Positions 1 through 64,000 of a stretch of 64,000 nt of DNA are shown here, piece after piece. How positions within the stretch are numbered: position 1 is the first letter of the stretch; each line of letters starts with the position of its first letter. The stretch is from Aequorivita vladivostokensis (GTDB lineage Bacteria; Bacteroidota; Bacteroidia; Flavobacteriales; Flavobacteriaceae): the NCBI RefSeq assembly GCF_000952855.1, contig NZ_JSVU01000003.1:1-64000 (forward strand), given 5' to 3'. The notes under the pieces are model-generated. The model searched no databases. It was given only the letters and a program-made list of their open reading frames with translations, and had not been told where the DNA came from. Made by a program: the position numbers and the translations under genes.

Positions 1-147
1 TCTCACTTAGTTTAGTTTTCTCTGTCGGTCGACCACCTCTCCAGGTGGCGACCTACGCTGTCAATTTCAATATCTCAATGAACTTTTTGTCTCTCTTTTG
101 CTCGCCGACAGATCGTGTTCTGTAGTCACTCATTGTCTAAGCGGGTG
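1..147 (-). other. leader of a ribosomal RNA operon (16S gene outside left edge)
   Basis: Read on the minus strand, this is transcribed leader downstream of two strong promoters and runs off the left edge. A boxA-like antitermination motif, GTTCATTGAGATA, sits at 83-71, close to the GTTCTTTGA motif usual in Bacteroidota 16S leaders. A hairpin follows at 53-27 (GGTCG and CCACCT arms). The heptamer CTGTCGG at 22-28 is inverted at 105-111, giving a second possible stem. The leader ends in the purine-rich GAGAAAACTAAACTAAG, typical just before flavobacterial 16S genes. The 16S gene itself is not visible, so the assignment rests on leader structure and promoters. Confidence 0.72.
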
Positions 148-178
148 CAAATGTACAACTCTTTTTTAATCCCGCAAT
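148..178 (-). promoter_or_regulatory. rrn promoter, proximal
   Basis: On the minus strand a -33 ATTG (178-175) is followed by 19 bases and a perfect -7 element TACATTTG (155-148), the Bacteroidota sigma-A pattern. The bases after it, CACCCGCTTAG, match those after the distal promoter. A GC-rich start region after an AT-rich upstream block is what a growth-rate-regulated rRNA promoter usually shows; that regulation is inference. Confidence 0.75.
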
Positions 179-263
179 ACTTTTTTAAAAAAATATTTCA
201 AAAATTTTTAAGAGCGTCGCTTTTGCCTTTCCGGACTTCTCTATCTGTCCTGCTAAGCGGGTG

Positions 264-294
264 CAAATATAGACCGCTTTTTCGTTCCCGCAAA
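264..294 (-). promoter_or_regulatory. rrn promoter, distal
   Basis: On the minus strand TTTG (294-291), 19 bases, then TATATTTG (271-264): an exact match to the Bacteroidota consensus. It shares both the TTGCGGGA around the -33 and the TTTGCACCCGCTTAG around the -7 with the proximal promoter 116 bases downstream, so the two look like a tandem duplication. Nothing coding is seen in 300-519. Confidence 0.78.
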
Positions 295-519
295 TTAAAA
301 AAGGAAGTTTTTTCAGTAATTCTTACAGAAAAATAATAACACTTTGAAAACTACATTTTTAGTAGCCAAAAAAATAATTATCTAAAAAATAGGTCTTCCT
401 ATCTAATGATTAAGACGTACTCTTTGCTAAAGCCCTGTGGCGGTGATTTTTGTAAAATAATAAAAGAGCGAACTACAAACATAACATGTTTTAAATTGTT
501 ATGCAACTGCCTGACTCTC

Positions 520-1221
520 TTACTTATTAACAGTCTTTTTGTTCCAATGCGCTTTTAAATCGAGATAGTCAATGGGAAAGGCGGGATTTTGCCGTTCCAA
601 AATGTTTTCTTGAAAAGATCTTTCCAATATATCTTCTATTAAATAATCTTCCTTCACGTCAAACGGCCTGTACTCCTCTTTTAAGGAAATTTCAAAAAGG
701 CTCGCTGTGGTGTTATACCAAAACGCCCTCCATCCGGTACGAAGCTCCTTGACCAGGTCAAATGCCGTGCGGCCGGTCTGCCTGTGAATTAGTTTTACCA
801 GGATCTGTCCTTCGGTGTGTGTCAACTTTTTCAGCTTTTCCGAGAATTCTCCCTCTATGTATTTTTGGACGCGTTTTGTATATATCTTTCTATCTCTCTT
901 TTTTTCAATCGTCTTCAATCTTTCAGTCATGGTTGTAAGACGCTCAGAAGCCAATTTTGCATAGGGATATACTTTCCGGGTCTTTCTGCGAAGAATGAGA
1001 TAGCGCCTTCTGTCCTGCTCTGATTTAAACTTTAATCTGTCAAGTAAGATCACCTCATCCAGATCGATCATTTCCCTGGCTACCGTATCTCCTTCTATTA
1101 TGTAGTACATCACTTCGGAAGAATCCTTTCGTTTTTTTAAATATTCGGTATCCGTCTGTCCATATAATGGATTAAGGCCAAAAATTATCAGACATATATA
1201 TATGGGTGCTAAAATCTTCAT
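520..1221 (-). CDS. DUF4294-like secreted protein
   Basis: A 233-residue protein with an N-terminal signal peptide ending at about residue 21 (cleavage after YGQ). The rest is rich in Lys, Arg and Glu and has no enzyme motif I can name. The block from about residue 45 (EGDTVAREMIDLDEVILL) and the basic RRRYLILRRKTRKVYPYAK stretch resemble the DUF4294 family, which in flavobacteria is often beside an M42 peptidase, as here (divergent, 127 bases apart). The ATG at 1221 lies about 18 bases after a consensus promoter. Function is unknown; the family assignment is from memory of its pattern. Confidence 0.72.
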   Translation of the reverse strand: MKILAPIYICLIIFGLNPLYGQTDTEYLKKRKDSSEVMYYIIEGDTVAREMIDLDEVILLDRLKFKSEQDRRRYLILRRKTRKVYPYAKLASERLTTMTERLKTIEKKRDRKIYTKRVQKYIEGEFSEKLKKLTHTEGQILVKLIHRQTGRTAFDLVKELRTGWRAFWYNTTASLFEISLKEEYRPFDVKEDYLIEDILERSFQENILERQNPAFPIDYLDLKAHWNKKTVNK

Positions 1222-1238
1222 TCACTTATTTCTTTATG

Positions 1239-1269
1239 CAAAGCTAACGTCATCCAAAAACGTTCCAAA
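1239..1269 (-). promoter_or_regulatory. promoter of the DUF4294-like gene
   Basis: Minus strand TTTG (1269-1266), 19 bases, TAGCTTTG (1246-1239): full match to the Bacteroidota consensus, about 18 bases before the ATG at 1221. Confidence 0.7.
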
Positions 1270-1348
1270 AATAAGCAAATTGCCTTGTGGGTCTCCATAA
1301 GAAATCACTAATTTTACCGAAACTGTATCTTTTCAGAAAAATGAATTT

Positions 1349-2434
1349 ATGACTACTTCAATATTAAATGACAAATCACTTGAATTTTTAGAGAAATACT
1401 TAAACAATGCTTCACCCACAGGCTATGAATGGGAGGGGCAAAAAATTTGGATGCACTATCTAAAACCCTATGTCGATGAATTTTTTACGGATACCTATGG
1501 AACAGCGGTAGGGGTAATCAATCCGAAAGCAAAATTTAAGGTGGTAATTGAGGGCCACGCCGATGAAATTTCGTGGTACGTTAATTATATATGCGACAAC
1601 GGATTGCTTTACGTGATACGTAACGGGGGCAGTGACCATCAAATTGCTCCCTCTAAAATTGTAAATATCCATACAAAAAATGGTATTAGAAAAGGGGTGT
1701 TCGGTTGGCCAGCCATACATACACGCGACAAATCGAAAGAGGAAGCTCCTAAACCAGAAAACATATTTATTGATGTAGGTGCAAAGGATAAAGAGGAAGT
1801 TGAGAAAATGGGAATCCATGTGGGATGTGTTATTACCTATCCCGATCAATTCCATATTTTGAACGAAGACAAATTCGTGTGCCGCGCCCTCGACAATAGA
1901 ATGGGCGGGTTTATGATAGCCGAAGTGGCAAGATTGCTTCACGAAAATAAAGCGAAACTTCCCTTTGGGCTTTATATCACAAATTCGGTACAGGAAGAAA
2001 TCGGGCTCCGCGGAGCTGAAATGATTGCAGCACGCATAAAACCAAATATTGCGATCGTTACTGATGTTACCCACGATACCACTACCCCAATGATCGACAA
2101 AAAGAAGCAGGGCCTGGCAGAAATTGGCTGTGGTCCGGTGATTGCTTATGCCCCGGCAGTTCAGCAAAAACTGCGCGATCTGATAGTGGACACTGCTGAA
2201 AAGAAAATGATACCCTTCCAGCGGGCGGCGCTTTCTAGGGCCACAGGAACTGATACCGATGCCTTTGCATATAGCAATGGCGGCGTGGCAAGTGCCTTGA
2301 TTTCGCTGCCACTGCGCTATATGCACACAACTGTGGAAATGGTGCATCGCGATGATGTGGAGAACGTCATCAAGCTTATTTATGAAACTTTACTCAATAT
2401 TAAGGATGGGGATAGTTTTAGTTATTTTGTATAA
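1349..2434 (+). CDS. M42 family metallopeptidase
   Basis: A 361-residue cytosolic aminopeptidase of the M42 (glutamyl aminopeptidase/endoglucanase) family, which trims N-terminal residues from peptides using two metal ions. Visible family motifs are EGHADEIS near residue 70 (first metal-binding His and Asp), RALDNRMGG near 187 (bridging Asp), SVQEEIGLRGA near 220 (catalytic Glu pair), VTDVTHDTT near 240 and MHTTVEMVHRDD near 325 (last His ligand). Length is normal for the family. No signal peptide is present. It stands alone between the divergent DUF4294-like gene and the terminator at 2482. The substrate is unknown. Confidence 0.93.
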   Translation: MTTSILNDKSLEFLEKYLNNASPTGYEWEGQKIWMHYLKPYVDEFFTDTYGTAVGVINPKAKFKVVIEGHADEISWYVNYICDNGLLYVIRNGGSDHQIAPSKIVNIHTKNGIRKGVFGWPAIHTRDKSKEEAPKPENIFIDVGAKDKEEVEKMGIHVGCVITYPDQFHILNEDKFVCRALDNRMGGFMIAEVARLLHENKAKLPFGLYITNSVQEEIGLRGAEMIAARIKPNIAIVTDVTHDTTTPMIDKKKQGLAEIGCGPVIAYAPAVQQKLRDLIVDTAEKKMIPFQRAALSRATGTDTDAFAYSNGGVASALISLPLRYMHTTVEMVHRDDVENVIKLIYETLLNIKDGDSFSYFV

Positions 2435-2481
2435 ATAAAGGTAAATGTAAGGGTATTCACACATTTCCATCTTAACAAAAA

Positions 2482-2520
2482 AAACCGCTACAAACATAAA
2501 TTTGTAGCGGTTTCATTTTT
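2482..2520 (+). terminator. intrinsic terminator after the M42 peptidase
   Basis: Perfect 13-bp stem (2482-2494 with 2501-2513, core ACCGCTACAAA) with a 6-base loop, followed by CATTTTT. It lies 48 bases after the peptidase stop codon. Confidence 0.8.
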
Positions 2521-2549
2521 GTTATATTTACCCCAAAATCCGGCCACTT

Positions 2550-3980
2550 TTGTTATTCAACTCCTTTTCCTTTGGATTGTTTCTTCCCATTACCCTCCTG
2601 CTCTACTGGGCTGTTGGTTTTAAAAGAATAAAAGCACAAAACTTTATTCTGCTCGCCGCGAGTTATTTCTTTTATGGGCTTTGGGATTGGCGATTCCTTT
2701 TTTTGATAATCGCCAGTTCCTTGGTAGATTATTTCGCCGCACTGGCCATCAAGGGAACTGAGAATGCGAATAGACAAAAAATGTTTCTTTACGGCAGTAT
2801 CGTATGGAATTTGGGTGTACTCTTTCTCTTTAAGTATTATAACTTTTTTATTGATGAATTTGCACTGCTTTTTAATATGCAGCAGGGTGAATACGCTTTT
2901 AGTACGCTGAATTTGATACTTCCCGTAGGGCTCAGTTTTTATACTTTTCAAACAATGAGCTATACCATTGATGTATATAAAAACCGAATTGCCCCCACAA
3001 AAAATCTTCTCAATTTTTTGGGCTTCGTAGCCTTCTTTCCGCAACTGGTGGCGGGACCCATTGAAAAGGCTTCCGACTTGTTGCCACAGTTCAGCAAACA
3101 AAGATCGTTTGACACCACACAAGTAAAAGAAGGTCTGCGCCAAATCCTTTGGGGATTATTTAAAAAAATGGTGATTGCCGATAATGCCGCATACATTGTA
3201 AATATGGTATATGCTAGTCCCGAAAACTATGGAAGCCTTTCCTTGCTATATGCCTCGGTGCTCTTCTTTTTACAGATTTATGGCGACTTTTCGGGTTATT
3301 CAGACATTGCCATTGGTACGGCCAAGCTTTTCGGTTTCAAATTGAGCAAAAATTTCAATATTCCGTATTTGGCAAAAAGCGTTACCGAATTTTGGCAACG
3401 CTGGCATATTACCCTTACCCGTTGGTTTACAGATTATGTTTATTTTCCCATTATCCAAAAAAACCTGCGCAGCAATGTGCGCCGAAACATAGCCATTTTT
3501 TTAACCATGGGTTTGATCGGTCTTTGGCATGGTGCGGACTGGACATTTTTAGTATTTGGAATTTTTCAGGGATTCTTGATTGTCTTGGAAAGAATTCCTC
3601 TGCGGAATAATAGAAGATCCAGTTTTTATTATAAACCACTTAAGATGAAACCATTGTTTCCATTGTTTTCCGCACTTATCATCACCCTATCCTCCATTCT
3701 TTTTAGAAGCCAGAATATCAATGACGCTTGGCTAATAGTACAACGTATTCTAAGTTTTATCCCGAGTAGGGAAATAGGGATATTATTAAATAAATATTTT
3801 CTAACATTTACGGTTTGTATGCTTATTGCGGAAATTTTAACTCGCCGCAAAGATTTTCCATTGAGCCGAATTGATAGATACACCCGATCGCCAATACGCT
3901 GGGTCATTTATTATATGCTTATTTTTATTATTTTTCAATATGCCGGATTTAAAGAGGAGTTTATCTATTTCCAGTTTTAA
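2550..3980 (+). CDS. MBOAT family O-acyltransferase (AlgI/DltB type)
   Basis: A 476-residue polytopic membrane protein of the MBOAT family, which moves acyl groups across the membrane to an extracytoplasmic polymer. Visible motifs are LWGLFKKMVIADN around residue 200, then YGDFSGYSDIAIG and TEFWQRWHITLTRWF around 245-290, and GLWHGADWTF around 325 with the invariant catalytic His. The start is a TTG: the family's typical N-terminus MLFNSFxFxLFLPI begins exactly there and no ATG lies nearby. The next gene overlaps its end by 41 bases and encodes an SGNH-like protein, the usual MBOAT partner (compare AlgI with AlgJ/X, DltB with DltD). The acceptor is unknown; a surface polysaccharide is a reasonable guess. 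Confidence 0.9.
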   Translation: MLFNSFSFGLFLPITLLLYWAVGFKRIKAQNFILLAASYFFYGLWDWRFLFLIIASSLVDYFAALAIKGTENANRQKMFLYGSIVWNLGVLFLFKYYNFFIDEFALLFNMQQGEYAFSTLNLILPVGLSFYTFQTMSYTIDVYKNRIAPTKNLLNFLGFVAFFPQLVAGPIEKASDLLPQFSKQRSFDTTQVKEGLRQILWGLFKKMVIADNAAYIVNMVYASPENYGSLSLLYASVLFFLQIYGDFSGYSDIAIGTAKLFGFKLSKNFNIPYLAKSVTEFWQRWHITLTRWFTDYVYFPIIQKNLRSNVRRNIAIFLTMGLIGLWHGADWTFLVFGIFQGFLIVLERIPLRNNRRSSFYYKPLKMKPLFPLFSALIITLSSILFRSQNINDAWLIVQRILSFIPSREIGILLNKYFLTFTVCMLIAEILTRRKDFPLSRIDRYTRSPIRWVIYYMLIFIIFQYAGFKEEFIYFQF

Positions 3981-4926
3981 CAAAGCGCAGCGACGTTTTT
4001 TAAAAGACTGTGCGGTTTTCTTCGCACCTGTAATTATAGTATACTGTGTTTTGGAAATATTGGCTTTGCAGCTACCTATAAATTATAAAATCGTTGGTGA
4101 ATATTTAGACTCCCATTCAGATAAGATTATGTTGATTGGTCTAGGTTCATCTCAGGTAAAATGCGGGTTCAATCCAGCGCTTTCCAATGTATCGGCCATT
4201 AATCTGGCTTCAAGTTCACAACACCATAAAGAAGACTTTCTTATCCTCAAGGGCACTATTGATAGATTGCCGAACTTAAAATATGTGCTGTTCGAAGTAT
4301 CGTATATGCATTTGGAATTGCCCTACCATTCAAAGGATTATTGGAAAAACAACATTTACTTAAAATATTATGGGGTTAATACCTTTGAGAGAAACACTTA
4401 TTTTAAGGACAGACTCGTCTACCTTTCTTATCCTCGTTTTTTTTCCTCCAAATTGAAGGATTACTATCTTCTTAGCAACAAAACAAATAAGTCAGAATTA
4501 AATGAATATGGTTTCGACACCAATAATTATTATGGGACTTTCCAAAAATTGCATTACGATCCCGACCAAATTAAGAATCAATTCTTCAAAATATATACTC
4601 GTGAAAATCTTGATATTTTTAAGAGCAATACAGCATACCTCTACAAAATGTTAGACTATATGCAAGCCAAAAAATTAAAAGTGATAATTGGCACTATGCC
4701 TTTGTATAAAAATTATATTAAAAGACGAAACCCAAGCGTAGTACGCCGTCGCGACAGTGTGCTTTCGGTAATTCTGAAAAAATACGACAACGTGGTTCTT
4801 CTAAACAAAGAGACTGATACCGTACATTTCAAAATAAAGGATTTTTTAAATGAAAACCACTTAAACCCCGATGGCGCAAAGAAATTCACAGCCTTAGTAA
4901 ACCAAAAACTTGACAGCCTGAATTAA
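3940..4926 (+). CDS. SGNH/DltD-like partner of the MBOAT acyltransferase
   Basis: A 328-residue protein with one N-terminal membrane segment (about residues 25-45) and an extracytoplasmic domain. LIGLGSSQVKCGFNP near residue 65 looks like the block I Ser motif of SGNH hydrolases, and NENHLNPDGAKKF near 310 places a His where block V carries the catalytic His, although the usual Asp of the DxxH pair is Asn here. I chose the ATG at 3940, which overlaps the MBOAT gene by 41 bases; an upstream ATG at 3871 would add 23 residues and a longer overlap. Coupled translation with the MBOAT gene suggests one acyl-transfer system. The gene meets the agcS-like gene tail to tail with a 4-base overlap. Confidence 0.72.
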   Translation: MPDLKRSLSISSFNKAQRRFLKDCAVFFAPVIIVYCVLEILALQLPINYKIVGEYLDSHSDKIMLIGLGSSQVKCGFNPALSNVSAINLASSSQHHKEDFLILKGTIDRLPNLKYVLFEVSYMHLELPYHSKDYWKNNIYLKYYGVNTFERNTYFKDRLVYLSYPRFFSSKLKDYYLLSNKTNKSELNEYGFDTNNYYGTFQKLHYDPDQIKNQFFKIYTRENLDIFKSNTAYLYKMLDYMQAKKLKVIIGTMPLYKNYIKRRNPSVVRRRDSVLSVILKKYDNVVLLNKETDTVHFKIKDFLNENHLNPDGAKKFTALVNQKLDSLN

Positions 4927-6296
4927 TTGCGATTTAATTTTTCAAAATAAATTTTCGCCTCTCTTATTACCTTGGGAGCCAAAATTATGGTTGCCGTCAT
5001 GGTCGGAATGGCCATCAACGCAAAGAAGGTATCAATCAAATTTATCATCATACTTAAAGAAGTGGTGGCTCCCACGAGAATGCTCAATATGTAGAAATAG
5101 TTATAAATCCCCTTGTTTTTTGCGCCAAACAGAAACGACATGCACTTGCTGCCGTAGTAGGAATATGAAAAAAGGGAAGAGATACTGAATATCGCAATAC
5201 AGGCCAATAGTGCATACTTGCCGAAATATGGAATGCTTTCCTCAAAAGCAGAAGCCGTCAAGCTCACCCCATTTGCATCGCTGCTCTGCCAAACGCCCGT
5301 AACCAAGATTGCCAACGCTGTGAGCGTACAAATTATCAAAGTATCGATTGCCGGGCCAAGCATTGCTACCAGACCTTCGCGAATGGGCTCATTGGTTTTT
5401 GCCGCCCCGTGGGCCATGGGCGCCGTTCCTATCCCCGCCTCGTTTGAAAATGCCCCGCGCCGGATTCCCAAAAGAATGATACCCCCAACTACGCCTCCTA
5501 AAAACGCATCGCCCTTGTAGAAATTTGCGGAAAACGCATCGGAAAATATCAATCCAAAATATTTCGGTACTACGTCAATATGCACTGCAAGAATGATAAG
5601 GACCAAAACAAAATAAAGCAAGACCATTGCCGGTACCATCTTGGAAGCCGTTTTACTAATTCGGGAAAGACCTCCCAAAATTATAATGGCGGTTAACGAA
5701 GCCAAAACCAACCCTATAATTAAATCAGTTTTAAAACCGCTGTAAAGTCCCGCGGGTTTTAAAAGGATATCATTTATGGCTTGGGTAAGTTGATTCACAT
5801 TAAAAACCGGCAGCGCGCCCACCAAGCCGGCAATACTGAACATTCCGGCCAACGGGAGCCATTTTTTCCCAAGACCTTCCGTTATAAAATACATCGGTCC
5901 CCCTTGAATGTTGCCCTCGCTGTCCTTTCCACGGTAAAGAATGGCGAGCGTAGCCGTAAAAAACTTGGTTGACATCCCAATCACCGCGCTCACCCACATC
6001 CAAAATACGGCTCCCGGTCCGCCAATGGCAATGGCAACGGCAACTCCCGCGATATTCCCCATTCCCACGGTGGCGGAAAGCGCAGTGGTCAAGGCCTGAA
6101 AATGTGTAATCTCGCCGGCATCGCTTTCATTATCATATTTTCCGCGTAGAACGGCGAGCGCGTGCCCCAAATAACGAAATGGCAGAAATTTAATTCGAAT
6201 CAAGAGGTATAAACCGCCGCCTATCAAAATTATCAATAACGGCAAACCCCAAGCAAAGGAGGCCATTTCGGCAATAAAAGCGTCTATTTTCTTCAA
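4923..6296 (-). CDS. alanine/glycine:cation symporter (AgcS family)
   Basis: A 457-residue inner-membrane transporter with about ten hydrophobic segments. Family signatures include ATVGMGNIAGVAVAIAIGGP near residue 80, the GGPMYFITEGLG loop near 135 and GAFSNEAGIGTAPMAHGAA near 285. Members import alanine or glycine with sodium or protons. Length is normal. It is transcribed alone on the minus strand and converges on the SGNH-like gene. No regulatory site was recognised. Confidence 0.93.
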   Translation of the reverse strand: MKKIDAFIAEMASFAWGLPLLIILIGGGLYLLIRIKFLPFRYLGHALAVLRGKYDNESDAGEITHFQALTTALSATVGMGNIAGVAVAIAIGGPGAVFWMWVSAVIGMSTKFFTATLAILYRGKDSEGNIQGGPMYFITEGLGKKWLPLAGMFSIAGLVGALPVFNVNQLTQAINDILLKPAGLYSGFKTDLIIGLVLASLTAIIILGGLSRISKTASKMVPAMVLLYFVLVLIILAVHIDVVPKYFGLIFSDAFSANFYKGDAFLGGVVGGIILLGIRRGAFSNEAGIGTAPMAHGAAKTNEPIREGLVAMLGPAIDTLIICTLTALAILVTGVWQSSDANGVSLTASAFEESIPYFGKYALLACIAIFSISSLFSYSYYGSKCMSFLFGAKNKGIYNYFYILSILVGATTSLSMMINLIDTFFALMAIPTMTATIILAPKVIREAKIYFEKLNRN

Positions 6297-6374
6297 GGGA
6301 AATGATTAAAGTCTTTACGAATGTAAGCTATAAATTTTTAAAATTAACTGGGAAATTGTTACTTGCAGCGCCAA

Positions 6375-7640
6375 ATGAGACAACAGCCAACCATTTTCTT
6401 TCTATTTGTCACCTTAATTTCATTTGCCCAAAACCAAGGCGATTGGAAAAAAAGTGCCTTTACTTTTACTCCTGAAATTCTCGTGGGGCTTACTATGGAG
6501 GCCAATGACGGTTTCCCCGAAACAAAATTGCAAAAACAGCTTATTCTAAATTTTGGACGGTACCATAACAACAATCCCCAACAATGGGCACAACGTTTAA
6601 AGGCTCCCAAGACGGGCCTTTCCTTGGGAATAACCGATTTTGGAAACCGCGACAGCTTGGGAATTGCCATAAGCGCAATGCCTTTTATAGAATTTAAAGC
6701 CTTTGGAAGTGAAAAATGGAGTGTTCTTACAGGAATGGGCGCTTCCTATTTCACAAAAAAATTCAACGAAGAAACGAATCCACAAAACCAAGCGGTTACA
6801 ACAGATATCACTTGGGCATTCCGAATGTACTTATATTACCAGTTTCTCTCCACCAAAGATTTGGACTGGCGGCTTGGCTTGGGATATTCACACCATTCCA
6901 ACGGTCATACCCGCTTGTTGAACCAAGGATACAACTCATTTTTAGTGAGCCTTTCGGCAGACATAAAAAACCCATTGGGCCGTGCTGGGATTACTTCTCA
7001 TGAAAAATTTCCAGAGTACCAAAAATCGGTTTATAGTTATATCGCTGTGCGGGGCGGACTTGGGCAAAATGTGTTTGCGCTGGCCTTTAACGATAAGAGA
7101 AACGTTTACACCATTGCGGGTGAATATGGTCGAGTTTATAATAATACCTTTAAAATCGGCTTGGGTTTTTATTATCGCTTCTACCAGCACTATTACGATT
7201 ATATCAACGGCAACGAATCTTTGGTGCAGGCCGGAAGGGAGTTTGATTATTTCAAGGGCAATCCCTGGTATTATGCTTCCAATTTGGGTATAACCGTACA
7301 CGGCGAAATATTCCTAAACCACGTGGGGATTGATTTGCAATTGGGTTACAACCTGCACAAACCGGCATACAAGCTCGAGTGGCGCATTAACGAAGGCTGG
7401 GACAATACCCCAAGGGAAATCCCAAAAAGTTGGGTTTTGGGAGAACTGGATGGGAGCTATAAAAAGAAACACCGTATTTCTTCCAGATTAGGGCTTAAAT
7501 ATTATTTGATAGGAATGGAACAAGCGCCGAAAAACAATTTCTACGTTGGTGCCCACCTCAACGCAAATCTTGGACAAGCTGATTTTACAGAGCTTAGTTT
7601 AGGATATGTGTACAGTTTTAACCATCGGGCACAAAATTAA
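6375..7640 (+). CDS. acyloxyacyl hydrolase (PagL-like lipid A deacylase)
   Basis: A 421-residue protein with a signal peptide (cleavage near SFAQ, residue 18) and alternating beta-barrel-like sequence. The segment GYSHHSNGHTRLLNQGYNS near residue 180 carries the His-Ser pair and the spaced Asn and Gly residues typical of PagL-type 3-O-deacylases, outer-membrane enzymes that remove an acyl chain from lipid A. It is longer than Pseudomonas PagL (about 170 residues), as is usual for Bacteroidota homologues with a C-terminal extension. The ATG at 6375 is preferred; a TTG at 6363 would add four residues. It converges with the giant repeat gene. Confidence 0.8.
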   Translation: MRQQPTIFFLFVTLISFAQNQGDWKKSAFTFTPEILVGLTMEANDGFPETKLQKQLILNFGRYHNNNPQQWAQRLKAPKTGLSLGITDFGNRDSLGIAISAMPFIEFKAFGSEKWSVLTGMGASYFTKKFNEETNPQNQAVTTDITWAFRMYLYYQFLSTKDLDWRLGLGYSHHSNGHTRLLNQGYNSFLVSLSADIKNPLGRAGITSHEKFPEYQKSVYSYIAVRGGLGQNVFALAFNDKRNVYTIAGEYGRVYNNTFKIGLGFYYRFYQHYYDYINGNESLVQAGREFDYFKGNPWYYASNLGITVHGEIFLNHVGIDLQLGYNLHKPAYKLEWRINEGWDNTPREIPKSWVLGELDGSYKKKHRISSRLGLKYYLIGMEQAPKNNFYVGAHLNANLGQADFTELSLGYVYSFNHRAQN

Positions 7641-7642
7641 AA

Positions 7643-7669
7643 ACCCCTTTCCGTGTAAGGGAAAAGGGT
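7643..7669 (-). terminator. terminator between the PagL-like gene and the giant repeat gene
   Basis: A 10-bp stem with one mismatch (7643-7652 with 7660-7669) and a 7-base loop. On the minus strand it is followed by TTTTTAATTTTG, so it best serves the giant gene, whose stop is at 7700. It may also stop the converging plus-strand transcript. Confidence 0.55.
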
Positions 7670-7699
7670 CTTCAAACTAACAAAAATTCAAGCAAACAA

Positions 7700-10600
7700 T
7701 TACTTTGACAAAATCAATCTATGGGTAGATGTTGATGTTTCAGAAATAACTTTAATAATATATACTCCATTGGCATAACTACTGAAATCAAGATCGGTTT
7801 CGCCCACATTGCCTTTTACCTCACGAACAACTTTTCCAGAACCTAATTCAATAATAACGATGTTTATTTCTGTTCCAAAAGTTGTTGGAATTTTAGCGGT
7901 AGCAATACCTCTAGACGGGTTTGGATAGATTATGATTCCACTTCCACCTTCTGTAATATCTTCAATAGAAAGTAAAATGGTTTGCGCCTCAAAAGCTCCA
8001 ATATCCCGAATTCCTTCAAAAACTGTTTGATCAATTTGATCATTAAACAAATCGGCCGGATCGCCTGCATTATATGCCAAGGAACCTAATAAAAGCTCGT
8101 GGGTTGAAGTAGCACCTCCGTTATTTTGAAGCGGGCCAAGCATTGGATCTACTTCTTCAATATCGTTAGCCTGCTCAGGGAAAGCGTTTGCGTCGTCCAT
8201 TCCAATTAAATTGTAATCATTCGATACAAAATTTCCATTCACATCAACTCCAGAAATTCCTGTATTGAGAGCAACCAAAGTATTTTTTAAAGAAGTTGTA
8301 GTTTCACTTTGAATACCACCTCCGTCAGCAAGAGCGTTGTTCATTGCCACGGTTACAGCATTTAAATCAAAACTTGCTCCGTTGTTGTAAATTCCAGCTC
8401 CAGCGCCGTTGGCCGTATTGGTTGAAATAGTACTTCGCATAACCATTACATCTCCACCAGAAGCATTGTGAATACCACCACCAGAACTTGTTGCTCCGCT
8501 TGCTGTATTATTTGAAATGGTTGAAGTAACAACTTCTAACATTCCGCCATTGTTGAAAATTCCAGCACCACCATCATCTACGGCTGTACCGAATGAACTG
8601 TTGCCGTCGATTGTTGTAGTGTCAATATTCATCATTGTTCCACTTTGGTTCCAAAGTCCGCCGCCTTCGCGAGCAGCCTCATTTCCTGAAACTGTACTTC
8701 CGGAAATCGTGATTAAACCACTATTTCCGGTTACGTGCAGACCACCACCGTTTCCGGGAGCAGCCGTTCCTGCTGTTCCATTAACGTCGTTATCGGTCAT
8801 CTCAGAATTTGTGAATGTAAGTGTCCCGTCAATCAATTCAATAGCACCACCAGCTCTATTTGCTGAATTTCCACTTAATGAAGAATCTGTAATTGTAACA
8901 TCACCCGCAGTACTCAACAATCCACCTCCAGAACCTGAAGCTCCAATTGAAAGGTTGTTTGTGATTGAAGTTCCGTTAACAATATTCAGTGTTCCGCCAT
9001 TGTTAAAAACTCCACCTCCACCGTTGTCGGCGTCGGCTCCTTGAGCTATGTTGGCATCAATCATCATTCCGTCAACAGTCATAATTCCAGCACCGTTCCA
9101 AAGCGCACCACCTTCGGCACCTGCAATATTTCCAGTTGCAGAACCACCTGTTATGTTTGAATCACCAGCGCCTGTAATATGAAGTCCTCCTCCATTTCCT
9201 GGTGATGCGGAAGTTGTGTTTGAAGTGAAAATTACATTCGTAAGATTCAACTCACTTCCTGCAATTGAATTTTCTTCAATTGCACCACCGGCACGCATTG
9301 AAGTGTTTTCACTTAATTCAGAATCTGAAACAGTTAATGATCCAAGATTATTCAGAATACCACCGCCAGAACCTGAAGTTCCATCTGCAATGTTATTTGA
9401 AATGGTGGCATTCATAACAACCAATGTTCCCATTTCGTTAAAAATACCTCCACCACCTTGGTCGGCATCGGCCCCACTTGCGGTATTTCCATCAACAGTT
9501 GTTCCGTCGATCGTCATAATTCCTGAGCCGTTCCAATATGCACCACCTTCAGCTGAAGCAGTGTTTCCGCTTGCAGTTCCGCCAGTAATGTTTGAGTCAC
9601 CGGGACCAGTAATATGAACTCCACCACCGTTTCCAGGCGCTGAAGCTGTACTGTTGTTCATTAAATTTGTATTTGTCAGGGTCAAAAGGCTTCCAGCAAC
9701 AGACTTTTCTTCGATTGCACCACCGGCACGCATTGAAGTATTTCCGGTCAAATCTGAATCTGTAACTGTAAGTGTTCCTTCATTATTAAAAATTCCACCA
9801 CCGGAACCAGCGGCTCCATCAGCGATGTTATTTGAAATTGTAGCATTCAAAACATTTAAAGTACCGCCATTGTTGAAAATACCTGCGCCACCATCATCGG
9901 CCATAGGACCGCTAGCAATGTTTGCATCAATTGTAGTTCCATCAACAGTCATAATACCAGCTCCATTCCAAAGTCCACCACCTTCTCTAGATGCAGTGTT
10001 TCCACTTACGTTTCCGCCAGTAATGTTTGAATCGCCAGCACCAGATATATGAAGTCCACCCCCGTTTCCTGGAGCAGACGCTGTGCTGTTATTTATCAAA
10101 TCTGAATTTGTAATGGTCAGCAAGCTTCCCGCAATTGAATTTTCCTCGATTGCACCACCGGCACGCATTGAAGTGTTTCCACTTAATTCAAAATCAGAAA
10201 CTGTCAAACTTCCAAGATTATTCAAAATACCTCCGCCAGAACCTGCAGTTCCGTTTGCGATATTATTGCTGATGGTTGTTCCATTTTGAACAATTAAAGT
10301 ACTTCCTTCATTGAAAATACCGCCACCACCTTGGTCTGCGTCGTTTCCGCTTGCAGTGTTTCCATCTATAGTAACATTATCCACGGTCATTGTTCCACTT
10401 CCATTCCACAAACCGCCACCTTCTGCTTTGGCTGTATTTCCGTTTACGGTACCATTTGTTATCGTGGCAATTCCGGGACCTGTTATATGAAATCCACCTC
10501 CGTTTCCGGGCGCATTTCCAACAGTATTATTGTCCAAGTTTGTATTCAAAAGTGTAACAGTTCCCGGAGTTACGGAAGAATTGTCTTCAATACCACCACC

Positions 10601-13600
10601 TGCTCTTTTTGCTGAATTGTTTGAAATATTAGAGTCATTAACGGTTAAAGAACCTCCATCCACATTTTGGATTCCACCCCCAGAGCCAGCAGTTCCGGTT
10701 GCAGCATTGTTAGATATAGTTGAAGAATTCTGAACGATTAAAGTACCTCCATTATTAAAGATACCTCCACCCCCGTTTGTCCCGTCATCCCCAGCAGCTT
10801 GATTGCTATCCAATAAAGTGCCATCAACAGTCATTGTACTTCCTACTTGGTTCCAAAGACCACCACCTTCGCTTGCTGCATCGTTATTGGTGAGGGTACT
10901 TCCTGTAATGTTTATAGTTGCAACAGCTGTAACGTGCACTCCACCACCATTTCCAGGATTTGGTGTACCTGCGGCGATATCTGCTTTGTTTCCAATTAAA
11001 GAAGCATTTGTAATATCTAATGTTCCAGCAACAATTTCAACACCTCCGCCAGCGCGGTTTGCGGCATTTCCATCAATCATAGTACCTGTAATAGTAACTG
11101 CGCCGTCAGTAGTTAAAATTCCACCACCAGAACCTGATACGCCGTTAGCAAGATTACTTTGAATAGTTCCATCGGTAACATTAAGATCACCACCATTGTT
11201 ATAAATTCCTCCACCCCCGGCTCCGCTGATGGCTTTATTCAAATCAATCATAGAATTTGTAACACTAATTGTGCTTCCAGCTTGGTTCCAAAGACCTCCA
11301 CCTTGATTGAATGCCATATTTGCAGAAACAGTAGCATCATTTATAGAAGTTGTGGTAGCTCCTGAAATATGTATTCCGCCACCATTTCCTGGGTTTGGAG
11401 TTCCAGCTGTTCCGTTTACATCATTAAAAGCAATTGAAGTTCCATTAAGATTTAATGTGCCGTCAACTACTTCAATTCCACCTCCTGCGCGATTCGCATA
11501 ATTTTGAAGGATTAAAATATTAGCAATCGTAACAGTTCCTGCAGTAGATAAAATACCACCCCCAGAACCCGAGGCTCCATTGGCCATATTATTATTTATG
11601 GAAGTTCCCGCAAGAATGTCCAACCTTCCTCCATCATTATAGATTCCTCCACCACCATTGTCGGCATTTGCACCGCTGGCGATGTTATTGGTAACTGGCA
11701 CTCCGTCTACCGTCATTGTTCCGCCACCATTCCAAAGACCGCCACCTTCAGCAGCGGCTATGTTTGCGTCAACAGTTCCACCGGTAATTGTTGCGTTTCC
11801 GGTTCCACCAACGTGAAGTCCACCACCATTTCCGGGGGCAGCAACCGCCGGGGCAACACCTGCATCATTAGTATCTAAAGTTGTTCCAGACATTGTTAAT
11901 GTTCCTGCAGCGATTTCAATTCCACCACCTGCACGGTTTGATATATTACTTGTGATAATTGCATCGGTTACGGTTACATCGCCACCTGTACTGTGAATTC
12001 CACCACCAGAACCAGCAGTTCCGTCAGCTTTATTGTTTGTTATTTCAGTTCCTGCAAGAACATTCAATGTTCCTCCGTTATTGAACAATGCGCCCCCACC
12101 ATCATCGGCTAGAGCTCCACTCGCTGAATTTCCAGTCAAAACTGTTGCTTCAATCGTCATAATTCCAGCATTGTTCCACAATCCACCACCTTCTTGGGCA
12201 GCTTGGTTATTTTCAATTGTACTGTTTGAAATATCTGCATTTGTAGTTCCTGAAAGGTGAATAGCTCCACCGTTTCCAGGATTTGCCATATTTCCCAACC
12301 CGATATTTACACCTGCTGAATTCCCATTTAAAGTAACACCATCCAATGTTAAAGTATTTCCTGAAGCATCTTCAATAGCACCCCCGGCACGACTTGCGTA
12401 GTTTCCTGAAATTGTACTTCCGGTTGCCACATTCAACGTGCCTCCAGTATTGTTGAACAAAGCGCCACCACGTCCCCCGGGAGTAGCTCCCATTGCAGCG
12501 TTAGCAGTTAAAGTGGTAGCGGCATCAACATTTAGAGTTCCTCCATTGTTAAAAATTCCACCACCGCCGGTTGCATCTCCAGTTGCTTTATTTCCTGTTA
12601 TCGTAGTTCCAGAAACGGTCATCGTTCCCGTGCCATTCCATAGTCCACCACCTTCAAAGGCGATGTTGTTTGTTATACTTCCCCCGTTATAATTTACATT
12701 TCCGGGACCGCTAATGTGAAGTCCTCCTCCATTACCTGGAGCTGGAGCGTTCGCAGTATTTTGATTCATTACAACATTATTGAATGTAAAAGTTTCACCC
12801 ATAGCAGAATTCAATTCAATCGCACCACCTGCCCTGTTTGCTGTGTTATCTTCAAAATTAACACCATCAACAACTAAAGTTCCTGGGGTAAGATTAAAAA
12901 TTCCACCACCAGAACCAGCGGTTCCGCTTACTACATTTCGCACTACTTGAGTTCCTGGGGCAAGAATAAGTGTTCCTCCGTTATTGAAGATTCCTCCACC
13001 ACCATTATCAGAAGCATTACCTGCGGCAGTATTAAAATCAATAAAGGTATCTCCAAAAATTACATCTCCGGCTTGAACGGTCATCGTTCCGCCGTTATTC
13101 CACAAACCACCCCCTTCAGAAGCGGCTGCATTCAAAAACACAATTCCGCTTAGGGTTACGTTGGCCGAATTGCCCGTTACGTGAAGTCCTCCTCCATTTC
13201 CCGGATTTGGAGTTCCGCCTGTTGCAGTTCCGTTTACGTCATTGAATATTAATTGTAAATCAACAAGGTTTGCTGTTCCATCAATAATTTCAATTCCTCC
13301 ACCAGCGCGGTTTGCACCGTTTGAAGTAAGCGCCGCGGAATTGATATTCAATGTTCCCGAAGTACTCAAAATAGCTCCTCCAGATCCAGAGGTTCCTGTG
13401 GCTATATTGCTAAAAATATCTGCGAAGGAGTCAATATTCATCGTTCCTCCATCATTGTAAAGAGCGCCGCCGCCTTGATCAGGATCGTTTCCCTTGGCTT
13501 CGTTTCCACTCAATTCGGTATCGCTTCCGGTTATGGTCATTATTCCGGTGCCGTTCCAAAGCCCACCACCTTCAACGGCCGTGTTATTCTGTACAATACA

Positions 13601-14368
13601 ATCTGTAAATGTAGAATTTCCGACCCCGCTTATGTGGAAAGCCCCACCATTTCCGGGCGCCGTCCCGCCTATGGCAGTGTTATTTACAAAATTGGAATTG
13701 GTAAAGGAAATCATACCGGCAGAATTGGTTTCTACTGCACCCCCCGCACGCACTGCGGAATTACCCGCAAATGTGCTATTGGAAACTATTAAAATCCCAG
13801 AGGAATTTACAAAAATCGCTCCTCCACTTCCAGCCGTAGCCGTTGCGGTGTTTGAATTGAATTCGCTATCGGTTACTGTGGAATTTGCAACATTATTCAG
13901 ATATAATGCTCCGCCGCCATTTATGCCCTGGGCTTCATTGTTTGTGAATACACAATTGGAAACATCAAAAGTTCCCGCGTTTTGCGCAACCACACTTCCG
14001 CCATTGGCATTGCTCGTAAAATTCTGAAAAGTCAATTGATCCAAACTTCCAGAAACATCCACAAACCGTAATGCACGATTGTTTGCATTTGTTCCATCGA
14101 TTACTGTACTGCCGTCCGCATTTCCAGTAATTACTAATTCATCGTTTACAACTATTTGTCCCGCAGTTAGTAGAACCGTAATTGCAGGATCAAAAGTTAT
14201 AAAAGAAGGTGTAAAGGCATCAGAATTGGCCTGATTGATTGCATTCCGAAGCGTTCCAGCGCCACTATTGGCCCCGCTCGTGACATTATAGGTCTGCCCA
14301 ATGGCGATTCCCGTAGTCATTAAAATTGAAACCAATATTAAAAGGTTTCGCGTAAAAATGTTTCTCAT
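7700..14368 (-). CDS. giant T9SS-secreted parallel beta-helix repeat protein
   Basis: A 2222-residue surface or secreted protein. Order: signal peptide (about residues 1-24), a first Pmp-like beta-helix region, twelve units of about 150 residues, a choice-of-anchor Q type region (about 2040-2130, with NNGGATSTHELLLGS and IRDIGAFE), and a C-terminal type A T9SS sorting domain (IIIYPNPSRG to the final LILSK). Each unit has the landmarks PGNGGGLHITG, EGGGLWN, GTMTVDG, DGGGGIFNNGGTL, GSGGGI and RAGGAIE, repeated coils of a right-handed beta-helix. Such proteins usually act as adhesins or biofilm components; the ligand is unknown. Reading frame is intact throughout. The long plus-strand open frames across it are artefacts of its repetitive codons. 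The start is an ATG followed by an evident signal peptide. Confidence 0.93.
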   Translation of the reverse strand: MRNIFTRNLLILVSILMTTGIAIGQTYNVTSGANSGAGTLRNAINQANSDAFTPSFITFDPAITVLLTAGQIVVNDELVITGNADGSTVIDGTNANNRALRFVDVSGSLDQLTFQNFTSNANGGSVVAQNAGTFDVSNCVFTNNEAQGINGGGALYLNNVANSTVTDSEFNSNTATATAGSGGAIFVNSSGILIVSNSTFAGNSAVRAGGAVETNSAGMISFTNSNFVNNTAIGGTAPGNGGAFHISGVGNSTFTDCIVQNNTAVEGGGLWNGTGIMTITGSDTELSGNEAKGNDPDQGGGALYNDGGTMNIDSFADIFSNIATGTSGSGGAILSTSGTLNINSAALTSNGANRAGGGIEIIDGTANLVDLQLIFNDVNGTATGGTPNPGNGGGLHVTGNSANVTLSGIVFLNAAASEGGGLWNNGGTMTVQAGDVIFGDTFIDFNTAAGNASDNGGGGIFNNGGTLILAPGTQVVRNVVSGTAGSGGGIFNLTPGTLVVDGVNFEDNTANRAGGAIELNSAMGETFTFNNVVMNQNTANAPAPGNGGGLHISGPGNVNYNGGSITNNIAFEGGGLWNGTGTMTVSGTTITGNKATGDATGGGGIFNNGGTLNVDAATTLTANAAMGATPGGRGGALFNNTGGTLNVATGSTISGNYASRAGGAIEDASGNTLTLDGVTLNGNSAGVNIGLGNMANPGNGGAIHLSGTTNADISNSTIENNQAAQEGGGLWNNAGIMTIEATVLTGNSASGALADDGGGALFNNGGTLNVLAGTEITNNKADGTAGSGGGIHSTGGDVTVTDAIITSNISNRAGGGIEIAAGTLTMSGTTLDTNDAGVAPAVAAPGNGGGLHVGGTGNATITGGTVDANIAAAEGGGLWNGGGTMTVDGVPVTNNIASGANADNGGGGIYNDGGRLDILAGTSINNNMANGASGSGGGILSTAGTVTIANILILQNYANRAGGGIEVVDGTLNLNGTSIAFNDVNGTAGTPNPGNGGGIHISGATTTSINDATVSANMAFNQGGGLWNQAGSTISVTNSMIDLNKAISGAGGGGIYNNGGDLNVTDGTIQSNLANGVSGSGGGILTTDGAVTITGTMIDGNAANRAGGGVEIVAGTLDITNASLIGNKADIAAGTPNPGNGGGVHVTAVATINITGSTLTNNDAASEGGGLWNQVGSTMTVDGTLLDSNQAAGDDGTNGGGGIFNNGGTLIVQNSSTISNNAATGTAGSGGGIQNVDGGSLTVNDSNISNNSAKRAGGGIEDNSSVTPGTVTLLNTNLDNNTVGNAPGNGGGFHITGPGIATITNGTVNGNTAKAEGGGLWNGSGTMTVDNVTIDGNTASGNDADQGGGGIFNEGSTLIVQNGTTISNNIANGTAGSGGGILNNLGSLTVSDFELSGNTSMRAGGAIEENSIAGSLLTITNSDLINNSTASAPGNGGGLHISGAGDSNITGGNVSGNTASREGGGLWNGAGIMTVDGTTIDANIASGPMADDGGAGIFNNGGTLNVLNATISNNIADGAAGSGGGIFNNEGTLTVTDSDLTGNTSMRAGGAIEEKSVAGSLLTLTNTNLMNNSTASAPGNGGGVHITGPGDSNITGGTASGNTASAEGGAYWNGSGIMTIDGTTVDGNTASGADADQGGGGIFNEMGTLVVMNATISNNIADGTSGSGGGILNNLGSLTVSDSELSENTSMRAGGAIEENSIAGSELNLTNVIFTSNTTSASPGNGGGLHITGAGDSNITGGSATGNIAGAEGGALWNGAGIMTVDGMMIDANIAQGADADNGGGGVFNNGGTLNIVNGTSITNNLSIGASGSGGGLLSTAGDVTITDSSLSGNSANRAGGAIELIDGTLTFTNSEMTDNDVNGTAGTAAPGNGGGLHVTGNSGLITISGSTVSGNEAAREGGGLWNQSGTMMNIDTTTIDGNSSFGTAVDDGGAGIFNNGGMLEVVTSTISNNTASGATSSGGGIHNASGGDVMVMRSTISTNTANGAGAGIYNNGASFDLNAVTVAMNNALADGGGIQSETTTSLKNTLVALNTGISGVDVNGNFVSNDYNLIGMDDANAFPEQANDIEEVDPMLGPLQNNGGATSTHELLLGSLAYNAGDPADLFNDQIDQTVFEGIRDIGAFEAQTILLSIEDITEGGSGIIIYPNPSRGIATAKIPTTFGTEINIVIIELGSGKVVREVKGNVGETDLDFSSYANGVYIIKVISETSTSTHRLILSK
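8735..13690 (-). repeat. twelve tandem in-gene repeats of about 440-465 bp
   Basis: The PGNGGG anchor recurs near 8750, 9190, 9630, 10060, 10500, 10945, 11385, 11830, 12275, 12730, 13195 and 13650, a spacing of 430-465 bp. The units between about 9.2 and 10.3 kb share long stretches such as SMRAGGAIEE and GDSNITGG, so they look most recently duplicated. Outer units are more diverged. Confidence 0.9.
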
Positions 14369-14773
14369 AATTTAAGATTTAAGTTAGCAGTCTTTTTTTT
14401 CAAATTTTTTGAAAACCACTTTACGTCAAAAAACAAAACGTGCAACAAGCCGGGGCCCTTTGCACGTTTATATTCTTTCTATGAAATTTGTCCGTAAAGT
14501 TGCTTTCATCCAATTCTGGTTAATTAATAATAATCCCGAAGTGGTTTATTCGGGATTTACTATTACTTACGAAGGAAAGCAGGTTCTGGTTTTACTTTAT
14601 TATAAATTAGACAGTTAAATTGGCCGATTTTAATAAGGGAAGTAAGTGATTGTAAGGATTTGGTCAGCTGAATTAATTTTCAGAAACACAAAATTTAAAT
14701 AATGCTTTTGTAAAGAAATACCAATAAAAAAGCCTCCGAAAAGAGGCCTAAGTTTAAATTGAAGATGAATTGT
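14369..14773. other. gene-free stretch with hairpins
   Basis: No convincing gene. Two perfect inverted repeats stand out. One pairs AAACGTGCAA (14436-14445) with 14460-14469 around a GGGGCCC-containing loop. The other pairs AATCCCGAA (14532-14540) with 14549-14557. On the minus strand the first is followed by TGTTTTTT, so it could be a second-line terminator between purC and the giant gene. A plus-strand frame of 45 codons (14481-14618) spans the second hairpin and has no supporting feature. Confidence 0.5.
14725..14747 (-). terminator. terminator after purC
   Basis: Minus strand GCCTC (14747-14743), loop TTTTCG, GAGGC (14736-14732), then TTTTTTATT. It lies 27 bases after the purC stop codon. 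Confidence 0.75.
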
Positions 14774-15721
14774 TTACTTTAAATATTCCAATACGTTTTT
14801 TTCAATACGCTCGTGGATGTTGGAAACATCGGCCTTTATAAATTTTTCGCCTGTAATGTTTTCGTAAAGCTCAATATATCTTTCCGAAACAGTTTCAATA
14901 TATTCATCGCTCATAAATGGAACTTTTTGCCCCTCCAATCCCTGAAAACCATTTTGAATCAACCATTGGCGTACAAACTCTTTCGAAAGTTGTTTCTGTG
15001 GTTCATTGTTTTTTTGCCTTTCTTCGTAGCCTTCCGCGTAAAAATAGCGGGATGAATCAGGGGTGTGGATTTCATCAATAAGAACTATTTTTCCATCCTT
15101 CGTTTTTCCGAATTCATATTTGGTATCCACCAAAATCAACCCTCTTTTTGCAGCAATCTCGCTACCACGCTGAAAAAGTTTTCGGGTATAATCTTCCAAC
15201 TGAAGATAATCTGCTTCGGAAACAATTCCTCGTTTCAAAATATCTTCACGCGAAATATCTTCGTCGTGATCGCCCATTTCGGCTTTGGTGGCAGGCGTGA
15301 TAATTGGTTGCGGAAATTTATCGTTTTCCTTCATTTCATCGGGCATAGTAACCCCACAAAGTATTCTCTTTCCAGCTTTATATTCACGAGCGGCGTGACC
15401 ACTCATATAGCCACGGATTACCATTTCAACTTTAAAAGGTTCGCAAGCCTCACCAATAGCAACGTTTGGATCGGGTGTAGCTATCAACCAATTGGGCACC
15501 AAATCTTGCGTATCGCGCATCATTTTAGTTGCAATTTGGTTCAAAATTTGGCCTTTATATGGAATTCCCTTCGGCATCACTACATCAAAGGCACTCAACC
15601 TGTCGGTGGCAATCATTAAAAGTATATTGTTTTCCAAAGTATAGACTTCGCGGACCTTTCCGTGGTAAACACTTTTCTGTCCGGGGAAATTGAAATCTGT
15701 TGAAATTATGGTATTACTCAT
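14774..15721 (-). CDS. purC: phosphoribosylaminoimidazole-succinocarboxamide synthase
   Basis: PurC (315 residues) makes SAICAR from CAIR, aspartate and ATP in de novo purine synthesis, in the cytosol. Visible family motifs are [11 protein letters not shown] near residue 20, [20 protein letters not shown] near 40, [19 protein letters not shown] near 100 and the [10 protein letters not shown] / [14 protein letters not shown] blocks near 195-230. The length is that of the longer yeast-like PurC found in Bacteroidota rather than the 240-residue E. coli form. It is followed by its own terminator, and phoH lies 66 bases upstream in the same direction. Confidence 0.97.
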
Positions 15722-15787
15722 TTTGATTTTAGATATACGATTTTCGATTTAAAAATTGGAATTTGGAGTTTAATATTTTGGGATTTC

Positions 15788-16744
15788 TTAATCTACGTTC
15801 TCAATTTTCTTATAGGCGGCAATTACTTCTTTCACCAAACGGTGGCGGATTACGTCTTTGTCGTCCAAATATATAATTCCCACCCCTTTCACATCCTTTA
15901 AAACCAGTAAGGCTTCCTTTAAACCCGAAATCACGCGCCGCGGAAGGTCAATCTGTCCGGGATCGCCCGTAATCATAAACTTGGCATTTTTTCCCATACG
16001 GGTCAAAAACATCTTCATTTGCGCGTGGGTAGTGTTTTGGGCTTCGTCCAAAATTACAAAGGCATTGTCCAAAGTACGGCCGCGCATAAATGCCAAGGGC
16101 GCAATCTGAATGACGCCCGTCTCAATATGTGATGCCAGCTTTTCCGCCGGTATCATATCGCGAAGGGCATCGTATAGCGGCTGCATGTACGGATCAAGCT
16201 TTTCTTTTAAATCGCCCGGAAGGAAACCCAGATTCTCCCCAGCCTCCACCGCAGGCCTTGTTAAGATAATGCGCTTTACTTCTTTATCTTTCAGTGCTTT
16301 AACAGCAAGTGCAACACCAGTATATGTTTTTCCAGTTCCGGCGGGACCCACTGCAAAAACCATGTCGTTTTTGCGCATAAGCTCAACCAATTTCCGTTGG
16401 TTTGCCGTTTGTGCCTTTACAGGTTTTCCGCTCACCCCGTGCACTATCACTTCCTTATTATTGAATTCGGGAGTTTCGTAATCTTCCTTGCTACGGCTCA
16501 ACAGTACACGCTCAATTACGTTCTCGTCAATTTTGTTGTATTTCATATATTGCTCGAGCAGCATGGTAATGCGCCTATCAAACTCCTCCAGCACGTCCTC
16601 ATCGCCATAGGCCTTTATTTTATTGCCGCGGGCAACGATTTTAAGTTTTGGAAAATACTTCTTAAGAAGGTCAATATTAGCGTTTTCAAGTCCGAAGAAT
16701 TCCCTTGGACTGATCTCTGTAAGTTCGATGATAAGTTCGTTCAA
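15788..16744 (-). CDS. phoH: PhoH-like ATPase
   Basis: A PhoH/YbeZ-type protein of 318 residues: an N-terminal KH-like region and a P-loop ATPase, thought to act in RNA metabolism and ribosome maturation. Walker A is GPAGTGKT (about residue 135), Walker B FVILDEAQN (about 230). I place the start at a TTG at 16744 (protein beginning MNELIIELTEISP), because that is where the family's conserved N-terminus begins; another TTG at 16777 would add 11 residues. A TAnnTTTG element (TACTTTTG, 16804-16797) lies about 50 bases upstream, overlapping the promoter of the divergent gene. Confidence 0.92.
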   Translation of the reverse strand: MNELIIELTEISPREFFGLENANIDLLKKYFPKLKIVARGNKIKAYGDEDVLEEFDRRITMLLEQYMKYNKIDENVIERVLLSRSKEDYETPEFNNKEVIVHGVSGKPVKAQTANQRKLVELMRKNDMVFAVGPAGTGKTYTGVALAVKALKDKEVKRIILTRPAVEAGENLGFLPGDLKEKLDPYMQPLYDALRDMIPAEKLASHIETGVIQIAPLAFMRGRTLDNAFVILDEAQNTTHAQMKMFLTRMGKNAKFMITGDPGQIDLPRRVISGLKEALLVLKDVKGVGIIYLDDKDVIRHRLVKEVIAAYKKIENVD

Positions 16745-16784
16745 AAGGCGTGCTTTTTTATTATTTGGAATATGCAAAAAATAG

Positions 16785-16815
16785 TTTTGCCACTAACAAA
16801 AGTAACCTATTTTTG
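16785..16815 (+). promoter_or_regulatory. promoter of the SAM hydrolase gene, overlapping the phoH promoter
   Basis: Plus strand TTTTG (16785-16789), 18 bases, TATTTTTG (16808-16815). The minus-strand -7 element TACTTTTG for phoH occupies 16804-16797 inside this same span, so the two divergent promoters overlap. Confidence 0.55.
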
Positions 16816-16851
16816 TGGTAAATCTTTTAAGAAAATATCAACAATCATTTT

Positions 16852-17700
16852 ATGCCCATAATCACGCTTACTACCGACTTTGGAGAGAAAGATCACTTTG
16901 TTGGCGCAGTAAAGGGAGCCATCTATACCGAAATGGAAGATGCCAAAATTGTTGATATCTCGCACCAGGTTTCACCCTTCCATCTGCATGAGGCGGCGTA
17001 TATCATCCAAAATGCCTACAAAAGCTTTCCTTCGGGAAGCATACACGTAATTGGGGTCGATTCTGAATTGAACCCAGAAAATAAGCACATTGCGGTTTTT
17101 ATGGACGGCCATTATTTTGTGTGTGCGGACAACGGCATTATCTCTATGCTCACTTCGGAAATACGACCCGAAAAAATAGTTGAAATAAACATTCACGATC
17201 GCATTATAAGTAATTTCCCGGTACTCGATGTTTTTGTAAAAGTCGCTGGCCACATTGCCCGCGGCGGAACGCTGGAGGTAATTGGAAAGCCCATTTCTGA
17301 AATAAAGGAGCTAACGGGCATTCGCCCCGTGGTAAACAACAACGAAAGCCAAATAATCGGCAATGTTATCTATATTGACAACTACGGAAATGTGATCAGC
17401 AACATTAGCAGAAAGCTGTTTGAAAGCGTGGGTAAGGGAAGGGACTTTTTAATTAACGCACGTTCTGAGAAATTCAATAAAATACACACACATTACAGTG
17501 ATGCCATTAACTTTGGGCAGCCACCCGAAAAACGCGAGGAGGACGGAAAGCGACTGGCGCTTTGGAATTCATCACAGTTTTTGGAACTGGCCATTTATAA
17601 GAGCAATCCCACTTCAGTTGGTGGCGCTGCGAGCTTGTTTGGGCTTGAGTTTCGCGATACCATCACGATTAATTTTATTTCGGAAGGGGTTAAGGGTTAG
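16852..17700 (+). CDS. SAM hydrolase (DUF62, S-adenosyl-L-methionine hydroxide adenosyltransferase)
   Basis: A 282-residue enzyme of the chlorinase/fluorinase-like family. Typical members split S-adenosylmethionine into adenosine and methionine using water; the halogenases are rare relatives. Motifs are the N-terminal TTDFGEKDHFVGAVKG (residues 6-21), DISHQVSPF near 37, VDSELN and VCADNGIISML near 85, and the C-terminal DNYGNVISNI near 175. Length is normal. It starts a plus-strand run with the monooxygenase-like gene, gldF and gldG. Halogenase activity cannot be judged by eye, but hydrolase is the default for this lineage. Confidence 0.9.
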   Translation: MPIITLTTDFGEKDHFVGAVKGAIYTEMEDAKIVDISHQVSPFHLHEAAYIIQNAYKSFPSGSIHVIGVDSELNPENKHIAVFMDGHYFVCADNGIISMLTSEIRPEKIVEINIHDRIISNFPVLDVFVKVAGHIARGGTLEVIGKPISEIKELTGIRPVVNNNESQIIGNVIYIDNYGNVISNISRKLFESVGKGRDFLINARSEKFNKIHTHYSDAINFGQPPEKREEDGKRLALWNSSQFLELAIYKSNPTSVGGAASLFGLEFRDTITINFISEGVKG

Positions 17701-17744
17701 GTGATAAGTGTTAAGCGTTAAGTGTTAAGTGTTAAGTGTTAAGT
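17701..17744 (+). repeat. short tandem heptamer array
   Basis: About five copies of the heptamer GTTAAGT, with slight variants at the left, directly follow the SAM hydrolase stop codon and end 7 bases before the next ATG. Confidence 0.8.
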
Positions 17745-17751
17745 GGAAAAT

Positions 17752-18048
17752 ATGTTTACAAGAATAGTTAAAATGGAGTTTGAAAAGGAGAATATCCCTG
17801 CATTTCTGGCTAATTTTGAAACGGTGAAAGAAAAAATCCGAAATTTCCCGGGCTGCACTTTTCTGGAACTTTACAAGGATAAGAATGACGAAACAATCTT
17901 TTTCACCTACAGCCGTTGGAATGAGGAAGCCGATTTGGAAAACTATAGAACAAGTGAACTTTTCAAAAACGTTTGGAGTGTTACAAAACCGATGTTTAAA
18001 TCAAAAGCGGAAGCATGGAGTGTAGACACTTTACATTCCTTAAAATAA
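17752..18048 (+). CDS. antibiotic biosynthesis monooxygenase (ABM) domain protein
   Basis: A 98-residue single-domain protein of the ABM ferredoxin-like fold. The visible pattern is MFTRIVKMEFEKENIPAF at the start, FPGCTFLELYKDKND in the middle and the FFTYSRWNEEADLENYRTS strand-helix, as in YgiN/HmoA-like proteins. Such domains act as cofactor-free oxygenases or heme-degrading enzymes, but many have no known role. I chose the ATG at 17752 over a GTG at 17743 that lies inside the heptamer array. It ends 4 bases before gldF, so it is likely co-transcribed. Confidence 0.82.
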   Translation: MFTRIVKMEFEKENIPAFLANFETVKEKIRNFPGCTFLELYKDKNDETIFFTYSRWNEEADLENYRTSELFKNVWSVTKPMFKSKAEAWSVDTLHSLK

Positions 18049-18052
18049 TTAG

Positions 18053-18760
18053 ATGCTCACAATAATAAAACGAGAAATAAACTCCTTCTTTTCCAGCACC
18101 ATTGGGTATTTGGTGATTGCCGTGTTTTTGGTGATCAATGGGCTGTTTCTTTGGGTTTTCAGCGGCAACTTCAACATTCTCAATTCTGGGTTTGCGGACC
18201 TTTCCCCCTATTTTGAACTCGCGCCTTGGGTATTGTTATTCCTGATTCCCGCAGTATGTATGCGCTCCTTTAGCGACGAAATGAAAATGGGTACGTTGGA
18301 ACTTTTATTGACGAAACCCATTTCGCTGAAACAAATCGTTTTGGGAAAATATTTTGGCGCCGTGATTTTAATAGTAATTGCGTTAATTCCAACAATTTTA
18401 TACGTTTTCACAATTTCGGAATTGGGCAATCCGCCCGGTAATTGGGACGTGGGCAGCACTATCGGCTCCTACATCGGGTTGCTGTTTTTGGTATTTGCCT
18501 ATACTTCCATCGGCATCTTTTCATCCACGCTTTCGCAGAACCAAATTGTAGCCTTTATCATTGCGGTATTTCTGTGTTTTGCGCTCTATTATGGGTTTGA
18601 GGGCTTTACCTCCTCCGCTGTCGATATTTCAACTTTGGGAATGAAGGCGCATTTTGACAGCGTGGCGCGTGGCGTTCTGGACACGCGCGATTTAATTTAC
18701 TTTTTAAGCGTGACGGTGTTTTTCATAGCGTTGACCATTTTTAAATTGAAGAAACAATGA
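18053..18760 (+). CDS. gldF: gliding-motility ABC transporter permease GldF
   Basis: A 235-residue ABC-2 type permease with about six membrane segments. The N-terminus (TIIKREINSFFSS) and the SFSDEMKMGTLELLLTKPIS block near residue 80 are typical of the family. In Flavobacterium johnsoniae GldF, GldG and the ATPase GldA form a transporter linked to gliding. gldA is not in this window, as expected since it is usually unlinked. The stop overlaps the gldG start by 4 bases. Confidence 0.93.
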   Translation: MLTIIKREINSFFSSTIGYLVIAVFLVINGLFLWVFSGNFNILNSGFADLSPYFELAPWVLLFLIPAVCMRSFSDEMKMGTLELLLTKPISLKQIVLGKYFGAVILIVIALIPTILYVFTISELGNPPGNWDVGSTIGSYIGLLFLVFAYTSIGIFSSTLSQNQIVAFIIAVFLCFALYYGFEGFTSSAVDISTLGMKAHFDSVARGVLDTRDLIYFLSVTVFFIALTIFKLKKQ

Positions 18761-20448
18761 TGAAGGCTTCAATTAAAAAAAATATCGTTTCAATAGCCGT
18801 TTTGGTCGGAGGTTTACTTCTTTTGAATGTCCTCGGAAATTATTTCTACAAACGTTTTGACCTTACGCAGGACAAGCGTTTTACCCTTTCCGCGGAAGCA
18901 AAGGAAATTGTTGATTACGTAGATTCTCCCATTATAGTCGATGTTTTTCTGAAAGGAAATTTTCCCCCGGAATTCCGAAGGCTTCAAAGTGAGACCGAGC
19001 AACTTTTGGAGGAATTTTCCGCATATAATTCAAATATTAAGTTTGATTTCATCAATCCCACCGAAAAAGGCAACGAAGCCTTTCAATCGCAATTTGAAAA
19101 GTTTGGATTGACCCCCGCGCAGGTTTCCGTGACCGAAAGCGGCAAGCAGAGTACCGAACTCGTCTATCCGTGGGCACTCGCCCATCACGATGGCAAAACA
19201 GTTAAAATCCCGTTGCTGAAAAACCAACTGGGCGCCACTTCCGAAGAACGTGTAAACAGCTCCCTCCAAAATCTGCAATATGCTTTCGCAGACGGTTTTA
19301 AGAAACTGGCCACGCAGAAATCGAAAAAAATTGCGGTTCTGAAAGGAAATGGAGAATATGACGATCGCTATATTGCCGATTTCTTCGCAACACTTCGGGA
19401 GTATTATTTTATCGCGCCTTTTACCTTGGATTCGGTAGCAACCAACCCTGAAAAGACTTTAGATGCACTCAACGGTTTTGATTTAATAGTTGCGGCCCAA
19501 CCTACGGAACCATTCAGCGATGCGGAAAAATATGTACTGGACCAATTTATTATGAACGGCGGTAAATCGCTGTGGTTGATGGATGCCACACAAATGCAGA
19601 TGGACACCATAAGCGGAAATATGTTCGCCTTTGGAAAGGATTTGAATTTAAATGATTTCTTCTTCAAATACGGAATCCGCATCAATCCAAATTTGGTAAA
19701 AGACGTTTATTCCGCCCCTATAGTTCTGGCAAGTGGCGACGAACGCGAAGCGCAGTACAACCGCTATCCGTGGTTTTTCAGTCCATTGAGCAGCAGTGCA
19801 AACAATCACCCCATAGTTTCAAACATCGAGGCCGTTAAATTTGATTACGCCAGTGCCATCGATACGCTGCCGAACAACATTAAAAAGACCGTGCTGCTTT
19901 CCACCTCGCCTATTTCAAAAATCGTGGGACTTCCCTTCCCTATTGACTTTGATGTGGAAATCCCAAAGAATTTGCAGGTGGTAAATGAAGGCCCAAACCC
20001 AAATGAGTACAATGCAGGGGAAATTCCGCTTGCGGTTTTGCTGGAAGGACAGTTCACTTCAGCGTTCAAAAATCGCGTGAAGCCACTTAAGCTTAACGTG
20101 AAAAATATAGATGACGGCAAACCTTCAAAAATGGTTGTTATAAGTGATGGAGACATCATAAAAAACCAATTGCAGGGCAATCGCCCGCTCGAGCTTGGCT
20201 TCGATAAAATGACCAATCAGTTCTACGGAAATAAGGAATTTCTGCTGAATACCGTCAATTACCTTTTGGACGACAGCGGACTTATAAACATTCGCACGCG
20301 GCAAATTGCGGTGCCATTTCTCGATCCACAAAAAACGGTGGAACCGCGCTCAAAATGGCAAACGCTTAACCTGCTGTTACCGTTGGGCTTACTTGCGCTT
20401 TTCGGAATCGCTTTCAACTTCTACCGCAAACGCCGATACACCCGTTAA
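18757..20448 (+). CDS. gldG: gliding-motility ABC transporter substrate-binding protein GldG
   Basis: A 563-residue membrane protein: one N-terminal membrane segment (about residues 10-28), a large extracytoplasmic domain, and a C-terminal membrane helix (about 537-555) followed by the basic tail FYRKRRYTR. The beginning FDLTQDKRFTLSAEAK and the LWLMDATQMQMD block near residue 275 fit GldG. It overlaps gldF by ATGA, which couples their translation. Start is ATG ATG; the first was taken. Confidence 0.94.
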   Translation: MMKASIKKNIVSIAVLVGGLLLLNVLGNYFYKRFDLTQDKRFTLSAEAKEIVDYVDSPIIVDVFLKGNFPPEFRRLQSETEQLLEEFSAYNSNIKFDFINPTEKGNEAFQSQFEKFGLTPAQVSVTESGKQSTELVYPWALAHHDGKTVKIPLLKNQLGATSEERVNSSLQNLQYAFADGFKKLATQKSKKIAVLKGNGEYDDRYIADFFATLREYYFIAPFTLDSVATNPEKTLDALNGFDLIVAAQPTEPFSDAEKYVLDQFIMNGGKSLWLMDATQMQMDTISGNMFAFGKDLNLNDFFFKYGIRINPNLVKDVYSAPIVLASGDEREAQYNRYPWFFSPLSSSANNHPIVSNIEAVKFDYASAIDTLPNNIKKTVLLSTSPISKIVGLPFPIDFDVEIPKNLQVVNEGPNPNEYNAGEIPLAVLLEGQFTSAFKNRVKPLKLNVKNIDDGKPSKMVVISDGDIIKNQLQGNRPLELGFDKMTNQFYGNKEFLLNTVNYLLDDSGLINIRTRQIAVPFLDPQKTVEPRSKWQTLNLLLPLGLLALFGIAFNFYRKRRYTR

Positions 20449-20487
20449 ATGTTAATAAGTTTGTTTTAACAAACACTTCAATTGAAA

Positions 20488-20495
20488 TATATTTG
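20488..20495 (+). promoter_or_regulatory. -7 element upstream of dnaN
   Basis: TATATTTG, a perfect Bacteroidota -7 element, 57 bases before the dnaN ATG. No well-spaced -33 TTTG is seen, so this is weak. Confidence 0.4.
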
Positions 20496-20552
20496 TAGGT
20501 ATGCTAAAACCAAGGCATTTATCATTATTCTGATCAAAAAAATAAATATTCA

Positions 20553-21671
20553 ATGAAATTCATCGTATCGAGTTCGTATTTATTAAAGCAACTGCAAGTT
20601 TTGGGTGGTATTATCAACAATAATAATACGCTTCCTATTTTAGATAATTTTCTGTTCAATTTGGATGAAAAATCCCTTACCGTTTCCGCTTCCGATTTGG
20701 AAACGACCATTTCCTCAAAACTGGAAGTGGAAAGCACCGAAAAAGGAATGGTCTGCATTCCCGCAAGGCTTTTGTTGGAAACCCTAAAAACATTTCCGGA
20801 GCAACCTTTGACATTTACTGTTGAAGACAACAACACCATCGAAATAAGCAGCAACCACGGTAAATATGCCCTTGCCTATGCCAGTGGCGAGGAGTTTCCA
20901 AACGCCGTGGAATTGAAGGATCCTTCTTCCACAGTGGTCCAGGGCGATGTGCTGGCTACGGCCATCAGCAAAACAATTTTTGCTTCGGGAAATGATGATT
21001 TACGCCCAGTAATGAGCGGTGTCTTTTTTCAGTTTTCAACAGATAATCTAGTGTTCGTTGCCACCGATGCGCACAAATTGGTAAAATATACCCGCGACGA
21101 CATCAGTGCTTCGCAAACCGCGGAATTTATTATGCCGAAAAAGCCTTTAACGCTTTTAAAAAGCATACTTGCCGGTAGCGAGGAAGATGTTACCATTGAA
21201 TACAACGACAGCAATGCCAAGTTCATTTTTGAAAACACCGAAATGGTGTGTCGCTTGATTGACGGGAAATATCCAAATTACGAAGCGGTTATTCCGAAGG
21301 AAAACCCTAATAAATTGGTGATTGACAGAAACCAGTTCTTGAATTCCGTACGTCGTGTCTCCATCTTTTCCAGCAAGACCACGCACCAAATCCGTTTGAA
21401 AATTGCGGGTGCGGAGTTGAACATTTCCGCAGAGGACATTGATTACAGCAACAAAGCAGAGGAGCGCTTGACCTGCGATTACCAAGGCGACGATATGCAG
21501 ATTGGCTTCAACAGCCGTTTCTTAACGGAAATGCTGAATAACCTTACAAGCGATGAGGTTTCCCTTGAAATGAGCCTGCCCAACCGTGCAGGAATCCTTA
21601 CCCCGGTCGATGGACTGGACGAAGGCGAAACCGTTACTATGCTGGTAATGCCGGTAATGCTCAACAATTAA
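20553..21671 (+). CDS. dnaN: DNA polymerase III beta subunit (sliding clamp)
   Basis: The 372-residue clamp forms a dimeric ring around DNA and tethers polymerase III. Three repeated clamp folds are evident from the start (MKFIVSSSYLLKQLQVLGGI), through FVATDAHKLVKY near residue 175, to the C-terminal end MLVMPVMLNN that forms part of the protein-binding pocket. Length is standard. It is not next to dnaA here; it follows gldG, an arrangement common in flavobacteria. A strong terminator follows. Confidence 0.97.
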   Translation: MKFIVSSSYLLKQLQVLGGIINNNNTLPILDNFLFNLDEKSLTVSASDLETTISSKLEVESTEKGMVCIPARLLLETLKTFPEQPLTFTVEDNNTIEISSNHGKYALAYASGEEFPNAVELKDPSSTVVQGDVLATAISKTIFASGNDDLRPVMSGVFFQFSTDNLVFVATDAHKLVKYTRDDISASQTAEFIMPKKPLTLLKSILAGSEEDVTIEYNDSNAKFIFENTEMVCRLIDGKYPNYEAVIPKENPNKLVIDRNQFLNSVRRVSIFSSKTTHQIRLKIAGAELNISAEDIDYSNKAEERLTCDYQGDDMQIGFNSRFLTEMLNNLTSDEVSLEMSLPNRAGILTPVDGLDEGETVTMLVMPVMLNN

Positions 21672-21702
21672 ATCGCTCTCTTTACGATAAAATTTAGAAA
21701 AG

Positions 21703-21730
21703 CCGTCCCAGTCTGGGGCGGTTTTTTTTT
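21703..21730 (+). terminator. terminator after dnaN
   Basis: Stem CCGTCCC with GGGGCGG (21703-21721, one G-T pair, 5-base loop), followed by nine or more T. It lies about 32 bases after the dnaN stop. Confidence 0.85.
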
Positions 21731-21808
21731 GGCTTATTTCTTTTTTTAATGATGACTATTCAAACTTCTGACGATACTTAATTGATAGTAATCCTTAAAA
21801 CTAAAGTC

Positions 21809-22849
21809 ATGAAAAAATTTTATCTTTTTGTTTCAATTTTATTGATGGGCGTCTCAACAATTCAGGCCCAACTTACCGACGTAGTAACAGGTCTTGACAA
21901 TCCGTCGCGATTGTTTCTTAATGGCACTGACCTGTATTATTCCACCGCTTCAGAAATTTTCAAAATTGACATTACCGAAAATTCACCCACCCCGGTATCG
22001 GTAATTGGTGGACTCAATGGCACCGTAGGAATGGCTATGGAAGGAAATACGCTTTATTTTTCGGAATTCAATGCAGGTAAAATTTCAAAAATTGACATAA
22101 CCGACCCCACGCCCACCGCAGAAGTGGTCATCTCTGGATTAAACACCCCCGGTAATTTGCTGCTTGACGGAAACACAATGTATTACTCAGATCCCAACGA
22201 TAATTTTGTAGCTAAATTTGATGTCACCGACCCTAACCCGAGCCCCGTGGTAGTAGCCACTTCCAATTTCAATTTTAACCCCTCTGGGTTGGCTATGCTG
22301 GGAAACATACTATATATGGGCCAGGGCCAGGCAAATAGAGTTTCCATGGTTGATGTAACCAGCGGAAACACCCAACCCACAGATGTAGTTGTGGGAGTAA
22401 ACAGGCCTTTGGGAATACGAGTTGTGGGAAACAATCTTTTCATCGCCGAATATATCGGGAATAAGATTTCTAAAAAAGACCTTTCCAACGGTTCCAGTAC
22501 TGCGGAAGAAATTGTAAGCGGCATCAGTAGTCCCACCGATATTGAAATTGCCGGAAATACCCTATTTATATTGGAAAAAGGCGCCAATAAAATATCCAAA
22601 ATCACCATTCCACTTGGGGTGAACGATCTATCGGCCAAGAGCATCCATCTGTTTCCGAATCCCGCTACCAGTTTTATCCAAGTTTCAAATTTACAAGATC
22701 CGCAACCTTTCACCATTTATGCGATAGACGGTTCAAAAGTAGCAACGGGGATGATACAGCCGAACGAAAGGATCAATATAGAAAATCTTTCCGCTGGCGC
22801 CTATGTGTTTACCGTTTCTGGTGCTTCCACAAAATTCATCAAGAATTAG
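21809..22849 (+). CDS. secreted beta-propeller protein with T9SS sorting domain
   Basis: A 346-residue protein: signal peptide (about residues 1-20, ending TIQAQ), a six- or seven-bladed NHL/SMP-30-like propeller of roughly 45-residue repeats (each with a GNTLYxS and a KISKxDxT motif), and a C-terminal type A sorting domain from IHLFPNPATSFIQV to the final FIKN. It is expected to be exported by Sec and then T9SS and anchored at the surface. The repeats suggest binding or scaffolding rather than a named enzyme. An upstream TTG at 21782 is rejected because the signal peptide begins at the ATG. Confidence 0.85.
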   Translation: MKKFYLFVSILLMGVSTIQAQLTDVVTGLDNPSRLFLNGTDLYYSTASEIFKIDITENSPTPVSVIGGLNGTVGMAMEGNTLYFSEFNAGKISKIDITDPTPTAEVVISGLNTPGNLLLDGNTMYYSDPNDNFVAKFDVTDPNPSPVVVATSNFNFNPSGLAMLGNILYMGQGQANRVSMVDVTSGNTQPTDVVVGVNRPLGIRVVGNNLFIAEYIGNKISKKDLSNGSSTAEEIVSGISSPTDIEIAGNTLFILEKGANKISKITIPLGVNDLSAKSIHLFPNPATSFIQVSNLQDPQPFTIYAIDGSKVATGMIQPNERINIENLSAGAYVFTVSGASTKFIKN

Positions 22850-22987
22850 AGGCGTATTTTAACTTGGAGAACTGTAAACTGCAACTAAACAGTTAATTCC
22901 GACAATAATTTTTCCAAAACTATAATAAAGCCGATGACAATAAAAAGTTTCGTCGATTAATGCTAACCAAACATTAAATTAAAATAT

Positions 22988-23494
22988 ATGAAAAATCTAA
23001 AAACAATCTGTATTCTATTCTTTTCCGTACTTATGTTTTCCTGCTCCAAAAAAGACGATGGCGGTGGCGACAGTGCTCCCGAGGCGGAATTTAGTGCAAC
23101 CATCAACGGTGGCGGCTTTGGCAACAATTATACATCGCGTTTAGGCTTCTATTCAAGCGATTATAGCGATAATGGATTGACGCTAGCCATAACCGATGAA
23201 AGTACAAACATTGTCCGTATCTTTTTAAACCAAACAGGGGGCTTTGGAAGTGGAATCACCAAAATCGTGGGAGATGTTGCTACCAATGGGTTCGTAACTG
23301 GCGTTATAATTCGCGATCAAACCAATCAGGTAACCTACGGTGCTTCAGAGGGAGAAATAAATATTCTGGAAAACCGTGAAAATCCCGAAAACGAGGACGG
23401 CCGTTTAATCTCGGGAAACTTTACTATTACCGGAACTTCAGGTGCAGGACCGACGGTTACTATGACAGGAAATTTTAAAAATTTCGCCTATTGA
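22988..23494 (+). CDS. lipoprotein of unknown function
   Basis: A 168-residue protein with a lipoprotein signal peptide: the lipobox is FSC with Cys at residue 19, followed by SKKDDGGGD, an acidic linker of the kind that marks surface export in Bacteroidota. The mature part is Gly- and Asn-rich, probably beta, and ends GNFKNFAY. I do not recognise the family. It stands between the T9SS propeller gene and mnmE, with a terminator after it. Confidence 0.75.
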   Translation: MKNLKTICILFFSVLMFSCSKKDDGGGDSAPEAEFSATINGGGFGNNYTSRLGFYSSDYSDNGLTLAITDESTNIVRIFLNQTGGFGSGITKIVGDVATNGFVTGVIIRDQTNQVTYGASEGEINILENRENPENEDGRLISGNFTITGTSGAGPTVTMTGNFKNFAY

Positions 23495-23521
23495 GGGATA
23501 CAGCTTATAGAAATTAAAAAT

Positions 23522-23544
23522 AGCAGCCATCGTGCTGCTTTTTT
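23522..23544 (+). terminator. terminator after the lipoprotein gene
   Basis: Stem AGCAGC (23522-23527) with GCTGCT (23534-23539), loop CATCGT, then TTTTT. Confidence 0.75.
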
Positions 23545-23584
23545 AATGGCAATTTTGCCAGTATTTATTTTCCAAAGTTAACCG

Positions 23585-23592
23585 TACCTTTG
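23585..23592 (+). promoter_or_regulatory. -7 element directly before mnmE
   Basis: TACCTTTG, a perfect -7 element, separated from the mnmE ATG by six bases. If active, the mRNA would be leaderless or nearly so. The -33 region is poor. Confidence 0.45.
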
Positions 23593-23598
23593 CAGCCA

Positions 23599-25002
23599 AT
23601 GACACACACAGACACCATAGTGGCAATGGCAACCCCAGCAGGTGCGGGGGCAATAGCGGTAATTCGTCTTTCGGGACCAGATGCAATTGCTATTGCTTCT
23701 TCCCTATTCACTTCCGTTTCAGGGAAAGAGCTTGCCAAACAGAAAACCCACACCGTGCATTTAGGCCATATAAAGGATGGCGAACGCGTGATTGATGAAG
23801 TGCTCGCAACCATTTTCAAAAACCCAAATAGTTATACGGGCGAGGATGTGGTTGAAATTTCTTGCCATGGAAGCAACTACATCCAGCAGGAAATTTTACA
23901 GTTATGCCTTCGGAAGGGTTGCAGAATGGCCCAAGCGGGCGAGTTTACGCTTCGTGCGTTTCTGAACGGAAAAATGGATTTAAGCCAAGCCGAAGCAGTT
24001 GCAGATTTAATCGCTAGCGACAGTGCTGCCAGCCACCAATTGGCAATGCAACAAATGCGCGGCGGATTTTCCTCTGAAATAAAAAAACTTCGCGAGGAAC
24101 TTTTAAATTTTGCTTCCCTCATAGAATTGGAGCTCGATTTTGCTGAGGAAGATGTAGAATTCGCCAATCGAGAAGAATTTCAGAAACTTATTTCAAAAAT
24201 AACCCATGTTCTGAAGCGACTTATAGATTCCTTCGCCACTGGAAATGTTTTAAAGAACGGCATCCCCGTTGCCATTGTGGGCGAACCGAATGTAGGGAAA
24301 TCTACCCTGCTAAATGCCTTGCTTAACGAGGAAAGAGCGATTGTAAGCGATATTGCCGGAACCACGCGCGATACCATTGAAGACGAAATAACCATTGGCG
24401 GCATTGGTTTCAGGTTTATTGATACGGCAGGAATTCGCGAAACGGTGGATGTGATAGAAGGTTTGGGAATTCAAAAAACATTTCAGAAAATAGAACAGGC
24501 GCAGGTAGTTATTTATCTTTTTGATGCGGAAAAATTCAAGATTCAAGGTTCAAAATTTAAGATTGAAATTGAAACTATTAAAAATAAATATCCGCTAAAA
24601 AATCTTATAATTGTTGCCAATAAGGTTGATAAACTTTCCACAGAAGAAATCCAACAACTCAATATCTCCCTGAACGCGGTTGAAAATTCTTCCTTTTTGT
24701 TACTCTCTGCAAAAACAAAAGATGGAATTGAAGAACTTCAAAACAAACTCCTCGAATTCGTAAACACCGGCGCGCTTCGAAACAATGAGACCATTGTTAC
24801 CAACAGCCGCCACTATGACGCTATGCTAAAGGCTTTGGAAGAAATAATCAAAGTACAGGAAGGTATTGACAATGGTTTAAGTGGTGATCTTTTGGCAATA
24901 GACATACGGCAGGCACTGCATTATTTCGGTGAAATAACTGGTGAAATATCGAATGACGAACTGCTTGGAAACATTTTTGCTAATTTCTGCATCGGAAAGT
25001 AA
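23599..25002 (+). CDS. mnmE: tRNA uridine-5-carboxymethylaminomethyl synthesis GTPase
   Basis: MnmE (467 residues) with MnmG modifies U34 of certain tRNAs. Order: N-terminal folate-binding domain (MATPAGAGAIAVIRLSG near residue 10), helical domain, inserted G domain with G1 GEPNVGKST (about 228), switch DIAGTTRDT (about 252), G3 DTAGIRE, G4 NKVD (about 338), and the C-terminal CIGK whose Cys is invariant. Length is normal. The ATG at 23599 gives the typical N-terminus; a TTG nine bases upstream lies in the promoter element. Confidence 0.96.
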   Translation: MTHTDTIVAMATPAGAGAIAVIRLSGPDAIAIASSLFTSVSGKELAKQKTHTVHLGHIKDGERVIDEVLATIFKNPNSYTGEDVVEISCHGSNYIQQEILQLCLRKGCRMAQAGEFTLRAFLNGKMDLSQAEAVADLIASDSAASHQLAMQQMRGGFSSEIKKLREELLNFASLIELELDFAEEDVEFANREEFQKLISKITHVLKRLIDSFATGNVLKNGIPVAIVGEPNVGKSTLLNALLNEERAIVSDIAGTTRDTIEDEITIGGIGFRFIDTAGIRETVDVIEGLGIQKTFQKIEQAQVVIYLFDAEKFKIQGSKFKIEIETIKNKYPLKNLIIVANKVDKLSTEEIQQLNISLNAVENSSFLLLSAKTKDGIEELQNKLLEFVNTGALRNNETIVTNSRHYDAMLKALEEIIKVQEGIDNGLSGDLLAIDIRQALHYFGEITGEISNDELLGNIFANFCIGK

Positions 25003-25051
25003 CTTGCCTTCATTAACATGCAGGATTTAAATTTAAAAAGAGCTGAATAAA

Positions 25052-25618
25052 TTATTGTCTTTTAATAATACCATTCAGGCTCACTCTAATAGTGTTGTCC
25101 AATAGGTCTTGCAAGCTATATTCCATAAGTGCGGTTTTATGGCTTATTACTTGATCCAGATTTATCAGATGAAATTCACAAAACAACTGGGTATTGATTG
25201 TGGGGTCTATATCACCACTCCTTTGCCCCTTTTTCAATAAGGTTTTAATTATACCAAAAACTATTTTACCGCGTTGAAGGGCATAAAACTGATAGGTTTC
25301 CAGATAACCTCTTTTTAAATCAAAATAAAAATTAGGTGTAATTTTTATTAAATGTTTTACGGCGTATTCATAAATCTTTATTATTTTCTCTATCGGTGTT
25401 CCCCTTTCATCTTGAATCCTTTTGATATTTGAAAAATGTAAATCAAAAAGATGGTGAATACATTTTTGAACCAATTCCTTTTTACTGCCATAATGAAGAT
25501 AAATGGTCTTCTTTGATAAACCCATTTCTCGGGCTATATCATCCATTCTAACGGTCTTGATTCCATGTGTTTGAAAAAGCACAAGTGACCTAACCAATAT
25601 GGTTTTTGACAGGGACAT
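25052..25618 (-). CDS. TetR/AcrR family transcriptional regulator
   Basis: A 188-residue repressor type protein. The N-terminal helix-turn-helix is clear: ILVRSLVLFQTHGIKTVRMD then DIAREMGLSKKTIYLHYGSK (residues about 10-50). The C-terminal ligand domain is not identifiable. It lies 12 bases after the broken doxX gene and 450 bases after ygiD in the same direction, so it likely belongs to that operon and may control it. The inducer is unknown. Confidence 0.92.
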   Translation of the reverse strand: MSLSKTILVRSLVLFQTHGIKTVRMDDIAREMGLSKKTIYLHYGSKKELVQKCIHHLFDLHFSNIKRIQDERGTPIEKIIKIYEYAVKHLIKITPNFYFDLKRGYLETYQFYALQRGKIVFGIIKTLLKKGQRSGDIDPTINTQLFCEFHLINLDQVISHKTALMEYSLQDLLDNTIRVSLNGIIKRQ

Positions 25619-25630
25619 AGCTGTAGATAT

Positions 25631-26053
25631 CTATTCTTCTAGTTGATAGTTTTTCAAAATAGCATCAAAAGAATATTTACCGCTGCCAAGTATTAACAAA
25701 ACTACATAGGCCAACAAGTAAAACAGTCCTAATTCTTTTATGGCATAAGGATCGCTACCGTGAATCATTAATACGGCTACCAACATGGTTATAATTAATG
25801 GAATGGCCGCTATTCTGGTAAAAAGTCCAATTAGCAGTAATATAGAGCATAAAACTTCTGCAACCACAGTTAGTACTAATCAAAACGTTGCGCTCATCCC
25901 CATAACAATGGGAAACTGAATATCTCCGCTAAACAGTATGTATAGTTTTGGAATTCCATGAACAAGCATCATTATACCCACACCCAACCTTAATAATAAG
26001 ACAGCCATACCAACTGTGTTCTCTTTTAATTCAATATCCAGTAATTTTTTCAT
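25631..26053 (-). pseudogene. DoxX family membrane protein broken by an in-frame stop
   Basis: The frame starting at ATG 26053 reads as a DoxX protein (RLGVGIMMLVHGIPKL, then FPIVMGMSATF) for 57 codons, meets TGA at 25882-25880, and continues in the same frame with LVLTVVAEVLCSILLLIGLF to a normal stop at 25631 (about 140 codons in all). Intact homologues have a Ser-Leu here, so TCA to TGA, a single transversion, explains it. No frameshift is needed. DoxX proteins are four-helix membrane proteins tied to redox and thiol stress. A restart at GTG or ATG after the stop could give only the last two helices. A sequencing error is possible. Confidence 0.85.
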
Positions 26054-26070
26054 AATTCATTGTTTTGTTT

Positions 26071-26952
26071 CTAACCTATCTTTACTGAAGTCATTGTAAG
26101 TGAACCTCCAACAGGTTTGTCGTTAAATATTGTTATTTCTTCATTTTTGGTCTTTAATGCCAAGGTGTAAATCAACGGCATATAATGTTCGGGCGTTGGG
26201 ATGGCTAACTCAAAAGCTTTTCCTTGGGATTTAAAGTTTATTAAACTTTTGTGATCTTCGTTAACGATAAAGTTTTTCATCTTTTCGTTGGCCTCTATAG
26301 TCCAATCGTAGGCATATACTTCGTTTAACCTTTTCCACGAAACCATGCGAAGATTGTGTACCATATTTCCACTTCCCACAATTAGAACACCCTTTGTGCG
26401 AAGGCCATTCAATTCCTTTGCTAATTCATAGTGATATTTTGCAGGCTGTGTATAATCAATACTCATTTGAATTACCGGGATATCGGCATTGGGATAGAGA
26501 TGTTTTATAACGCTCCATGCTCCGTGGTCGAGCCCCCATTTATCATCTAATCCTACATTTGTTTTTGTTATTATCGCTTTGGTCTGTTTTGCCAGTTGAG
26601 GGCTTCCCGGTGCTGGGTATTGTACTTCAAAAAGCTCCTGTGGGAAACCTCCAAAGTCATGAATGGTAGGAGGATTTTGCATTGCTGTTACATATGTGCC
26701 ATTCGTTTCCCAATGGGCAGAAATACAGAGTATTGCATTGGGGCGTACCAATTCATTTCCCAGCCGTCTAAAATTTGCCACAAATTCATTTTCGTCAATG
26801 GCATTCATAGGACTTCCATGACCCAAGAATAGTACAGGCATTTTTTCTGTACTACTCATTGTTGCTGTCATTTTATTTAAATCTTTCAAATTCATACTTG
26901 AACCTATTAGCGGCAATAGTGCCATTGATTTTAAAAATTGTTTTCTATTCAT
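26071..26952 (-). CDS. ygiD: 4,5-DOPA-extradiol-dioxygenase-like protein (LigB family)
   Basis: A 293-residue class III extradiol dioxygenase of the YgiD/DODA type. Metal-binding His motifs are visible: LFLGHGSPMNA (about residue 45), ISAHWET (about 80), DHGAWSVIKHLYP (about 145) and GSGNMVHNLR (about 195). Unusually it begins with a stretch like a signal or Tat-less leader (MNRKQFLKSMALLPLIGSS), so it may be exported or start later. The physiological substrate is unclear; quinones or catechols are likely. It lies 17 bases ahead of doxX and forms an operon with doxX and tetR. Confidence 0.88.
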   Translation of the reverse strand: MNRKQFLKSMALLPLIGSSMNLKDLNKMTATMSSTEKMPVLFLGHGSPMNAIDENEFVANFRRLGNELVRPNAILCISAHWETNGTYVTAMQNPPTIHDFGGFPQELFEVQYPAPGSPQLAKQTKAIITKTNVGLDDKWGLDHGAWSVIKHLYPNADIPVIQMSIDYTQPAKYHYELAKELNGLRTKGVLIVGSGNMVHNLRMVSWKRLNEVYAYDWTIEANEKMKNFIVNEDHKSLINFKSQGKAFELAIPTPEHYMPLIYTLALKTKNEEITIFNDKPVGGSLTMTSVKIG

Positions 26953-27072
26953 TGACGTAATTTAACTACGAAACTTGCTTTGCCATACACGTCTTCTCTG
27001 CTTATCTTTTGGATTTTAAACTTTTTCATGATTTCTAAATTCAAAATATGAATAACTTCCCTTTAAATAGTT

Positions 27073-27642
27073 TTACTGTTTGGCGAACTGTAGATGAACT
27101 ACAATATCCACATCCTTACCAATACCAGCTGCGGTAGGGTCAAAATTAATGTTATAGTCAAACCTGTTGATAGTGGTTTTCGCTTTCAAACCTAATTTTT
27201 CACCTTGGTCGCTCTTGGCAGTTCCCCCGTAGTACACATCAAAAATTACTGGTTTTGTAACTCCTTTAATAGTAAGCTCGCCATACAATAAAAAATATTC
27301 TGGTTTACCGGTCGCTAAAATTTTAGTGCTTTTAAAGGTCATCGTCGGATAGGTTTCTACCTCAAAAAAATCGGCACTTCTCAAGTGTTTGTCCCGCGCA
27401 TCTACATTGGTGTTGATACTTGCCACTTGCACGTTAAAATTAAATTGTGCATCACGCAAGGCCTCGCCATTAGTGGTTAAACTACCTGTGTAGTCTAAAA
27501 ACTTGCCATTCACCAAACTAATGCCTGAATGCTTGATGCTAAAGTTTAACGAAGAATGGTTTGGGTCTACCTGCCATTGGGTCTGTGCAAAAGCTCCTAT
27601 TGTAAATAGGGACATTACAACTAAAATCAGTACTTTTTTCAT
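27073..27642 (-). CDS. YceI family periplasmic protein
   Basis: A 189-residue lipocalin-like protein with a signal peptide (cleavage after AFAQ, residue 20). YceI family marks are WQVDPNHSSLNFSIKH at the mature start, LRDAQFNFNVQVASINT, RDKHLRSADFFEVETYPTMTF near 95 and the conserved end. Members bind isoprenoid-like lipids and respond to stress or pH. The ATG at 27642 is preferred; one at 27648 adds two residues. A -7 element TATTTTTG sits at 27689-27682. Gene context: between the AraC regulator and ygiD. Confidence 0.92.
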   Translation of the reverse strand: MKKVLILVVMSLFTIGAFAQTQWQVDPNHSSLNFSIKHSGISLVNGKFLDYTGSLTTNGEALRDAQFNFNVQVASINTNVDARDKHLRSADFFEVETYPTMTFKSTKILATGKPEYFLLYGELTIKGVTKPVIFDVYYGGTAKSDQGEKLGLKAKTTINRFDYNINFDPTAAGIGKDVDIVVHLQFAKQ

Positions 27643-27740
27643 AATCATTTAAAATTAAATTGTTAATTAATTATTTGATTACAAAAATAGTAACACTACG
27701 GATGTTAAGAATTACACTTTTCGGTAGTAGAGGTATAATT

Positions 27741-28568
27741 TTAGGAAGTTAACAGGCTTCGCATTTCATCCCGAAACTCACCTGGTGTTTGTCCCGATTT
27801 TTTTTTGAAGACATTTGAAAAGTAAGAATTTTCATTATAACCCAATTCGTAGGCTATTTCGGCAATGGTTTTATCTGTGGAAGTCAGAAGGTTTTTGGCT
27901 TCAGTCAATTTTCTGGTTTCAATGATTTCCGAAACACTTTGCTGTAGAATATTTTGGCAAATTAAATTTAAGTTCCGGGTGCTCATAAACAATTTTTCCG
28001 CATAATATCCCACGCTCAAGGGGCGCCTAAAATTTTCTTCCAAAATGGCGAGAAAATTGGTAAAAGTCTCATTTTGGTTTGAGGAAATATCTGTGGGCTG
28101 CTGTTTCTGTTTTTCTGATAATACAATCGAAATAACGGCATTAAGCAAATGGCGAATGACGGAAAAATCAGGATGTGATTGCCTTAATTCATTATACATC
28201 ATTTCAGTCAAAACAGGAAGGCGGCCGGTAAGCCTTTCCACCGGCCAAAATATATTAGCCGTATTGTGGAATGCAGCGTAAAGTTGAAAAATAATTTCAG
28301 CTGCAAATTCACTACCAAACCTAATTACCCAAACATCGCACTTACCATCTTTTACTATAGGCTTTACTCTGTGAACCTTACCTTTGCTTACAAAACAAAC
28401 ATAGGGAGCATCTACGGTTGTGGTTTCAAAATCTATGAAATGCTCAATAGAACCCTCCATTCCTATAAGGATTTCTTCAAAATCGTGGATATGAGGTTCA
28501 TTAGTTGAAGAAGCAACTTTTTTTGCCTCTTCAACGTCAAACCTAAATATTTTTACTGGTTGGTCCAT
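27741..28568 (-). CDS. AraC family transcriptional regulator
   Basis: A 275-residue regulator: N-terminal cupin-like sensor (HIHDFEEILIGMEGSIEHFI near residue 25) and a C-terminal double helix-turn-helix (about 175-270, with TIAEIAYELGYNENSYFSNV and FKKKSGQTPGEFR). It is upstream of yceI and the ygiD-doxX-tetR group on the same strand with a 92-base gap, so it may activate yceI. The ligand is unknown. Confidence 0.92.
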   Translation of the reverse strand: MDQPVKIFRFDVEEAKKVASSTNEPHIHDFEEILIGMEGSIEHFIDFETTTVDAPYVCFVSKGKVHRVKPIVKDGKCDVWVIRFGSEFAAEIIFQLYAAFHNTANIFWPVERLTGRLPVLTEMMYNELRQSHPDFSVIRHLLNAVISIVLSEKQKQQPTDISSNQNETFTNFLAILEENFRRPLSVGYYAEKLFMSTRNLNLICQNILQQSVSEIIETRKLTEAKNLLTSTDKTIAEIAYELGYNENSYFSNVFKKKSGQTPGEFRDEMRSLLTS

Positions 28569-28770
28569 TGCTTAATTACTGATGTAGTGTAAAAACTAAA
28601 TTTACAAATTTTAAATCAGTTCTCTTCATTATCCCCCACCACCTCTTATACAAGGGTAAATCCGTTAATATTTCCATAAATCCCAAGATTAATGCTTTCT
28701 TTTTGTGGAATTGGCAATGCAAACCCATAGTTTTGCCCCCTTATTGAACAATAATTGAAAAAACAAAATT

Positions 28771-29199
28771 ATGAGTCAAGTACAAGGAAATGAAACCGTA
28801 AAACTTCACTACACAGGAAAATTGAACAACGGACAAGTGTTCGACAGTTCCGTACAACGCGAACCAGTGGAGGTAAAACTGGGGGAAGGTCGTTTAATTC
28901 CAGGTTTTGAAAAAGGATTGGTAAATATGAAAGAAAACGAAAAGAAAACCATTACCATTCCTAAAGAAGAAGCTTACGGCGAAGTTCAAAAAGAACTTTT
29001 CCAAAAAATACCGAGTGAGAATTTGCCACAAGACATAAAGCCTGAAGTGGGTATGGGGCTTGTATCTAAAAATCCAGACGGTAGTGAGCGCCAATTGCGG
29101 GTTGCCGATGTAAAGGACGGGTTTATTATTGTAGATGCAAACCATCCATTGGCTGGGCAAGATCTTACCTTTGAACTCGAGCTCCTCGCAATAAAATAA
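28771..29199 (+). CDS. FKBP-type peptidyl-prolyl isomerase (SlyD-like)
   Basis: A 142-residue cytosolic prolyl isomerase and chaperone. The order is FKBP part (VKLHYTGKLNNGQVFDSS, LIPGFEKGLVNM, EEAYGEV), an inserted IF chaperone flap (about residues 68-120), then the closing FKBP strand NHPLAGQDLTFELELL. It lacks the His-rich metal-binding tail of E. coli SlyD, as is usual outside enterobacteria. A -7-like TAGTTTTG lies at 28728-28735 with TTTTG 22 bases upstream. Confidence 0.93.
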   Translation: MSQVQGNETVKLHYTGKLNNGQVFDSSVQREPVEVKLGEGRLIPGFEKGLVNMKENEKKTITIPKEEAYGEVQKELFQKIPSENLPQDIKPEVGMGLVSKNPDGSERQLRVADVKDGFIIVDANHPLAGQDLTFELELLAIK

Positions 29200-29225
29200 A
29201 TTTGATAACCGTATCGATGCAAAAA

Positions 29226-29253
29226 AGACTACCAAAAAAAGTAGTCTTTTTTT
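29226..29253 (+). terminator. terminator after the FKBP gene
   Basis: Stem AGACTAC (29226-29232) with GTAGTCT (29241-29247), extended by an A tract pairing with the T tract TTTTTTT. The A/T flanks make it usable on both strands; the T9SS gene at 29302 converges on it. Confidence 0.82.
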
Positions 29254-29301
29254 ATTTCCAATTAAAAACAAAAAAGTAATTAAGAATGGAGAGGTTTTTA
29301 T

Positions 29302-30660
29302 TTATTTCTTTATAAACTTTTTATAAAATACACCATCCGCATTTTCAAATACGCAAAAATAGATTCCCGAACGTAATGTTTCAATGTTAATAGTATTGAT
29401 AACCGGAAAAATTTCCATCACATTTCTTCCTTGCATATCCCTAATTGAAACAGAATTAGGTTGGGTGCCTTCTTCCCATTGCAAATAAATGTTGTGTTGC
29501 GCAGGATTGGGATATATCGAAAAAGGCACAGCTTGTACAGTATTTATTTCCAAGGTGCCGGTATAACGCATCACAGAAGCCTTTTCTCCATTATTTGCAT
29601 CTAAATAGGCCACATAAGGCATACCCGTATTGCTGAATGCAAGTGAGGTATAACCCGTTGCTCCTTCCGAAAATCCTTCCGTTCCAAGGGCTACCCAATC
29701 TGTACCGTTATAAAACATTGTAGTTGCCTTATTTGCATTTGCTTTATCGCGAAAAGCTATATACGGAGCTCCAGCATTACTGAATGCAAGCGAGGTAAAT
29801 GAAACTTCATCTTCCGAAAATCCGGTATTCCCAACCGGTATCCAGTTGTTCCCATCAAATTTCATTACAGTCGCTTTACCTTCATTTCCACCATCTGTGT
29901 AAGCCACGTGCAAATCATTATTACTATCAAAAGCAAGTGATGGATATATAATATTACCCGCTGAGAATCCTGGAATTCCTACATAAACCCAAGTATTTCC
30001 ATCAAATTCCATCACGCTCATCTTGCTTGCATTTCCAGCATCACGAAATGCCACATAAGGATTGCCACTATTGCCAATGGCGAGAGCAGGATCGGTATAA
30101 ATTGAACCACCACCGGAAAATCCAGGACTGCCCACAGGTATCCAGTTGCTTCCATTAAATTTCATAACAGTAACATTATAACCTTCCGCCCAATCTTGGT
30201 ATGCGACAAATAATTCACCAGTGTTGCTAATTGCGAGGGAAGTGTGATATGCAGTATCTGCAGAAAAACCAGCAGTACCAACAACTACCCAGTTGGTGCC
30301 ATCAAACTTCATTACCGTTGCTTTTGAGTCAAGTGAACTGTCGGAATATGCTATGTACGGCGTTCCACTATTGTCTATGACGAGCGAAGTATAACTTACT
30401 TCCCCGGGAGTAAATCCTGCTGTTCCAACAGAAGTCCAGTTATTTCCATTATGCCTCATCACAGTAGCTTTAAATGAATTACCACCATCCCTATAGGCAA
30501 CATACGGTTCTCCATTAGTATTAAATACTAAGGAAATATCCTGAACAATTCCCGCTGAAAATCCGGGAATACCAACCACTTCCCAATCCTGTGAAAAGGC
30601 GGCTGTAGTCATAAATATTATTAATAAAGAAAATAAGTGTCGTAATTTTTTTTTCATCAT
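29302..30660 (-). CDS. secreted repeat protein with T9SS sorting domain
   Basis: A 452-residue protein: signal peptide (cut after AFSQ, about residue 24), seven repeats of about 50 residues, and a C-terminal type A sorting domain from FSIYPNPAQHNIYL to FIKK. Each repeat has the frame PYVAYxDxxNxxKATVMxFDG followed by NWVxVGTxGFS, a pattern suggesting a beta-propeller. Function is unknown. Start is ATG ATG. It is single, convergent with the FKBP gene, and the 210 bases upstream hold no clear gene. Confidence 0.87.
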   Translation of the reverse strand: MMKKKLRHLFSLLIIFMTTAAFSQDWEVVGIPGFSAGIVQDISLVFNTNGEPYVAYRDGGNSFKATVMRHNGNNWTSVGTAGFTPGEVSYTSLVIDNSGTPYIAYSDSSLDSKATVMKFDGTNWVVVGTAGFSADTAYHTSLAISNTGELFVAYQDWAEGYNVTVMKFNGSNWIPVGSPGFSGGGSIYTDPALAIGNSGNPYVAFRDAGNASKMSVMEFDGNTWVYVGIPGFSAGNIIYPSLAFDSNNDLHVAYTDGGNEGKATVMKFDGNNWIPVGNTGFSEDEVSFTSLAFSNAGAPYIAFRDKANANKATTMFYNGTDWVALGTEGFSEGATGYTSLAFSNTGMPYVAYLDANNGEKASVMRYTGTLEINTVQAVPFSIYPNPAQHNIYLQWEEGTQPNSVSIRDMQGRNVMEIFPVINTINIETLRSGIYFCVFENADGVFYKKFIKK

Positions 30661-30870
30661 AAAATCATTTTTTAATTATAGGGATTGGTTTTCATCCCCT
30701 TTAAAAGTCCATCGAATTTCTTTGTGAAATGTCATCACTTGGGTTTCCACAAAACAAATTATCTGGATAAAAAATAGAAAATGGCGAAGTATTTATTGTA
30801 AGTATGCAAGAATGGAATAGAAAAAAGGAAAGAAATCCTTGAAATTGCTTACAGTAGTATGGTTGTGGAA

Positions 30871-32436
30871 TTACAGCTTTCTTGTTTCTAATTTAAGAAC
30901 AATCGCATCCACACAATTAATCCCATCAATGGCTGCGGAAATTATTCCCCCGGCATAACCTGCGCCTTCGCCACAAGGATACAAACCTTTTATTTCAATA
31001 TGTTCAAGCGTTTCAGAATTTCTTGGAATTGCTATGGGGGAAGAAGTTCTACTCTCCGGCGCATGCAAAACTGCTTGATTTGTATAATATCCTTTCATCT
31101 TTTTTCCGAAGGCTACAAACGCCTTTTTTAAACGTTTTGAAAGTAAGGCCGGTAGCACTTCATTTAAATCCGCCGAAACAATTCCGGGTTGATAGGAAGT
31201 CTTCGGAAAATCCTCTGAAAGCTTTCCCTCCACAAAATCAATCATCCGCTGGGCAGGGACTCTTTGGGTCTTCCCTCCTGCTTCCCAACAACGCTTTTCC
31301 ACTTCCTTCTGAAAATTTAAGCATACAAAAGGATCGTCTTTTTTATAGTTTGGCAAATCCTTCGGCTCCACACTCACCACAATGCCGCTGTTCGCATACG
31401 GATTGTTGCGCTTGCTTGGGCTCCACCCATTTGTAACCACCTCCTCCTGTTCCGTGGCGCAGGGCGCTATTATTCCGCCGGGACACATACAGAAAGAATA
31501 CACACCCAATCCATCCACCTGCTCCACCAAGGCATAACTGGCCGGTGGCAAAAACGGATTGTCCACCTCGCCGTGATATTGTATATAATCGATCAGTTCC
31601 TGTTGGTGCTCCACCCTAACCCCGATGGCAAACGGTTTGGCTTCAATCTTAATATTTTTATTGTGAAGCAAATAAAAAATATCCCGTGCGGAATGGCCGG
31701 TTGCAAGTATTACATTCTCAAACTCAAACCATTTTTCGTTATTTATTTGAATGGCTTCAATAGCATTCGCTTTCAGCTTTAAGTCGGTCAATTTTGAATT
31801 GAAATGCACTTCACCACCATTTTCGATAATAGCTTCCCGCATTGCAGTGATTATCTTTGGAAGTTTATTGGTGCCAATATGTGGATGTGCATCTACAAGA
31901 ATATCTTCATCGGCGCCAAAATGAACAAACCATTCCAAGGCTTTTAGCACATTGCCCCGCTTTTTTGAACGTGTGTAAAGTTTTCCGTCGGAATAGGTTC
32001 CCGCGCCGCCCTCGCCAAAACAATAATTGCTTTCCGGGTTTACGATTTGGTCTTTATTGATTGCCGCTAGATCCCTCCTGCGCTCGCGGACGTCTTTTCC
32101 GCGTTCAAAAACAATCGGTTTCAATCCAGCCTCAATTGCCCGAAGCGCTGCGTAAAGCCCTGCCGGCCCAGCGCCAATGATCGCTATTTCCTTTGCTTTT
32201 GAAACATCTTGAGGCACGAATGGCGGAATGGTTTCCCTTTTTTCACCTTTCAGCCATATTTCAATCTGCAGATTTATTTTGATGGGTTTCCGGCGCGCAT
32301 CAATGGAGCGCTTGCGAATCCGCCAATCGCTAATTCCATCCCTGCGCAGCTTCTCTTTTTCCAAAGCAAGTTCAAGGATATAATCCAAATCTTCCTGTTG
32401 CCGCGGTAATATCGCAATTTGTACCAATCTGCCCAT
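30871..32436 (-). CDS. NAD(P)/FAD-dependent oxidoreductase
   Basis: A 521-residue flavoprotein related to uncharacterised FAD-dependent dehydrogenases. The dinucleotide-binding motif is AIIGAGPAGLYAALRA (about residue 88); CFGEGGAGTYSDGKLYTR (about 140) and ILATGHSARDIFYLL (about 245) are typical, as is the end PCGEGAGYAGGIISAAIDG. The first 80 residues form the family's small N-terminal domain. I start at ATG 32436 (MGRLVQIAILPRQQ); an upstream start at 32499 would add 21 residues unlike the family. A -7 element lies only six bases before this ATG. Confidence 0.88.
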   Translation of the reverse strand: MGRLVQIAILPRQQEDLDYILELALEKEKLRRDGISDWRIRKRSIDARRKPIKINLQIEIWLKGEKRETIPPFVPQDVSKAKEIAIIGAGPAGLYAALRAIEAGLKPIVFERGKDVRERRRDLAAINKDQIVNPESNYCFGEGGAGTYSDGKLYTRSKKRGNVLKALEWFVHFGADEDILVDAHPHIGTNKLPKIITAMREAIIENGGEVHFNSKLTDLKLKANAIEAIQINNEKWFEFENVILATGHSARDIFYLLHNKNIKIEAKPFAIGVRVEHQQELIDYIQYHGEVDNPFLPPASYALVEQVDGLGVYSFCMCPGGIIAPCATEQEEVVTNGWSPSKRNNPYANSGIVVSVEPKDLPNYKKDDPFVCLNFQKEVEKRCWEAGGKTQRVPAQRMIDFVEGKLSEDFPKTSYQPGIVSADLNEVLPALLSKRLKKAFVAFGKKMKGYYTNQAVLHAPESRTSSPIAIPRNSETLEHIEIKGLYPCGEGAGYAGGIISAAIDGINCVDAIVLKLETRKL

Positions 32437-32442
32437 AGAGCG

Positions 32443-32450
32443 CAAATATA
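32443..32450 (-). promoter_or_regulatory. -7 element directly before the FAD oxidoreductase gene
   Basis: Minus strand TATATTTG (32450-32443), then six bases, then ATG. This is the same spacing as at mnmE and suggests a leaderless or nearly leaderless mRNA. No good -33 is present. Confidence 0.42.
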
Positions 32451-32583
32451 AATTTTTAATGGCGAAGTTTTTCACAATAATCAATCCTGAAATATTCACT
32501 AACCCCTAGTTAAAAATTGATTAAACTTATAAAGTGTGCCTCCTTTCGTCCAGTTATTGGCTATTTTTAAAACAAATAATTTT

Positions 32584-34875
32584 ATGGGAAAAACATTTCA
32601 TAGTACGTTGGCCACTATTTTTATAATCGCCTTATTAAATACCTTGCAAGCCCAGGAATTGAAGGGCTTTATATTTGATACAAATAATTCCCCAATACCT
32701 GAGGTTTCGGTTTTTGTGAATGGTAAAAAGACCGTTGAAACCAATAACGAAGGATTATTTACGCTTTCCGAAGTATTCAAGCTTCCCTTAAAAATAACGC
32801 TTCAGCATCCAGATTTTTACAATGTTACCGTGCAAATGACCAAGAATAACGAGGCTTTTCAACTTTCACCGCTATCCAAATCTGAAAAACTCGATGAAGT
32901 GATTATTTCTTCAACCTATCAAAAGGAAAGCAAGGTCCTGATTTCCACGAAGAAAATTTCCGCTGAAAAATTTGAGGAATACAGCCCCAGGGATTTAGTT
33001 TCAGCCATCAATGAAACGCCCGGGGTTTATATACAGAGCGGGGCCATCAATACCAACCGGATCGTAATTCGGGGCGTTGGCTCGCGCACGCTTTATGGCA
33101 CCAATAAAATCCGTGCCTATTTTAACGGAATTCCCATTACCAATGGCGGTGGCGAAACGGCAATAGACGCGATTGATCCCGAGAATATTCAGACCATGGA
33201 AATAGTAAAAGGGCCCAAAGCCACACAATACGGCACCAATTTGGGCGGAACCCTGCTGATAAATTCCAAACAGGCCGCCGTGGGCAATTCTTACTTCGCC
33301 ACCAACCTTTCCGTTGGCTCCTTTGGACTGATTAAAAACACGGTCGCCGCCGCGACTGCAACCGACAGGTTTTCCTTAAATTTAAATTACGACCACTTGC
33401 AAACGGACGGCTTTCGTGAGAATAGCGATTATGATAGGAAAACCTTGTTCCTTACTTCCTCATATAAATTGAATCCTAAAAACGAACTCGGTTTACTGAT
33501 AAATTATGTGGATTATCTCGCCCAGATTCCCAGCTCCATTGGCAGGACGGCTTTTGAGGAAGACCCTTCCCAAGCGGCCTTTACGTGGAAGGCTGCGCAG
33601 GGTTTTGAGGATAATAAACAGACCTTGTTGGGAGTGAGCAATACCCATCGATTTTCCGAAAATTTCAGCAATACCAGCAGTGTTTTTTATACCTATTTAG
33701 ACCATTACGAGCCGCGGCCTTTCAACATTTTGGATGAATTCACCAATGGATACGGCGCACGGACGGTTTTTGCAAAAGACTTTTCATTTTTAAAAAATAA
33801 AGCCAATCTCAGTTTTGGAGGGGAATTTTACAAAGATGAATACAACTGGAAAACGATTGAAAATTTATATGAGGAAAACAATGGCAACGGCAGTTTGGAA
33901 GGGCAATTGTTAAGTGATAATATTGAAAAAAGGGACAATTTGAATGTTTTTGCGACCGTAACTTTGCCCTTTACCCAAAAGTTTAAAGGTCAGTTTGGCC
34001 TCAATTTTAACCAAACCACTTATGATTTTACCGACGACTTTAATGTTGGGGCTTCCAATAAAAGTGCGGAACGCAATTTTGAGCCCATTTTGGCACCTAA
34101 TGTAAACTTATTATATCAATTCACTGAAAATAGTAGCGTTTATTTCAACTTCAGTCGCGGCTTTAATTATCCTTCCATTGAGGAGACCCTTACGCCGGAC
34201 GGAGTTATAAATCCCAACCTCGGGCCCGAAAAGGGTTTTAATTATGAATTGGGAAGCGAGCTCTTTCTTTTTAAGAGAAAACTTCACTTTCAGGTGAATG
34301 CATATCTGTTGGATATTGACGATTTACTGGTAGCGGAGCGCATCGGCGACGATCAGTATATTGGCAGAAATGCGGGCAAAACGCAACACAAAGGGATTGA
34401 ATTAAATATTTCCTATAACCAATCCGTAGGACGATTTTTATATATTTCTCCCTACTTAAATGCGGAAATTACCGACCATACATTTATCGACTTCGTGGAT
34501 GGCGACAGTGATTTTTCGGGAAACCAACTTACGGGAGTGCCCGATAAAAAAGTAAACGGAGGCATAAATCTTAGTTTTAAAAACTTCAGTTTGAGTTCTA
34601 ATTTTCTTCATATTGGCGAAATTCCACTTAACGACGCTAACGCGCTTTATTCAGAAAAATATACGGTTTTCAATACTAAGGCTTCCTATAAAAATCAACT
34701 TTCAAAAGTGCTCTCTTTTGAAATAAATGCAGGGATAAATAATTTTACGGATGAAAAATATGCCTCCTCGGTTTTGATAAATGCCACCGGCTTTGGGGGT
34801 TCCGAACCGCGATACTACTACCCCGGCATGCCTCGAAATTGGTATAGCGGCTTTAAACTAAAGTATCAACTTTAA
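32584..34875 (+). CDS. TonB-dependent receptor
   Basis: A 763-residue outer-membrane receptor: signal peptide (cut after LQAQ, about residue 24), a carboxypeptidase-like regulatory domain (KGFIFDTNNSPIPEVSVFVN, about 27-100), a plug (TPGVYIQSGAINTNRIVIRG near 145 and MEIVKGPKATQYG near 215), and a 22-strand barrel to the end. It resembles FecA-type iron-citrate or siderophore receptors more than SusC, and there is no SusD partner, so metal or siderophore uptake is the better guess. Upstream in-frame ATG at 32536 precedes the signal peptide and is not preferred. lplA follows 38 bases downstream. Confidence 0.93.
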   Translation: MGKTFHSTLATIFIIALLNTLQAQELKGFIFDTNNSPIPEVSVFVNGKKTVETNNEGLFTLSEVFKLPLKITLQHPDFYNVTVQMTKNNEAFQLSPLSKSEKLDEVIISSTYQKESKVLISTKKISAEKFEEYSPRDLVSAINETPGVYIQSGAINTNRIVIRGVGSRTLYGTNKIRAYFNGIPITNGGGETAIDAIDPENIQTMEIVKGPKATQYGTNLGGTLLINSKQAAVGNSYFATNLSVGSFGLIKNTVAAATATDRFSLNLNYDHLQTDGFRENSDYDRKTLFLTSSYKLNPKNELGLLINYVDYLAQIPSSIGRTAFEEDPSQAAFTWKAAQGFEDNKQTLLGVSNTHRFSENFSNTSSVFYTYLDHYEPRPFNILDEFTNGYGARTVFAKDFSFLKNKANLSFGGEFYKDEYNWKTIENLYEENNGNGSLEGQLLSDNIEKRDNLNVFATVTLPFTQKFKGQFGLNFNQTTYDFTDDFNVGASNKSAERNFEPILAPNVNLLYQFTENSSVYFNFSRGFNYPSIEETLTPDGVINPNLGPEKGFNYELGSELFLFKRKLHFQVNAYLLDIDDLLVAERIGDDQYIGRNAGKTQHKGIELNISYNQSVGRFLYISPYLNAEITDHTFIDFVDGDSDFSGNQLTGVPDKKVNGGINLSFKNFSLSSNFLHIGEIPLNDANALYSEKYTVFNTKASYKNQLSKVLSFEINAGINNFTDEKYASSVLINATGFGGSEPRYYYPGMPRNWYSGFKLKYQL

Positions 34876-34913
34876 GCCTTGAAGTTTGTACCTTTGCGAA
34901 AACTTTTAACATC

Positions 34914-35912
34914 ATGATTTTCCTAGAAAACGAAGGCAACACCAATCCTCGACTCAACCTTGCACTGGAAGAATACGCCCTGCGGAACTTTAGCGCAGAT
35001 AATGATTATCTGCTCTTCTACATAAACGAGCCGTCCATTATTATTGGCCGTAACCAAAACACCTTGGAAGAAATTAACCACGAGTATATTGAACAGAACA
35101 ATATTCACGTAGTGCGAAGGGTTTCGGGCGGTGGTGCGGTATATCACGATTTTGGGAACCTCAACTTCAGCTTTATTACCGATCACGATATAAAAAGTTT
35201 GAACAACTTTAAAAAGTTCACCGCGCCCGTAATAAAGGTTTTGAACAGTTTGGGCCTAAATGCGGAACTTAAGGGCCGCAACGACATTCAGGTGGATGAA
35301 AAGAAAATTTCTGGCACTGCCCAGTTTTCTACTGGAAAACGAATGGTAAGCCACGGCACACTTTTGTTTGATACGGATTTGGGCGAAGTGGTAAACGCGC
35401 TTAACGTCAAAATGAGTAAAATTCAGAGCAAGGGCCATAAATCGGTACGCAGCCGCGTGGCCAATATTTCTGAATTTTTAAAGCAACCTTTAAAAATCGA
35501 AGAATTCAGAAAATTGTTATTGGAAGGACTATACGAGGAAAGTGAACCGTTTGAGAGTTATCATTTAACGCCCGAAGAATGGAAAGCTGTCCACGAATTG
35601 AAAGAAGAGAAATACGACACTTGGGATTGGAACTTCGGACGTTCCCCAAAATTCAACATACAGCGGAGCAAACGTTTTCCAATTGGTGAAATTGATCTTC
35701 GTATTTTTGTGGAAAAGGGACACATCAAGGATTTTAAAATCTACGGCGATTTCTTCGGAAAAGAACCCGTGGAAAAGCTTGAAAAACTATTGGAAGGCGC
35801 CCGTTACGAAAAAGAAGACATTTCCGACTTGCTCAAGGATATTGAGATAAAAGAATACTTTGGCGACATTCCAAAAATTGATTTTATTGAATTGGTTTAT
35901 GGGGGAGATTAA
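34914..35912 (+). CDS. lplA: lipoate-protein ligase
   Basis: A 332-residue LplA-type ligase that adenylates lipoate and attaches it to lysines of 2-oxoacid dehydrogenase E2 and GcvH proteins. Family marks are IIIGRNQNTLEEIN (about residue 43), VVRRVSGGGAVYHDFGNLNFSF (about 65-86, active-site RRxSGGGxVYHD), the KISGTAQF loop with the catalytic Lys (about 130) and HGTLLFDTDL. The C-terminal accessory domain is present. A TACCTTTG -7 element lies 17 bases before the ATG. Confidence 0.94.
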   Translation: MIFLENEGNTNPRLNLALEEYALRNFSADNDYLLFYINEPSIIIGRNQNTLEEINHEYIEQNNIHVVRRVSGGGAVYHDFGNLNFSFITDHDIKSLNNFKKFTAPVIKVLNSLGLNAELKGRNDIQVDEKKISGTAQFSTGKRMVSHGTLLFDTDLGEVVNALNVKMSKIQSKGHKSVRSRVANISEFLKQPLKIEEFRKLLLEGLYEESEPFESYHLTPEEWKAVHELKEEKYDTWDWNFGRSPKFNIQRSKRFPIGEIDLRIFVEKGHIKDFKIYGDFFGKEPVEKLEKLLEGARYEKEDISDLLKDIEIKEYFGDIPKIDFIELVYGGD

Positions 35913-35940
35913 GTTGATGGTTTCAAGTTTTTAGCGTCTA

Positions 35941-35971
35941 TTTCCTAATCCCTAATCCCTAATCCCTATTT
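35941..35971 (+). repeat. TAATCCC heptamer array
   Basis: Four copies of the heptamer CCTAATC in a row between lplA and the small membrane gene. Similar heptamers form a longer array at 62870-63015. Confidence 0.75.
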
Positions 35972-35985
35972 TAAAAACTCTTCAA

Positions 35986-36126
35986 ATGAGCAAAAACACT
36001 AAAATCATCCTTATGGTAGCGGCGGCGGTAGTGACCATCGTGGGGCTGATAACGGGAAGGTACCTATTTATTTTTTTGATGCTGCCCTTGGGTTTTCTCT
36101 TTAAGGGAAAAAACACCGACAAATAA
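35986..36126 (+). CDS. small membrane protein, 46 residues
   Basis: ATG at 35986 opens a 46-codon frame: a short basic start (MSKNTKI), a long hydrophobic stretch with two runs (residues about 7-22 and 26-39, IILMVAAAVVTIVGLI and YLFIFLMLPLGFLF), and a charged end KGKNTDK. It ends directly at a strong terminator, so the transcript boundary fits a real gene. I do not know its function. The usage of GCG GCG GCG codons is a mild oddity. Confidence 0.6.
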   Translation: MSKNTKIILMVAAAVVTIVGLITGRYLFIFLMLPLGFLFKGKNTDK

Positions 36127-36154
36127 AAAAGCCGCAATTTAGATTGCGGCTTTT
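36127..36154. terminator. bidirectional terminator
   Basis: Stem AAAAGCCGCAA (36127-36137) with TTGCGGCTTTT (36144-36154), loop TTTAGA. It separates the small plus-strand gene from the converging azurin gene and can work both ways. Confidence 0.85.
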
Positions 36155-36177
36155 AAAAGATATTTTGATTAATCCGA

Positions 36178-36687
36178 TTATTCTACGATAAACTTACCCT
36201 GCATTAAAGCATAGTGCCCAGGGAAAGTACACATAAAAGTATAGGTACCTGGAGCTGGAGCGTCAAATTCAATGGTGTCGCTTTCACCCCCACCAAGCAT
36301 TTTGGTATGCGCTATAAACTTATCTGTCATATCCGCAGGAATATAGTCGTTATCTTCCGCAACAGCTGCAGCCTGTCCCACGGCAGCCATATCGGCATCC
36401 TGTGTAAGTAGTGCCCAGTTATGGCCCATTACGTTTTTTTGCATTGTTCCCACATGCTTTAAGGTAAGTCTTACCTTTTGACCCGCTTTTACGCGAATTT
36501 CACTTTTATTGAATTTCATCTGGTCGTTCCCGGTAATCGTTACTTCCGTTACTGAATCATCCGTAGTTTCGGCAGGTGTGGTTTCCTCTACCGGAGCACC
36601 GATCTTTAAGTCATTTTTTTCTTCTTTCTTGTTGTCGCCACAGCTTATTGCAAGGACGGCCGCGAATACTAAAATTAGTTTTTTCAT
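36178..36687 (-). CDS. azurin-like blue copper lipoprotein
   Basis: A 169-residue cupredoxin with a lipoprotein signal (SC at residues 15-16 of MKKLILVFAAVLAISC, then GDNKKEEKND) and a Thr/Glu-rich linker of about 25 residues. Azurin marks are NQMKFNKSEIRVKAGQKV, KNVMGHNWALL (first His ligand), and CTFPGHYALMQGKF, which holds the Cys, His and Met copper ligands. It carries electrons in the periplasm or at the outer membrane, probably to a cytochrome oxidase or peroxidase. It has its own consensus promoter. Confidence 0.93.
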   Translation of the reverse strand: MKKLILVFAAVLAISCGDNKKEEKNDLKIGAPVEETTPAETTDDSVTEVTITGNDQMKFNKSEIRVKAGQKVRLTLKHVGTMQKNVMGHNWALLTQDADMAAVGQAAAVAEDNDYIPADMTDKFIAHTKMLGGGESDTIEFDAPAPGTYTFMCTFPGHYALMQGKFIVE

Positions 36688-36721
36688 TGTATTATAGTTT
36701 ATATTGATTATAAATAAAAGA

Positions 36722-36753
36722 CAAAATTAACGGCTATTTTCTGTTCCACCAAA
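36722..36753 (-). promoter_or_regulatory. promoter of the azurin gene
   Basis: Minus strand TTTG (36753-36750), 20 bases, TAATTTTG (36729-36722), giving a leader of about 30 bases. Full consensus match. Confidence 0.7.
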
Positions 36754-36822
36754 GTTAATTGGCTTCATTTCAAAAAAATTATGAAAATAGTAACATTTAA
36801 AAAGGACAGGGATCTCAGGAAA

Positions 36823-38160
36823 TTAAAATTGGTACGAATAGGCCAAGCCAGCACCAAAAACCGTGGAGGTTCTATTAGAAAAATCAACACCTCCTATCGT
36901 CGTGAAAATACCCAGTTTTTCGGTTTTATACGATAGCGAACCGTAGTTATACCAATACTTCCACTCCGGATATAAAGGGGCGCCATAAGTGCCGAGATAT
37001 TTTGAATAAGTGGTTTTTATTTTCCAGGTTAAGTTATTGAACTGTCCCATAACCCCCAAATGGTGTGTTTTGGATCTGTTGCTGATATACCGCGATTCCG
37101 TACTCTCCAAGGATAGTTCCTTATTGTATAAAATAAACGGGACGCCAATTACATTCTCCTCATAGGTCCAGCCGCTCCTGTAGATGGAATTGCTAAAATA
37201 ATTGTCCTTTCCGCTGCCAACTGATATCCCACTTTGGTCCACAGTGTCGATATATTCGTAGAGTATCGAACTTATAAAACGCTGGTTGTTCGGTTTAAAA
37301 TAAATACCCCACAGCCCATCGGGAAAATTCGCCCATCGTGTGCCGCTTCCATCCTCAATATAGTGGTCGTGATAGATAGAGAATTCCCCAAACTTATTTT
37401 TGAGGTCGTATTGCAATAAAATGCTCCCTAGGTGATTGCCCAGCTTATTTAGGGTTTCGCCCTCAATACCATATTCCTCCGTGGTGTGTGCAAAAAATAC
37501 ATTTACAAAATCCTTAAACCCGCTCTTTAACTTGCCCCATTCCGGCGAAGTACCTGCCCATTGTGCATAGTGCTGCACTTTTAGCGTAAGGATGTTGTTT
37601 TCATTAAACTTTGTGATTAACCCCAAACGCTTGTAATGCAGTTGCGTATTGTCCACATATCGGGTAACGTTCATAACATAATGTCCTATTCCCCAATCAA
37701 TGGCAAAGGTTTTTGAAATTTTAAAAGGGTTATTGGCTTCCAGTAGAAACCCAGGTAGAGGCCGGGCATTTCCGGACCATAGAAAGTTTTGATTGGTTGC
37801 GGAAAGACCATCCAATACTTCCTCTTGTTTCTTAGCTCCTGCGGTTGCCAACAGCCACGAATTTTCAAACTGAAGATACAAATCCCGACGCTGGATGGCA
37901 TCTTTCACTCCATCCCTGCCAAAGGCGGCTGCACCCGCATTGATTTTAAAAGTAGAATAATTAAGACTGGCATTAAGTTGGGCAGTTACCGAAAGATTTG
38001 TTAGCGCTCCCACTCCATAGTTCGTATTGGTGTGGAACCAAAACGGATTGTCATCTTTATTGGTCACGATAATTTTGGTTCCCACTTCCCCCTCAATCCC
38101 AAATTCTTGGGAAAAGAGAAACATTGGAAATAACAAAACTAAAACCAGGAAACCTTTCAT
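36823..38160 (-). CDS. capsule assembly Wzi family outer-membrane protein
   Basis: A 445-residue beta-barrel with a signal peptide (cut after LFSQ, about residue 17). The repeated amphipathic strands, the PFWFHTNTNYGVG block near residue 40, FLLEANNPFKISKTFAIDWG near 130 and a terminal aromatic Phe (LAYSYQF) fit Wzi-like proteins that bind capsular polysaccharide at the surface. It follows wzc by 13 bases, so they form one unit and this is the last gene of the export group. Confidence 0.87.
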   Translation of the reverse strand: MKGFLVLVLLFPMFLFSQEFGIEGEVGTKIIVTNKDDNPFWFHTNTNYGVGALTNLSVTAQLNASLNYSTFKINAGAAAFGRDGVKDAIQRRDLYLQFENSWLLATAGAKKQEEVLDGLSATNQNFLWSGNARPLPGFLLEANNPFKISKTFAIDWGIGHYVMNVTRYVDNTQLHYKRLGLITKFNENNILTLKVQHYAQWAGTSPEWGKLKSGFKDFVNVFFAHTTEEYGIEGETLNKLGNHLGSILLQYDLKNKFGEFSIYHDHYIEDGSGTRWANFPDGLWGIYFKPNNQRFISSILYEYIDTVDQSGISVGSGKDNYFSNSIYRSGWTYEENVIGVPFILYNKELSLESTESRYISNRSKTHHLGVMGQFNNLTWKIKTTYSKYLGTYGAPLYPEWKYWYNYGSLSYKTEKLGIFTTIGGVDFSNRTSTVFGAGLAYSYQF

Positions 38161-38173
38161 AGTAAGTAGCAGC

Positions 38174-40555
38174 TTATTGCTTATTCAAAATTCGTTTGAG
38201 CAACGAACGTTCCTCGCGCGAATAGGCATACCCATATTTATTACCATAACCGAAGTTGTTTAAAGCTACATTATTCAATACCATTGCCACGTTGGTAAGG
38301 CGACCGTCCTCAATGGCATCTTTGGCAAAATCCAACAGGCGCCTATCGGTATAGTCAGCCCGCACTACATAAAGGGTGATATCAGCCAGCTTATTGATCA
38401 AAATGGTATCGGTTACAAGCATTGCGGGCGCGGTGTCCAAGATTATATAATCGTATTGCTTCCGCAGCTCCTCTACTAAAGTGGAAGTGCGTTTCTGCAT
38501 TAACAATTCCGCGGGATTCGGCGGAATGGCACCCGATACAATTATATTTAGGTTTTCGTTATACTCACTCTGTGCCACTACATCTGCTACCTGCAGGTCT
38601 TCATATACAATATATTCCGTAAGACCTTTTTTAGCTTTTAAATGCTCAGGCAAATACCGTTGCAATTGCGGGTTCCGTATGTCGGCACCCACCAAAACTA
38701 CCTTTTTCCCGGTAAGGGCAAGGGTTAGGGCCAGGTTGAATGCTACAAACGTTTTGCCCTCTCCTTTTATGGTGGAGGTTACGATTAGGGATTTCCCCTC
38801 TTCGTTCTTCTCCAACTTATTGATAAACAAATACTGCAGATTGGTCCTGAAAATCCTATAGGCCTCTGCCATTATACTTTGGTCGTTATGCTTTATCAGG
38901 TCTGAGTCTCCTTTCTGCACCTTTGGTATTTCCCCAATAATAGGTATCGATTTAAGATGTCTTTCTACATCCTTTCTTCCTTTAACTTTGGTATTCAATA
39001 AATTAAAGCTATAAATACCGCCGAATGGCACAAGCAGTCCCGCCAAGAGGGCACCCAAATAAATCAGGGATTTTTTTGGCGATACCGGCTCCTGCGGGCC
39101 ATAGGCGCTATCCACTATCTTGGCCCTATCTGCCGTAGCCGCTAGGGCAATGGAGGCTTCCTCCCGCTGTTGCAGTAAAAAGAGGTAAAGTTGCTCCTTA
39201 ATGGTCTGCTGCCGTTCTATGCCCCTAAATATTTTTTCCTTCGCGGGAACCTGCGATATTTTAGAACTGATAATATTCTCCTGCATGTTCAGATCCTTCA
39301 TCGCTATGCGTAAGGCATTCTTTGAATTTTCGAGACTTTCCAATATGCTACTGCGCATTTGGGCTATCTGGTCATTCACGCTTTTCACCACTGGATTTTT
39401 GGGAGTGGAGGTTTGCAGCAGTTTATTTCTATATAAAATAAGTTCGTTATAGTTGTTCACCGCACTGCCCACGCTTTCATTTGAAATACCAATATTGGCT
39501 GGTAAAAGCTCATCCCGATCTGCGTTCTTCATATAGTCGATCATCGTGTTGCTCAACTCCATTTGGGTAGAGACATCCAATTGCCGCTTGTTAAACTCAC
39601 TTGCATTCTCCAAGGTTATTTGGGCCTCGGCCTGAATGTCCGTCAACCTATTGGTACTTTTAAAGTCTTCCTTATTGGTTTCTACCGAGTCCAGCTCCCT
39701 TGTAATAATCTGCAATCGGGATTCAATAAAAGCAGAAGTTTTCTTCGCAATCTCGTTTCGGTCCTGTACCGCATCCTTATTGTATTGCCGTACCAATTCA
39801 TTTAAAAAATCCTCGCCTTTCTCCCTGTTCTGCGTTTGTATGGAAAGTTCTACCACATTGCTCTTGGCATCTGTATTAAGAATGTTCACGCGTTCCTGAA
39901 ATCGCAAGGCCACGGTTTCCACGGAATTATAACTTACTAAAATAGTCTTGTTTTTATATCCCCTAAATTTTTCAGCATCGTCCAGATTTGGGAGGACCGT
40001 AATTACACCAAAGGGTAGTGATATTTGTTCCCCAAAAGAGTAATTGGTTGAAATATTAAGCGGTTCACTTTCCAGATGAAATTCACTCTCAGATAGCATT
40101 TTGAAATAAAGCACGGGGATCGGATCCACGAAACTTTCATCAAAACTTTGGAACTTCACTTCAAAGGGTCTGTATCCATAAAGTTCTGAGGTTTTTATAT
40201 TGCCCATCACTTCATACTTAATATTAAGCTGTAGCTCCTTTACCGTTTCTGAAATGAGCCTCTTTGAATTGAAAATAGCCAACTCATTGTCAATCTGGTT
40301 CGTCTTAAACCGGGAGAGAAAACTGCCAAATTGTGAAAAGGCCGCCATTTCCAGCGGACTCTGGGTTTTTTCATCCTTTATGATAATAGTTGCCTTGCTT
40401 TGGTATAATTGCGGGGTGTAACGCAAATAAAGAAAAGCCAAGACCAAGGCAATGAGTACCCCAATAACAAAAAAGTACCAATATCGGGTATATTGCTCAA
40501 TCATCTCCCTTAGGGAAAGTTCTTCTGCTTCTTGATTTTTTAGGTTGTCGTTCAT
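38174..40555 (-). CDS. polysaccharide co-polymerase and tyrosine autokinase (Wzc)
   Basis: A 793-residue bitopic inner-membrane protein that controls chain length and export. Order: Wzz domain with first membrane helix (about 31-50), long coiled coils (about 240-440), GNVR segment and second helix (about 505-525), then a BY-kinase domain with Walker A TIKGEGKT (about 603), Walker A' VGADIRNPQ, and Walker B YIILDTAPAM (about 710). The tail NNFGYGNKYGYAYSREE holds the Tyr cluster for autophosphorylation. Fused transmembrane and kinase parts are the Gram-negative layout. The locus shows no Wzb phosphatase. Confidence 0.94.
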   Translation of the reverse strand: MNDNLKNQEAEELSLREMIEQYTRYWYFFVIGVLIALVLAFLYLRYTPQLYQSKATIIIKDEKTQSPLEMAAFSQFGSFLSRFKTNQIDNELAIFNSKRLISETVKELQLNIKYEVMGNIKTSELYGYRPFEVKFQSFDESFVDPIPVLYFKMLSESEFHLESEPLNISTNYSFGEQISLPFGVITVLPNLDDAEKFRGYKNKTILVSYNSVETVALRFQERVNILNTDAKSNVVELSIQTQNREKGEDFLNELVRQYNKDAVQDRNEIAKKTSAFIESRLQIITRELDSVETNKEDFKSTNRLTDIQAEAQITLENASEFNKRQLDVSTQMELSNTMIDYMKNADRDELLPANIGISNESVGSAVNNYNELILYRNKLLQTSTPKNPVVKSVNDQIAQMRSSILESLENSKNALRIAMKDLNMQENIISSKISQVPAKEKIFRGIERQQTIKEQLYLFLLQQREEASIALAATADRAKIVDSAYGPQEPVSPKKSLIYLGALLAGLLVPFGGIYSFNLLNTKVKGRKDVERHLKSIPIIGEIPKVQKGDSDLIKHNDQSIMAEAYRIFRTNLQYLFINKLEKNEEGKSLIVTSTIKGEGKTFVAFNLALTLALTGKKVVLVGADIRNPQLQRYLPEHLKAKKGLTEYIVYEDLQVADVVAQSEYNENLNIIVSGAIPPNPAELLMQKRTSTLVEELRKQYDYIILDTAPAMLVTDTILINKLADITLYVVRADYTDRRLLDFAKDAIEDGRLTNVAMVLNNVALNNFGYGNKYGYAYSREERSLLKRILNKQ

Positions 40556-40659
40556 AACGTAATCTACTGGACAATTTTAAAGGCTTTAGATATGAAATTG
40601 CCTATTCAACTTTTTTGCAATAATGGGCCAACGTATTTACAAGCGGATTCTTGGGCGTA

Positions 40660-41448
40660 CTATCTAAAAATAATGGCCATGGCTGATAGAAGCAGCGAGG
40701 CAACGCTCACGTAAATGGCGGTATTTCTATTAAAGCTGCTGCTTTGTACCTGTGCCCTATTTGGTTCTACATAAACCACATCATTCTGTTGCAGATAATA
40801 ATATTCGCTATTTAAAACATCGGCACTTCTGAGGTCCAAATACTTATAGTTTTTGGTTTTGCCATCGTCGCGTATCACCAATACATTATCCCTTCTTCCA
40901 TAGAGCGTCAAATCTCCCGCTAGGCCAAGGGCTGCGGGCAGACTAAGGCGTTCCCCCTCAAAATTATAGGTGCCGGGCCTATTTACTTCGCCCAACAAAC
41001 TAACCTTAAAATTTAAGATCCGGATAGTAACTATCGGGTCTTTTACATATTCTGAAATACGCTGGGTCAACATATCACTTAGTTCCGTCCGTGTTAAGCC
41101 CGCCACCTTTATTTTGCCAAGAACAGGAAAATCGATGGTTCCATCCTGGGCAGTAAGATAAGCTTGTTGCTGGTTGTTCGCATTATAGCTAAGCCCTGTC
41201 GTTGTTTCCAATGCAGGTCTTGTTTCGCTCATCAGGTTAAAGGGACGTACCGCATTTAAATCGTATGCCGAAACCACGATACTCAACAGATCGTCGGGCT
41301 GTATTTTGCTATTTTTTTGAATGGTATCCAATAGGCGCTGCCCTTCAGACAGATCCTGAAAATATACAATCTTTTCTGAAGATACGCAGGATACGCCAAC
41401 CGTAACGAGTACAGAGAGTATAAAAAACCTAATTAAAAATTGTCTCAT
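40660..41448 (-). CDS. polysaccharide export lipoprotein (Wza type)
   Basis: A 262-residue outer-membrane export protein. Lipobox VSC at residues 19-21, poly-sugar export domain (QPDDLLSIVVSAYDLNAVRPF near 50, DGTIDFPVLGKIKVAGLTR near 105), a SLBB domain (SLLGEVNRPGTYNFEGERLSL near 150) and a C-terminal hydrophobic helix (YVSVASLLLSAMAIIF) that probably forms the membrane pore. It is shorter than E. coli Wza (379 residues) as usual in Bacteroidota. It has its own promoter 11 bases upstream; wzc follows after 104 bases. Confidence 0.93.
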   Translation of the reverse strand: MRQFLIRFFILSVLVTVGVSCVSSEKIVYFQDLSEGQRLLDTIQKNSKIQPDDLLSIVVSAYDLNAVRPFNLMSETRPALETTTGLSYNANNQQQAYLTAQDGTIDFPVLGKIKVAGLTRTELSDMLTQRISEYVKDPIVTIRILNFKVSLLGEVNRPGTYNFEGERLSLPAALGLAGDLTLYGRRDNVLVIRDDGKTKNYKYLDLRSADVLNSEYYYLQQNDVVYVEPNRAQVQSSSFNRNTAIYVSVASLLLSAMAIIFR

Positions 41449-41458
41449 AACTTTTTTG

Positions 41459-41490
41459 CAAATATAAACTTTTCTAATGCCCTCCCTAAA
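41459..41490 (-). promoter_or_regulatory. promoter of wza-wzc-wzi
   Basis: Minus strand TTTA (41490-41487), 20 bases, TATATTTG (41466-41459), ending 10 bases before the wza ATG. With the terminator at 41610-41632 it separates the export genes from the synthesis genes. Confidence 0.58.
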
Positions 41491-41602
41491 GGAATAAGGC
41501 TTTTAACCTAGAGAATTGTGTTTTTAATCTATAAAACTAATGCGTTACATCACCTTCTCTTCTGTTTTTATGACTATAAAACCATTTGCTACACACCTTA
41601 AA

Positions 41603-41632
41603 TAAACAAACCTTCATATATTTTATGAAGGT
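41603..41632 (-). terminator. terminator after the 4,6-dehydratase gene
   Basis: Minus strand ACCTTCAT (41632-41625) with ATGAAGGT (41617-41610), then TTGTTTATTT. It lies about 27 bases after the dehydratase stop. Confidence 0.7.
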
Positions 41633-41658
41633 CTCGGCATTAAAAATATACTTTCCAA

Positions 41659-43584
41659 TTAATTCTGATGATGCAGATCCAACATCTGATACTCGGAATT
41701 TTGACTTATAAACTCTGGCACTAGCTCCTTGATCCTCATCACCACTTCCGTTTTCTTGGTTTGGGTAGTAGCCTGCACAATAGCCTGTATCTTCATATTC
41801 ACACCATGAAAATCCCCTACCGGTACTTTGGAGACCAAGATCTTGGAATGGAAGGTAGGCAAGGTTTGCGCGGTATCATTTAACAATTCCTCATACAATT
41901 TCTCCCCAGGTCGCAAACCGGTTATTTGTATATCAATATCCTTATAGGGCTTAAAACCAGACAATTTAATCATTCGTTCGGCCATATCGAGAATTTTTAC
42001 GGGCTTGCCCATATCAAAAATAAATATTTCGCCTCCGTTGCCCATTGTACCTGCCTGTAGGACAAGTTGGCAGGCCTCAGGGATGGTCATAAAATATCTT
42101 ATAATATCCTTATGCGTTACCGTTACCGGGCCACCGGCGGCTATCTGCCTTCTAAAGTGGGGAATCACCGACCCATTGGAGCCCAAAACATTACCAAAGC
42201 GGGTAGTGATAAATCGGGTATGGGTGCCAATTTTCTCCTGAAGCGATTGCACATACATTTCCGCAGCCCTTTTGGACGCGCCCATTACATTGGTGGGGTT
42301 CACGGCCTTATCGGTTGATATCATAACGAACTTGTCTATCCCGTGCTGCACTGAAAGATTTGCGAGGTTTACCGTTCCGCTTATGTTTACTCCTACCGCC
42401 TCATAAGGATTTTTTTCAATCAACGGCACATGCTTATATGCGGCCGCGTGGAATACCAAGTGAAACTTGAAGGAAGTAAAAATCATCTCCAACCGCTCAA
42501 TATTTCTTACATCGGCAAGCACGGTCGTAAAATTCAGGTCGGGAAAATTTTGCTCCAAATAAAGCTCCATTTCATAAAGTGCAGATTCGGCATTGTCCAG
42601 CACCACTATCTCCGATGGATTGAACATAGCCAATTGCTTCACAATTTCACTACCAATGGAGCCGGCGCCGCCTGTTACCAAAATGGTCTTATTTTCCAGA
42701 TCGTTCTTGATGATTTCGGTATCTATTTCAATAGGATATCGGTCCAGTAGATCCTCAATTTCTATATGCTTTATCTGGGTCTCCAGGTCTTCTTTTTTAT
42801 TCCAATTCTCAACTGAAGGCATATTGAATACCTTTAGCTCGTTCGCCAAGGCAGCCTCCACGATCTCATTTGTTTCAGAAACCGATAAGGAATCGCGAAC
42901 CATCAAGATACCGTCAATTTTATGCTTAACCATAAGAGCTGAAAATTCTGTGGAGTCCTTATGGATGGGCGTTAAAAAAACAGGTTTCCCCAATACATTT
43001 AAGCTTTTGTTTGAACTATCCTCTGAAACGAAACCCACCAAATGGAAGGATTGATCAGATTCTGAGGTTAGCGCTCTTCCCAAATTTATGGTCTGATTGT
43101 CCATGCCAACAATAACCACCCGTTTTTTCAAATTCCCACTGTTCATTCTACGCAGGTATTGGTAGGATTCCTTTACTACTATCCTAAAGAATAACAGGAA
43201 GGTAAAGGAGAGAAACATATAAAGAATAGCAGCCGTAGTGAGAAATATTTTTTCATCCGTAAAGCTGAAATAGGCCGTATTGAATACAATCACCGAAAAT
43301 GCAGTCAAAAAGGAAGCCGCAGCTACCCTAAACACGTCGGTAAATGTGGAGTGGCGAACTATGCCCGCATAAGTTCTAAAAATATAAAAGAAGAAGACGT
43401 TCATGCCTATAAAAAATGCAGCGCGCCCCCAAAGGGGCCAAACGGTCTGAAATTTTAAAGGGGTTCCCTCCAAAATTAAATAGGTAATCCCAAAAGAGAC
43501 CAAACATATAAAAATATCCAGCAGAAAAACTGCCCAACGGGGTAAATAGCGTTGGTTCAATAAACCTATGGCTTTGGTTCGCAT
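41659..43584 (-). CDS. PglF/WbpM-type UDP-sugar 4,6-dehydratase
   Basis: A 641-residue membrane enzyme that turns UDP-GlcNAc into its 4-keto-6-deoxy form, the first step to bacillosamine-type sugars. Order: four membrane helices (about residues 12-130), a CoA-binding-like Rossmann domain (about 140-255), and the SDR domain with LVTGGAGSIGSEIVKQL (about 285) and STDKAVNPTNVMGASKR (about 410), where Met replaces the usual active-site Tyr as in this family. C-terminal RPGEKLYEELL is typical. I start at ATG 43584; a TTG at 43620 would add 12 residues. A -7 element TATATTTG (43649-43642) lies upstream. Confidence 0.93.
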   Translation of the reverse strand: MRTKAIGLLNQRYLPRWAVFLLDIFICLVSFGITYLILEGTPLKFQTVWPLWGRAAFFIGMNVFFFYIFRTYAGIVRHSTFTDVFRVAAASFLTAFSVIVFNTAYFSFTDEKIFLTTAAILYMFLSFTFLLFFRIVVKESYQYLRRMNSGNLKKRVVIVGMDNQTINLGRALTSESDQSFHLVGFVSEDSSNKSLNVLGKPVFLTPIHKDSTEFSALMVKHKIDGILMVRDSLSVSETNEIVEAALANELKVFNMPSVENWNKKEDLETQIKHIEIEDLLDRYPIEIDTEIIKNDLENKTILVTGGAGSIGSEIVKQLAMFNPSEIVVLDNAESALYEMELYLEQNFPDLNFTTVLADVRNIERLEMIFTSFKFHLVFHAAAYKHVPLIEKNPYEAVGVNISGTVNLANLSVQHGIDKFVMISTDKAVNPTNVMGASKRAAEMYVQSLQEKIGTHTRFITTRFGNVLGSNGSVIPHFRRQIAAGGPVTVTHKDIIRYFMTIPEACQLVLQAGTMGNGGEIFIFDMGKPVKILDMAERMIKLSGFKPYKDIDIQITGLRPGEKLYEELLNDTAQTLPTFHSKILVSKVPVGDFHGVNMKIQAIVQATTQTKKTEVVMRIKELVPEFISQNSEYQMLDLHHQN

Positions 43585-43651
43585 GCGTAATCGCTCTAAA
43601 AATTTGTTATTATGAGGCAAAGTTCGTAGGATTTGGGACTACAAATATAGC

Positions 43652-44788
43652 TTAATTATCGATTAACTGCATTAAAACATCGTTAATCTTCACTTTTTCT
43701 TCAATCCTAAGGTTCGAGCCCGAAGGCAGGCACAAACCAATCTCAAAAAGATTTTCGGCCACCGTATCGCCATAATATGGCGCGTCCTTAAAAACCGGTT
43801 GCAAGTGCATCGGCTTCCATAACGGTCTGCTCTCAATATTATTTTCCGCCATGGCCACACGCAGATCTTCATTGGAAAACCCGCTGATCTTTTTATCCAC
43901 TAGAATGCAGGAGAGCCAATGGTTTGAAAAGAAATCGGATGTGGGTTCCGAAAAAACCTTCACGCCACCTGCCCTTCCAAAAATCTCCTTATAAAACTGG
44001 TTCATTTTTCTTCGCAAGCCTACGTGTTTGTCCAAGACTTCCATTTGCCCTCGGCCTATCCCTGCCGAAATATTGCTGAGCCTGTAATTATAGCCTATTT
44101 CAGAATGTTGGTAATGCGGTGCGGCATCGCGCGCCTGGGTTGCCAAGAAGATTGCCCTTTCCTTGTGTTTTGGATTTCGGGAAACCAAAGCGCCTCCGCC
44201 CGAGGTAGTTATTATTTTGTTGCCGTTAAAGGAAAGGATTGAAATATCGCCAAAGGTGCCACATTTTCGGCCCTTATAGGTGCTGCCCAATGCTTCCGCG
44301 CTATCTTCTATTATGGGGATTTCATATTTTTCGGAAATCTTCTTTATCGCATCAACTTTATAGGGCATTCCGTAAAGATGTACGGCGATTATTGCTTTGG
44401 GTTTTTTCCCTTTTGCGATTCGGTCCTTGATTGCCTCTTCCAAATAATTTGGGCAAATGTTCCAAGTCTCAGGCTCGCTATCGACAAAAATGGGGGTCGC
44501 CCCTTGATACACAATGGGATTTGCCGAGGCCGAAAAAGTCATACTCTGGCAGATAACCTCATCGCCTCTTTCCACGCCCAATAAAATAAGAGCCAAATGT
44601 ATTGCTGCTGTACCCGAGCTTAATGCTGCAACGTGGCTTCCATGGCCAAGATAACTTTCCAATGACTTCTCAAAACCTACCACATTCGGCCCCAAGGGCG
44701 CTACCCAGTTGGTCTGAAATGCCTCGTTGACAAAAGCCTGCTCCGCGCCGCCCATATGTGGGGAGGAAAGATATATTTTTGAGTCCAT
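43652..44788 (-). CDS. DegT/DnrJ/EryC1 family sugar aminotransferase (PglE-like)
   Basis: A 378-residue PLP-dependent enzyme that adds an amino group at C4 of a UDP-4-keto-6-deoxy sugar. The PLP lysine is in LSFNGNKIITTSGGGALVS (about residue 190); other marks are LSSGTAAIHLAL (about 58), EDSAEALGSTYKGRKCGTFGD and YNYRLSNISAGIGRGQ. It directly precedes the dehydratase, its supplier of substrate. A promoter-like sequence lies 117 bases upstream, after an 11-bp repeat array. Confidence 0.93.
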   Translation of the reverse strand: MDSKIYLSSPHMGGAEQAFVNEAFQTNWVAPLGPNVVGFEKSLESYLGHGSHVAALSSGTAAIHLALILLGVERGDEVICQSMTFSASANPIVYQGATPIFVDSEPETWNICPNYLEEAIKDRIAKGKKPKAIIAVHLYGMPYKVDAIKKISEKYEIPIIEDSAEALGSTYKGRKCGTFGDISILSFNGNKIITTSGGGALVSRNPKHKERAIFLATQARDAAPHYQHSEIGYNYRLSNISAGIGRGQMEVLDKHVGLRRKMNQFYKEIFGRAGGVKVFSEPTSDFFSNHWLSCILVDKKISGFSNEDLRVAMAENNIESRPLWKPMHLQPVFKDAPYYGDTVAENLFEIGLCLPSGSNLRIEEKVKINDVLMQLIDN

Positions 44789-44904
44789 TAATTTGATGTT
44801 GGGGAAATATATTTAAAATTTCATTTACAGTAATATCGCATAAAGCTTACCCTATAATGAGGTAACAGCATAATATCTAATAGTATCGCACCTTTAAAAG
44901 GGCG

Positions 44905-44935
44905 CAAAGTTAAGAAATAATATGACGACATTAAA
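44905..44935 (-). promoter_or_regulatory. probable promoter of the aminotransferase-dehydratase pair
   Basis: Minus strand TTTA (44935-44932), 19 bases, TAACTTTG (44912-44905). It gives a leader of about 110 bases. Confidence 0.5.
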
Positions 44936-45004
44936 TGATAAGGGATTGACAAATTTATTCTATCCCTCAAATTTAATATTCTGTGCGAACCATATAAATA
45001 TTTT

Positions 45005-45065
45005 AGCTTTTAAGTAGCTTTTGAGTAGGCTTTAAGTAGCCTTTGAGTAGCCTTTGAGTAGCTTA
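45005..45065 (-). repeat. 11-bp direct repeat array
   Basis: Five consecutive 11-mers on the plus strand (AGCTTTTAAGT, AGCTTTTGAGT, AGGCTTTAAGT, then AGCCTTTGAGT twice), followed by a partial sixth. The period is close to one DNA turn. It sits about 70 bases upstream of the -33 of the probable aminotransferase promoter. Confidence 0.85.
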
Positions 45066-45189
45066 AACCTACCTCAACGCCAATGGATACAGCTCGAACG
45101 TAGGTGAAGACCTTCCGAAAGTAGCTAGATTAGTTTTGAACCATACATAGAAACAGCTGCGCAACATTAAAAATTAATTGAGAAAAAAT

Positions 45190-45753
45190 TTACTTCGTCA
45201 AAAAGAGCCACATAATCCTTAGGTCTTCCGCAAACGATCTATTGTAATAATAGTCCAAGTTCATTCGTACCTTGTCGGGAAAGATAACCTCATCATTGTA
45301 TTTTAGGGGATCCGTCTGTTCTTTCAAAAGGGCTTCCTCATTATAATATTTTAAAGCCGCCTTACTGATCAAACCCGGTTTCAGCTCCAATATTTTTCTT
45401 TCCTCCCCCTCCAGTTTATCGTAATATCCGGGAATATCGGGACGTGGGCCCACAAAACTCATTTGTCCAAAAAGGATATTTAGCAGTTGCGGCAACTCGT
45501 CCAATTTGGAACGCCGGAGAAAATTTCCATATTTTGAAACGCTCCCACAACAAGTTTGTAATGTCCGTATCTTAAAAATGGTAAATTGTTTGCCATATTG
45601 GCCCACCCTTGGCTGGCAAAAAAGAGCCTTCCCCGTATCAAAATAGGCGAAAAGCAATAACAAGAGTAGTAACCAGCCAAAAATCAGGAGACCAATTATC
45701 GAAAATGCTATGTCGAAGATCCTCTTGATAGAAATATTATTGTTGGTTAGCAA
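45190..45753 (-). CDS. phosphoglycosyl transferase (PglC-like sugar transferase)
   Basis: A 187-residue monotopic phosphoglycosyl transferase that loads a sugar phosphate onto undecaprenyl phosphate. Layout: one membrane re-entrant helix ([20 protein letters not shown], about residues 10-30), [23 protein letters not shown] with the catalytic Asp-Glu, and [17 protein letters not shown]. The end [21 protein letters not shown] is typical of Bacteroidota members beside DegT genes. It starts at TTG 45753; no ATG is available in frame. It has few residues outside the catalytic core. Confidence 0.88.
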
Positions 45754-45892
45754 TTTTTAAATGGGTTGGGTATTAAGTATCACAGAGAGCAACCTGTCCT
45801 AAATGCAGGTCAAAGGGGTAGTATAAATGCAGCTAAGATCTTTTTTAAACTTTCTAAAATACAACTTAAAGTATTGAGTCCGCATTCTTACC

Positions 45893-45961
45893 TCAACCTA
45901 TCACCCTGCCGGGATTCCCAACCACTACTGTGGCCTCGGGAACATTATGGATAATGGCGAT
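45893..45961 (-). pseudogene. 3' fossil of a PglD-type hexapeptide acetyltransferase
   Basis: On the minus strand the frame from 45961 to the stop at 45893 reads IAIIHNVPEATVVVGNPGRV then IG. This is the closing segment of left-handed beta-helix acetyltransferases (NeuD/PglD type), whose usual ending is like VPEGATVVGNPAKVIG. An in-frame TGA lies immediately upstream (45964-45962) and no other part of such a gene is visible. About 21 codons of roughly 210 remain. The place, next to a PglC-like gene, is where pglD commonly lies. Confidence 0.78.
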
Positions 45962-45986
45962 TCAACTTTTATTTATGGGATAAAAT

Positions 45987-46997
45987 TTAATTAACTCTTA
46001 ACAGTCGATCACACTTGGAGAACATAATATCCTCTTTATAGTTTATAAATTTTTCAATGGTATTACCTCCTCTTAACCATTCCAAGTAAATCGCAGCGGT
46101 ATTTACCCCAGCCTCATGGGAAAATGGGTAGCCGCCTCCAAAACGTGGATTGAGTTCAAGAACATATAGCTTTCCTTCTTTCTCTAGTATATCGCAATCT
46201 AAATTGCCGAGATGGTTTAAATTATCCCCTATACATTTACCAATAGCATCAAATCGACTATCAATTATAGAAATGGCTTTATCCGTTTCACCAGAACGCA
46301 TTGATAGTTTCTGTCTAACAAAGTTACCAACGTAATTACCTTCAAAATCATTTAAAACATCCATACCAAATTCTTTTCCTATGATTCTTTCCTGTATTAG
46401 AATAGCGCGATTTACATCATCCTTACTTGCTTCCGCTAGAATTGTTCGGTTTAATTTTATAGTTTGAAGTTCATAGGCCAAATCCAACTCTCTCACATTT
46501 TCAGCAAAATCAATACCAATCGAGGCACTTCCCCATCTGGGCTTTAAAACTAAAGGAAACTTGAGCTCTCCAGATTCAATTGCTTTTTTTGCTTCATCAA
46601 AGTCAATAAAGGTTTTTGGAGATTTTAATCCATTGGCTTCCAGAAATTGTACAGTTTTCCATTTATCAAAAGCAATTTCTATGGTCTCCCGGTTAGGAAC
46701 GATTAATTTTGCACCGGTTTCTTCCAATTCTAGCTTATGAATTGCCAATATTGGCAATTCCAAATCGTTCAAAGAAATTACCGCATCGATTAAATTATCT
46801 TTTATAGCCGATTTGAGAATTCTAATATAATCTGGATCATAAATAGGGGGAACCTTAATGGCCACATCAGCATCAATCAAAGCTGGTGCTGTCAAATCCA
46901 TATCCGTCGCATATATAGTACCTACGCCATTTAAAGCTTCTTTAAAATAGTTTATCAAATAGTTACGACGACCTGCACAAGTGAATAAGATATTCAT
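45987..46997 (-). CDS. ATP-grasp domain protein (CarB-like ligase)
   Basis: A 336-residue ATP-grasp ligase that should join a carboxylate to an amine or similar nucleophile through an acyl phosphate. The N-terminal pre-ATP-grasp fold starts MNILFTCAGRRNYLINYF; ATP-binding blocks are FPLVLKPRWGSASIGI (about residue 150), ILIQERIIGKEFGMDVL (about 200) and LYVLELNPRFGGGYPFSHEAG (about 275) with Mg-binding Glu and Asn. It ends the GNAT/PLP/ATP-grasp group, 4 bases from the PLP gene. Such enzymes in polysaccharide loci can add an amino acid or carbamoyl-like group to a sugar, but the substrate is not readable. Confidence 0.85.
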   Translation of the reverse strand: MNILFTCAGRRNYLINYFKEALNGVGTIYATDMDLTAPALIDADVAIKVPPIYDPDYIRILKSAIKDNLIDAVISLNDLELPILAIHKLELEETGAKLIVPNRETIEIAFDKWKTVQFLEANGLKSPKTFIDFDEAKKAIESGELKFPLVLKPRWGSASIGIDFAENVRELDLAYELQTIKLNRTILAEASKDDVNRAILIQERIIGKEFGMDVLNDFEGNYVGNFVRQKLSMRSGETDKAISIIDSRFDAIGKCIGDNLNHLGNLDCDILEKEGKLYVLELNPRFGGGYPFSHEAGVNTAAIYLEWLRGGNTIEKFINYKEDIMFSKCDRLLRVN

Positions 46998-47001
46998 TTC
47001 T

Positions 47002-47892
47002 TTATTTAGCTAAAAAGTTAAAAGTACCACCAGTATGCCAGAATAAAATCCTCCCTTTAAGTTTGTTTTCCTTAATAAACTTTTGCATCCCAAAAAATGC
47101 TTTACCGGAATAAGTTGTGTCTAGGATAAAACCAAAGTCTTTAATAGAGTTCAACGATAGGCTGTCTAGCTCATAATTGCTTTTTGCATAACCGCCACAT
47201 AAATATTCATCGAGAACAATCGCTTTGCGCATGTTATTTTTAATATTATATTTAGAGCAGAGTTCATTATAAAACTCTTGAACCACATTTTCAGCGTGAG
47301 CGGAATTTCGACCAACAGAAATACCGATGACTGATGTATTATGAAAATCGAATTTATCCAAACCCGCCATAATTCCCGCCTGAGTTGATCCAGTCCCTGA
47401 AGCAAGAAAGATATAATCGGGGTGCCAATTTTCAGAAACTGTGTAATCCTTTAAGACTTTAATTGCTTCAATATAAGCTAGCCCTCCTTCCATTGTATGC
47501 CCTCCACCCCATATATAGTATGGATTAAATCCAGAATTTGAATAGTCATCCATTGCGTGATCCATTAAAATACTAATATCTGAAGGCTCTTTTGCGAAAA
47601 CAATCTTAGCCCCTGAAAGGCGGATAACCTTTGCATTTCCAGATTCGCTATTATATCGCTCCTTATCCCCGTGTAGTACAAAGGTACATCTCAACTTATG
47701 TCGTGCAGCAAATATTGCCACTGCCCTACAATGGTTGGATTGAATACCCCCCGTAGTAATTATACTGTCATACTGATCACATAAAATTGTTTTGCCTATA
47801 TAATCCATCTTCCGGCCTTTGTTTCCACCGCCTAGGCTGGGGTATAAATCATCACGAAAAACGGCCAGATTTAAATCTAATTTTTGAATCAT
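47002..47892 (-). CDS. PLP-dependent enzyme of the D-cysteine desulfhydrase/ACC deaminase family
   Basis: A 296-residue fold type II PLP enzyme. Motifs are FRDDLYPSLGGGNKGRKM (PLP Lys in GGNKGRK, about residue 24), ITTGGIQSNHCRAVA (about 47, phosphate-site and stacking residues) and LASGTGSTQAGIMAGL (about 165). The 20 or so N-terminal residues of free-standing relatives are missing; the frame starts with an ATG one base after the GNAT stop. In this place it probably makes or racemises an amino acid for the neighbouring ATP-grasp ligase rather than degrading cysteine. This is inference. Confidence 0.82.
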   Translation of the reverse strand: MIQKLDLNLAVFRDDLYPSLGGGNKGRKMDYIGKTILCDQYDSIITTGGIQSNHCRAVAIFAARHKLRCTFVLHGDKERYNSESGNAKVIRLSGAKIVFAKEPSDISILMDHAMDDYSNSGFNPYYIWGGGHTMEGGLAYIEAIKVLKDYTVSENWHPDYIFLASGTGSTQAGIMAGLDKFDFHNTSVIGISVGRNSAHAENVVQEFYNELCSKYNIKNNMRKAIVLDEYLCGGYAKSNYELDSLSLNSIKDFGFILDTTYSGKAFFGMQKFIKENKLKGRILFWHTGGTFNFLAK

Positions 47893-48438
47893 CTAGCACA
47901 GAATAATCTCATCATTAATAACCTCATATGCGAAAGCATCTTTTTTTAGGTCATCCTCCAAGCATCCCATATAATAGCGGTCTATTAAACCTGACTCCCG
48001 AACTACTTCCTGCCTTAAGATACCCTCAACCTTATAACCAATTCTTTCGCACATTTTAATTGATGCAATATTATCTGCATCAATAAATGCCCAAATTTTA
48101 TTTAAAATTCCAATTTCGAAAGCATAAATAGATTTTAAGAAAAGAGTTCTTGTGCCAATTCCTTTTCCCTTATAATTTGGATCCACTATGGTATAAGATT
48201 CTCCTTTACGTAATTTGGGATCTATTCCTGTCAATCCATCCATTGCGCAGACAACTCCATCTTCTTCGATAACAAAATCCATTCGAGTATCGTTGCCGAC
48301 ATTATTCCTAAACCAATCTTGAGTTTTCTCTAATGTAATTGGAGGAACAAAATGCATTGTTTCATAAACTCTCGGATCATTCATCCATTGAACTCTTAGT
48401 TCTAAATCATCAAGTTTTAACCTTCTCAACTTATACAT
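47893..48438 (-). CDS. GNAT family N-acetyltransferase
   Basis: A 181-residue acyltransferase of the RimJ/RimL-like GNAT subgroup. The start LRRLKLDDLELRVQWMNDPRV is typical of sugar-amine GNATs of the PseH kind; the acetyl-CoA motif is VDPNYKGKGIGTRTL (about residue 88) and the closing motif is IWAFIDADNIASIKMCERIGY (about 115). It may acetylate a 4-amino sugar, replacing the lost PglD, or an amino acid. It abuts the PLP gene and follows the second phosphoglycosyl transferase by 3 bases. Confidence 0.88.
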   Translation of the reverse strand: MYKLRRLKLDDLELRVQWMNDPRVYETMHFVPPITLEKTQDWFRNNVGNDTRMDFVIEEDGVVCAMDGLTGIDPKLRKGESYTIVDPNYKGKGIGTRTLFLKSIYAFEIGILNKIWAFIDADNIASIKMCERIGYKVEGILRQEVVRESGLIDRYYMGCLEDDLKKDAFAYEVINDEIILC

Positions 48439-48441
48439 AAT

Positions 48442-49065
48442 TTATTTCTTTATTGTTCGACTTCTATCAATATCTAAAGGGTTGCCTAATTTACCAGGTA
48501 TAATTTCCACCTTTTCTGCTTTTAAAACGTTGATTACAGTTTTAGTTAAGATTTGGATATCCAATCGTAGTGATAATTCTTTCGCATACTTCACGTCCAT
48601 TTCCAACCGTTCGTTCCAACCTAAAAAATTACGCCCACTTATCTGAGCCAAACCAGTTATACCAGGCTTAACAGTATGTCTCAATTTTTCCCTAGCGGTA
48701 TAAAAAGGAAGGTACCTTTCAAAAAGAGGTCGAGGTCCTATCAAACTCATATCACCCTTCAAGATATTTATTAACTGTGGAATTTCGTCCAAAGAAGTTT
48801 TTCTAACAAAAGCGCCGATTTTAGTAAGGCGTTGGGCGTCAGGAAGTAAATGTCCTTCCAAATCCTTTTTATCGTTCATACTCTTGAACTTGATTATGCT
48901 AAAAATCCTTTCATTTTTCCCAGGTCGTTTTTGAAAAAAAAAGGGGGTCCCTTTATTGGCAATCATTAATCCTATCGTTACTATTACAAAAATAGGGGAT
49001 AGAATTATAAGGCCGAAAAATGCCGCCAAGAAATCAAACGTAGGCTTAACAATATTTCTATACAT
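48442..49065 (-). CDS. phosphoglycosyl transferase (sugar transferase)
   Basis: A 207-residue PglC-type enzyme and the second in the locus. Re-entrant helix FDFLAAFFGLIILSPIFVIV (about 10-30), IIKFKSM (about 60), RKTSLDEIPQLINILKGDMS and LIGPRPLFERYLPFY (about 100-125), then TVKPGITGLAQISGRN. It overlaps the WbuB-like gene by 8 bases. In E. coli O26-type loci a L-FucNAc transferase likewise sits by the fnl genes, so this enzyme probably starts the repeat unit. Confidence 0.92.
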   Translation of the reverse strand: MYRNIVKPTFDFLAAFFGLIILSPIFVIVTIGLMIANKGTPFFFQKRPGKNERIFSIIKFKSMNDKKDLEGHLLPDAQRLTKIGAFVRKTSLDEIPQLINILKGDMSLIGPRPLFERYLPFYTAREKLRHTVKPGITGLAQISGRNFLGWNERLEMDVKYAKELSLRLDIQILTKTVINVLKAEKVEIIPGKLGNPLDIDRSRTIKK

Positions 49066-50257
49066 TTATTTTTTCTACAATTAGGTTATAACTTCTTTCC
49101 ACTAAATATTCATTCTGCAATAAGTTCCAAGACCGATCCCCCAATATATCTAAATTATCTGCACATAGCTTCGAAATTTTAACTTGAATGCCGTTTGCAT
49201 CTCCAGCTTCTACCCAATATCCACATTTGGCTTCCTCTATAATTTTTCCAATATCTGTATTTATATCTGTTGCCGCCAAAACGGGCATTTTCATTTCTAA
49301 ATATGCGAGAAGACGGGAAGGGAAATTAGGAATGGTAAAATCTTTGTGCAAAAAGATCATTCCTACGTCACAAGCGGCAAGGAGGACGTCGTATTCATCC
49401 CTTGGCAAACCGGATAGCAAGGTAGCGTTGGTTGGTTTATTTTGATTAAACCAGATCTCTATTTTCTTAAATTGAGTACCGCTTCCTACCACTAAAATAT
49501 GGGCTAGGGGTTCTTTAAGGTCTGAAATAGTTTCTATCAAAAAATCGATACCTTGAGGAATACCTAAATTACCGCCGTAAACGAAAATTCTCTTATCAAT
49601 AGGTATGTTGTATTTATTTTTAATCTTTACTCTCTCTTCTTCGCTGTATTCAATAAATTTAGGTTTTATCGTATTAGGATTCACCTCTACTTTATTCCTT
49701 GATATATCTGGATTATGCTCAAGAACAAATTTTTTATTGGCTTCAGACATACATCCAATAGTATCTGAGATCTTATAAAGACGCTTTTCTTTATTTACGA
49801 AGGTTTTATGCAACAGTCCTCCTTTTTTCATCATTCCCATATCCACTGCATTTTGTGGGAAAATATCTTTCAACAATAGATATGAATATGCTCCATCACG
49901 TTTTTTTATAAAATCGATGACCTTGGAAAACGTAATGGGAGGAGTTGAATACAGAACTAAATCAAAATCAACATTTTTTATATACTTTTTTATTGCCGAT
50001 AAAAATTGACCTTCAATAAGGATTTGGCCCAATCCTTTTTCTAGCACATTGGTTTTTGTAAGATTAAGAGATTGTACGTTTAAAATATTTGCTTTTCCCT
50101 CTTGGGTAAAGGACGTTTTGGTTTTATGCCGTCTTTCAACCGGAGCAACTATATAGACATTATGACCCTGCTCAATAAAATGATTTAGGAGGTCTTGATA
50201 AATTCCTCTCTTTTTCAGCGTGGTAATATTGACCATGGTTAGAAATAGAACATTCAT
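49058..50257 (-). CDS. glycosyltransferase family 4 (WbuB-like)
   Basis: A 399-residue cytosolic GT-B transferase. The N-terminal start VLFLTMVNITTLKKRGIYQD, a FVYGGNLGIPQGIDFLI block (about residue 225) and FPSRLLAYLEMKMPVLAA (about 315) fit the WbuB/WcaI-like group, which adds L-FucNAc to a lipid-linked sugar. The placement right after the UDP-L-FucNAc genes supports that. It lies 9 bases after wecB. Confidence 0.87.
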   Translation of the reverse strand: MNVLFLTMVNITTLKKRGIYQDLLNHFIEQGHNVYIVAPVERRHKTKTSFTQEGKANILNVQSLNLTKTNVLEKGLGQILIEGQFLSAIKKYIKNVDFDLVLYSTPPITFSKVIDFIKKRDGAYSYLLLKDIFPQNAVDMGMMKKGGLLHKTFVNKEKRLYKISDTIGCMSEANKKFVLEHNPDISRNKVEVNPNTIKPKFIEYSEEERVKIKNKYNIPIDKRIFVYGGNLGIPQGIDFLIETISDLKEPLAHILVVGSGTQFKKIEIWFNQNKPTNATLLSGLPRDEYDVLLAACDVGMIFLHKDFTIPNFPSRLLAYLEMKMPVLAATDINTDIGKIIEEAKCGYWVEAGDANGIQVKISKLCADNLDILGDRSWNLLQNEYLVERSYNLIVEKINV

Positions 50258-50266
50258 AATTATTTC

Positions 50267-51406
50267 CTATTTATTGTCTTGCCAAACCACTCGGTTAATA
50301 TAATCTGTGTAGGAAATAATAATGCGAACCATTTTTTCCGAAACATTGGGCATACTATAGTCTGATACTTGTCTGAAATTGCGGCTTTCTCCCAATTGTT
50401 GCTTTTGTAATTGTACTAAGCCTTGAAGAATACGTTCAGTATTTAAACCTACCATCATAACAGATGCTTCTTCCATTGCTTCGGGCCGTTCGTGTGCTTC
50501 ACGAATGTTTAAGGCTCTAAAATTGAGAATGGAAGATTCCTCACTTATTGTACCAGAATCCGATAGAACAGCGAAGGAATGCTTTTGAAGGGCATTGTAA
50601 TCGTGAAAGCCCAAGGGTTTTAGGAACTGAATATTTTTATGGGTTCCTACTTTCCTTTTCTCAATCATATTGCGAGTACGTGGATGGGTAGAAAAAATAA
50701 TAGGATAATCGTATTTCTCAGCTATGGTGTTTAAACAGTCGATTAAACCCTTAAAGTTTTTTTCTGAACTTATATTCTCTTCACGATGGGCAGAAACGAC
50801 GAAGTATTTATTTTTTTCCAAATTTAATTTAGACAAAACATTGGAAGATTCAATTTCTGAGGCATAATTATTTAAAACCTCAAACATGGGGGATCCGGTT
50901 TTTATGATTCTATCTGCTGGCAACCCTTCGCGCAATAAATACTCCCTTGCTATATCACTGTAGGTTAAGTTTATATCGCTAATATGGTCAACAATTTTTC
51001 TATTGGTTTCTTCAGGTACTCTTTGATCAAAACATCTGTTTCCGGCTTCCATATGAAAAATGGGAATGCGGCGTTTCTTGGCGGCTATAGCGCATAAGCA
51101 AGAGTTTGTATCGCCCAAAACTAAAAATGCATCCGGTGCAACTTCTTCCAATACTGGATCTATATTTATTAGTATTTGTCCCGCTGTTGTTGCGGCATTT
51201 GGGCCAGCAGCATTTAGAAAATAGTCAGGTCTGCGGATGCCTAGGTCTTCAAAAAAAACTTCATTTAATTCATAATCGTAATTTTGACCCGTATGCACCA
51301 AAATGTGTTCTATGGCCTCAGAGGAGTCTAAGGCAATTACCACTCTTGATAATCGTATTATCTCAGGGCGGGTGCCCACTACTGTCATTACTTTTAATTT
51401 TTTCAT
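50267..51406 (-). CDS. wecB: UDP-N-acetylglucosamine 2-epimerase family enzyme (CapG/FnlC type)
   Basis: A 379-residue non-hydrolysing 2-epimerase. Family marks are VGTRPEIIRLSRV (about residue 10), VHTGQNYDYELNEVFFEDL (about 38), FLVLGDTNSCLCAI (about 95), HMEAGNRCFDQRVPEE (about 118) and SDSGTISEESS (about 285). With CapE and CapF beside it, its role is probably the last step to UDP-L-FucNAc rather than UDP-ManNAc formation. It follows capF by 51 bases. Confidence 0.93.
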   Translation of the reverse strand: MKKLKVMTVVGTRPEIIRLSRVVIALDSSEAIEHILVHTGQNYDYELNEVFFEDLGIRRPDYFLNAAGPNAATTAGQILINIDPVLEEVAPDAFLVLGDTNSCLCAIAAKKRRIPIFHMEAGNRCFDQRVPEETNRKIVDHISDINLTYSDIAREYLLREGLPADRIIKTGSPMFEVLNNYASEIESSNVLSKLNLEKNKYFVVSAHREENISSEKNFKGLIDCLNTIAEKYDYPIIFSTHPRTRNMIEKRKVGTHKNIQFLKPLGFHDYNALQKHSFAVLSDSGTISEESSILNFRALNIREAHERPEAMEEASVMMVGLNTERILQGLVQLQKQQLGESRNFRQVSDYSMPNVSEKMVRIIISYTDYINRVVWQDNK

Positions 51407-51457
51407 TCTATATTCTTTAAAGTCAGCGAATTAAAGCGGTTTTTGGGATTTACAAAG

Positions 51458-52576
51458 TTACACTTCTTCAAAATAAGTATCTGCATCCTCCGGATCATAA
51501 AACTCATTAATCCAGAAATTGGTGTATAATACTTCATCTCCAATATTCTTTATGTTGTGTGTGTACCAAATAGGCATATCAACATAGGCAGGTTCATTCC
51601 CATCTAAATAGAAATCCAGTACTTCATCGGTTCCTATCTTTCGCAGTTGAATTAGGGCCTTGCCTTTAATTACCGCGAAACGTTCTATTTTGCGGGTGTG
51701 AAAGTGATTGCCTCTGGTTATTCCCGGCACCGTAGTAGAAAAGGAGACCTGCCCTCCTACTCCTAAACGTATCACCTCTACAAAAGATCCTCTTGGGTCG
51801 GTGTGTTGGGTAAATTTTACCGGGAAGTAATTGGCAATATCCATATAACAACGATAGGTGTTGAATAAGTTTAATTCGAAAGTATTGTTGAGAGATGGTA
51901 TTTCTCCTCTGTCTTGGTATTGTGATTTATAGTTTTGAAGGAGATCCAATAACTCAGATACCTTAGCTTCCGAAGTGTGAGCTACGGTATATAAAGCTTC
52001 ATTCTTTCTTTCGCGAATTACCTTTAATATCTCTGCTACCAACTCTCCTACATATATAAGTTTTAAATCACCATCTACTTGGATTTCGGGGGTTTCCCTA
52101 TTTGCGATTTGATGGGAAAAGGTTGCTACCACGGAATTGTAATATGGATGCCCGAAGGGGCCAAATACATTGGGAATAACCATCCCAGTAAAAGTGCTTT
52201 TGGCCTCTTTTGCCCATTCTACAAATCTCTCCCGACCTTCTTTCTTTGATTTGCCATAGGGATTATCCCTCTCCTCCTGAGAAGAAGATGACATAATTAT
52301 ATGGGCTTTACTTTCAGTACGGTTTAAGGAAGCTATAAGTTTTTGGACCAGCTCTAAATTTGTTTTGTATATAACCTCTGGGTCATTATGGCGGTTCATT
52401 GCTGCAAGGTGGACAATGACATCACATTGGGCAACGAAAGAATCCATTTCCTTCTCGTTGGTAAAATATTTTTTTTGAAATTCAACACGTGTAAATTCCT
52501 CAGGATATAAACCTAAAGTATTGTACAAATGTGTGCCAACAAAGCCATGTTGGCCGGTAATTCCTATTCTTAACAT
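51458..52576 (-). CDS. bifunctional UDP-sugar reductase/epimerase (CapF/FnlB type)
   Basis: A 372-residue protein, matching the size of S. aureus CapF (369). N-terminal SDR reductase with GITGQHGFVGTHLYN (residues 5-19) and YGKSKKEGRERF (about 130), then a C-terminal cupin (about 255-370) with the zinc-site GNHFHTRKIERFAVIKG. It performs two steps on the CapE product on the way to UDP-L-FucNAc. I start at ATG 52576; the frame upstream to 52624 has no family match and runs into a repeat element. Confidence 0.92.
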   Translation of the reverse strand: MLRIGITGQHGFVGTHLYNTLGLYPEEFTRVEFQKKYFTNEKEMDSFVAQCDVIVHLAAMNRHNDPEVIYKTNLELVQKLIASLNRTESKAHIIMSSSSQEERDNPYGKSKKEGRERFVEWAKEAKSTFTGMVIPNVFGPFGHPYYNSVVATFSHQIANRETPEIQVDGDLKLIYVGELVAEILKVIRERKNEALYTVAHTSEAKVSELLDLLQNYKSQYQDRGEIPSLNNTFELNLFNTYRCYMDIANYFPVKFTQHTDPRGSFVEVIRLGVGGQVSFSTTVPGITRGNHFHTRKIERFAVIKGKALIQLRKIGTDEVLDFYLDGNEPAYVDMPIWYTHNIKNIGDEVLYTNFWINEFYDPEDADTYFEEV

Positions 52577-52597
52577 ATTATATTCTTTTAAGGTTTC

Positions 52598-52720
52598 TGG
52601 CAGATACTTCGACAGGCTCAGCACAGGTTATCGCAGATTTAAATACCGCGGATGTCCGCTGATTTTTCTAATTATCTGCGTAAATCTGCGAAACCAATCC
52701 GCACAAATCTGCGATAAACC
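52598..52720. repeat. structured intergenic element with inverted ends
   Basis: GGTTATCGCAGATTT (52626-52640) is inverted as AAATCTGCGATAAACC (52705-52720), with only one base inserted. Inside are the hairpin GCGGA-TG-TCCGC and further copies of the motif TCTGCG. Directly upstream is ACTTCGACAGGCTCAGCACAG, which looks like a phrase scattered through many Bacteroidota intergenic regions. The element fills the gap between the cupin gene and capF exactly. Confidence 0.75.
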
Positions 52721-53131
52721 TTACTTTTTAAAATAATCAATATCAAATCGATACTCGTCCTGCACCTTCCCTATCAAATGATCTGCCAATACCAACAATT
52801 TACTAGCTTCCTCCAAAGCCTGAATAGCTGTAACACAACCAGAAGGAATATGCAAAAAATCCAAAGGCCCTTCCTTAACGGTAAAACTTTCTATGGGCAA
52901 TTCCGGATTCGGTTTATCAAATGAATCAATGGCAATAACCTGTATTCGAAAACTACCCTTAATGCAGGCAAACCATCGCTGCTCAATCTTATGTCCCTGC
53001 CAACCACGAACAAAATCAGTATCGGCATTTTCAATGATATAAATACGCTTTATCTCAGAAGCGTCAAAGTGATTATTATAGGAAATAAATCCTCGCCCAT
53101 CTTTATAGATATTGCCCTTTAATAGGTTCAT
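52721..53131 (-). CDS. cupin sugar epimerase/isomerase (WxcM/QdtA-like)
   Basis: A 136-residue single cupin. Visible are VRGWQGHKIEQRWFACIKGSF (about residues 40-60, His and metal-site like) and EGPLDFLHIPSGCVTAIQAL (about 85-105). QdtA/FdtA relatives isomerise dTDP-4-keto-6-deoxy sugars; short cupins also occur in WbuC-like form next to fnlABC. It lies 11 bases after capE and within the L-FucNAc gene group, so it may act on an intermediate of that pathway. Exact reaction is not certain. Confidence 0.8.
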   Translation of the reverse strand: MNLLKGNIYKDGRGFISYNNHFDASEIKRIYIIENADTDFVRGWQGHKIEQRWFACIKGSFRIQVIAIDSFDKPNPELPIESFTVKEGPLDFLHIPSGCVTAIQALEEASKLLVLADHLIGKVQDEYRFDIDYFKK

Positions 53132-53142
53132 AGCGTATTTAT

Positions 53143-54177
53143 TTATTGAACATAGTCTTCTACCTCTTCCCCAAAAACTTCCTTACGGATTAGCGGTAAT
53201 TTAGAGATTAGATTTATTAATCCCTCTACCCCTTGTTGTTCCGCATTATGCGAATGATAATCTTCAATTTTGGAAACATCTTGCTCTCCCTCTGAAAAAT
53301 ACTTTGCATAGTTAAGGTCTCTATTATCGGCAGGTACCCTATAAAAGTCGCCCATATCTTCCGCCTTAATCATTTCCTCACGGGTACAGAGTGTTTCATA
53401 CAATTTCTCTCCATGCCTTGTACCAATTACCGTTATAGGAACTTGCTTACCTGTAATCTCAATCATCGCCTGCGCTAAATTGCCGATGGTACTAGCAGGT
53501 GCCTTGTTTACAAACAAATCACCCGAATTTCCATTCTCAAAGGCAAACAAAACTAAATCAACCGCATCATCCAGCGACATAAAGAACCGGGACATATTTG
53601 GGTCGGTAACCGTAATAGGCTCTCCTTTTTGTATTTGATTTAGAAACAAGGGAATTACAGAGCCACGGGAAGCCATAACATTTCCATAACGCGTTAGGCA
53701 GATATCTGTAAATTCATGGTTTCTAGACTCGGCTATGGCCACCTTTTCCATCATTGCCTTGCTAATTCCCATAGCATTTATAGGGTATGCCGCTTTGTCC
53801 GTACTCAGGCAGATAACCTTTTTTACCTTATTGGCTGCAGCTGCCCGAATTACATTTTGAGTGCCAATAACATTGGTCTGTACCGCTTGCATTGGAAAAA
53901 ATTCACAAGAAGGTACTTGCTTGAGTGCAGCGGCATGAAAAATATAGTCCACCCCGTGGGTGGCAGGTGCTACCGAATCATAATCGCGAACATCACCTAT
54001 ATAATAGCGAATTTTATCATTTTTATAGCGGTTGCGCATATCGTCTTGCTTTTTCTCGTCTCTACTAAAAATGCGGATTTCCTTAAAGTGGTCGGTATGT
54101 AGAAAACGGTTGAGTACTGCTGTGCCAAAGGAGCCCGTGCCGCCAGTGATTAAGAGGATTTTATTTTGTATCTTCAT
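53143..54177 (-). CDS. UDP-GlcNAc 4,6-dehydratase/5-epimerase (CapE/FnlA type)
   Basis: A 344-residue SDR enzyme, soluble, without the membrane part of WbpM types. Nucleotide site TGGTGSFGTAVLNRFL (about residue 10), YIGDVRDYDSV (about 58) and CLSTDKAAYPINAMGISKAM (about 125), in which Met stands for the usual Tyr. The end carries the usual VADNRDLNY-type loop (PADNRDLNYAKYF). It makes the first intermediate of UDP-L-FucNAc. It overlaps the upstream glycosyltransferase by 17 bases. Confidence 0.93.
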   Translation of the reverse strand: MKIQNKILLITGGTGSFGTAVLNRFLHTDHFKEIRIFSRDEKKQDDMRNRYKNDKIRYYIGDVRDYDSVAPATHGVDYIFHAAALKQVPSCEFFPMQAVQTNVIGTQNVIRAAAANKVKKVICLSTDKAAYPINAMGISKAMMEKVAIAESRNHEFTDICLTRYGNVMASRGSVIPLFLNQIQKGEPITVTDPNMSRFFMSLDDAVDLVLFAFENGNSGDLFVNKAPASTIGNLAQAMIEITGKQVPITVIGTRHGEKLYETLCTREEMIKAEDMGDFYRVPADNRDLNYAKYFSEGEQDVSKIEDYHSHNAEQQGVEGLINLISKLPLIRKEVFGEEVEDYVQ

Positions 54178-55189
54178 TATTTTCTTTTAGAATTTGAATT
54201 AAATCATCTATCTGATTAAAAACCAGTTGTTTGGTTTCCTTAATATTGTTTCCTTGTGAATCAATTAACGCCTTTATTATGCTATTTACATTTAATGGGT
54301 CAAAAAGGAGAGAAGGTTTACAAACGGCAAAGGTATATGGTAAATCTGCTCCAATTACTTTGCAACCATTTTCAATTGCTTCAACTAATCCTAAACCAAA
54401 ACTTTCTGCTAGAGAGGGGTAGATTAAATATTCATTTGATTGATATAGCTCGTATAATTCTCTTCTCAATACAAAGCCATGATTAACAATAGGATATTCC
54501 AGTTTTATTTTTTTTTCAATTATGTCAATTAAAGGTGAAGACTGTGCGCTAATAGTTAGATGTAAAATACCCATTTTTGTTTTATCATAGAAATTACAAA
54601 AAGCTTCAATCAAATTTTGATGATTCTTATGAGGGCCTTGATTGCTAATATATACAAACCCATCTTTCCTACGTGGAATATTTATCTTATCTCCATCTAA
54701 AGGAGGGAAAAACGGCAAAACTTCAATTAAGTTTCGGTCAATTTTATATTTTTGTGCCAATCCTTCTTTGATGAGTGTTGATTGTACTAACCAATAGTTT
54801 GTATTTGATTTTAATATATTTAGAACAAAAGATTTAGCTCTCAATTTAATTCTTGTAATGGTAGAAACTGAATCTGGGATGGCTAAAAATAATGGTTGAT
54901 GAAAATATGTATAAACAGGTACTTTAAATTTAACTAAGGGCGGTAAATTGCTTAAACAAAATATTTTGGAAAATTTTGATTTGTTTTTTATGTAGAAGTT
55001 ATTTCGCGCTAAGAGCGATGCCTTTAGAAAAATTTTACGATTATCTGGGATGAAATTATAATCGTTTTCACAGCGCTTATCAAAAAGATAAAAACAATTT
55101 ACCTTCTTTTTTTCTAATCTTTGTACTAAATAATCAAGCAGTACCTTTCCGCCACTATTGTTAATATATAAACTATCTAATAATAACAC
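54161..55189 (-). CDS. glycosyltransferase family 4
   Basis: A 342-residue GT-B enzyme. The start LLLDSLYINNSGGKVLLDYL is a recognised N-terminal form; the C-terminal donor-site motif LIYPSLAESFGLGLVEAI with NGCKVIGADLPY (about residues 255-290) holds the retaining Glu. The start codon is GTG at 55189; five sense codons precede it to an upstream stop, so initiation slightly upstream is possible. It overlaps capE by 17 bases. Sugar donor unknown. AT-rich compared with the export genes. Confidence 0.87.
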   Translation of the reverse strand: MLLLDSLYINNSGGKVLLDYLVQRLEKKKVNCFYLFDKRCENDYNFIPDNRKIFLKASLLARNNFYIKNKSKFSKIFCLSNLPPLVKFKVPVYTYFHQPLFLAIPDSVSTITRIKLRAKSFVLNILKSNTNYWLVQSTLIKEGLAQKYKIDRNLIEVLPFFPPLDGDKINIPRRKDGFVYISNQGPHKNHQNLIEAFCNFYDKTKMGILHLTISAQSSPLIDIIEKKIKLEYPIVNHGFVLRRELYELYQSNEYLIYPSLAESFGLGLVEAIENGCKVIGADLPYTFAVCKPSLLFDPLNVNSIIKALIDSQGNNIKETKQLVFNQIDDLIQILKENNEDTK

Positions 55190-55240
55190 CGCAAGATTTT
55201 CAATTTATTAAACAAAGTAATTTTTCATAAAAGACGTTCC

Positions 55241-56356
55241 CTAGGTAAGTACAGCCCTCTTCATAATCTTAATTTGTAAATAGGGATTATAACGCTCATC
55301 TATAATTCGATAACTTTCTTTACGAATTAAATCTCTCTGCACTTCACTAAGGTCAATGTATTGTTTTATCTTTTTTACCAAATCATCAATATTATTTTCT
55401 TCGAATAAAGAACCTGTTTCACCTTCAACAATAGCTTCGAATTCTGGACCTTGATATTTAAAGTTATTATGTGTTATGACGGGAGTTCCAAAACTGAGAG
55501 AATGAATGGCTGTCAAACCTACATTTCCAGGTGATATACAAACAATAGCATTATAAAAAAGCTCTCCTAATTTTTCTTGTTCATAGCAAGCCCCATAAAA
55601 CCAAACTTGGTTTACAATCTCTAAATCATTAACCATTTTTTCTAATAAATAATCATCAATTATATTTCCAACCAAAACAAAATTTGGGGTTATATCATTT
55701 TCTTTTAATTTTTTTAACGCTTGAAAAATTAGATCTATGCGTTTTGATTTTTGAATCCGACCCACATAAATTAAGGTGGGAAAATCATTTTTGAACTTAT
55801 CTTTATAAATTAAGGTTTTTGTTAAAGATTTTCTGACATTTAAATGCTTTTGATAATCTAAGGAGTTGTAAATTGGGATTAATTTATTCTCCTTGAATCC
55901 TTCAGATAATAATAAACTTTTGGAATAATCTCCATATAGGAATAATCCACTACTCAGTCCAAAAAAAAATTTTTTTATATATTTTGCAATTCCCCTTTCG
56001 CGACCATACCACCCGTGGGTCCATAAAAATACTTTTTTGTTAAAAATTCTGGAATAAATTAAGATTAACCAGTTCGATAGGCAGTAGGCCTCACCCGTCA
56101 AAATATATATATCATAATCTTTAAACAATAGAGAAGTAGTTCCTCTAAGCCAATTAAACTTTCCAAAAATTCTTAAATATTTAAATTCTCTTTGAAAATT
56201 TCGTAAAACTTTATAGTCCATTTTTTTAATTGGTGTGCGTGTTTTATTTCCGAAATAAAAATCACAATTAAGCTCTTTGTCCATCAAAATAAAAATTGAT
56301 GTTCTATAGAATGATCCAAAGTTTAGTAAGGCACAAGTTTTATTTTGCATACTCAT
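55241..56356 (-). CDS. glycosyltransferase family 4
   Basis: A 371-residue GT-B enzyme. Features are FLWTHGWYGRERGI (about residue 140), LIYVGRIQKSKRIDLIFQAL (about 195) and SFGTPVITHNNFKYQGPEFE (about 290-310) with the family Glu. Start ATG 56356 overlaps wzy by 17 bases; ATG 56350 is also possible. AT-rich, like its neighbours. Donor and acceptor are unknown. Confidence 0.86.
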   Translation of the reverse strand: MSMQNKTCALLNFGSFYRTSIFILMDKELNCDFYFGNKTRTPIKKMDYKVLRNFQREFKYLRIFGKFNWLRGTTSLLFKDYDIYILTGEAYCLSNWLILIYSRIFNKKVFLWTHGWYGRERGIAKYIKKFFFGLSSGLFLYGDYSKSLLLSEGFKENKLIPIYNSLDYQKHLNVRKSLTKTLIYKDKFKNDFPTLIYVGRIQKSKRIDLIFQALKKLKENDITPNFVLVGNIIDDYLLEKMVNDLEIVNQVWFYGACYEQEKLGELFYNAIVCISPGNVGLTAIHSLSFGTPVITHNNFKYQGPEFEAIVEGETGSLFEENNIDDLVKKIKQYIDLSEVQRDLIRKESYRIIDERYNPYLQIKIMKRAVLT

Positions 56357-57476
56357 TTTTTTTTATATAAAAACCCAGTAATAGAAAAGGAAAAAACACC
56401 GCACTCCCGGGTCCAAAAGGGAACGTATACTCAAATAAACTAACGAGCATAAATAATGCAAAAACAAAAACTCCAGATTCGTAATACAAAGGTTTCGGCT
56501 TAATCATACTTTTTATAACCAATTTAAAATATTTAAAATATAATATGAGGATAAAAAAGCTAACCATTAATCCGTAGGACACCAATGCATACAGTACATA
56601 ATTATGTATTATACCTCCATTTAATGTAGTTTGTCCTTGCTGTCCAAAAAATGGATTTTCTACAAAAAAGTGAAATGCCTCTGTATAAGTATTATAGCGA
56701 CCCGAAGATAATGAATTTATGTTTGTAGAGTCGTAATTTAGAAATAATGAATCAATCAATAATTTATATAAATATGGAATAACAGGTATTAGAAGTATGG
56801 GTAAAAGAATAATATATTTATTTTTCCTGATTCTTGTAAAAAGAAATATAAATGAACAAATTAAACAGCCGAGAATAACCGCCCTACCACGTAAAACAAT
56901 TATCGATAATAAAAGCAATGCGCTTAACAGCAACAAAATCCAATTCACCTTCCGGCTTTTATAAAACAAAAAATATAAAGATAATAGAAAGGCAATACCG
57001 AAAACGGGGGCAATTTGATTTTTAGGCACATCCCAATAAAGTTCTTCTACGACGAAACCTGAAGCAAATTTCGCGACCAGGCTAAAGGCCGCAAGTGTAT
57101 TAGATAAAATGAAGAGGTATATCAATCCCAAGAATTTTTTTTCATCAAAATCAAAATTATAACCTATGGAAAGAAAAGTGAGAGAAATCCATAAATCTCT
57201 ACCTATGCCAAAATCCACATCTCCTACCATTCCCCAAAATAAAATCAAACAGAATGTGGTTAATGTAGTAACTCCCAAATGTATTTTAATAAAAGAATTT
57301 TTTACAAATGAATTTATTATTCCGCGAAAATTAAACAAGAATAGTAAGCCCATCAAAGCTATAATTAGAGTTCTAAACAGAATATAATTATTACCTCCAA
57401 TTCCAATAGAAGAATATTGGAGAGCTGATAAAATAATGGCTCCGATTAAAATAAAATAAGAAACATTATAAGTCAT
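56340..57476 (-). CDS. O-antigen ligase/polymerase family protein (Wzy-like)
   Basis: A 378-residue polytopic protein with about eleven membrane segments and one larger outside loop (about residues 240-290, FLNYDSTNINSLSSGRYNTY then HFFVENPFFGQQGQTTLNGG, with HNYVLYALVSYG). The loop plus many Leu/Ile helices fits the Wzy polymerase of Wzx/Wzy-type loci. Low sequence conservation is normal for Wzy. It is separated from wzx by a strong hairpin. Confidence 0.85.
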   Translation of the reverse strand: MTYNVSYFILIGAIILSALQYSSIGIGGNNYILFRTLIIALMGLLFLFNFRGIINSFVKNSFIKIHLGVTTLTTFCLILFWGMVGDVDFGIGRDLWISLTFLSIGYNFDFDEKKFLGLIYLFILSNTLAAFSLVAKFASGFVVEELYWDVPKNQIAPVFGIAFLLSLYFLFYKSRKVNWILLLLSALLLLSIIVLRGRAVILGCLICSFIFLFTRIRKNKYIILLPILLIPVIPYLYKLLIDSLFLNYDSTNINSLSSGRYNTYTEAFHFFVENPFFGQQGQTTLNGGIIHNYVLYALVSYGLMVSFFILILYFKYFKLVIKSMIKPKPLYYESGVFVFALFMLVSLFEYTFPFGPGSAVFFPFLLLGFYIKKNEYAK

Positions 57477-57493
57477 AAATTTTTATCTAAAAT

Positions 57494-57529
57494 CAAAAAA
57501 ATTAATCGCCGTTAAACATTTCGGCGATT
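57494..57529 (-). terminator. hairpin at the wzx stop codon
   Basis: Minus strand AATCGCCG (57529-57522) with CGGCGATT (57511-57504), loop of 10 bases, then AATTTTTTT. The stem begins at the last base of the wzx stop codon, so it lies inside the polysaccharide operon, before wzy. Confidence 0.75.
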
Positions 57530-58878
57530 TAATAATTAATTTCCCATTTCCTAATCATTTTATAGTTTATTGAAATTATGATTAAAAATAAAAAATTGGT
57601 AAATAATTGACTATATATCATTATAAGCGCAGGTCTTACGGAGATTAAATTTATTAGGATTAGAAAACAACCTAAAATTAATATATCTCTAATCATTCTA
57701 AAAATTAACATTTGCCAATTTTTTCCTATTGAAGTATATGCCTGAGCAAATACATTGCTAACACTAATGGCAATTGTTGAAAATACTGCTAGGGTAAGGA
57801 CATCATCTAATCCCTGAAATGTTTGGCCATAAAAACTTGATATCCATGAAGAAAACAATAATATACCAATAAATGGCACTAAAGTAGCTCCTAGGTTAAC
57901 CACTATAATTTGTTTTAAGATAGTACCATGTCTTTTATCATTTGAAGCAGTTGCTGATAAATGTGAAAGTATCACATTTCTTAATATTCCGGGGATGAAT
58001 AAAACGATGGCATTCCATTGCATAGCAGCAGAATACATTCCCAACTCTCCAAAACTCGCATAATTTACCAACAGTAAATAACCTAGCCATGAAGTAAGCG
58101 AATATACAGCTTCCTGTAAAGCAATAGGTGTAGAAAATTGAATTATTCCTTTTCGAAATTTCTTATCTTTACTGAGGGATTTTGGAAATGATTTTACACT
58201 TTTTTTGACTAAAAAAAAATTGAAAAGAAAATTAAGAACTTGAACAAGGAGCAAAGCTAATAAGGCACCTTCCAATTCAAAATAGTAAGCCAAAATACCA
58301 CTAAAGATAAAGGTCAATATTCCCATGGACATATTGATCTTTGCCATAGCTTTAAATTTTCCAAAACCTGAAAGTATTCCTACTTGAGTGGTAGTTAAAG
58401 CATTAAAGATTATTAAAATAGACAGTAACCGTAACGGCAAAGTTAGATGCGCAACCCCAAGCAATTCTTCAGATATAAGTGCGGCAAAAATAAAAAGCCC
58501 TACTGCCATTAACCCACTAAAAATCAAGGTAATTTGTATGGCATAGGAGATAAAAGTTCTTATTAAGAAAGGTTTACTAGTTTTTAGATCGGCAATATAT
58601 TTGGTTGCGGTATATCCTAAACCAAATGTTGAAAATACTCCAATGGTTAAAATCGTGTTCCTTATAATACCGTACTCTCCAAACACATCCTTACCCAAAA
58701 AGCGTGCAACCAAAATTCCGGCCAATAATGCCAAACCCCGACCAATAACATTGCCAGCTAAAGACCAAAAAGAATCCTTAAACAATTGATTCTTTAGTAA
58801 TCTTTGTAATAGTTGCTCAGAATAACTCTTGAAATTCAAAAATGCTCTTAATTTAATTATCAACCTAATTCTTAACAA
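57529..58878 (-). CDS. polysaccharide flippase (Wzx-like, MOP superfamily)
   Basis: A 449-residue protein with about twelve membrane helices. The opening WSLAGNVIGRGLALLAGILV (about residues 38-58) and EYGIIRNTILTIGVFSTFG are typical of Wzx flippases. It should move the lipid-linked repeat to the outer leaflet. It starts with a TTG at 58878 because no ATG exists in the first 100 codons. It is the first gene of the locus. TATCTTTG at 58912-58905 is a possible -7 element, though its -33 is poor. Confidence 0.9.
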   Translation of the reverse strand: MLRIRLIIKLRAFLNFKSYSEQLLQRLLKNQLFKDSFWSLAGNVIGRGLALLAGILVARFLGKDVFGEYGIIRNTILTIGVFSTFGLGYTATKYIADLKTSKPFLIRTFISYAIQITLIFSGLMAVGLFIFAALISEELLGVAHLTLPLRLLSILIIFNALTTTQVGILSGFGKFKAMAKINMSMGILTFIFSGILAYYFELEGALLALLLVQVLNFLFNFFLVKKSVKSFPKSLSKDKKFRKGIIQFSTPIALQEAVYSLTSWLGYLLLVNYASFGELGMYSAAMQWNAIVLFIPGILRNVILSHLSATASNDKRHGTILKQIIVVNLGATLVPFIGILLFSSWISSFYGQTFQGLDDVLTLAVFSTIAISVSNVFAQAYTSIGKNWQMLIFRMIRDILILGCFLILINLISVRPALIMIYSQLFTNFLFLIIISINYKMIRKWEINY

Positions 58879-59064
58879 ACAAAATAGTTTATTAGATAAG
58901 CCCGCAAAGATAACTAACCGCTATCGATTAACTGCCAATTAAAACCGATTAAATGTTAATGGAGTGATAGGAAAATTATTAAGTAAGTATGCTCAAGTTT
59001 TTTAACTGGAATAAATTATAATGCAACCAAAGCCAAACTAAATCTAGTACTCAAAATCAATAAT

Positions 59065-59463
59065 TTAAAGCTTTGATTTTCCCGATTCCCGTATTTGTTT
59101 AAACTGCGTCGTCTTCATTTTTGCCTTCATTCTCTTATGCGGCAAAAAGGCAATCTTTAAACCTTTTATAAATTCTTTTTTAAAATCCGTGGGTGTCGCC
59201 ACTCCCTTACTGCTAATGGTGGCCCGAAAAATCCCCAAATTCGGTAGGCTTACGGTTTTTCCCTCCATAAGCGTTTCCTCCATGAGATCGGCCAAATGGT
59301 ATAATAGCCGCTCGCAGTCCACCGGATGCAATTTGCTTCGCTCGCTTAAGCTAGCAATTAGTGCCTCCTCCTCCAAACTGCCAACTTTTATAGCGGTCGC
59401 GTAGTAGAAGTGCTCTTGTGTTTTAAGCGTGTCTTTTTTTTGGGTCAATTTAAAGGGAAACAT
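59065..59463 (-). CDS. HU-like DNA-binding protein
   Basis: A 132-residue divergent HU/IHF-like protein of Bacteroidota. The N-terminal extension (about residues 1-20) precedes a helical part and the DNA-binding arm region KTVSLPNLGIFRATISSKGV (about 68-88). Its fold family is clear but residues differ strongly from canonical HU; it ends with Lys-rich FLPHKRMKAKMKTTQ. It lies just upstream of the polysaccharide locus on the same strand, like HU genes next to capsule loci in other Bacteroidota. Regulation of the locus is inference. Confidence 0.83.
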   Translation of the reverse strand: MFPFKLTQKKDTLKTQEHFYYATAIKVGSLEEEALIASLSERSKLHPVDCERLLYHLADLMEETLMEGKTVSLPNLGIFRATISSKGVATPTDFKKEFIKGLKIAFLPHKRMKAKMKTTQFKQIRESGKSKL

Positions 59464-60168
59464 ATTCTGAATTTAAGTTACGCATCCAAGATACAAATTG
59501 TTCCAAAATGGCCTATTGCCAAATTCCCATATAACCACATTTCTCTAGAATGTAAGTTATTTAGGTGCAGCGTTCAGGGAATGACGGATTCTGGCTTTGT
59601 GGGAGAAGGATTGTTAATAATCGCTTTGTGGTCTTCTGCTGATAGAATTTTGCCAATGCTGTTGTGGATGGAGTAGATAAGTTCTAACTTTATACCATAA
59701 ATTTCGGTTAACAAACCGGGACTTATTTTCAGAACTGCCCAGAAGAACTCGCAATTACTAGCTGCCTGATTTTTTTGGGCTTTTTCTTTTTAAGAAGGTT
59801 TTCCCTCAATACTTCGCTTTTGAGAGCAGTTTTGACGTTTAATTAGTTGTTGACAAGTTGTTTATAAATTGTTTATTACCATAACCTGCCCATGTATGAT
59901 TTCAGAAAACGGAGCGGCTAGAAATGGCTCTAAAAGAGAAAAAACAATCAAAAAATGCGGGATTTTTGAAAGTGCTTAGGGATTTTTTGGAACTGCTTAT
60001 GAAATATTTTTATTCGCTTAGCGAATTTTGGGAAGGGCGTAGCAGTTTAAGAAAAAGATGTAGATGTTTTTTATAATGGCGCGTAGTTTTTCTAGAATTA
60101 AAATCCCGGGAAAGAACGTTCCCCGGGACTTATTTTCAGAAATGTAAAATAGAAGAATGACGCAATTA
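59464..60168. other. gene-free stretch between two HU-like genes
   Basis: No intact gene. Contains a duplicate of the HU2 3' flank: CCGGGACTTATTTTCAGAA at 59716-59734 and 60123-60141, and CGCAATTACTAGCTGCC at 59750-59766 and 60161-60177, in the same order and nearly the same spacing. Minus-strand sequence upstream of copy 1 is Lys-rich when translated. A GC-rich palindromic hairpin is at 60104-60128. Confidence 0.7.
60104..60128 (-). terminator. terminator after the second HU-like gene
   Basis: Minus strand TCCCGGGGAA (60128-60119) with TTTCCCGGGA (60113-60104), one G-T pair, loop CGTTC, then TTTTAATT. It lies about 40 bases after the stop. Confidence 0.7.
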
Positions 60169-60552
60169 CTAGCTGCCCGTCATCCTATATCTTACGGTTT
60201 TCAGGAATGTCCGGAACCGTGGTCCTGGCCTGAAGTTTACGTGTGCCGACCGTACCGCGGCCACATTCAGATCATCCTGCACGTCGGTACCTTCTGATCG
60301 CACGCCAATCTGGAAATTGCCCAGGGTACCCAGTTGCACTACCCTTCCCATTGCCAGTTCGTCCATCACATTGTGCTGGAGGGCATTGAGCACGGCAAGA
60401 CAATCTGCTTCCCTTACGGTACATTGGTTAGACACTAAATACGCCAACCTTTCCAGATCGGTGATGCCCTGGGAAATAGCCTGGGCATAAAATTTGGGCG
60501 GAGCGGCCACATCTTGGGGATTCTTACGCTCCATTGGCTTTAATAAAACCAT
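60169..60552 (-). CDS. second HU-like DNA-binding protein
   Basis: A 127-residue divergent HU family protein. N-terminal PKFYAQAISQGITDLERLA, then the conserved core VMDELAMGRVVQLGTLGNFQIGV (about residues 66-88) and a basic end with FRPGPRFRTFLKTVRYRM. It keeps the length and layout of the neighbouring HU-like gene (59065-59463) but little identity, so the duplication is old. GC content looks higher than in the first copy. Start ATG 60552. Confidence 0.83.
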   Translation of the reverse strand: MVLLKPMERKNPQDVAAPPKFYAQAISQGITDLERLAYLVSNQCTVREADCLAVLNALQHNVMDELAMGRVVQLGTLGNFQIGVRSEGTDVQDDLNVAAVRSAHVNFRPGPRFRTFLKTVRYRMTGS

Positions 60553-61071
60553 ATAGAATTAGTATTTCGCCTTTCGGCGGTCGCCGCTTCATTGCATTGA
60601 CATCGGCAAATTAAGAAGAAATACAATTCTCTTTGAAAATAAATTTTAACACTTATCAACAAAAAAAATCCTTGTTTTTTATGGTAAAAAGTGGTAATTA
60701 AAGCGCGAAATCCGGTAAAAATCATTTTTCAACGGATTACCATCTGTATATCAGCATTTTAACTTTTTACGAATTAAATTTGATAGGATAAAACGCTATT
60801 TATTATAGATAAAGGGCAACGCCCTTTTCCAAAAGAGGGGTTTTCTACAATAATTTTCGAGTAGATAAATCTATAAAGGTTCGGTATTTTACTACCTGGC
60901 GTATAGAAAATTGTTGATAACTGAAAGGAATATTTTGTCTAAAAATGCTAATCTACAAGCAACTATATAATTTTTTGAACAAAATTGGAGCTGTTTTTCG
61001 AATGTAAAAAATACCCTATTCTATAATCATATAGCTGCTTCTAAAAAAGAAATTGTATATAAACTCCAACT
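60553..61071. other. gene-free stretch
   Basis: AT-rich, no convincing gene. A small perfect hairpin AAAGGGC-AAC-GCCCTTT lies at 60811-60827. I see no promoter of full consensus for the HU-like gene; the region may hold its regulation. Confidence 0.5.
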
Positions 61072-62796
61072 TCACTTCCTAATTAATTTTTTTACTGCGG
61101 TGCCAGTCTGGGTTTTGATTTTTAGCAAATAAATACCTTTTGGCAAGTGGCTCAGGTCTAGATGTTGCACAGGCTCTTGCGGTTCCAGGGTTCTAATTTT
61201 ACTTCCATTTATGGAATAAACAACCAAGTGTGCTATCGGCAACGCACTGGTAATGGTATAAATGCCAGTACTGGGATTGGGATATATTTTTATGCTCTCT
61301 ATACTATTTTCTCCCATCCCGGCCGTCTCGCAGGTGTCTGATGGATCGTACGGATTACTGCCACAGTCAATTTCTTCCGCATTGGAATACCCATCGCCAT
61401 CAATGTCATCATCTACGCAATCGGGAATGCCATCAATATCCAAATCCGGCGAAAGGCTGTTTTCATCCAATGGATCTGAACCGCAAGCCAGCTCATCAAT
61501 ATCCCGTTGGCCGTCGTTATCGTCATCGGGGTCGGCATTATTGCCTATTCCATCCCCGTCCGTATCGGTATCTTCATTCGGATCAAACGGAAAGGCATCA
61601 ACTAGGTCGGGCACTCCGTCATTATCATCATCTAAATCGCCATAATCGCAAAGCCCATCATTGTCAAAATCATCTCCGTCGTTTGCCGTATTTCCTCCAG
61701 AGCCATTGTTGCCCGTCTGACTGCAATCATCGCAACCGTCGGCATCCAAATCCCTGCAAATGTAGGGATCAGCAGGATCGGCATCCTCATTATTTGCTAC
61801 CCCATCGCCATCGTCATCTACAAAATTGGGCAAATAGGCAAACATGGGCCTATTAAATATTTTTACAAAAATATTCCCGTTCTCTTCAAATAAATAAGTA
61901 GGGTAATCATCCACTTGATTGGATGGATCAAAAGTCCACATACGTTCCCAATTGCTCCCATCCCAATGCGAAACAAAGGTGGCGTTGCTAAAGCCCACGT
62001 AAATTTTGGCGGCTATATAAATATTGTCATTCGCTATGGCCTGTACGTGTGTAACCGTAACATCATTCTGGCTCTCGTTGGGCAACAATATATTTCCTAC
62101 GGGAGTCATTGTACCATTGGCAAAATTGAGAAGCTGGTGGCGGCCCGTAACGTATTTGTGATCGGCATCCACAACATCAACAAAAATTTTATTGGTGGTT
62201 ATGCCGAAGTGGTCAATAATACTCCATTCCTCTCCATTATATACCGCAAGTTGGCCGGCCGTGGTAAGATAGATTTCTGTGGAGCTGATATAAAATAAGG
62301 AGGGGGGATAGTGACCGAAGGGCATTAAGTTTAAATCGACCCATTGGGTGCCATCAAATTTATAGACTAAGGAAGTTTGTGTGTACAGATTTTGCGCCGC
62401 TACATAGATCTCACTCTCACTTCGGTACAAAATATCCGAAACTTTCATTGCTCCATTGGGCAGCGCCGGCTGAAAATCCAACCATTCCACGCCGTTAAAT
62501 CTTTTTAATTTGGCAGTTGTAGGAATATTAAAGGAGGCTACAAATATATTATCAGGACCTATGTATTCTAAAATATTTACAACGTCACTATAATTATTAG
62601 GGCCATATACGCTTGGTTGCAAGGCCTCATAACCTCCGGGGTAATATCTGGCCACACCCCTATCATACACCTGAAAAACGTTGTAATTGTGCATTTGCAT
62701 TTCCCTATCGGGAAAAGATGAAATATACTCTTCAAAGGTCTGGGACTGGCAAATAAAGGACGAAACTAGAAAGCTCGCAAAAATAAAGTGGCGCAT
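61072..62796 (-). CDS. T9SS-secreted protein with thrombospondin type 3 repeats
   Basis: A 574-residue protein: signal peptide (cut after CQSQ, about residue 19), a propeller-like region with seven blades that mention FNGVEW, FDGTQW, YNGEEW and WDGSNW (about 30-340), an Asp-rich block of about 160 residues with calcium-binding DxDxDGxxD loops (thrombospondin type 3, such as DDDGDGVANNEDADP), and a C-terminal type A sorting domain from IKIYPNPSTGIYTI to KLIRK. Secreted by T9SS; calcium likely stabilises the stalk. Start ATG 62796; a TTG 15 bases upstream lies within the promoter. Confidence 0.88.
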   Translation of the reverse strand: MRHFIFASFLVSSFICQSQTFEEYISSFPDREMQMHNYNVFQVYDRGVARYYPGGYEALQPSVYGPNNYSDVVNILEYIGPDNIFVASFNIPTTAKLKRFNGVEWLDFQPALPNGAMKVSDILYRSESEIYVAAQNLYTQTSLVYKFDGTQWVDLNLMPFGHYPPSLFYISSTEIYLTTAGQLAVYNGEEWSIIDHFGITTNKIFVDVVDADHKYVTGRHQLLNFANGTMTPVGNILLPNESQNDVTVTHVQAIANDNIYIAAKIYVGFSNATFVSHWDGSNWERMWTFDPSNQVDDYPTYLFEENGNIFVKIFNRPMFAYLPNFVDDDGDGVANNEDADPADPYICRDLDADGCDDCSQTGNNGSGGNTANDGDDFDNDGLCDYGDLDDDNDGVPDLVDAFPFDPNEDTDTDGDGIGNNADPDDDNDGQRDIDELACGSDPLDENSLSPDLDIDGIPDCVDDDIDGDGYSNAEEIDCGSNPYDPSDTCETAGMGENSIESIKIYPNPSTGIYTITSALPIAHLVVYSINGSKIRTLEPQEPVQHLDLSHLPKGIYLLKIKTQTGTAVKKLIRK

Positions 62797-62808
62797 TGGT
62801 TTTTTTTG

Positions 62809-62838
62809 CAAAAGTATTCTTATTCACAATATACACAA
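62809..62838 (-). promoter_or_regulatory. promoter of the thrombospondin-repeat gene
   Basis: Minus strand TTG (62838-62836), 19 bases, TACTTTTG (62816-62809), 12 bases before the ATG. Full consensus match. Confidence 0.68.
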
Positions 62839-62869
62839 GCAATTAACCGCAAAAACAAAATTGTATAAA

Positions 62870-63015
62870 TCCCTAATTAAAAAATCCCTAATCACCAAAT
62901 CACGAATCACGAATCCCGAATCCCGAATCACCAAATCCCGAATCCTGAATCACCAAATCCCAAATCCTGAATCACGAATCCCGAATCCCGAATCACGAAT
63001 CCCTAATCCCAAAAT
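62870..63015. repeat. degenerate heptamer array (AATCCCG/AATCACC)
   Basis: About twenty adjacent heptamers such as CGAATCC, CGAATCA, CAAATCC and CTAATCC fill the gap between cysN and the T9SS gene. Translated, the period gives 7-residue repeats in every frame, so any reading frame over it is spurious. Confidence 0.85.
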
Positions 63016-63021
63016 CAACAT

Positions 63022-64000
63022 TTAAACAATCATCCCCGCCGCAACGGTTTCATGCGTAGCATCGTCAATCAACACAAAACTGCCCGTTATCCGGTTGTCC
63101 CGATACTCGTCCACCATCAACGGCCGCGTGGTGCGGATGCTGATTCGGGCAATATCGTTCATCTTCAACTCCTTATCGTCTTCCTCGCGGGCGTAGGTGT
63201 TTATGTCAATTTTATAGACCACATTGGTTATCATCGCCTTTTGCTCGTTTGAAGTGTGCACAATGGTATATTTTGCCCGTGGCCGTGCCGGGGCATTGTT
63301 GAACCAGCAGAGCATGGCGTCAAATTCCTGAAGTGGCTTTGGCTGGTTGTTTTCCTTCACGATCATATCGCCGCGGCTTATATCTATGTCGTCCTCGAGG
63401 GTAATGGCGACAGACATCGGCGCGAAGACCTCTTCCAAGGTACCGTCCATGGTATCTATACTCTTTATTTTTGAAGGGAAACCGGAAGGCAATACAACTA
63501 CATCATCACCAGGTCTAAAGATTCCACTGGCCACACGGCCCGCATACCCTCGGTAATCTATAAAACCTTCCCGCTGTGGGCGTAAAACTGTTTGTACCGG
63601 AAAACGGGCATCTATTTTATTAATGTCGCTGCTTATGTGCATAGTTTCCAAAGTATATAATAAAGGGGCGCCTTGGTACCAATCCATGTTCGTGGAACGG
63701 TTTACCACATTATCGCCATCCAAAGCGCTAATGGGAAGAAATTGAATATCCTTCACATATAATTTGGATGAAAATTCTTCAAATTGGTGGATGATATTTT
63801 CATAAATTTCTTCCGAATAATCAACCAAATCCATCTTATTGATACACACAATAATATGCGGTATCTGCAACAGCGAAGCAATAAAGGCGTGGCGTTTTGT
63901 TTGCTCAATCACCCCGTGGCGGGCATCGATCAATATCAACGCTGCGTTGGCCGTGGACGCCCCGGTAACCATATTCCGGGTATATTGAATATGGCCAGGC
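63022..64000 (-). CDS. cysN: sulfate adenylyltransferase subunit 1 (CysN), 5' end missing
   Basis: The GTPase subunit of ATP sulfurylase, which activates sulfate with CysD. The window holds about 325 C-terminal codons; the frame continues past the right edge, beginning at PGHIQYTRNMVTGAS (GTPase G3 region) with G4 NKMD at about residue 55 of the visible part. The elongation-factor-like beta-barrel domains are complete, ending VAAGMIV. The usual G3 form is DTPGHEQY; here I read PGHIQY. The G1 P-loop lies off the edge, so intactness cannot be judged. Confidence 0.93.
   Translation of the reverse strand, partial: PGHIQYTRNMVTGASTANAALILIDARHGVIEQTKRHAFIASLLQIPHIIVCINKMDLVDYSEEIYENIIHQFEEFSSKLYVKDIQFLPISALDGDNVVNRSTNMDWYQGAPLLYTLETMHISSDINKIDARFPVQTVLRPQREGFIDYRGYAGRVASGIFRPGDDVVVLPSGFPSKIKSIDTMDGTLEEVFAPMSVAITLEDDIDISRGDMIVKENNQPKPLQEFDAMLCWFNNAPARPRAKYTIVHTSNEQKAMITNVVYKIDINTYAREEDDKELKMNDIARISIRTTRPLMVDEYRDNRITGSFVLIDDATHETVAAGMIV

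Follow-up and report, generated by a model that had tools for sequence, protein, structure and literature searches.

The short frame at 45893-45961, on the minus strand of the window (the whole 64,000-nucleotide stretch of Aequorivita vladivostokensis DNA analysed here), is a real remnant of a PglD-type acetyltransferase gene beside a pglC-like gene. This fossil is almost certainly the junction scar of a polysaccharide block exchange, with the edge of the exchange at 45930/45931, and the gene content of the incoming block suggests, on balance, that it swapped the chemistry of the N-acyl (R) group carried by a bacillosamine-type sugar. Taken as one whole explanation, the exchange scar together with the chemistry swap is given a probability of about 80%.

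Table 1. Features of the polysaccharide locus around the pglD fossil (window positions).
Feature	Position	Strand	Remarks
PglF-like UDP-GlcNAc 4,6-dehydratase	41659-43620	minus	Intact
PglE-like DegT aminotransferase	43652-44788	minus	Intact
Segment at background identity to G002	44775-45930	minus	About 1.15 kb, with divergent tracts on both sides
PglC-like initiating sugar-phosphate transferase (Bac_transf)	45190-45753	minus	179/186 aa as in G002 (96%), dS 0.15; start codon uncertain
Spacer from fossil stop to pglC-like frame	45754-45892	minus	139 bases, conserved with G002
pglD fossil frame	45893-45961	minus	Reads IAIIHNVPEATVVVGNPGRVIG, then stop; 22 sense codons plus stop
Resident part of pglD fossil	45893-45930	minus	Eleven codons (VVVGNPGRVIG) with the stop, plus two bases of the preceding codon; 34/38 bases as in intact G002 pglD, and continuous with it
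Upstream part of fossil frame	45931-45961	minus	IAIIHNVPEA plus one base; hexapeptide-like, DNA not alignable to G002; probably another acetyltransferase allele
Replaced block	45931-58896		In blastn, the sister locus matches only over 338 bases (68%) in BT1; low GC
ATP-grasp protein (CPSase-like PRK12767 family)	45987-46997	minus	In 1/28 genus genomes (the window's own)
PALP-fold PLP enzyme (D-cysteine desulfhydrase/ACC deaminase family)	47002-47892	minus	Below NCBIfam cut-offs
GNAT N-acyltransferase, PseH/SpeG-like	47893-48438	minus	Below NCBIfam cut-offs; candidate PglD replacement
Second initiating sugar transferase (BT1)	48442-49065	minus	Opens the recurring BT1-GNAT-PALP-ATP-grasp order
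Glycosyltransferase (49058-50257), 2-epimerase/FnlC-like, FnlB-like, FdtA-like and FnlA-like genes	49058-54177	minus	FnlA and FnlB models below NCBIfam cut-offs
Two more Glycos_transf_1 genes	54161-56356	minus	
Wzy-like gene	56340-57476	minus	Wzy_C 27.5 bits, under the 31.7 cut-off
Wzx-like gene	57529-58878	minus	Gene at the block edge; the two wzy/wzx-like genes span 56340-58878

The fossil frame is closed upstream by an in-frame TGA (45962-45964), and positions 45893-45955 encode the last 20 residues and the stop of a PglD/NeuD-type hexapeptide acetyltransferase. In an ungapped comparison with the C-terminal 20 residues plus stop of PglD from the sister genome G002, 15 of 21 positions agree, and the runner-up among all six frames of the whole 64-kb window reaches 8 of 21. 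Of five PglD/NeuD proteins from the genus used as tblastn queries against the region, the three top-scoring ones matched at 70, 58 and 65% identity over 19-20 residues, and residues 177-196 of the G002 protein match at 70%. The window DNA also aligns with G002 from 45930 to 45700, across the pglD tail, the spacer and the start of pglC, with one single-base gap. The original prediction of a hexapeptide acetyltransferase C-terminus on the minus strand is borne out by the G002 match, the tblastn identity and the DNA continuity; the predicted stump is there as well, although it has 22 sense codons rather than 21. The PglD/NeuD catalytic domain is incomplete in the window, since these 22 codons are all that remains before the upstream stop closes the frame. 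A stretch this short might be thought to resemble an acetyltransferase by chance, but the DNA continuity with G002, the position, the homologue in the same slot and the gap between 15/21 here and 8/21 at the next-best site leave that explanation with a vanishingly small probability.

Homology to G002 ends inside the fossil frame. The ten codons at 45932-45961 agree with G002 DNA at 2-5 of 10 bases per step, which is no match, and they score as a hexapeptide C-terminus against a profile built from nine distinct acetyltransferase ends. This score was reached by 11 of 199,852 random genomic windows, the sampled DNA including genuine acetyltransferase ends as well as the fossil. These codons were probably contributed by the incoming DNA, as the end of a different acetyltransferase allele. 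No donor of this upstream part was found in a DNA search with 45893-45989 across 299 genomes of the family; at E <= 0.1 the search reported 80 genomes, all but the window itself with short and weak matches (E 7.7e-4 or worse), and it is blunt enough that G002, despite its 38 homologous bases, is absent from the matches. A degenerate IIHNVPEA pattern was found only in the window's own genome (1 of the 299).

The gene is intact in G002, where a 196-aa protein containing PglD_N (58.0 bits) and Hexapep (54.8 bits) domains is encoded directly upstream of the pglC-like gene and matches the structures of perosamine N-acetyltransferase and UDP-N-acetylbacillosamine N-acetyltransferase (3bss, E 4.6e-29). 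A survey of 28 genomes of the genus, one per species and with the window's own included, placed a PglD-type gene immediately upstream of the pglC-like gene in 12 (G002, G003, G004, G010, G017, G018, G019, G020, G021, G023, G024 and G027), a count that includes the G018 copy, which is partly masked and was not seen whole. With a PglD-type gene there in only these 12, the content of this slot varies between members of the genus. The full pglD expected at this position in related strains is therefore found, in G002 and beyond, with one more genome, G016, in which two transposase-like frames and one unidentified frame separate a NeuD-type gene from the pglC-like gene (L051:8040-9508; judged by eye). 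A second NeuD type occupies the slot in G012 and G014, and a formyltransferase, assigned by Pfam, in G011 and G022. Two genomes with no close pglC-like gene carry a NeuD-like gene (G006) or a formyltransferase gene (G026) after the first transferase. The remaining eight have other content or are not judgeable (G001, G005, G007, G008, G009, G013, G015 and G025); in G001 the slot (L059:10378-13019) contains a GNAT followed by two proteins of ~350 aa with no Pfam match at 1e-5. No second pglD stump was detected by tblastn in 12 other genomes that have no strong PglD/NeuD match (best E 0.62 or worse), in a search that covered loci of about 2.6-3.6 kb, outside which the G016 NeuD gene falls, and that is blind in G008, where only about 0.7 kb of contig is left on the upstream side of the pglC-like gene. 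In G010 the pglC-like gene is itself split into two overlapping matches, one of them with an internal TGA (L034/L037, G010:C6:8033-8553).

The left edge of the exchange is defined by blastn homology to the 35-kb G002 locus, which extends over 36362-41506 (87% identity) and 41658-45930 (82%), and resumes to the right at 58897-60814 (94%) and 62983-63999 (91%), with only short matches between 60815 and 62982. The intervening 12,966 bases (13.0 kb) have a GC content of 34.3%, against 41.5% and 41.4% in the flanks; their outermost genes are the Wzx-like gene on one side and the ATP-grasp gene on the other. Relative to a close relative, the locus thus has conserved flanks, sharp edges and a non-homologous Wzx/Wzy/glycosyltransferase block, as in a specificity-block exchange. 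An exchange junction had been predicted near 45961; the junction is real, with homology ending at 45930 and resuming at 58897, but its place is 45930/45931, and 45961 is merely set by the in-frame stop. Just beyond the right edge of the block lies a gene for an HU-HIG DNA-binding protein (59065-59463), 94% identical in G002.

Three genes of the block, next to the fossil, bear on the fate of the missing acetylation step. The ATP-grasp protein scores 407.7 bits with the CPSase-like NCBIfam model, above its cut-off, and matches the L-amino acid ligase 3vot at 1.5e-5, a family-level similarity. The GNAT fails the curated cut-offs of both PseH (52.5 vs 93.1 bits) and spermidine acetyltransferase (54.8 vs 218 bits). 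Further into the block, the genes at 49058-54177 would serve the synthesis and transfer of UDP-L-FucNAc.

Counting the window's own, 36 of the 299 family genomes sampled have the ATP-grasp gene (E <= 1e-40). Relatives were collected by a profile search of genome contigs from a three-protein alignment, and the best 80 of 150 confirmed relatives were kept. Among these best 80 of 150, a PALP gene directly precedes the ATP-grasp gene in 12 loci, "directly" meaning that it ends within 150 bases, which leaves out loci with an intervening gene such as L155. A GNAT lies between the transferase and the PLP enzyme in six of the 12: L122 (Paenimyroides), L124 (Capnocytophaga cynodegmi), L128 (an Idiomarina MAG), L129 (a Chitinophagaceae MAG), L144 (Patiriisocius) and L181 (Acinetobacter terrestris). 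A formyltransferase takes the GNAT position in one locus (L126; assigned by blastp and Pfam, tblastn having missed it), a hexapeptide/NeuD-family gene stands before the transferase in three (L123, L131 and L193), and no acyltransferase was detected in the other two (L195 and L196). Nine of the 12 have a PglE-like gene no more than 3.5 kb downstream, a count that includes two at 33-35% identity and that of L122, behind an opposite-strand frame. Within the six GNAT loci, the module precedes a PglE-like gene in five, and neither a NeuD-family gene nor a pglC-like match above 45% identity was found in the stretch reaching 3.2 kb upstream and 1.5 kb downstream, the lack of a pglC-like match being a point against the swap reading. 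The recurring order, combined with the varying type of acyltransferase, suggests that N-acyl transfer was retained as a step, with a change in its chemistry. The ATP-grasp protein alone is no PglD substitute, because in two Capnocytophaga loci (L127 and L132) its gene and a PglD-like gene lie side by side. A single 397-aa frame of the Idiomarina MAG (L128:7921-9111) encodes the initiating sugar transferase and the GNAT as a fusion. Another arrangement without an adjacent pglD was seen in 12 loci among the best 80 of 150, in which the transferase and ATP-grasp genes are followed by an opposite-strand gene like the CelD-type acyltransferase (Acetyltransf_6) at L091:7002-8237, with a PglE-like gene further on in 11 of the 12.

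On the resident side of the junction, the original prediction of intact PglF-like, PglE-like and PglC-like genes downstream of the fossil holds: all three frames are whole and adjacent, as in a bacillosamine-type pathway. The PglF-like protein matches the WlaL structure at 9.6e-85, an entry that we take to be PglF, and the PglE-like protein matches the aminotransferases 1o61 (3.3e-89) and 4ztc (1.8e-88), presumably both PglE. For the PglC-like protein, the N,N'-diacetylbacillosaminyl-1-phosphate transferase 8e37 matches at 1.1e-14, with WbaP entries scoring slightly higher. The codon taken as the pglC-like start, TTG at 45753, is TTA in G002.

These flanking genes differ widely in their divergence from G002. 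DNA identity is 0.79 for PglE, 0.76 for PglF and 0.76 for Wza, with dS of 1.8 or more, and 0.86 for Wzc (dS 0.67); the pglC-like gene is the least divergent (DNA identity 0.96, dN 0.016, dS 0.149, values with little power at such a small distance). In 100-base steps, identity over 44800-45899 is 0.92-0.98, with one exception of 0.69 that carries a repeat-length difference. The pglC-like and pglE-like genes lie 400 bases apart; a tandem array of an 11-base unit (5.4 copies) is found between them at 45004-45064, where G002 is 22 bases shorter. The background identity between the two genomes is 95% over 4.8 kb elsewhere, as taken from one 8.15-kb query in which a further 2-kb match has 77%, and 0.93-1.00 per step over 59100-60699 in the right flank. 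Because the segment holding the pglC gene and the pglD tail is near this background level while the neighbouring tracts diverge, it reads as a 1.15-kb survivor of shared ancestral sequence between recombined tracts. The reverse history, in which the order ATP-grasp to PglE is the resident one and a small piece with pglC and an already truncated pglD end was inserted into it, draws on loci L124 and L144, where PglE directly follows the ATP-grasp gene, and on the greater divergence of PglE, PglF and Wza than of pglC from G002. It is nevertheless highly improbable, given that the pglC segment matches the sister genome at the shared background level and that the ATP-grasp gene, within a low-GC block, occurs in a single one of the 28 genus genomes.

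The acetylation step of the pathway had been predicted to be lost. In that form the prediction is not supported: pglD is gone, but the block that displaced it brings a GNAT in a recurring module. The step was probably exchanged rather than simply lost, because in five of the six GNAT loci elsewhere this module lies ahead of a PglE-like gene and no pglD-type gene was detected close by. Under simple loss, truncation of pglD would have left the 4-amino group free or the PglF/PglE/PglC branch dead. The resident pglD is broken, and the genome has 14 NeuD_NnaD matches at E <= 10 with none in the window, yet the PglE-, PglF- and pglC-like frames have stayed intact, the pglC-like dN and dS values point the same way within their power, and the recurrence of the GNAT module before PglE-like genes also argues against it; simple loss is accordingly unlikely. 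Only one of the 14 matches, the intact NeuD-family gene G000:C5:28929-29519, exceeds the curated cut-off (166.6 vs 160.8 bits), and could on that score supply the acetylation in trans. This source is very unlikely, however, since the gene adjoins a DegT aminotransferase gene two genes from gmd (597.5 bits), in a cluster that we take to be of the GDP-perosamine type, and its product is only 28% identical to G002 PglD. Nor does this copy elsewhere in the genome account for the fossil as a chance match.

Under the favoured reading, exchange with a swap of chemistry, the 3' end of the resident pglD was left behind when the 13.0-kb specificity block was replaced by recombination. The left crossover fell inside the conserved pglD end, where the incoming DNA probably offered a matching acetyltransferase end, and most of the 5' part of the chimeric acetyltransferase gene would have been deleted, then or already before; a crossover within homologous gene ends followed by loss of the 5' part is proposed because codons 45932-45961 read as the end of a second allele. 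The candidate GNAT, PLP enzyme and ATP-grasp protein would then N-acylate UDP-Qui2NAc4N, the product of PglF and PglE, at its 4-amino group, adding an acetyl or acyl-aminoacyl group in place of the acetyl of PglD. More tentatively, the slot that separates the first initiating transferase from PglE may be a general N-acyl cassette site, and GNAT-PALP-ATP-grasp an undescribed R-group pathway. Its PLP enzyme might make or racemise an amino acid, its ATP-grasp protein ligate this to the 4-amine of UDP-Qui2NAc4N, and its GNAT (elsewhere a formyltransferase or a NeuD-family enzyme) cap the product to give an N-acyl-aminoacyl sugar. The module occurs in both Bacteroidota and Gammaproteobacteria. A narrow literature search, by title and start of abstract, found no description of a polysaccharide module of this composition.

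Through the scar, a surface-polysaccharide switch has one of its edges located with a precision of one or two bases, and the crossover is seen to lie within a gene for an acyltransferase. Both the scar and the swap are of kinds already known, and the GNAT-PALP-ATP-grasp module is less explored. The window shares PglF-, PglE- and PglC-like enzymes with the Pgl pathway of Campylobacter jejuni, and relatives have the PglD-like gene too; unlike that pathway, the window locus is of the Wzx/Wzy type, has a second initiating transferase and carries a broken pglD. In Salmonella O-antigen clusters, short remnants (wzy, H-repeat) likewise mark a recombined cluster or a superseded gene, according to the available portion of the source (PMC3715488), although they concern other genes, another phylum and other sugars, and were compared between serogroups, whereas here the comparison is between sister genomes of a genus. 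In K loci of Acinetobacter baumannii, alternative genes (qhbAB or qhbCB, with gdr) similarly lead to QuiNAc4NAc or QuiNAc4N-hydroxybutyrate on the same sugar; the accessible part of that account names no GNAT-PALP-ATP-grasp module (PMC9676051), and the A. terrestris locus L181 has one. O-polysaccharide loci of Flavobacterium psychrophilum (the pglD homologues wfpG/wfpH/wfpI, together with pglE, pglF and wfpB) also resemble the window, with R-group genes exchanged on Qui2NAc4NR (PMC6519341, as far as its available text goes). There, UDP-Qui2NAc4NH2 is said to be the product of PglE and PglF, the transferase is a PglC homologue, the differing R groups are predicted to be attached by pglD homologues, and fnl genes occur with a WbuB homologue, a scheme that the fnlA/B/C-like genes and glycosyltransferase of the window fit (PMC6519341, same portion). 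The F. psychrophilum variants named in that text are pglD homologues, one with ACP-pathway genes, whereas the window has a cut pglD with GNAT, PALP and ATP-grasp genes. Strains with differing R-group genes differ in LPS antigenicity in that species (PMC6519341, in the text available), and the recurring module described here may alter the N-acyl group of a bacillosamine-type sugar.
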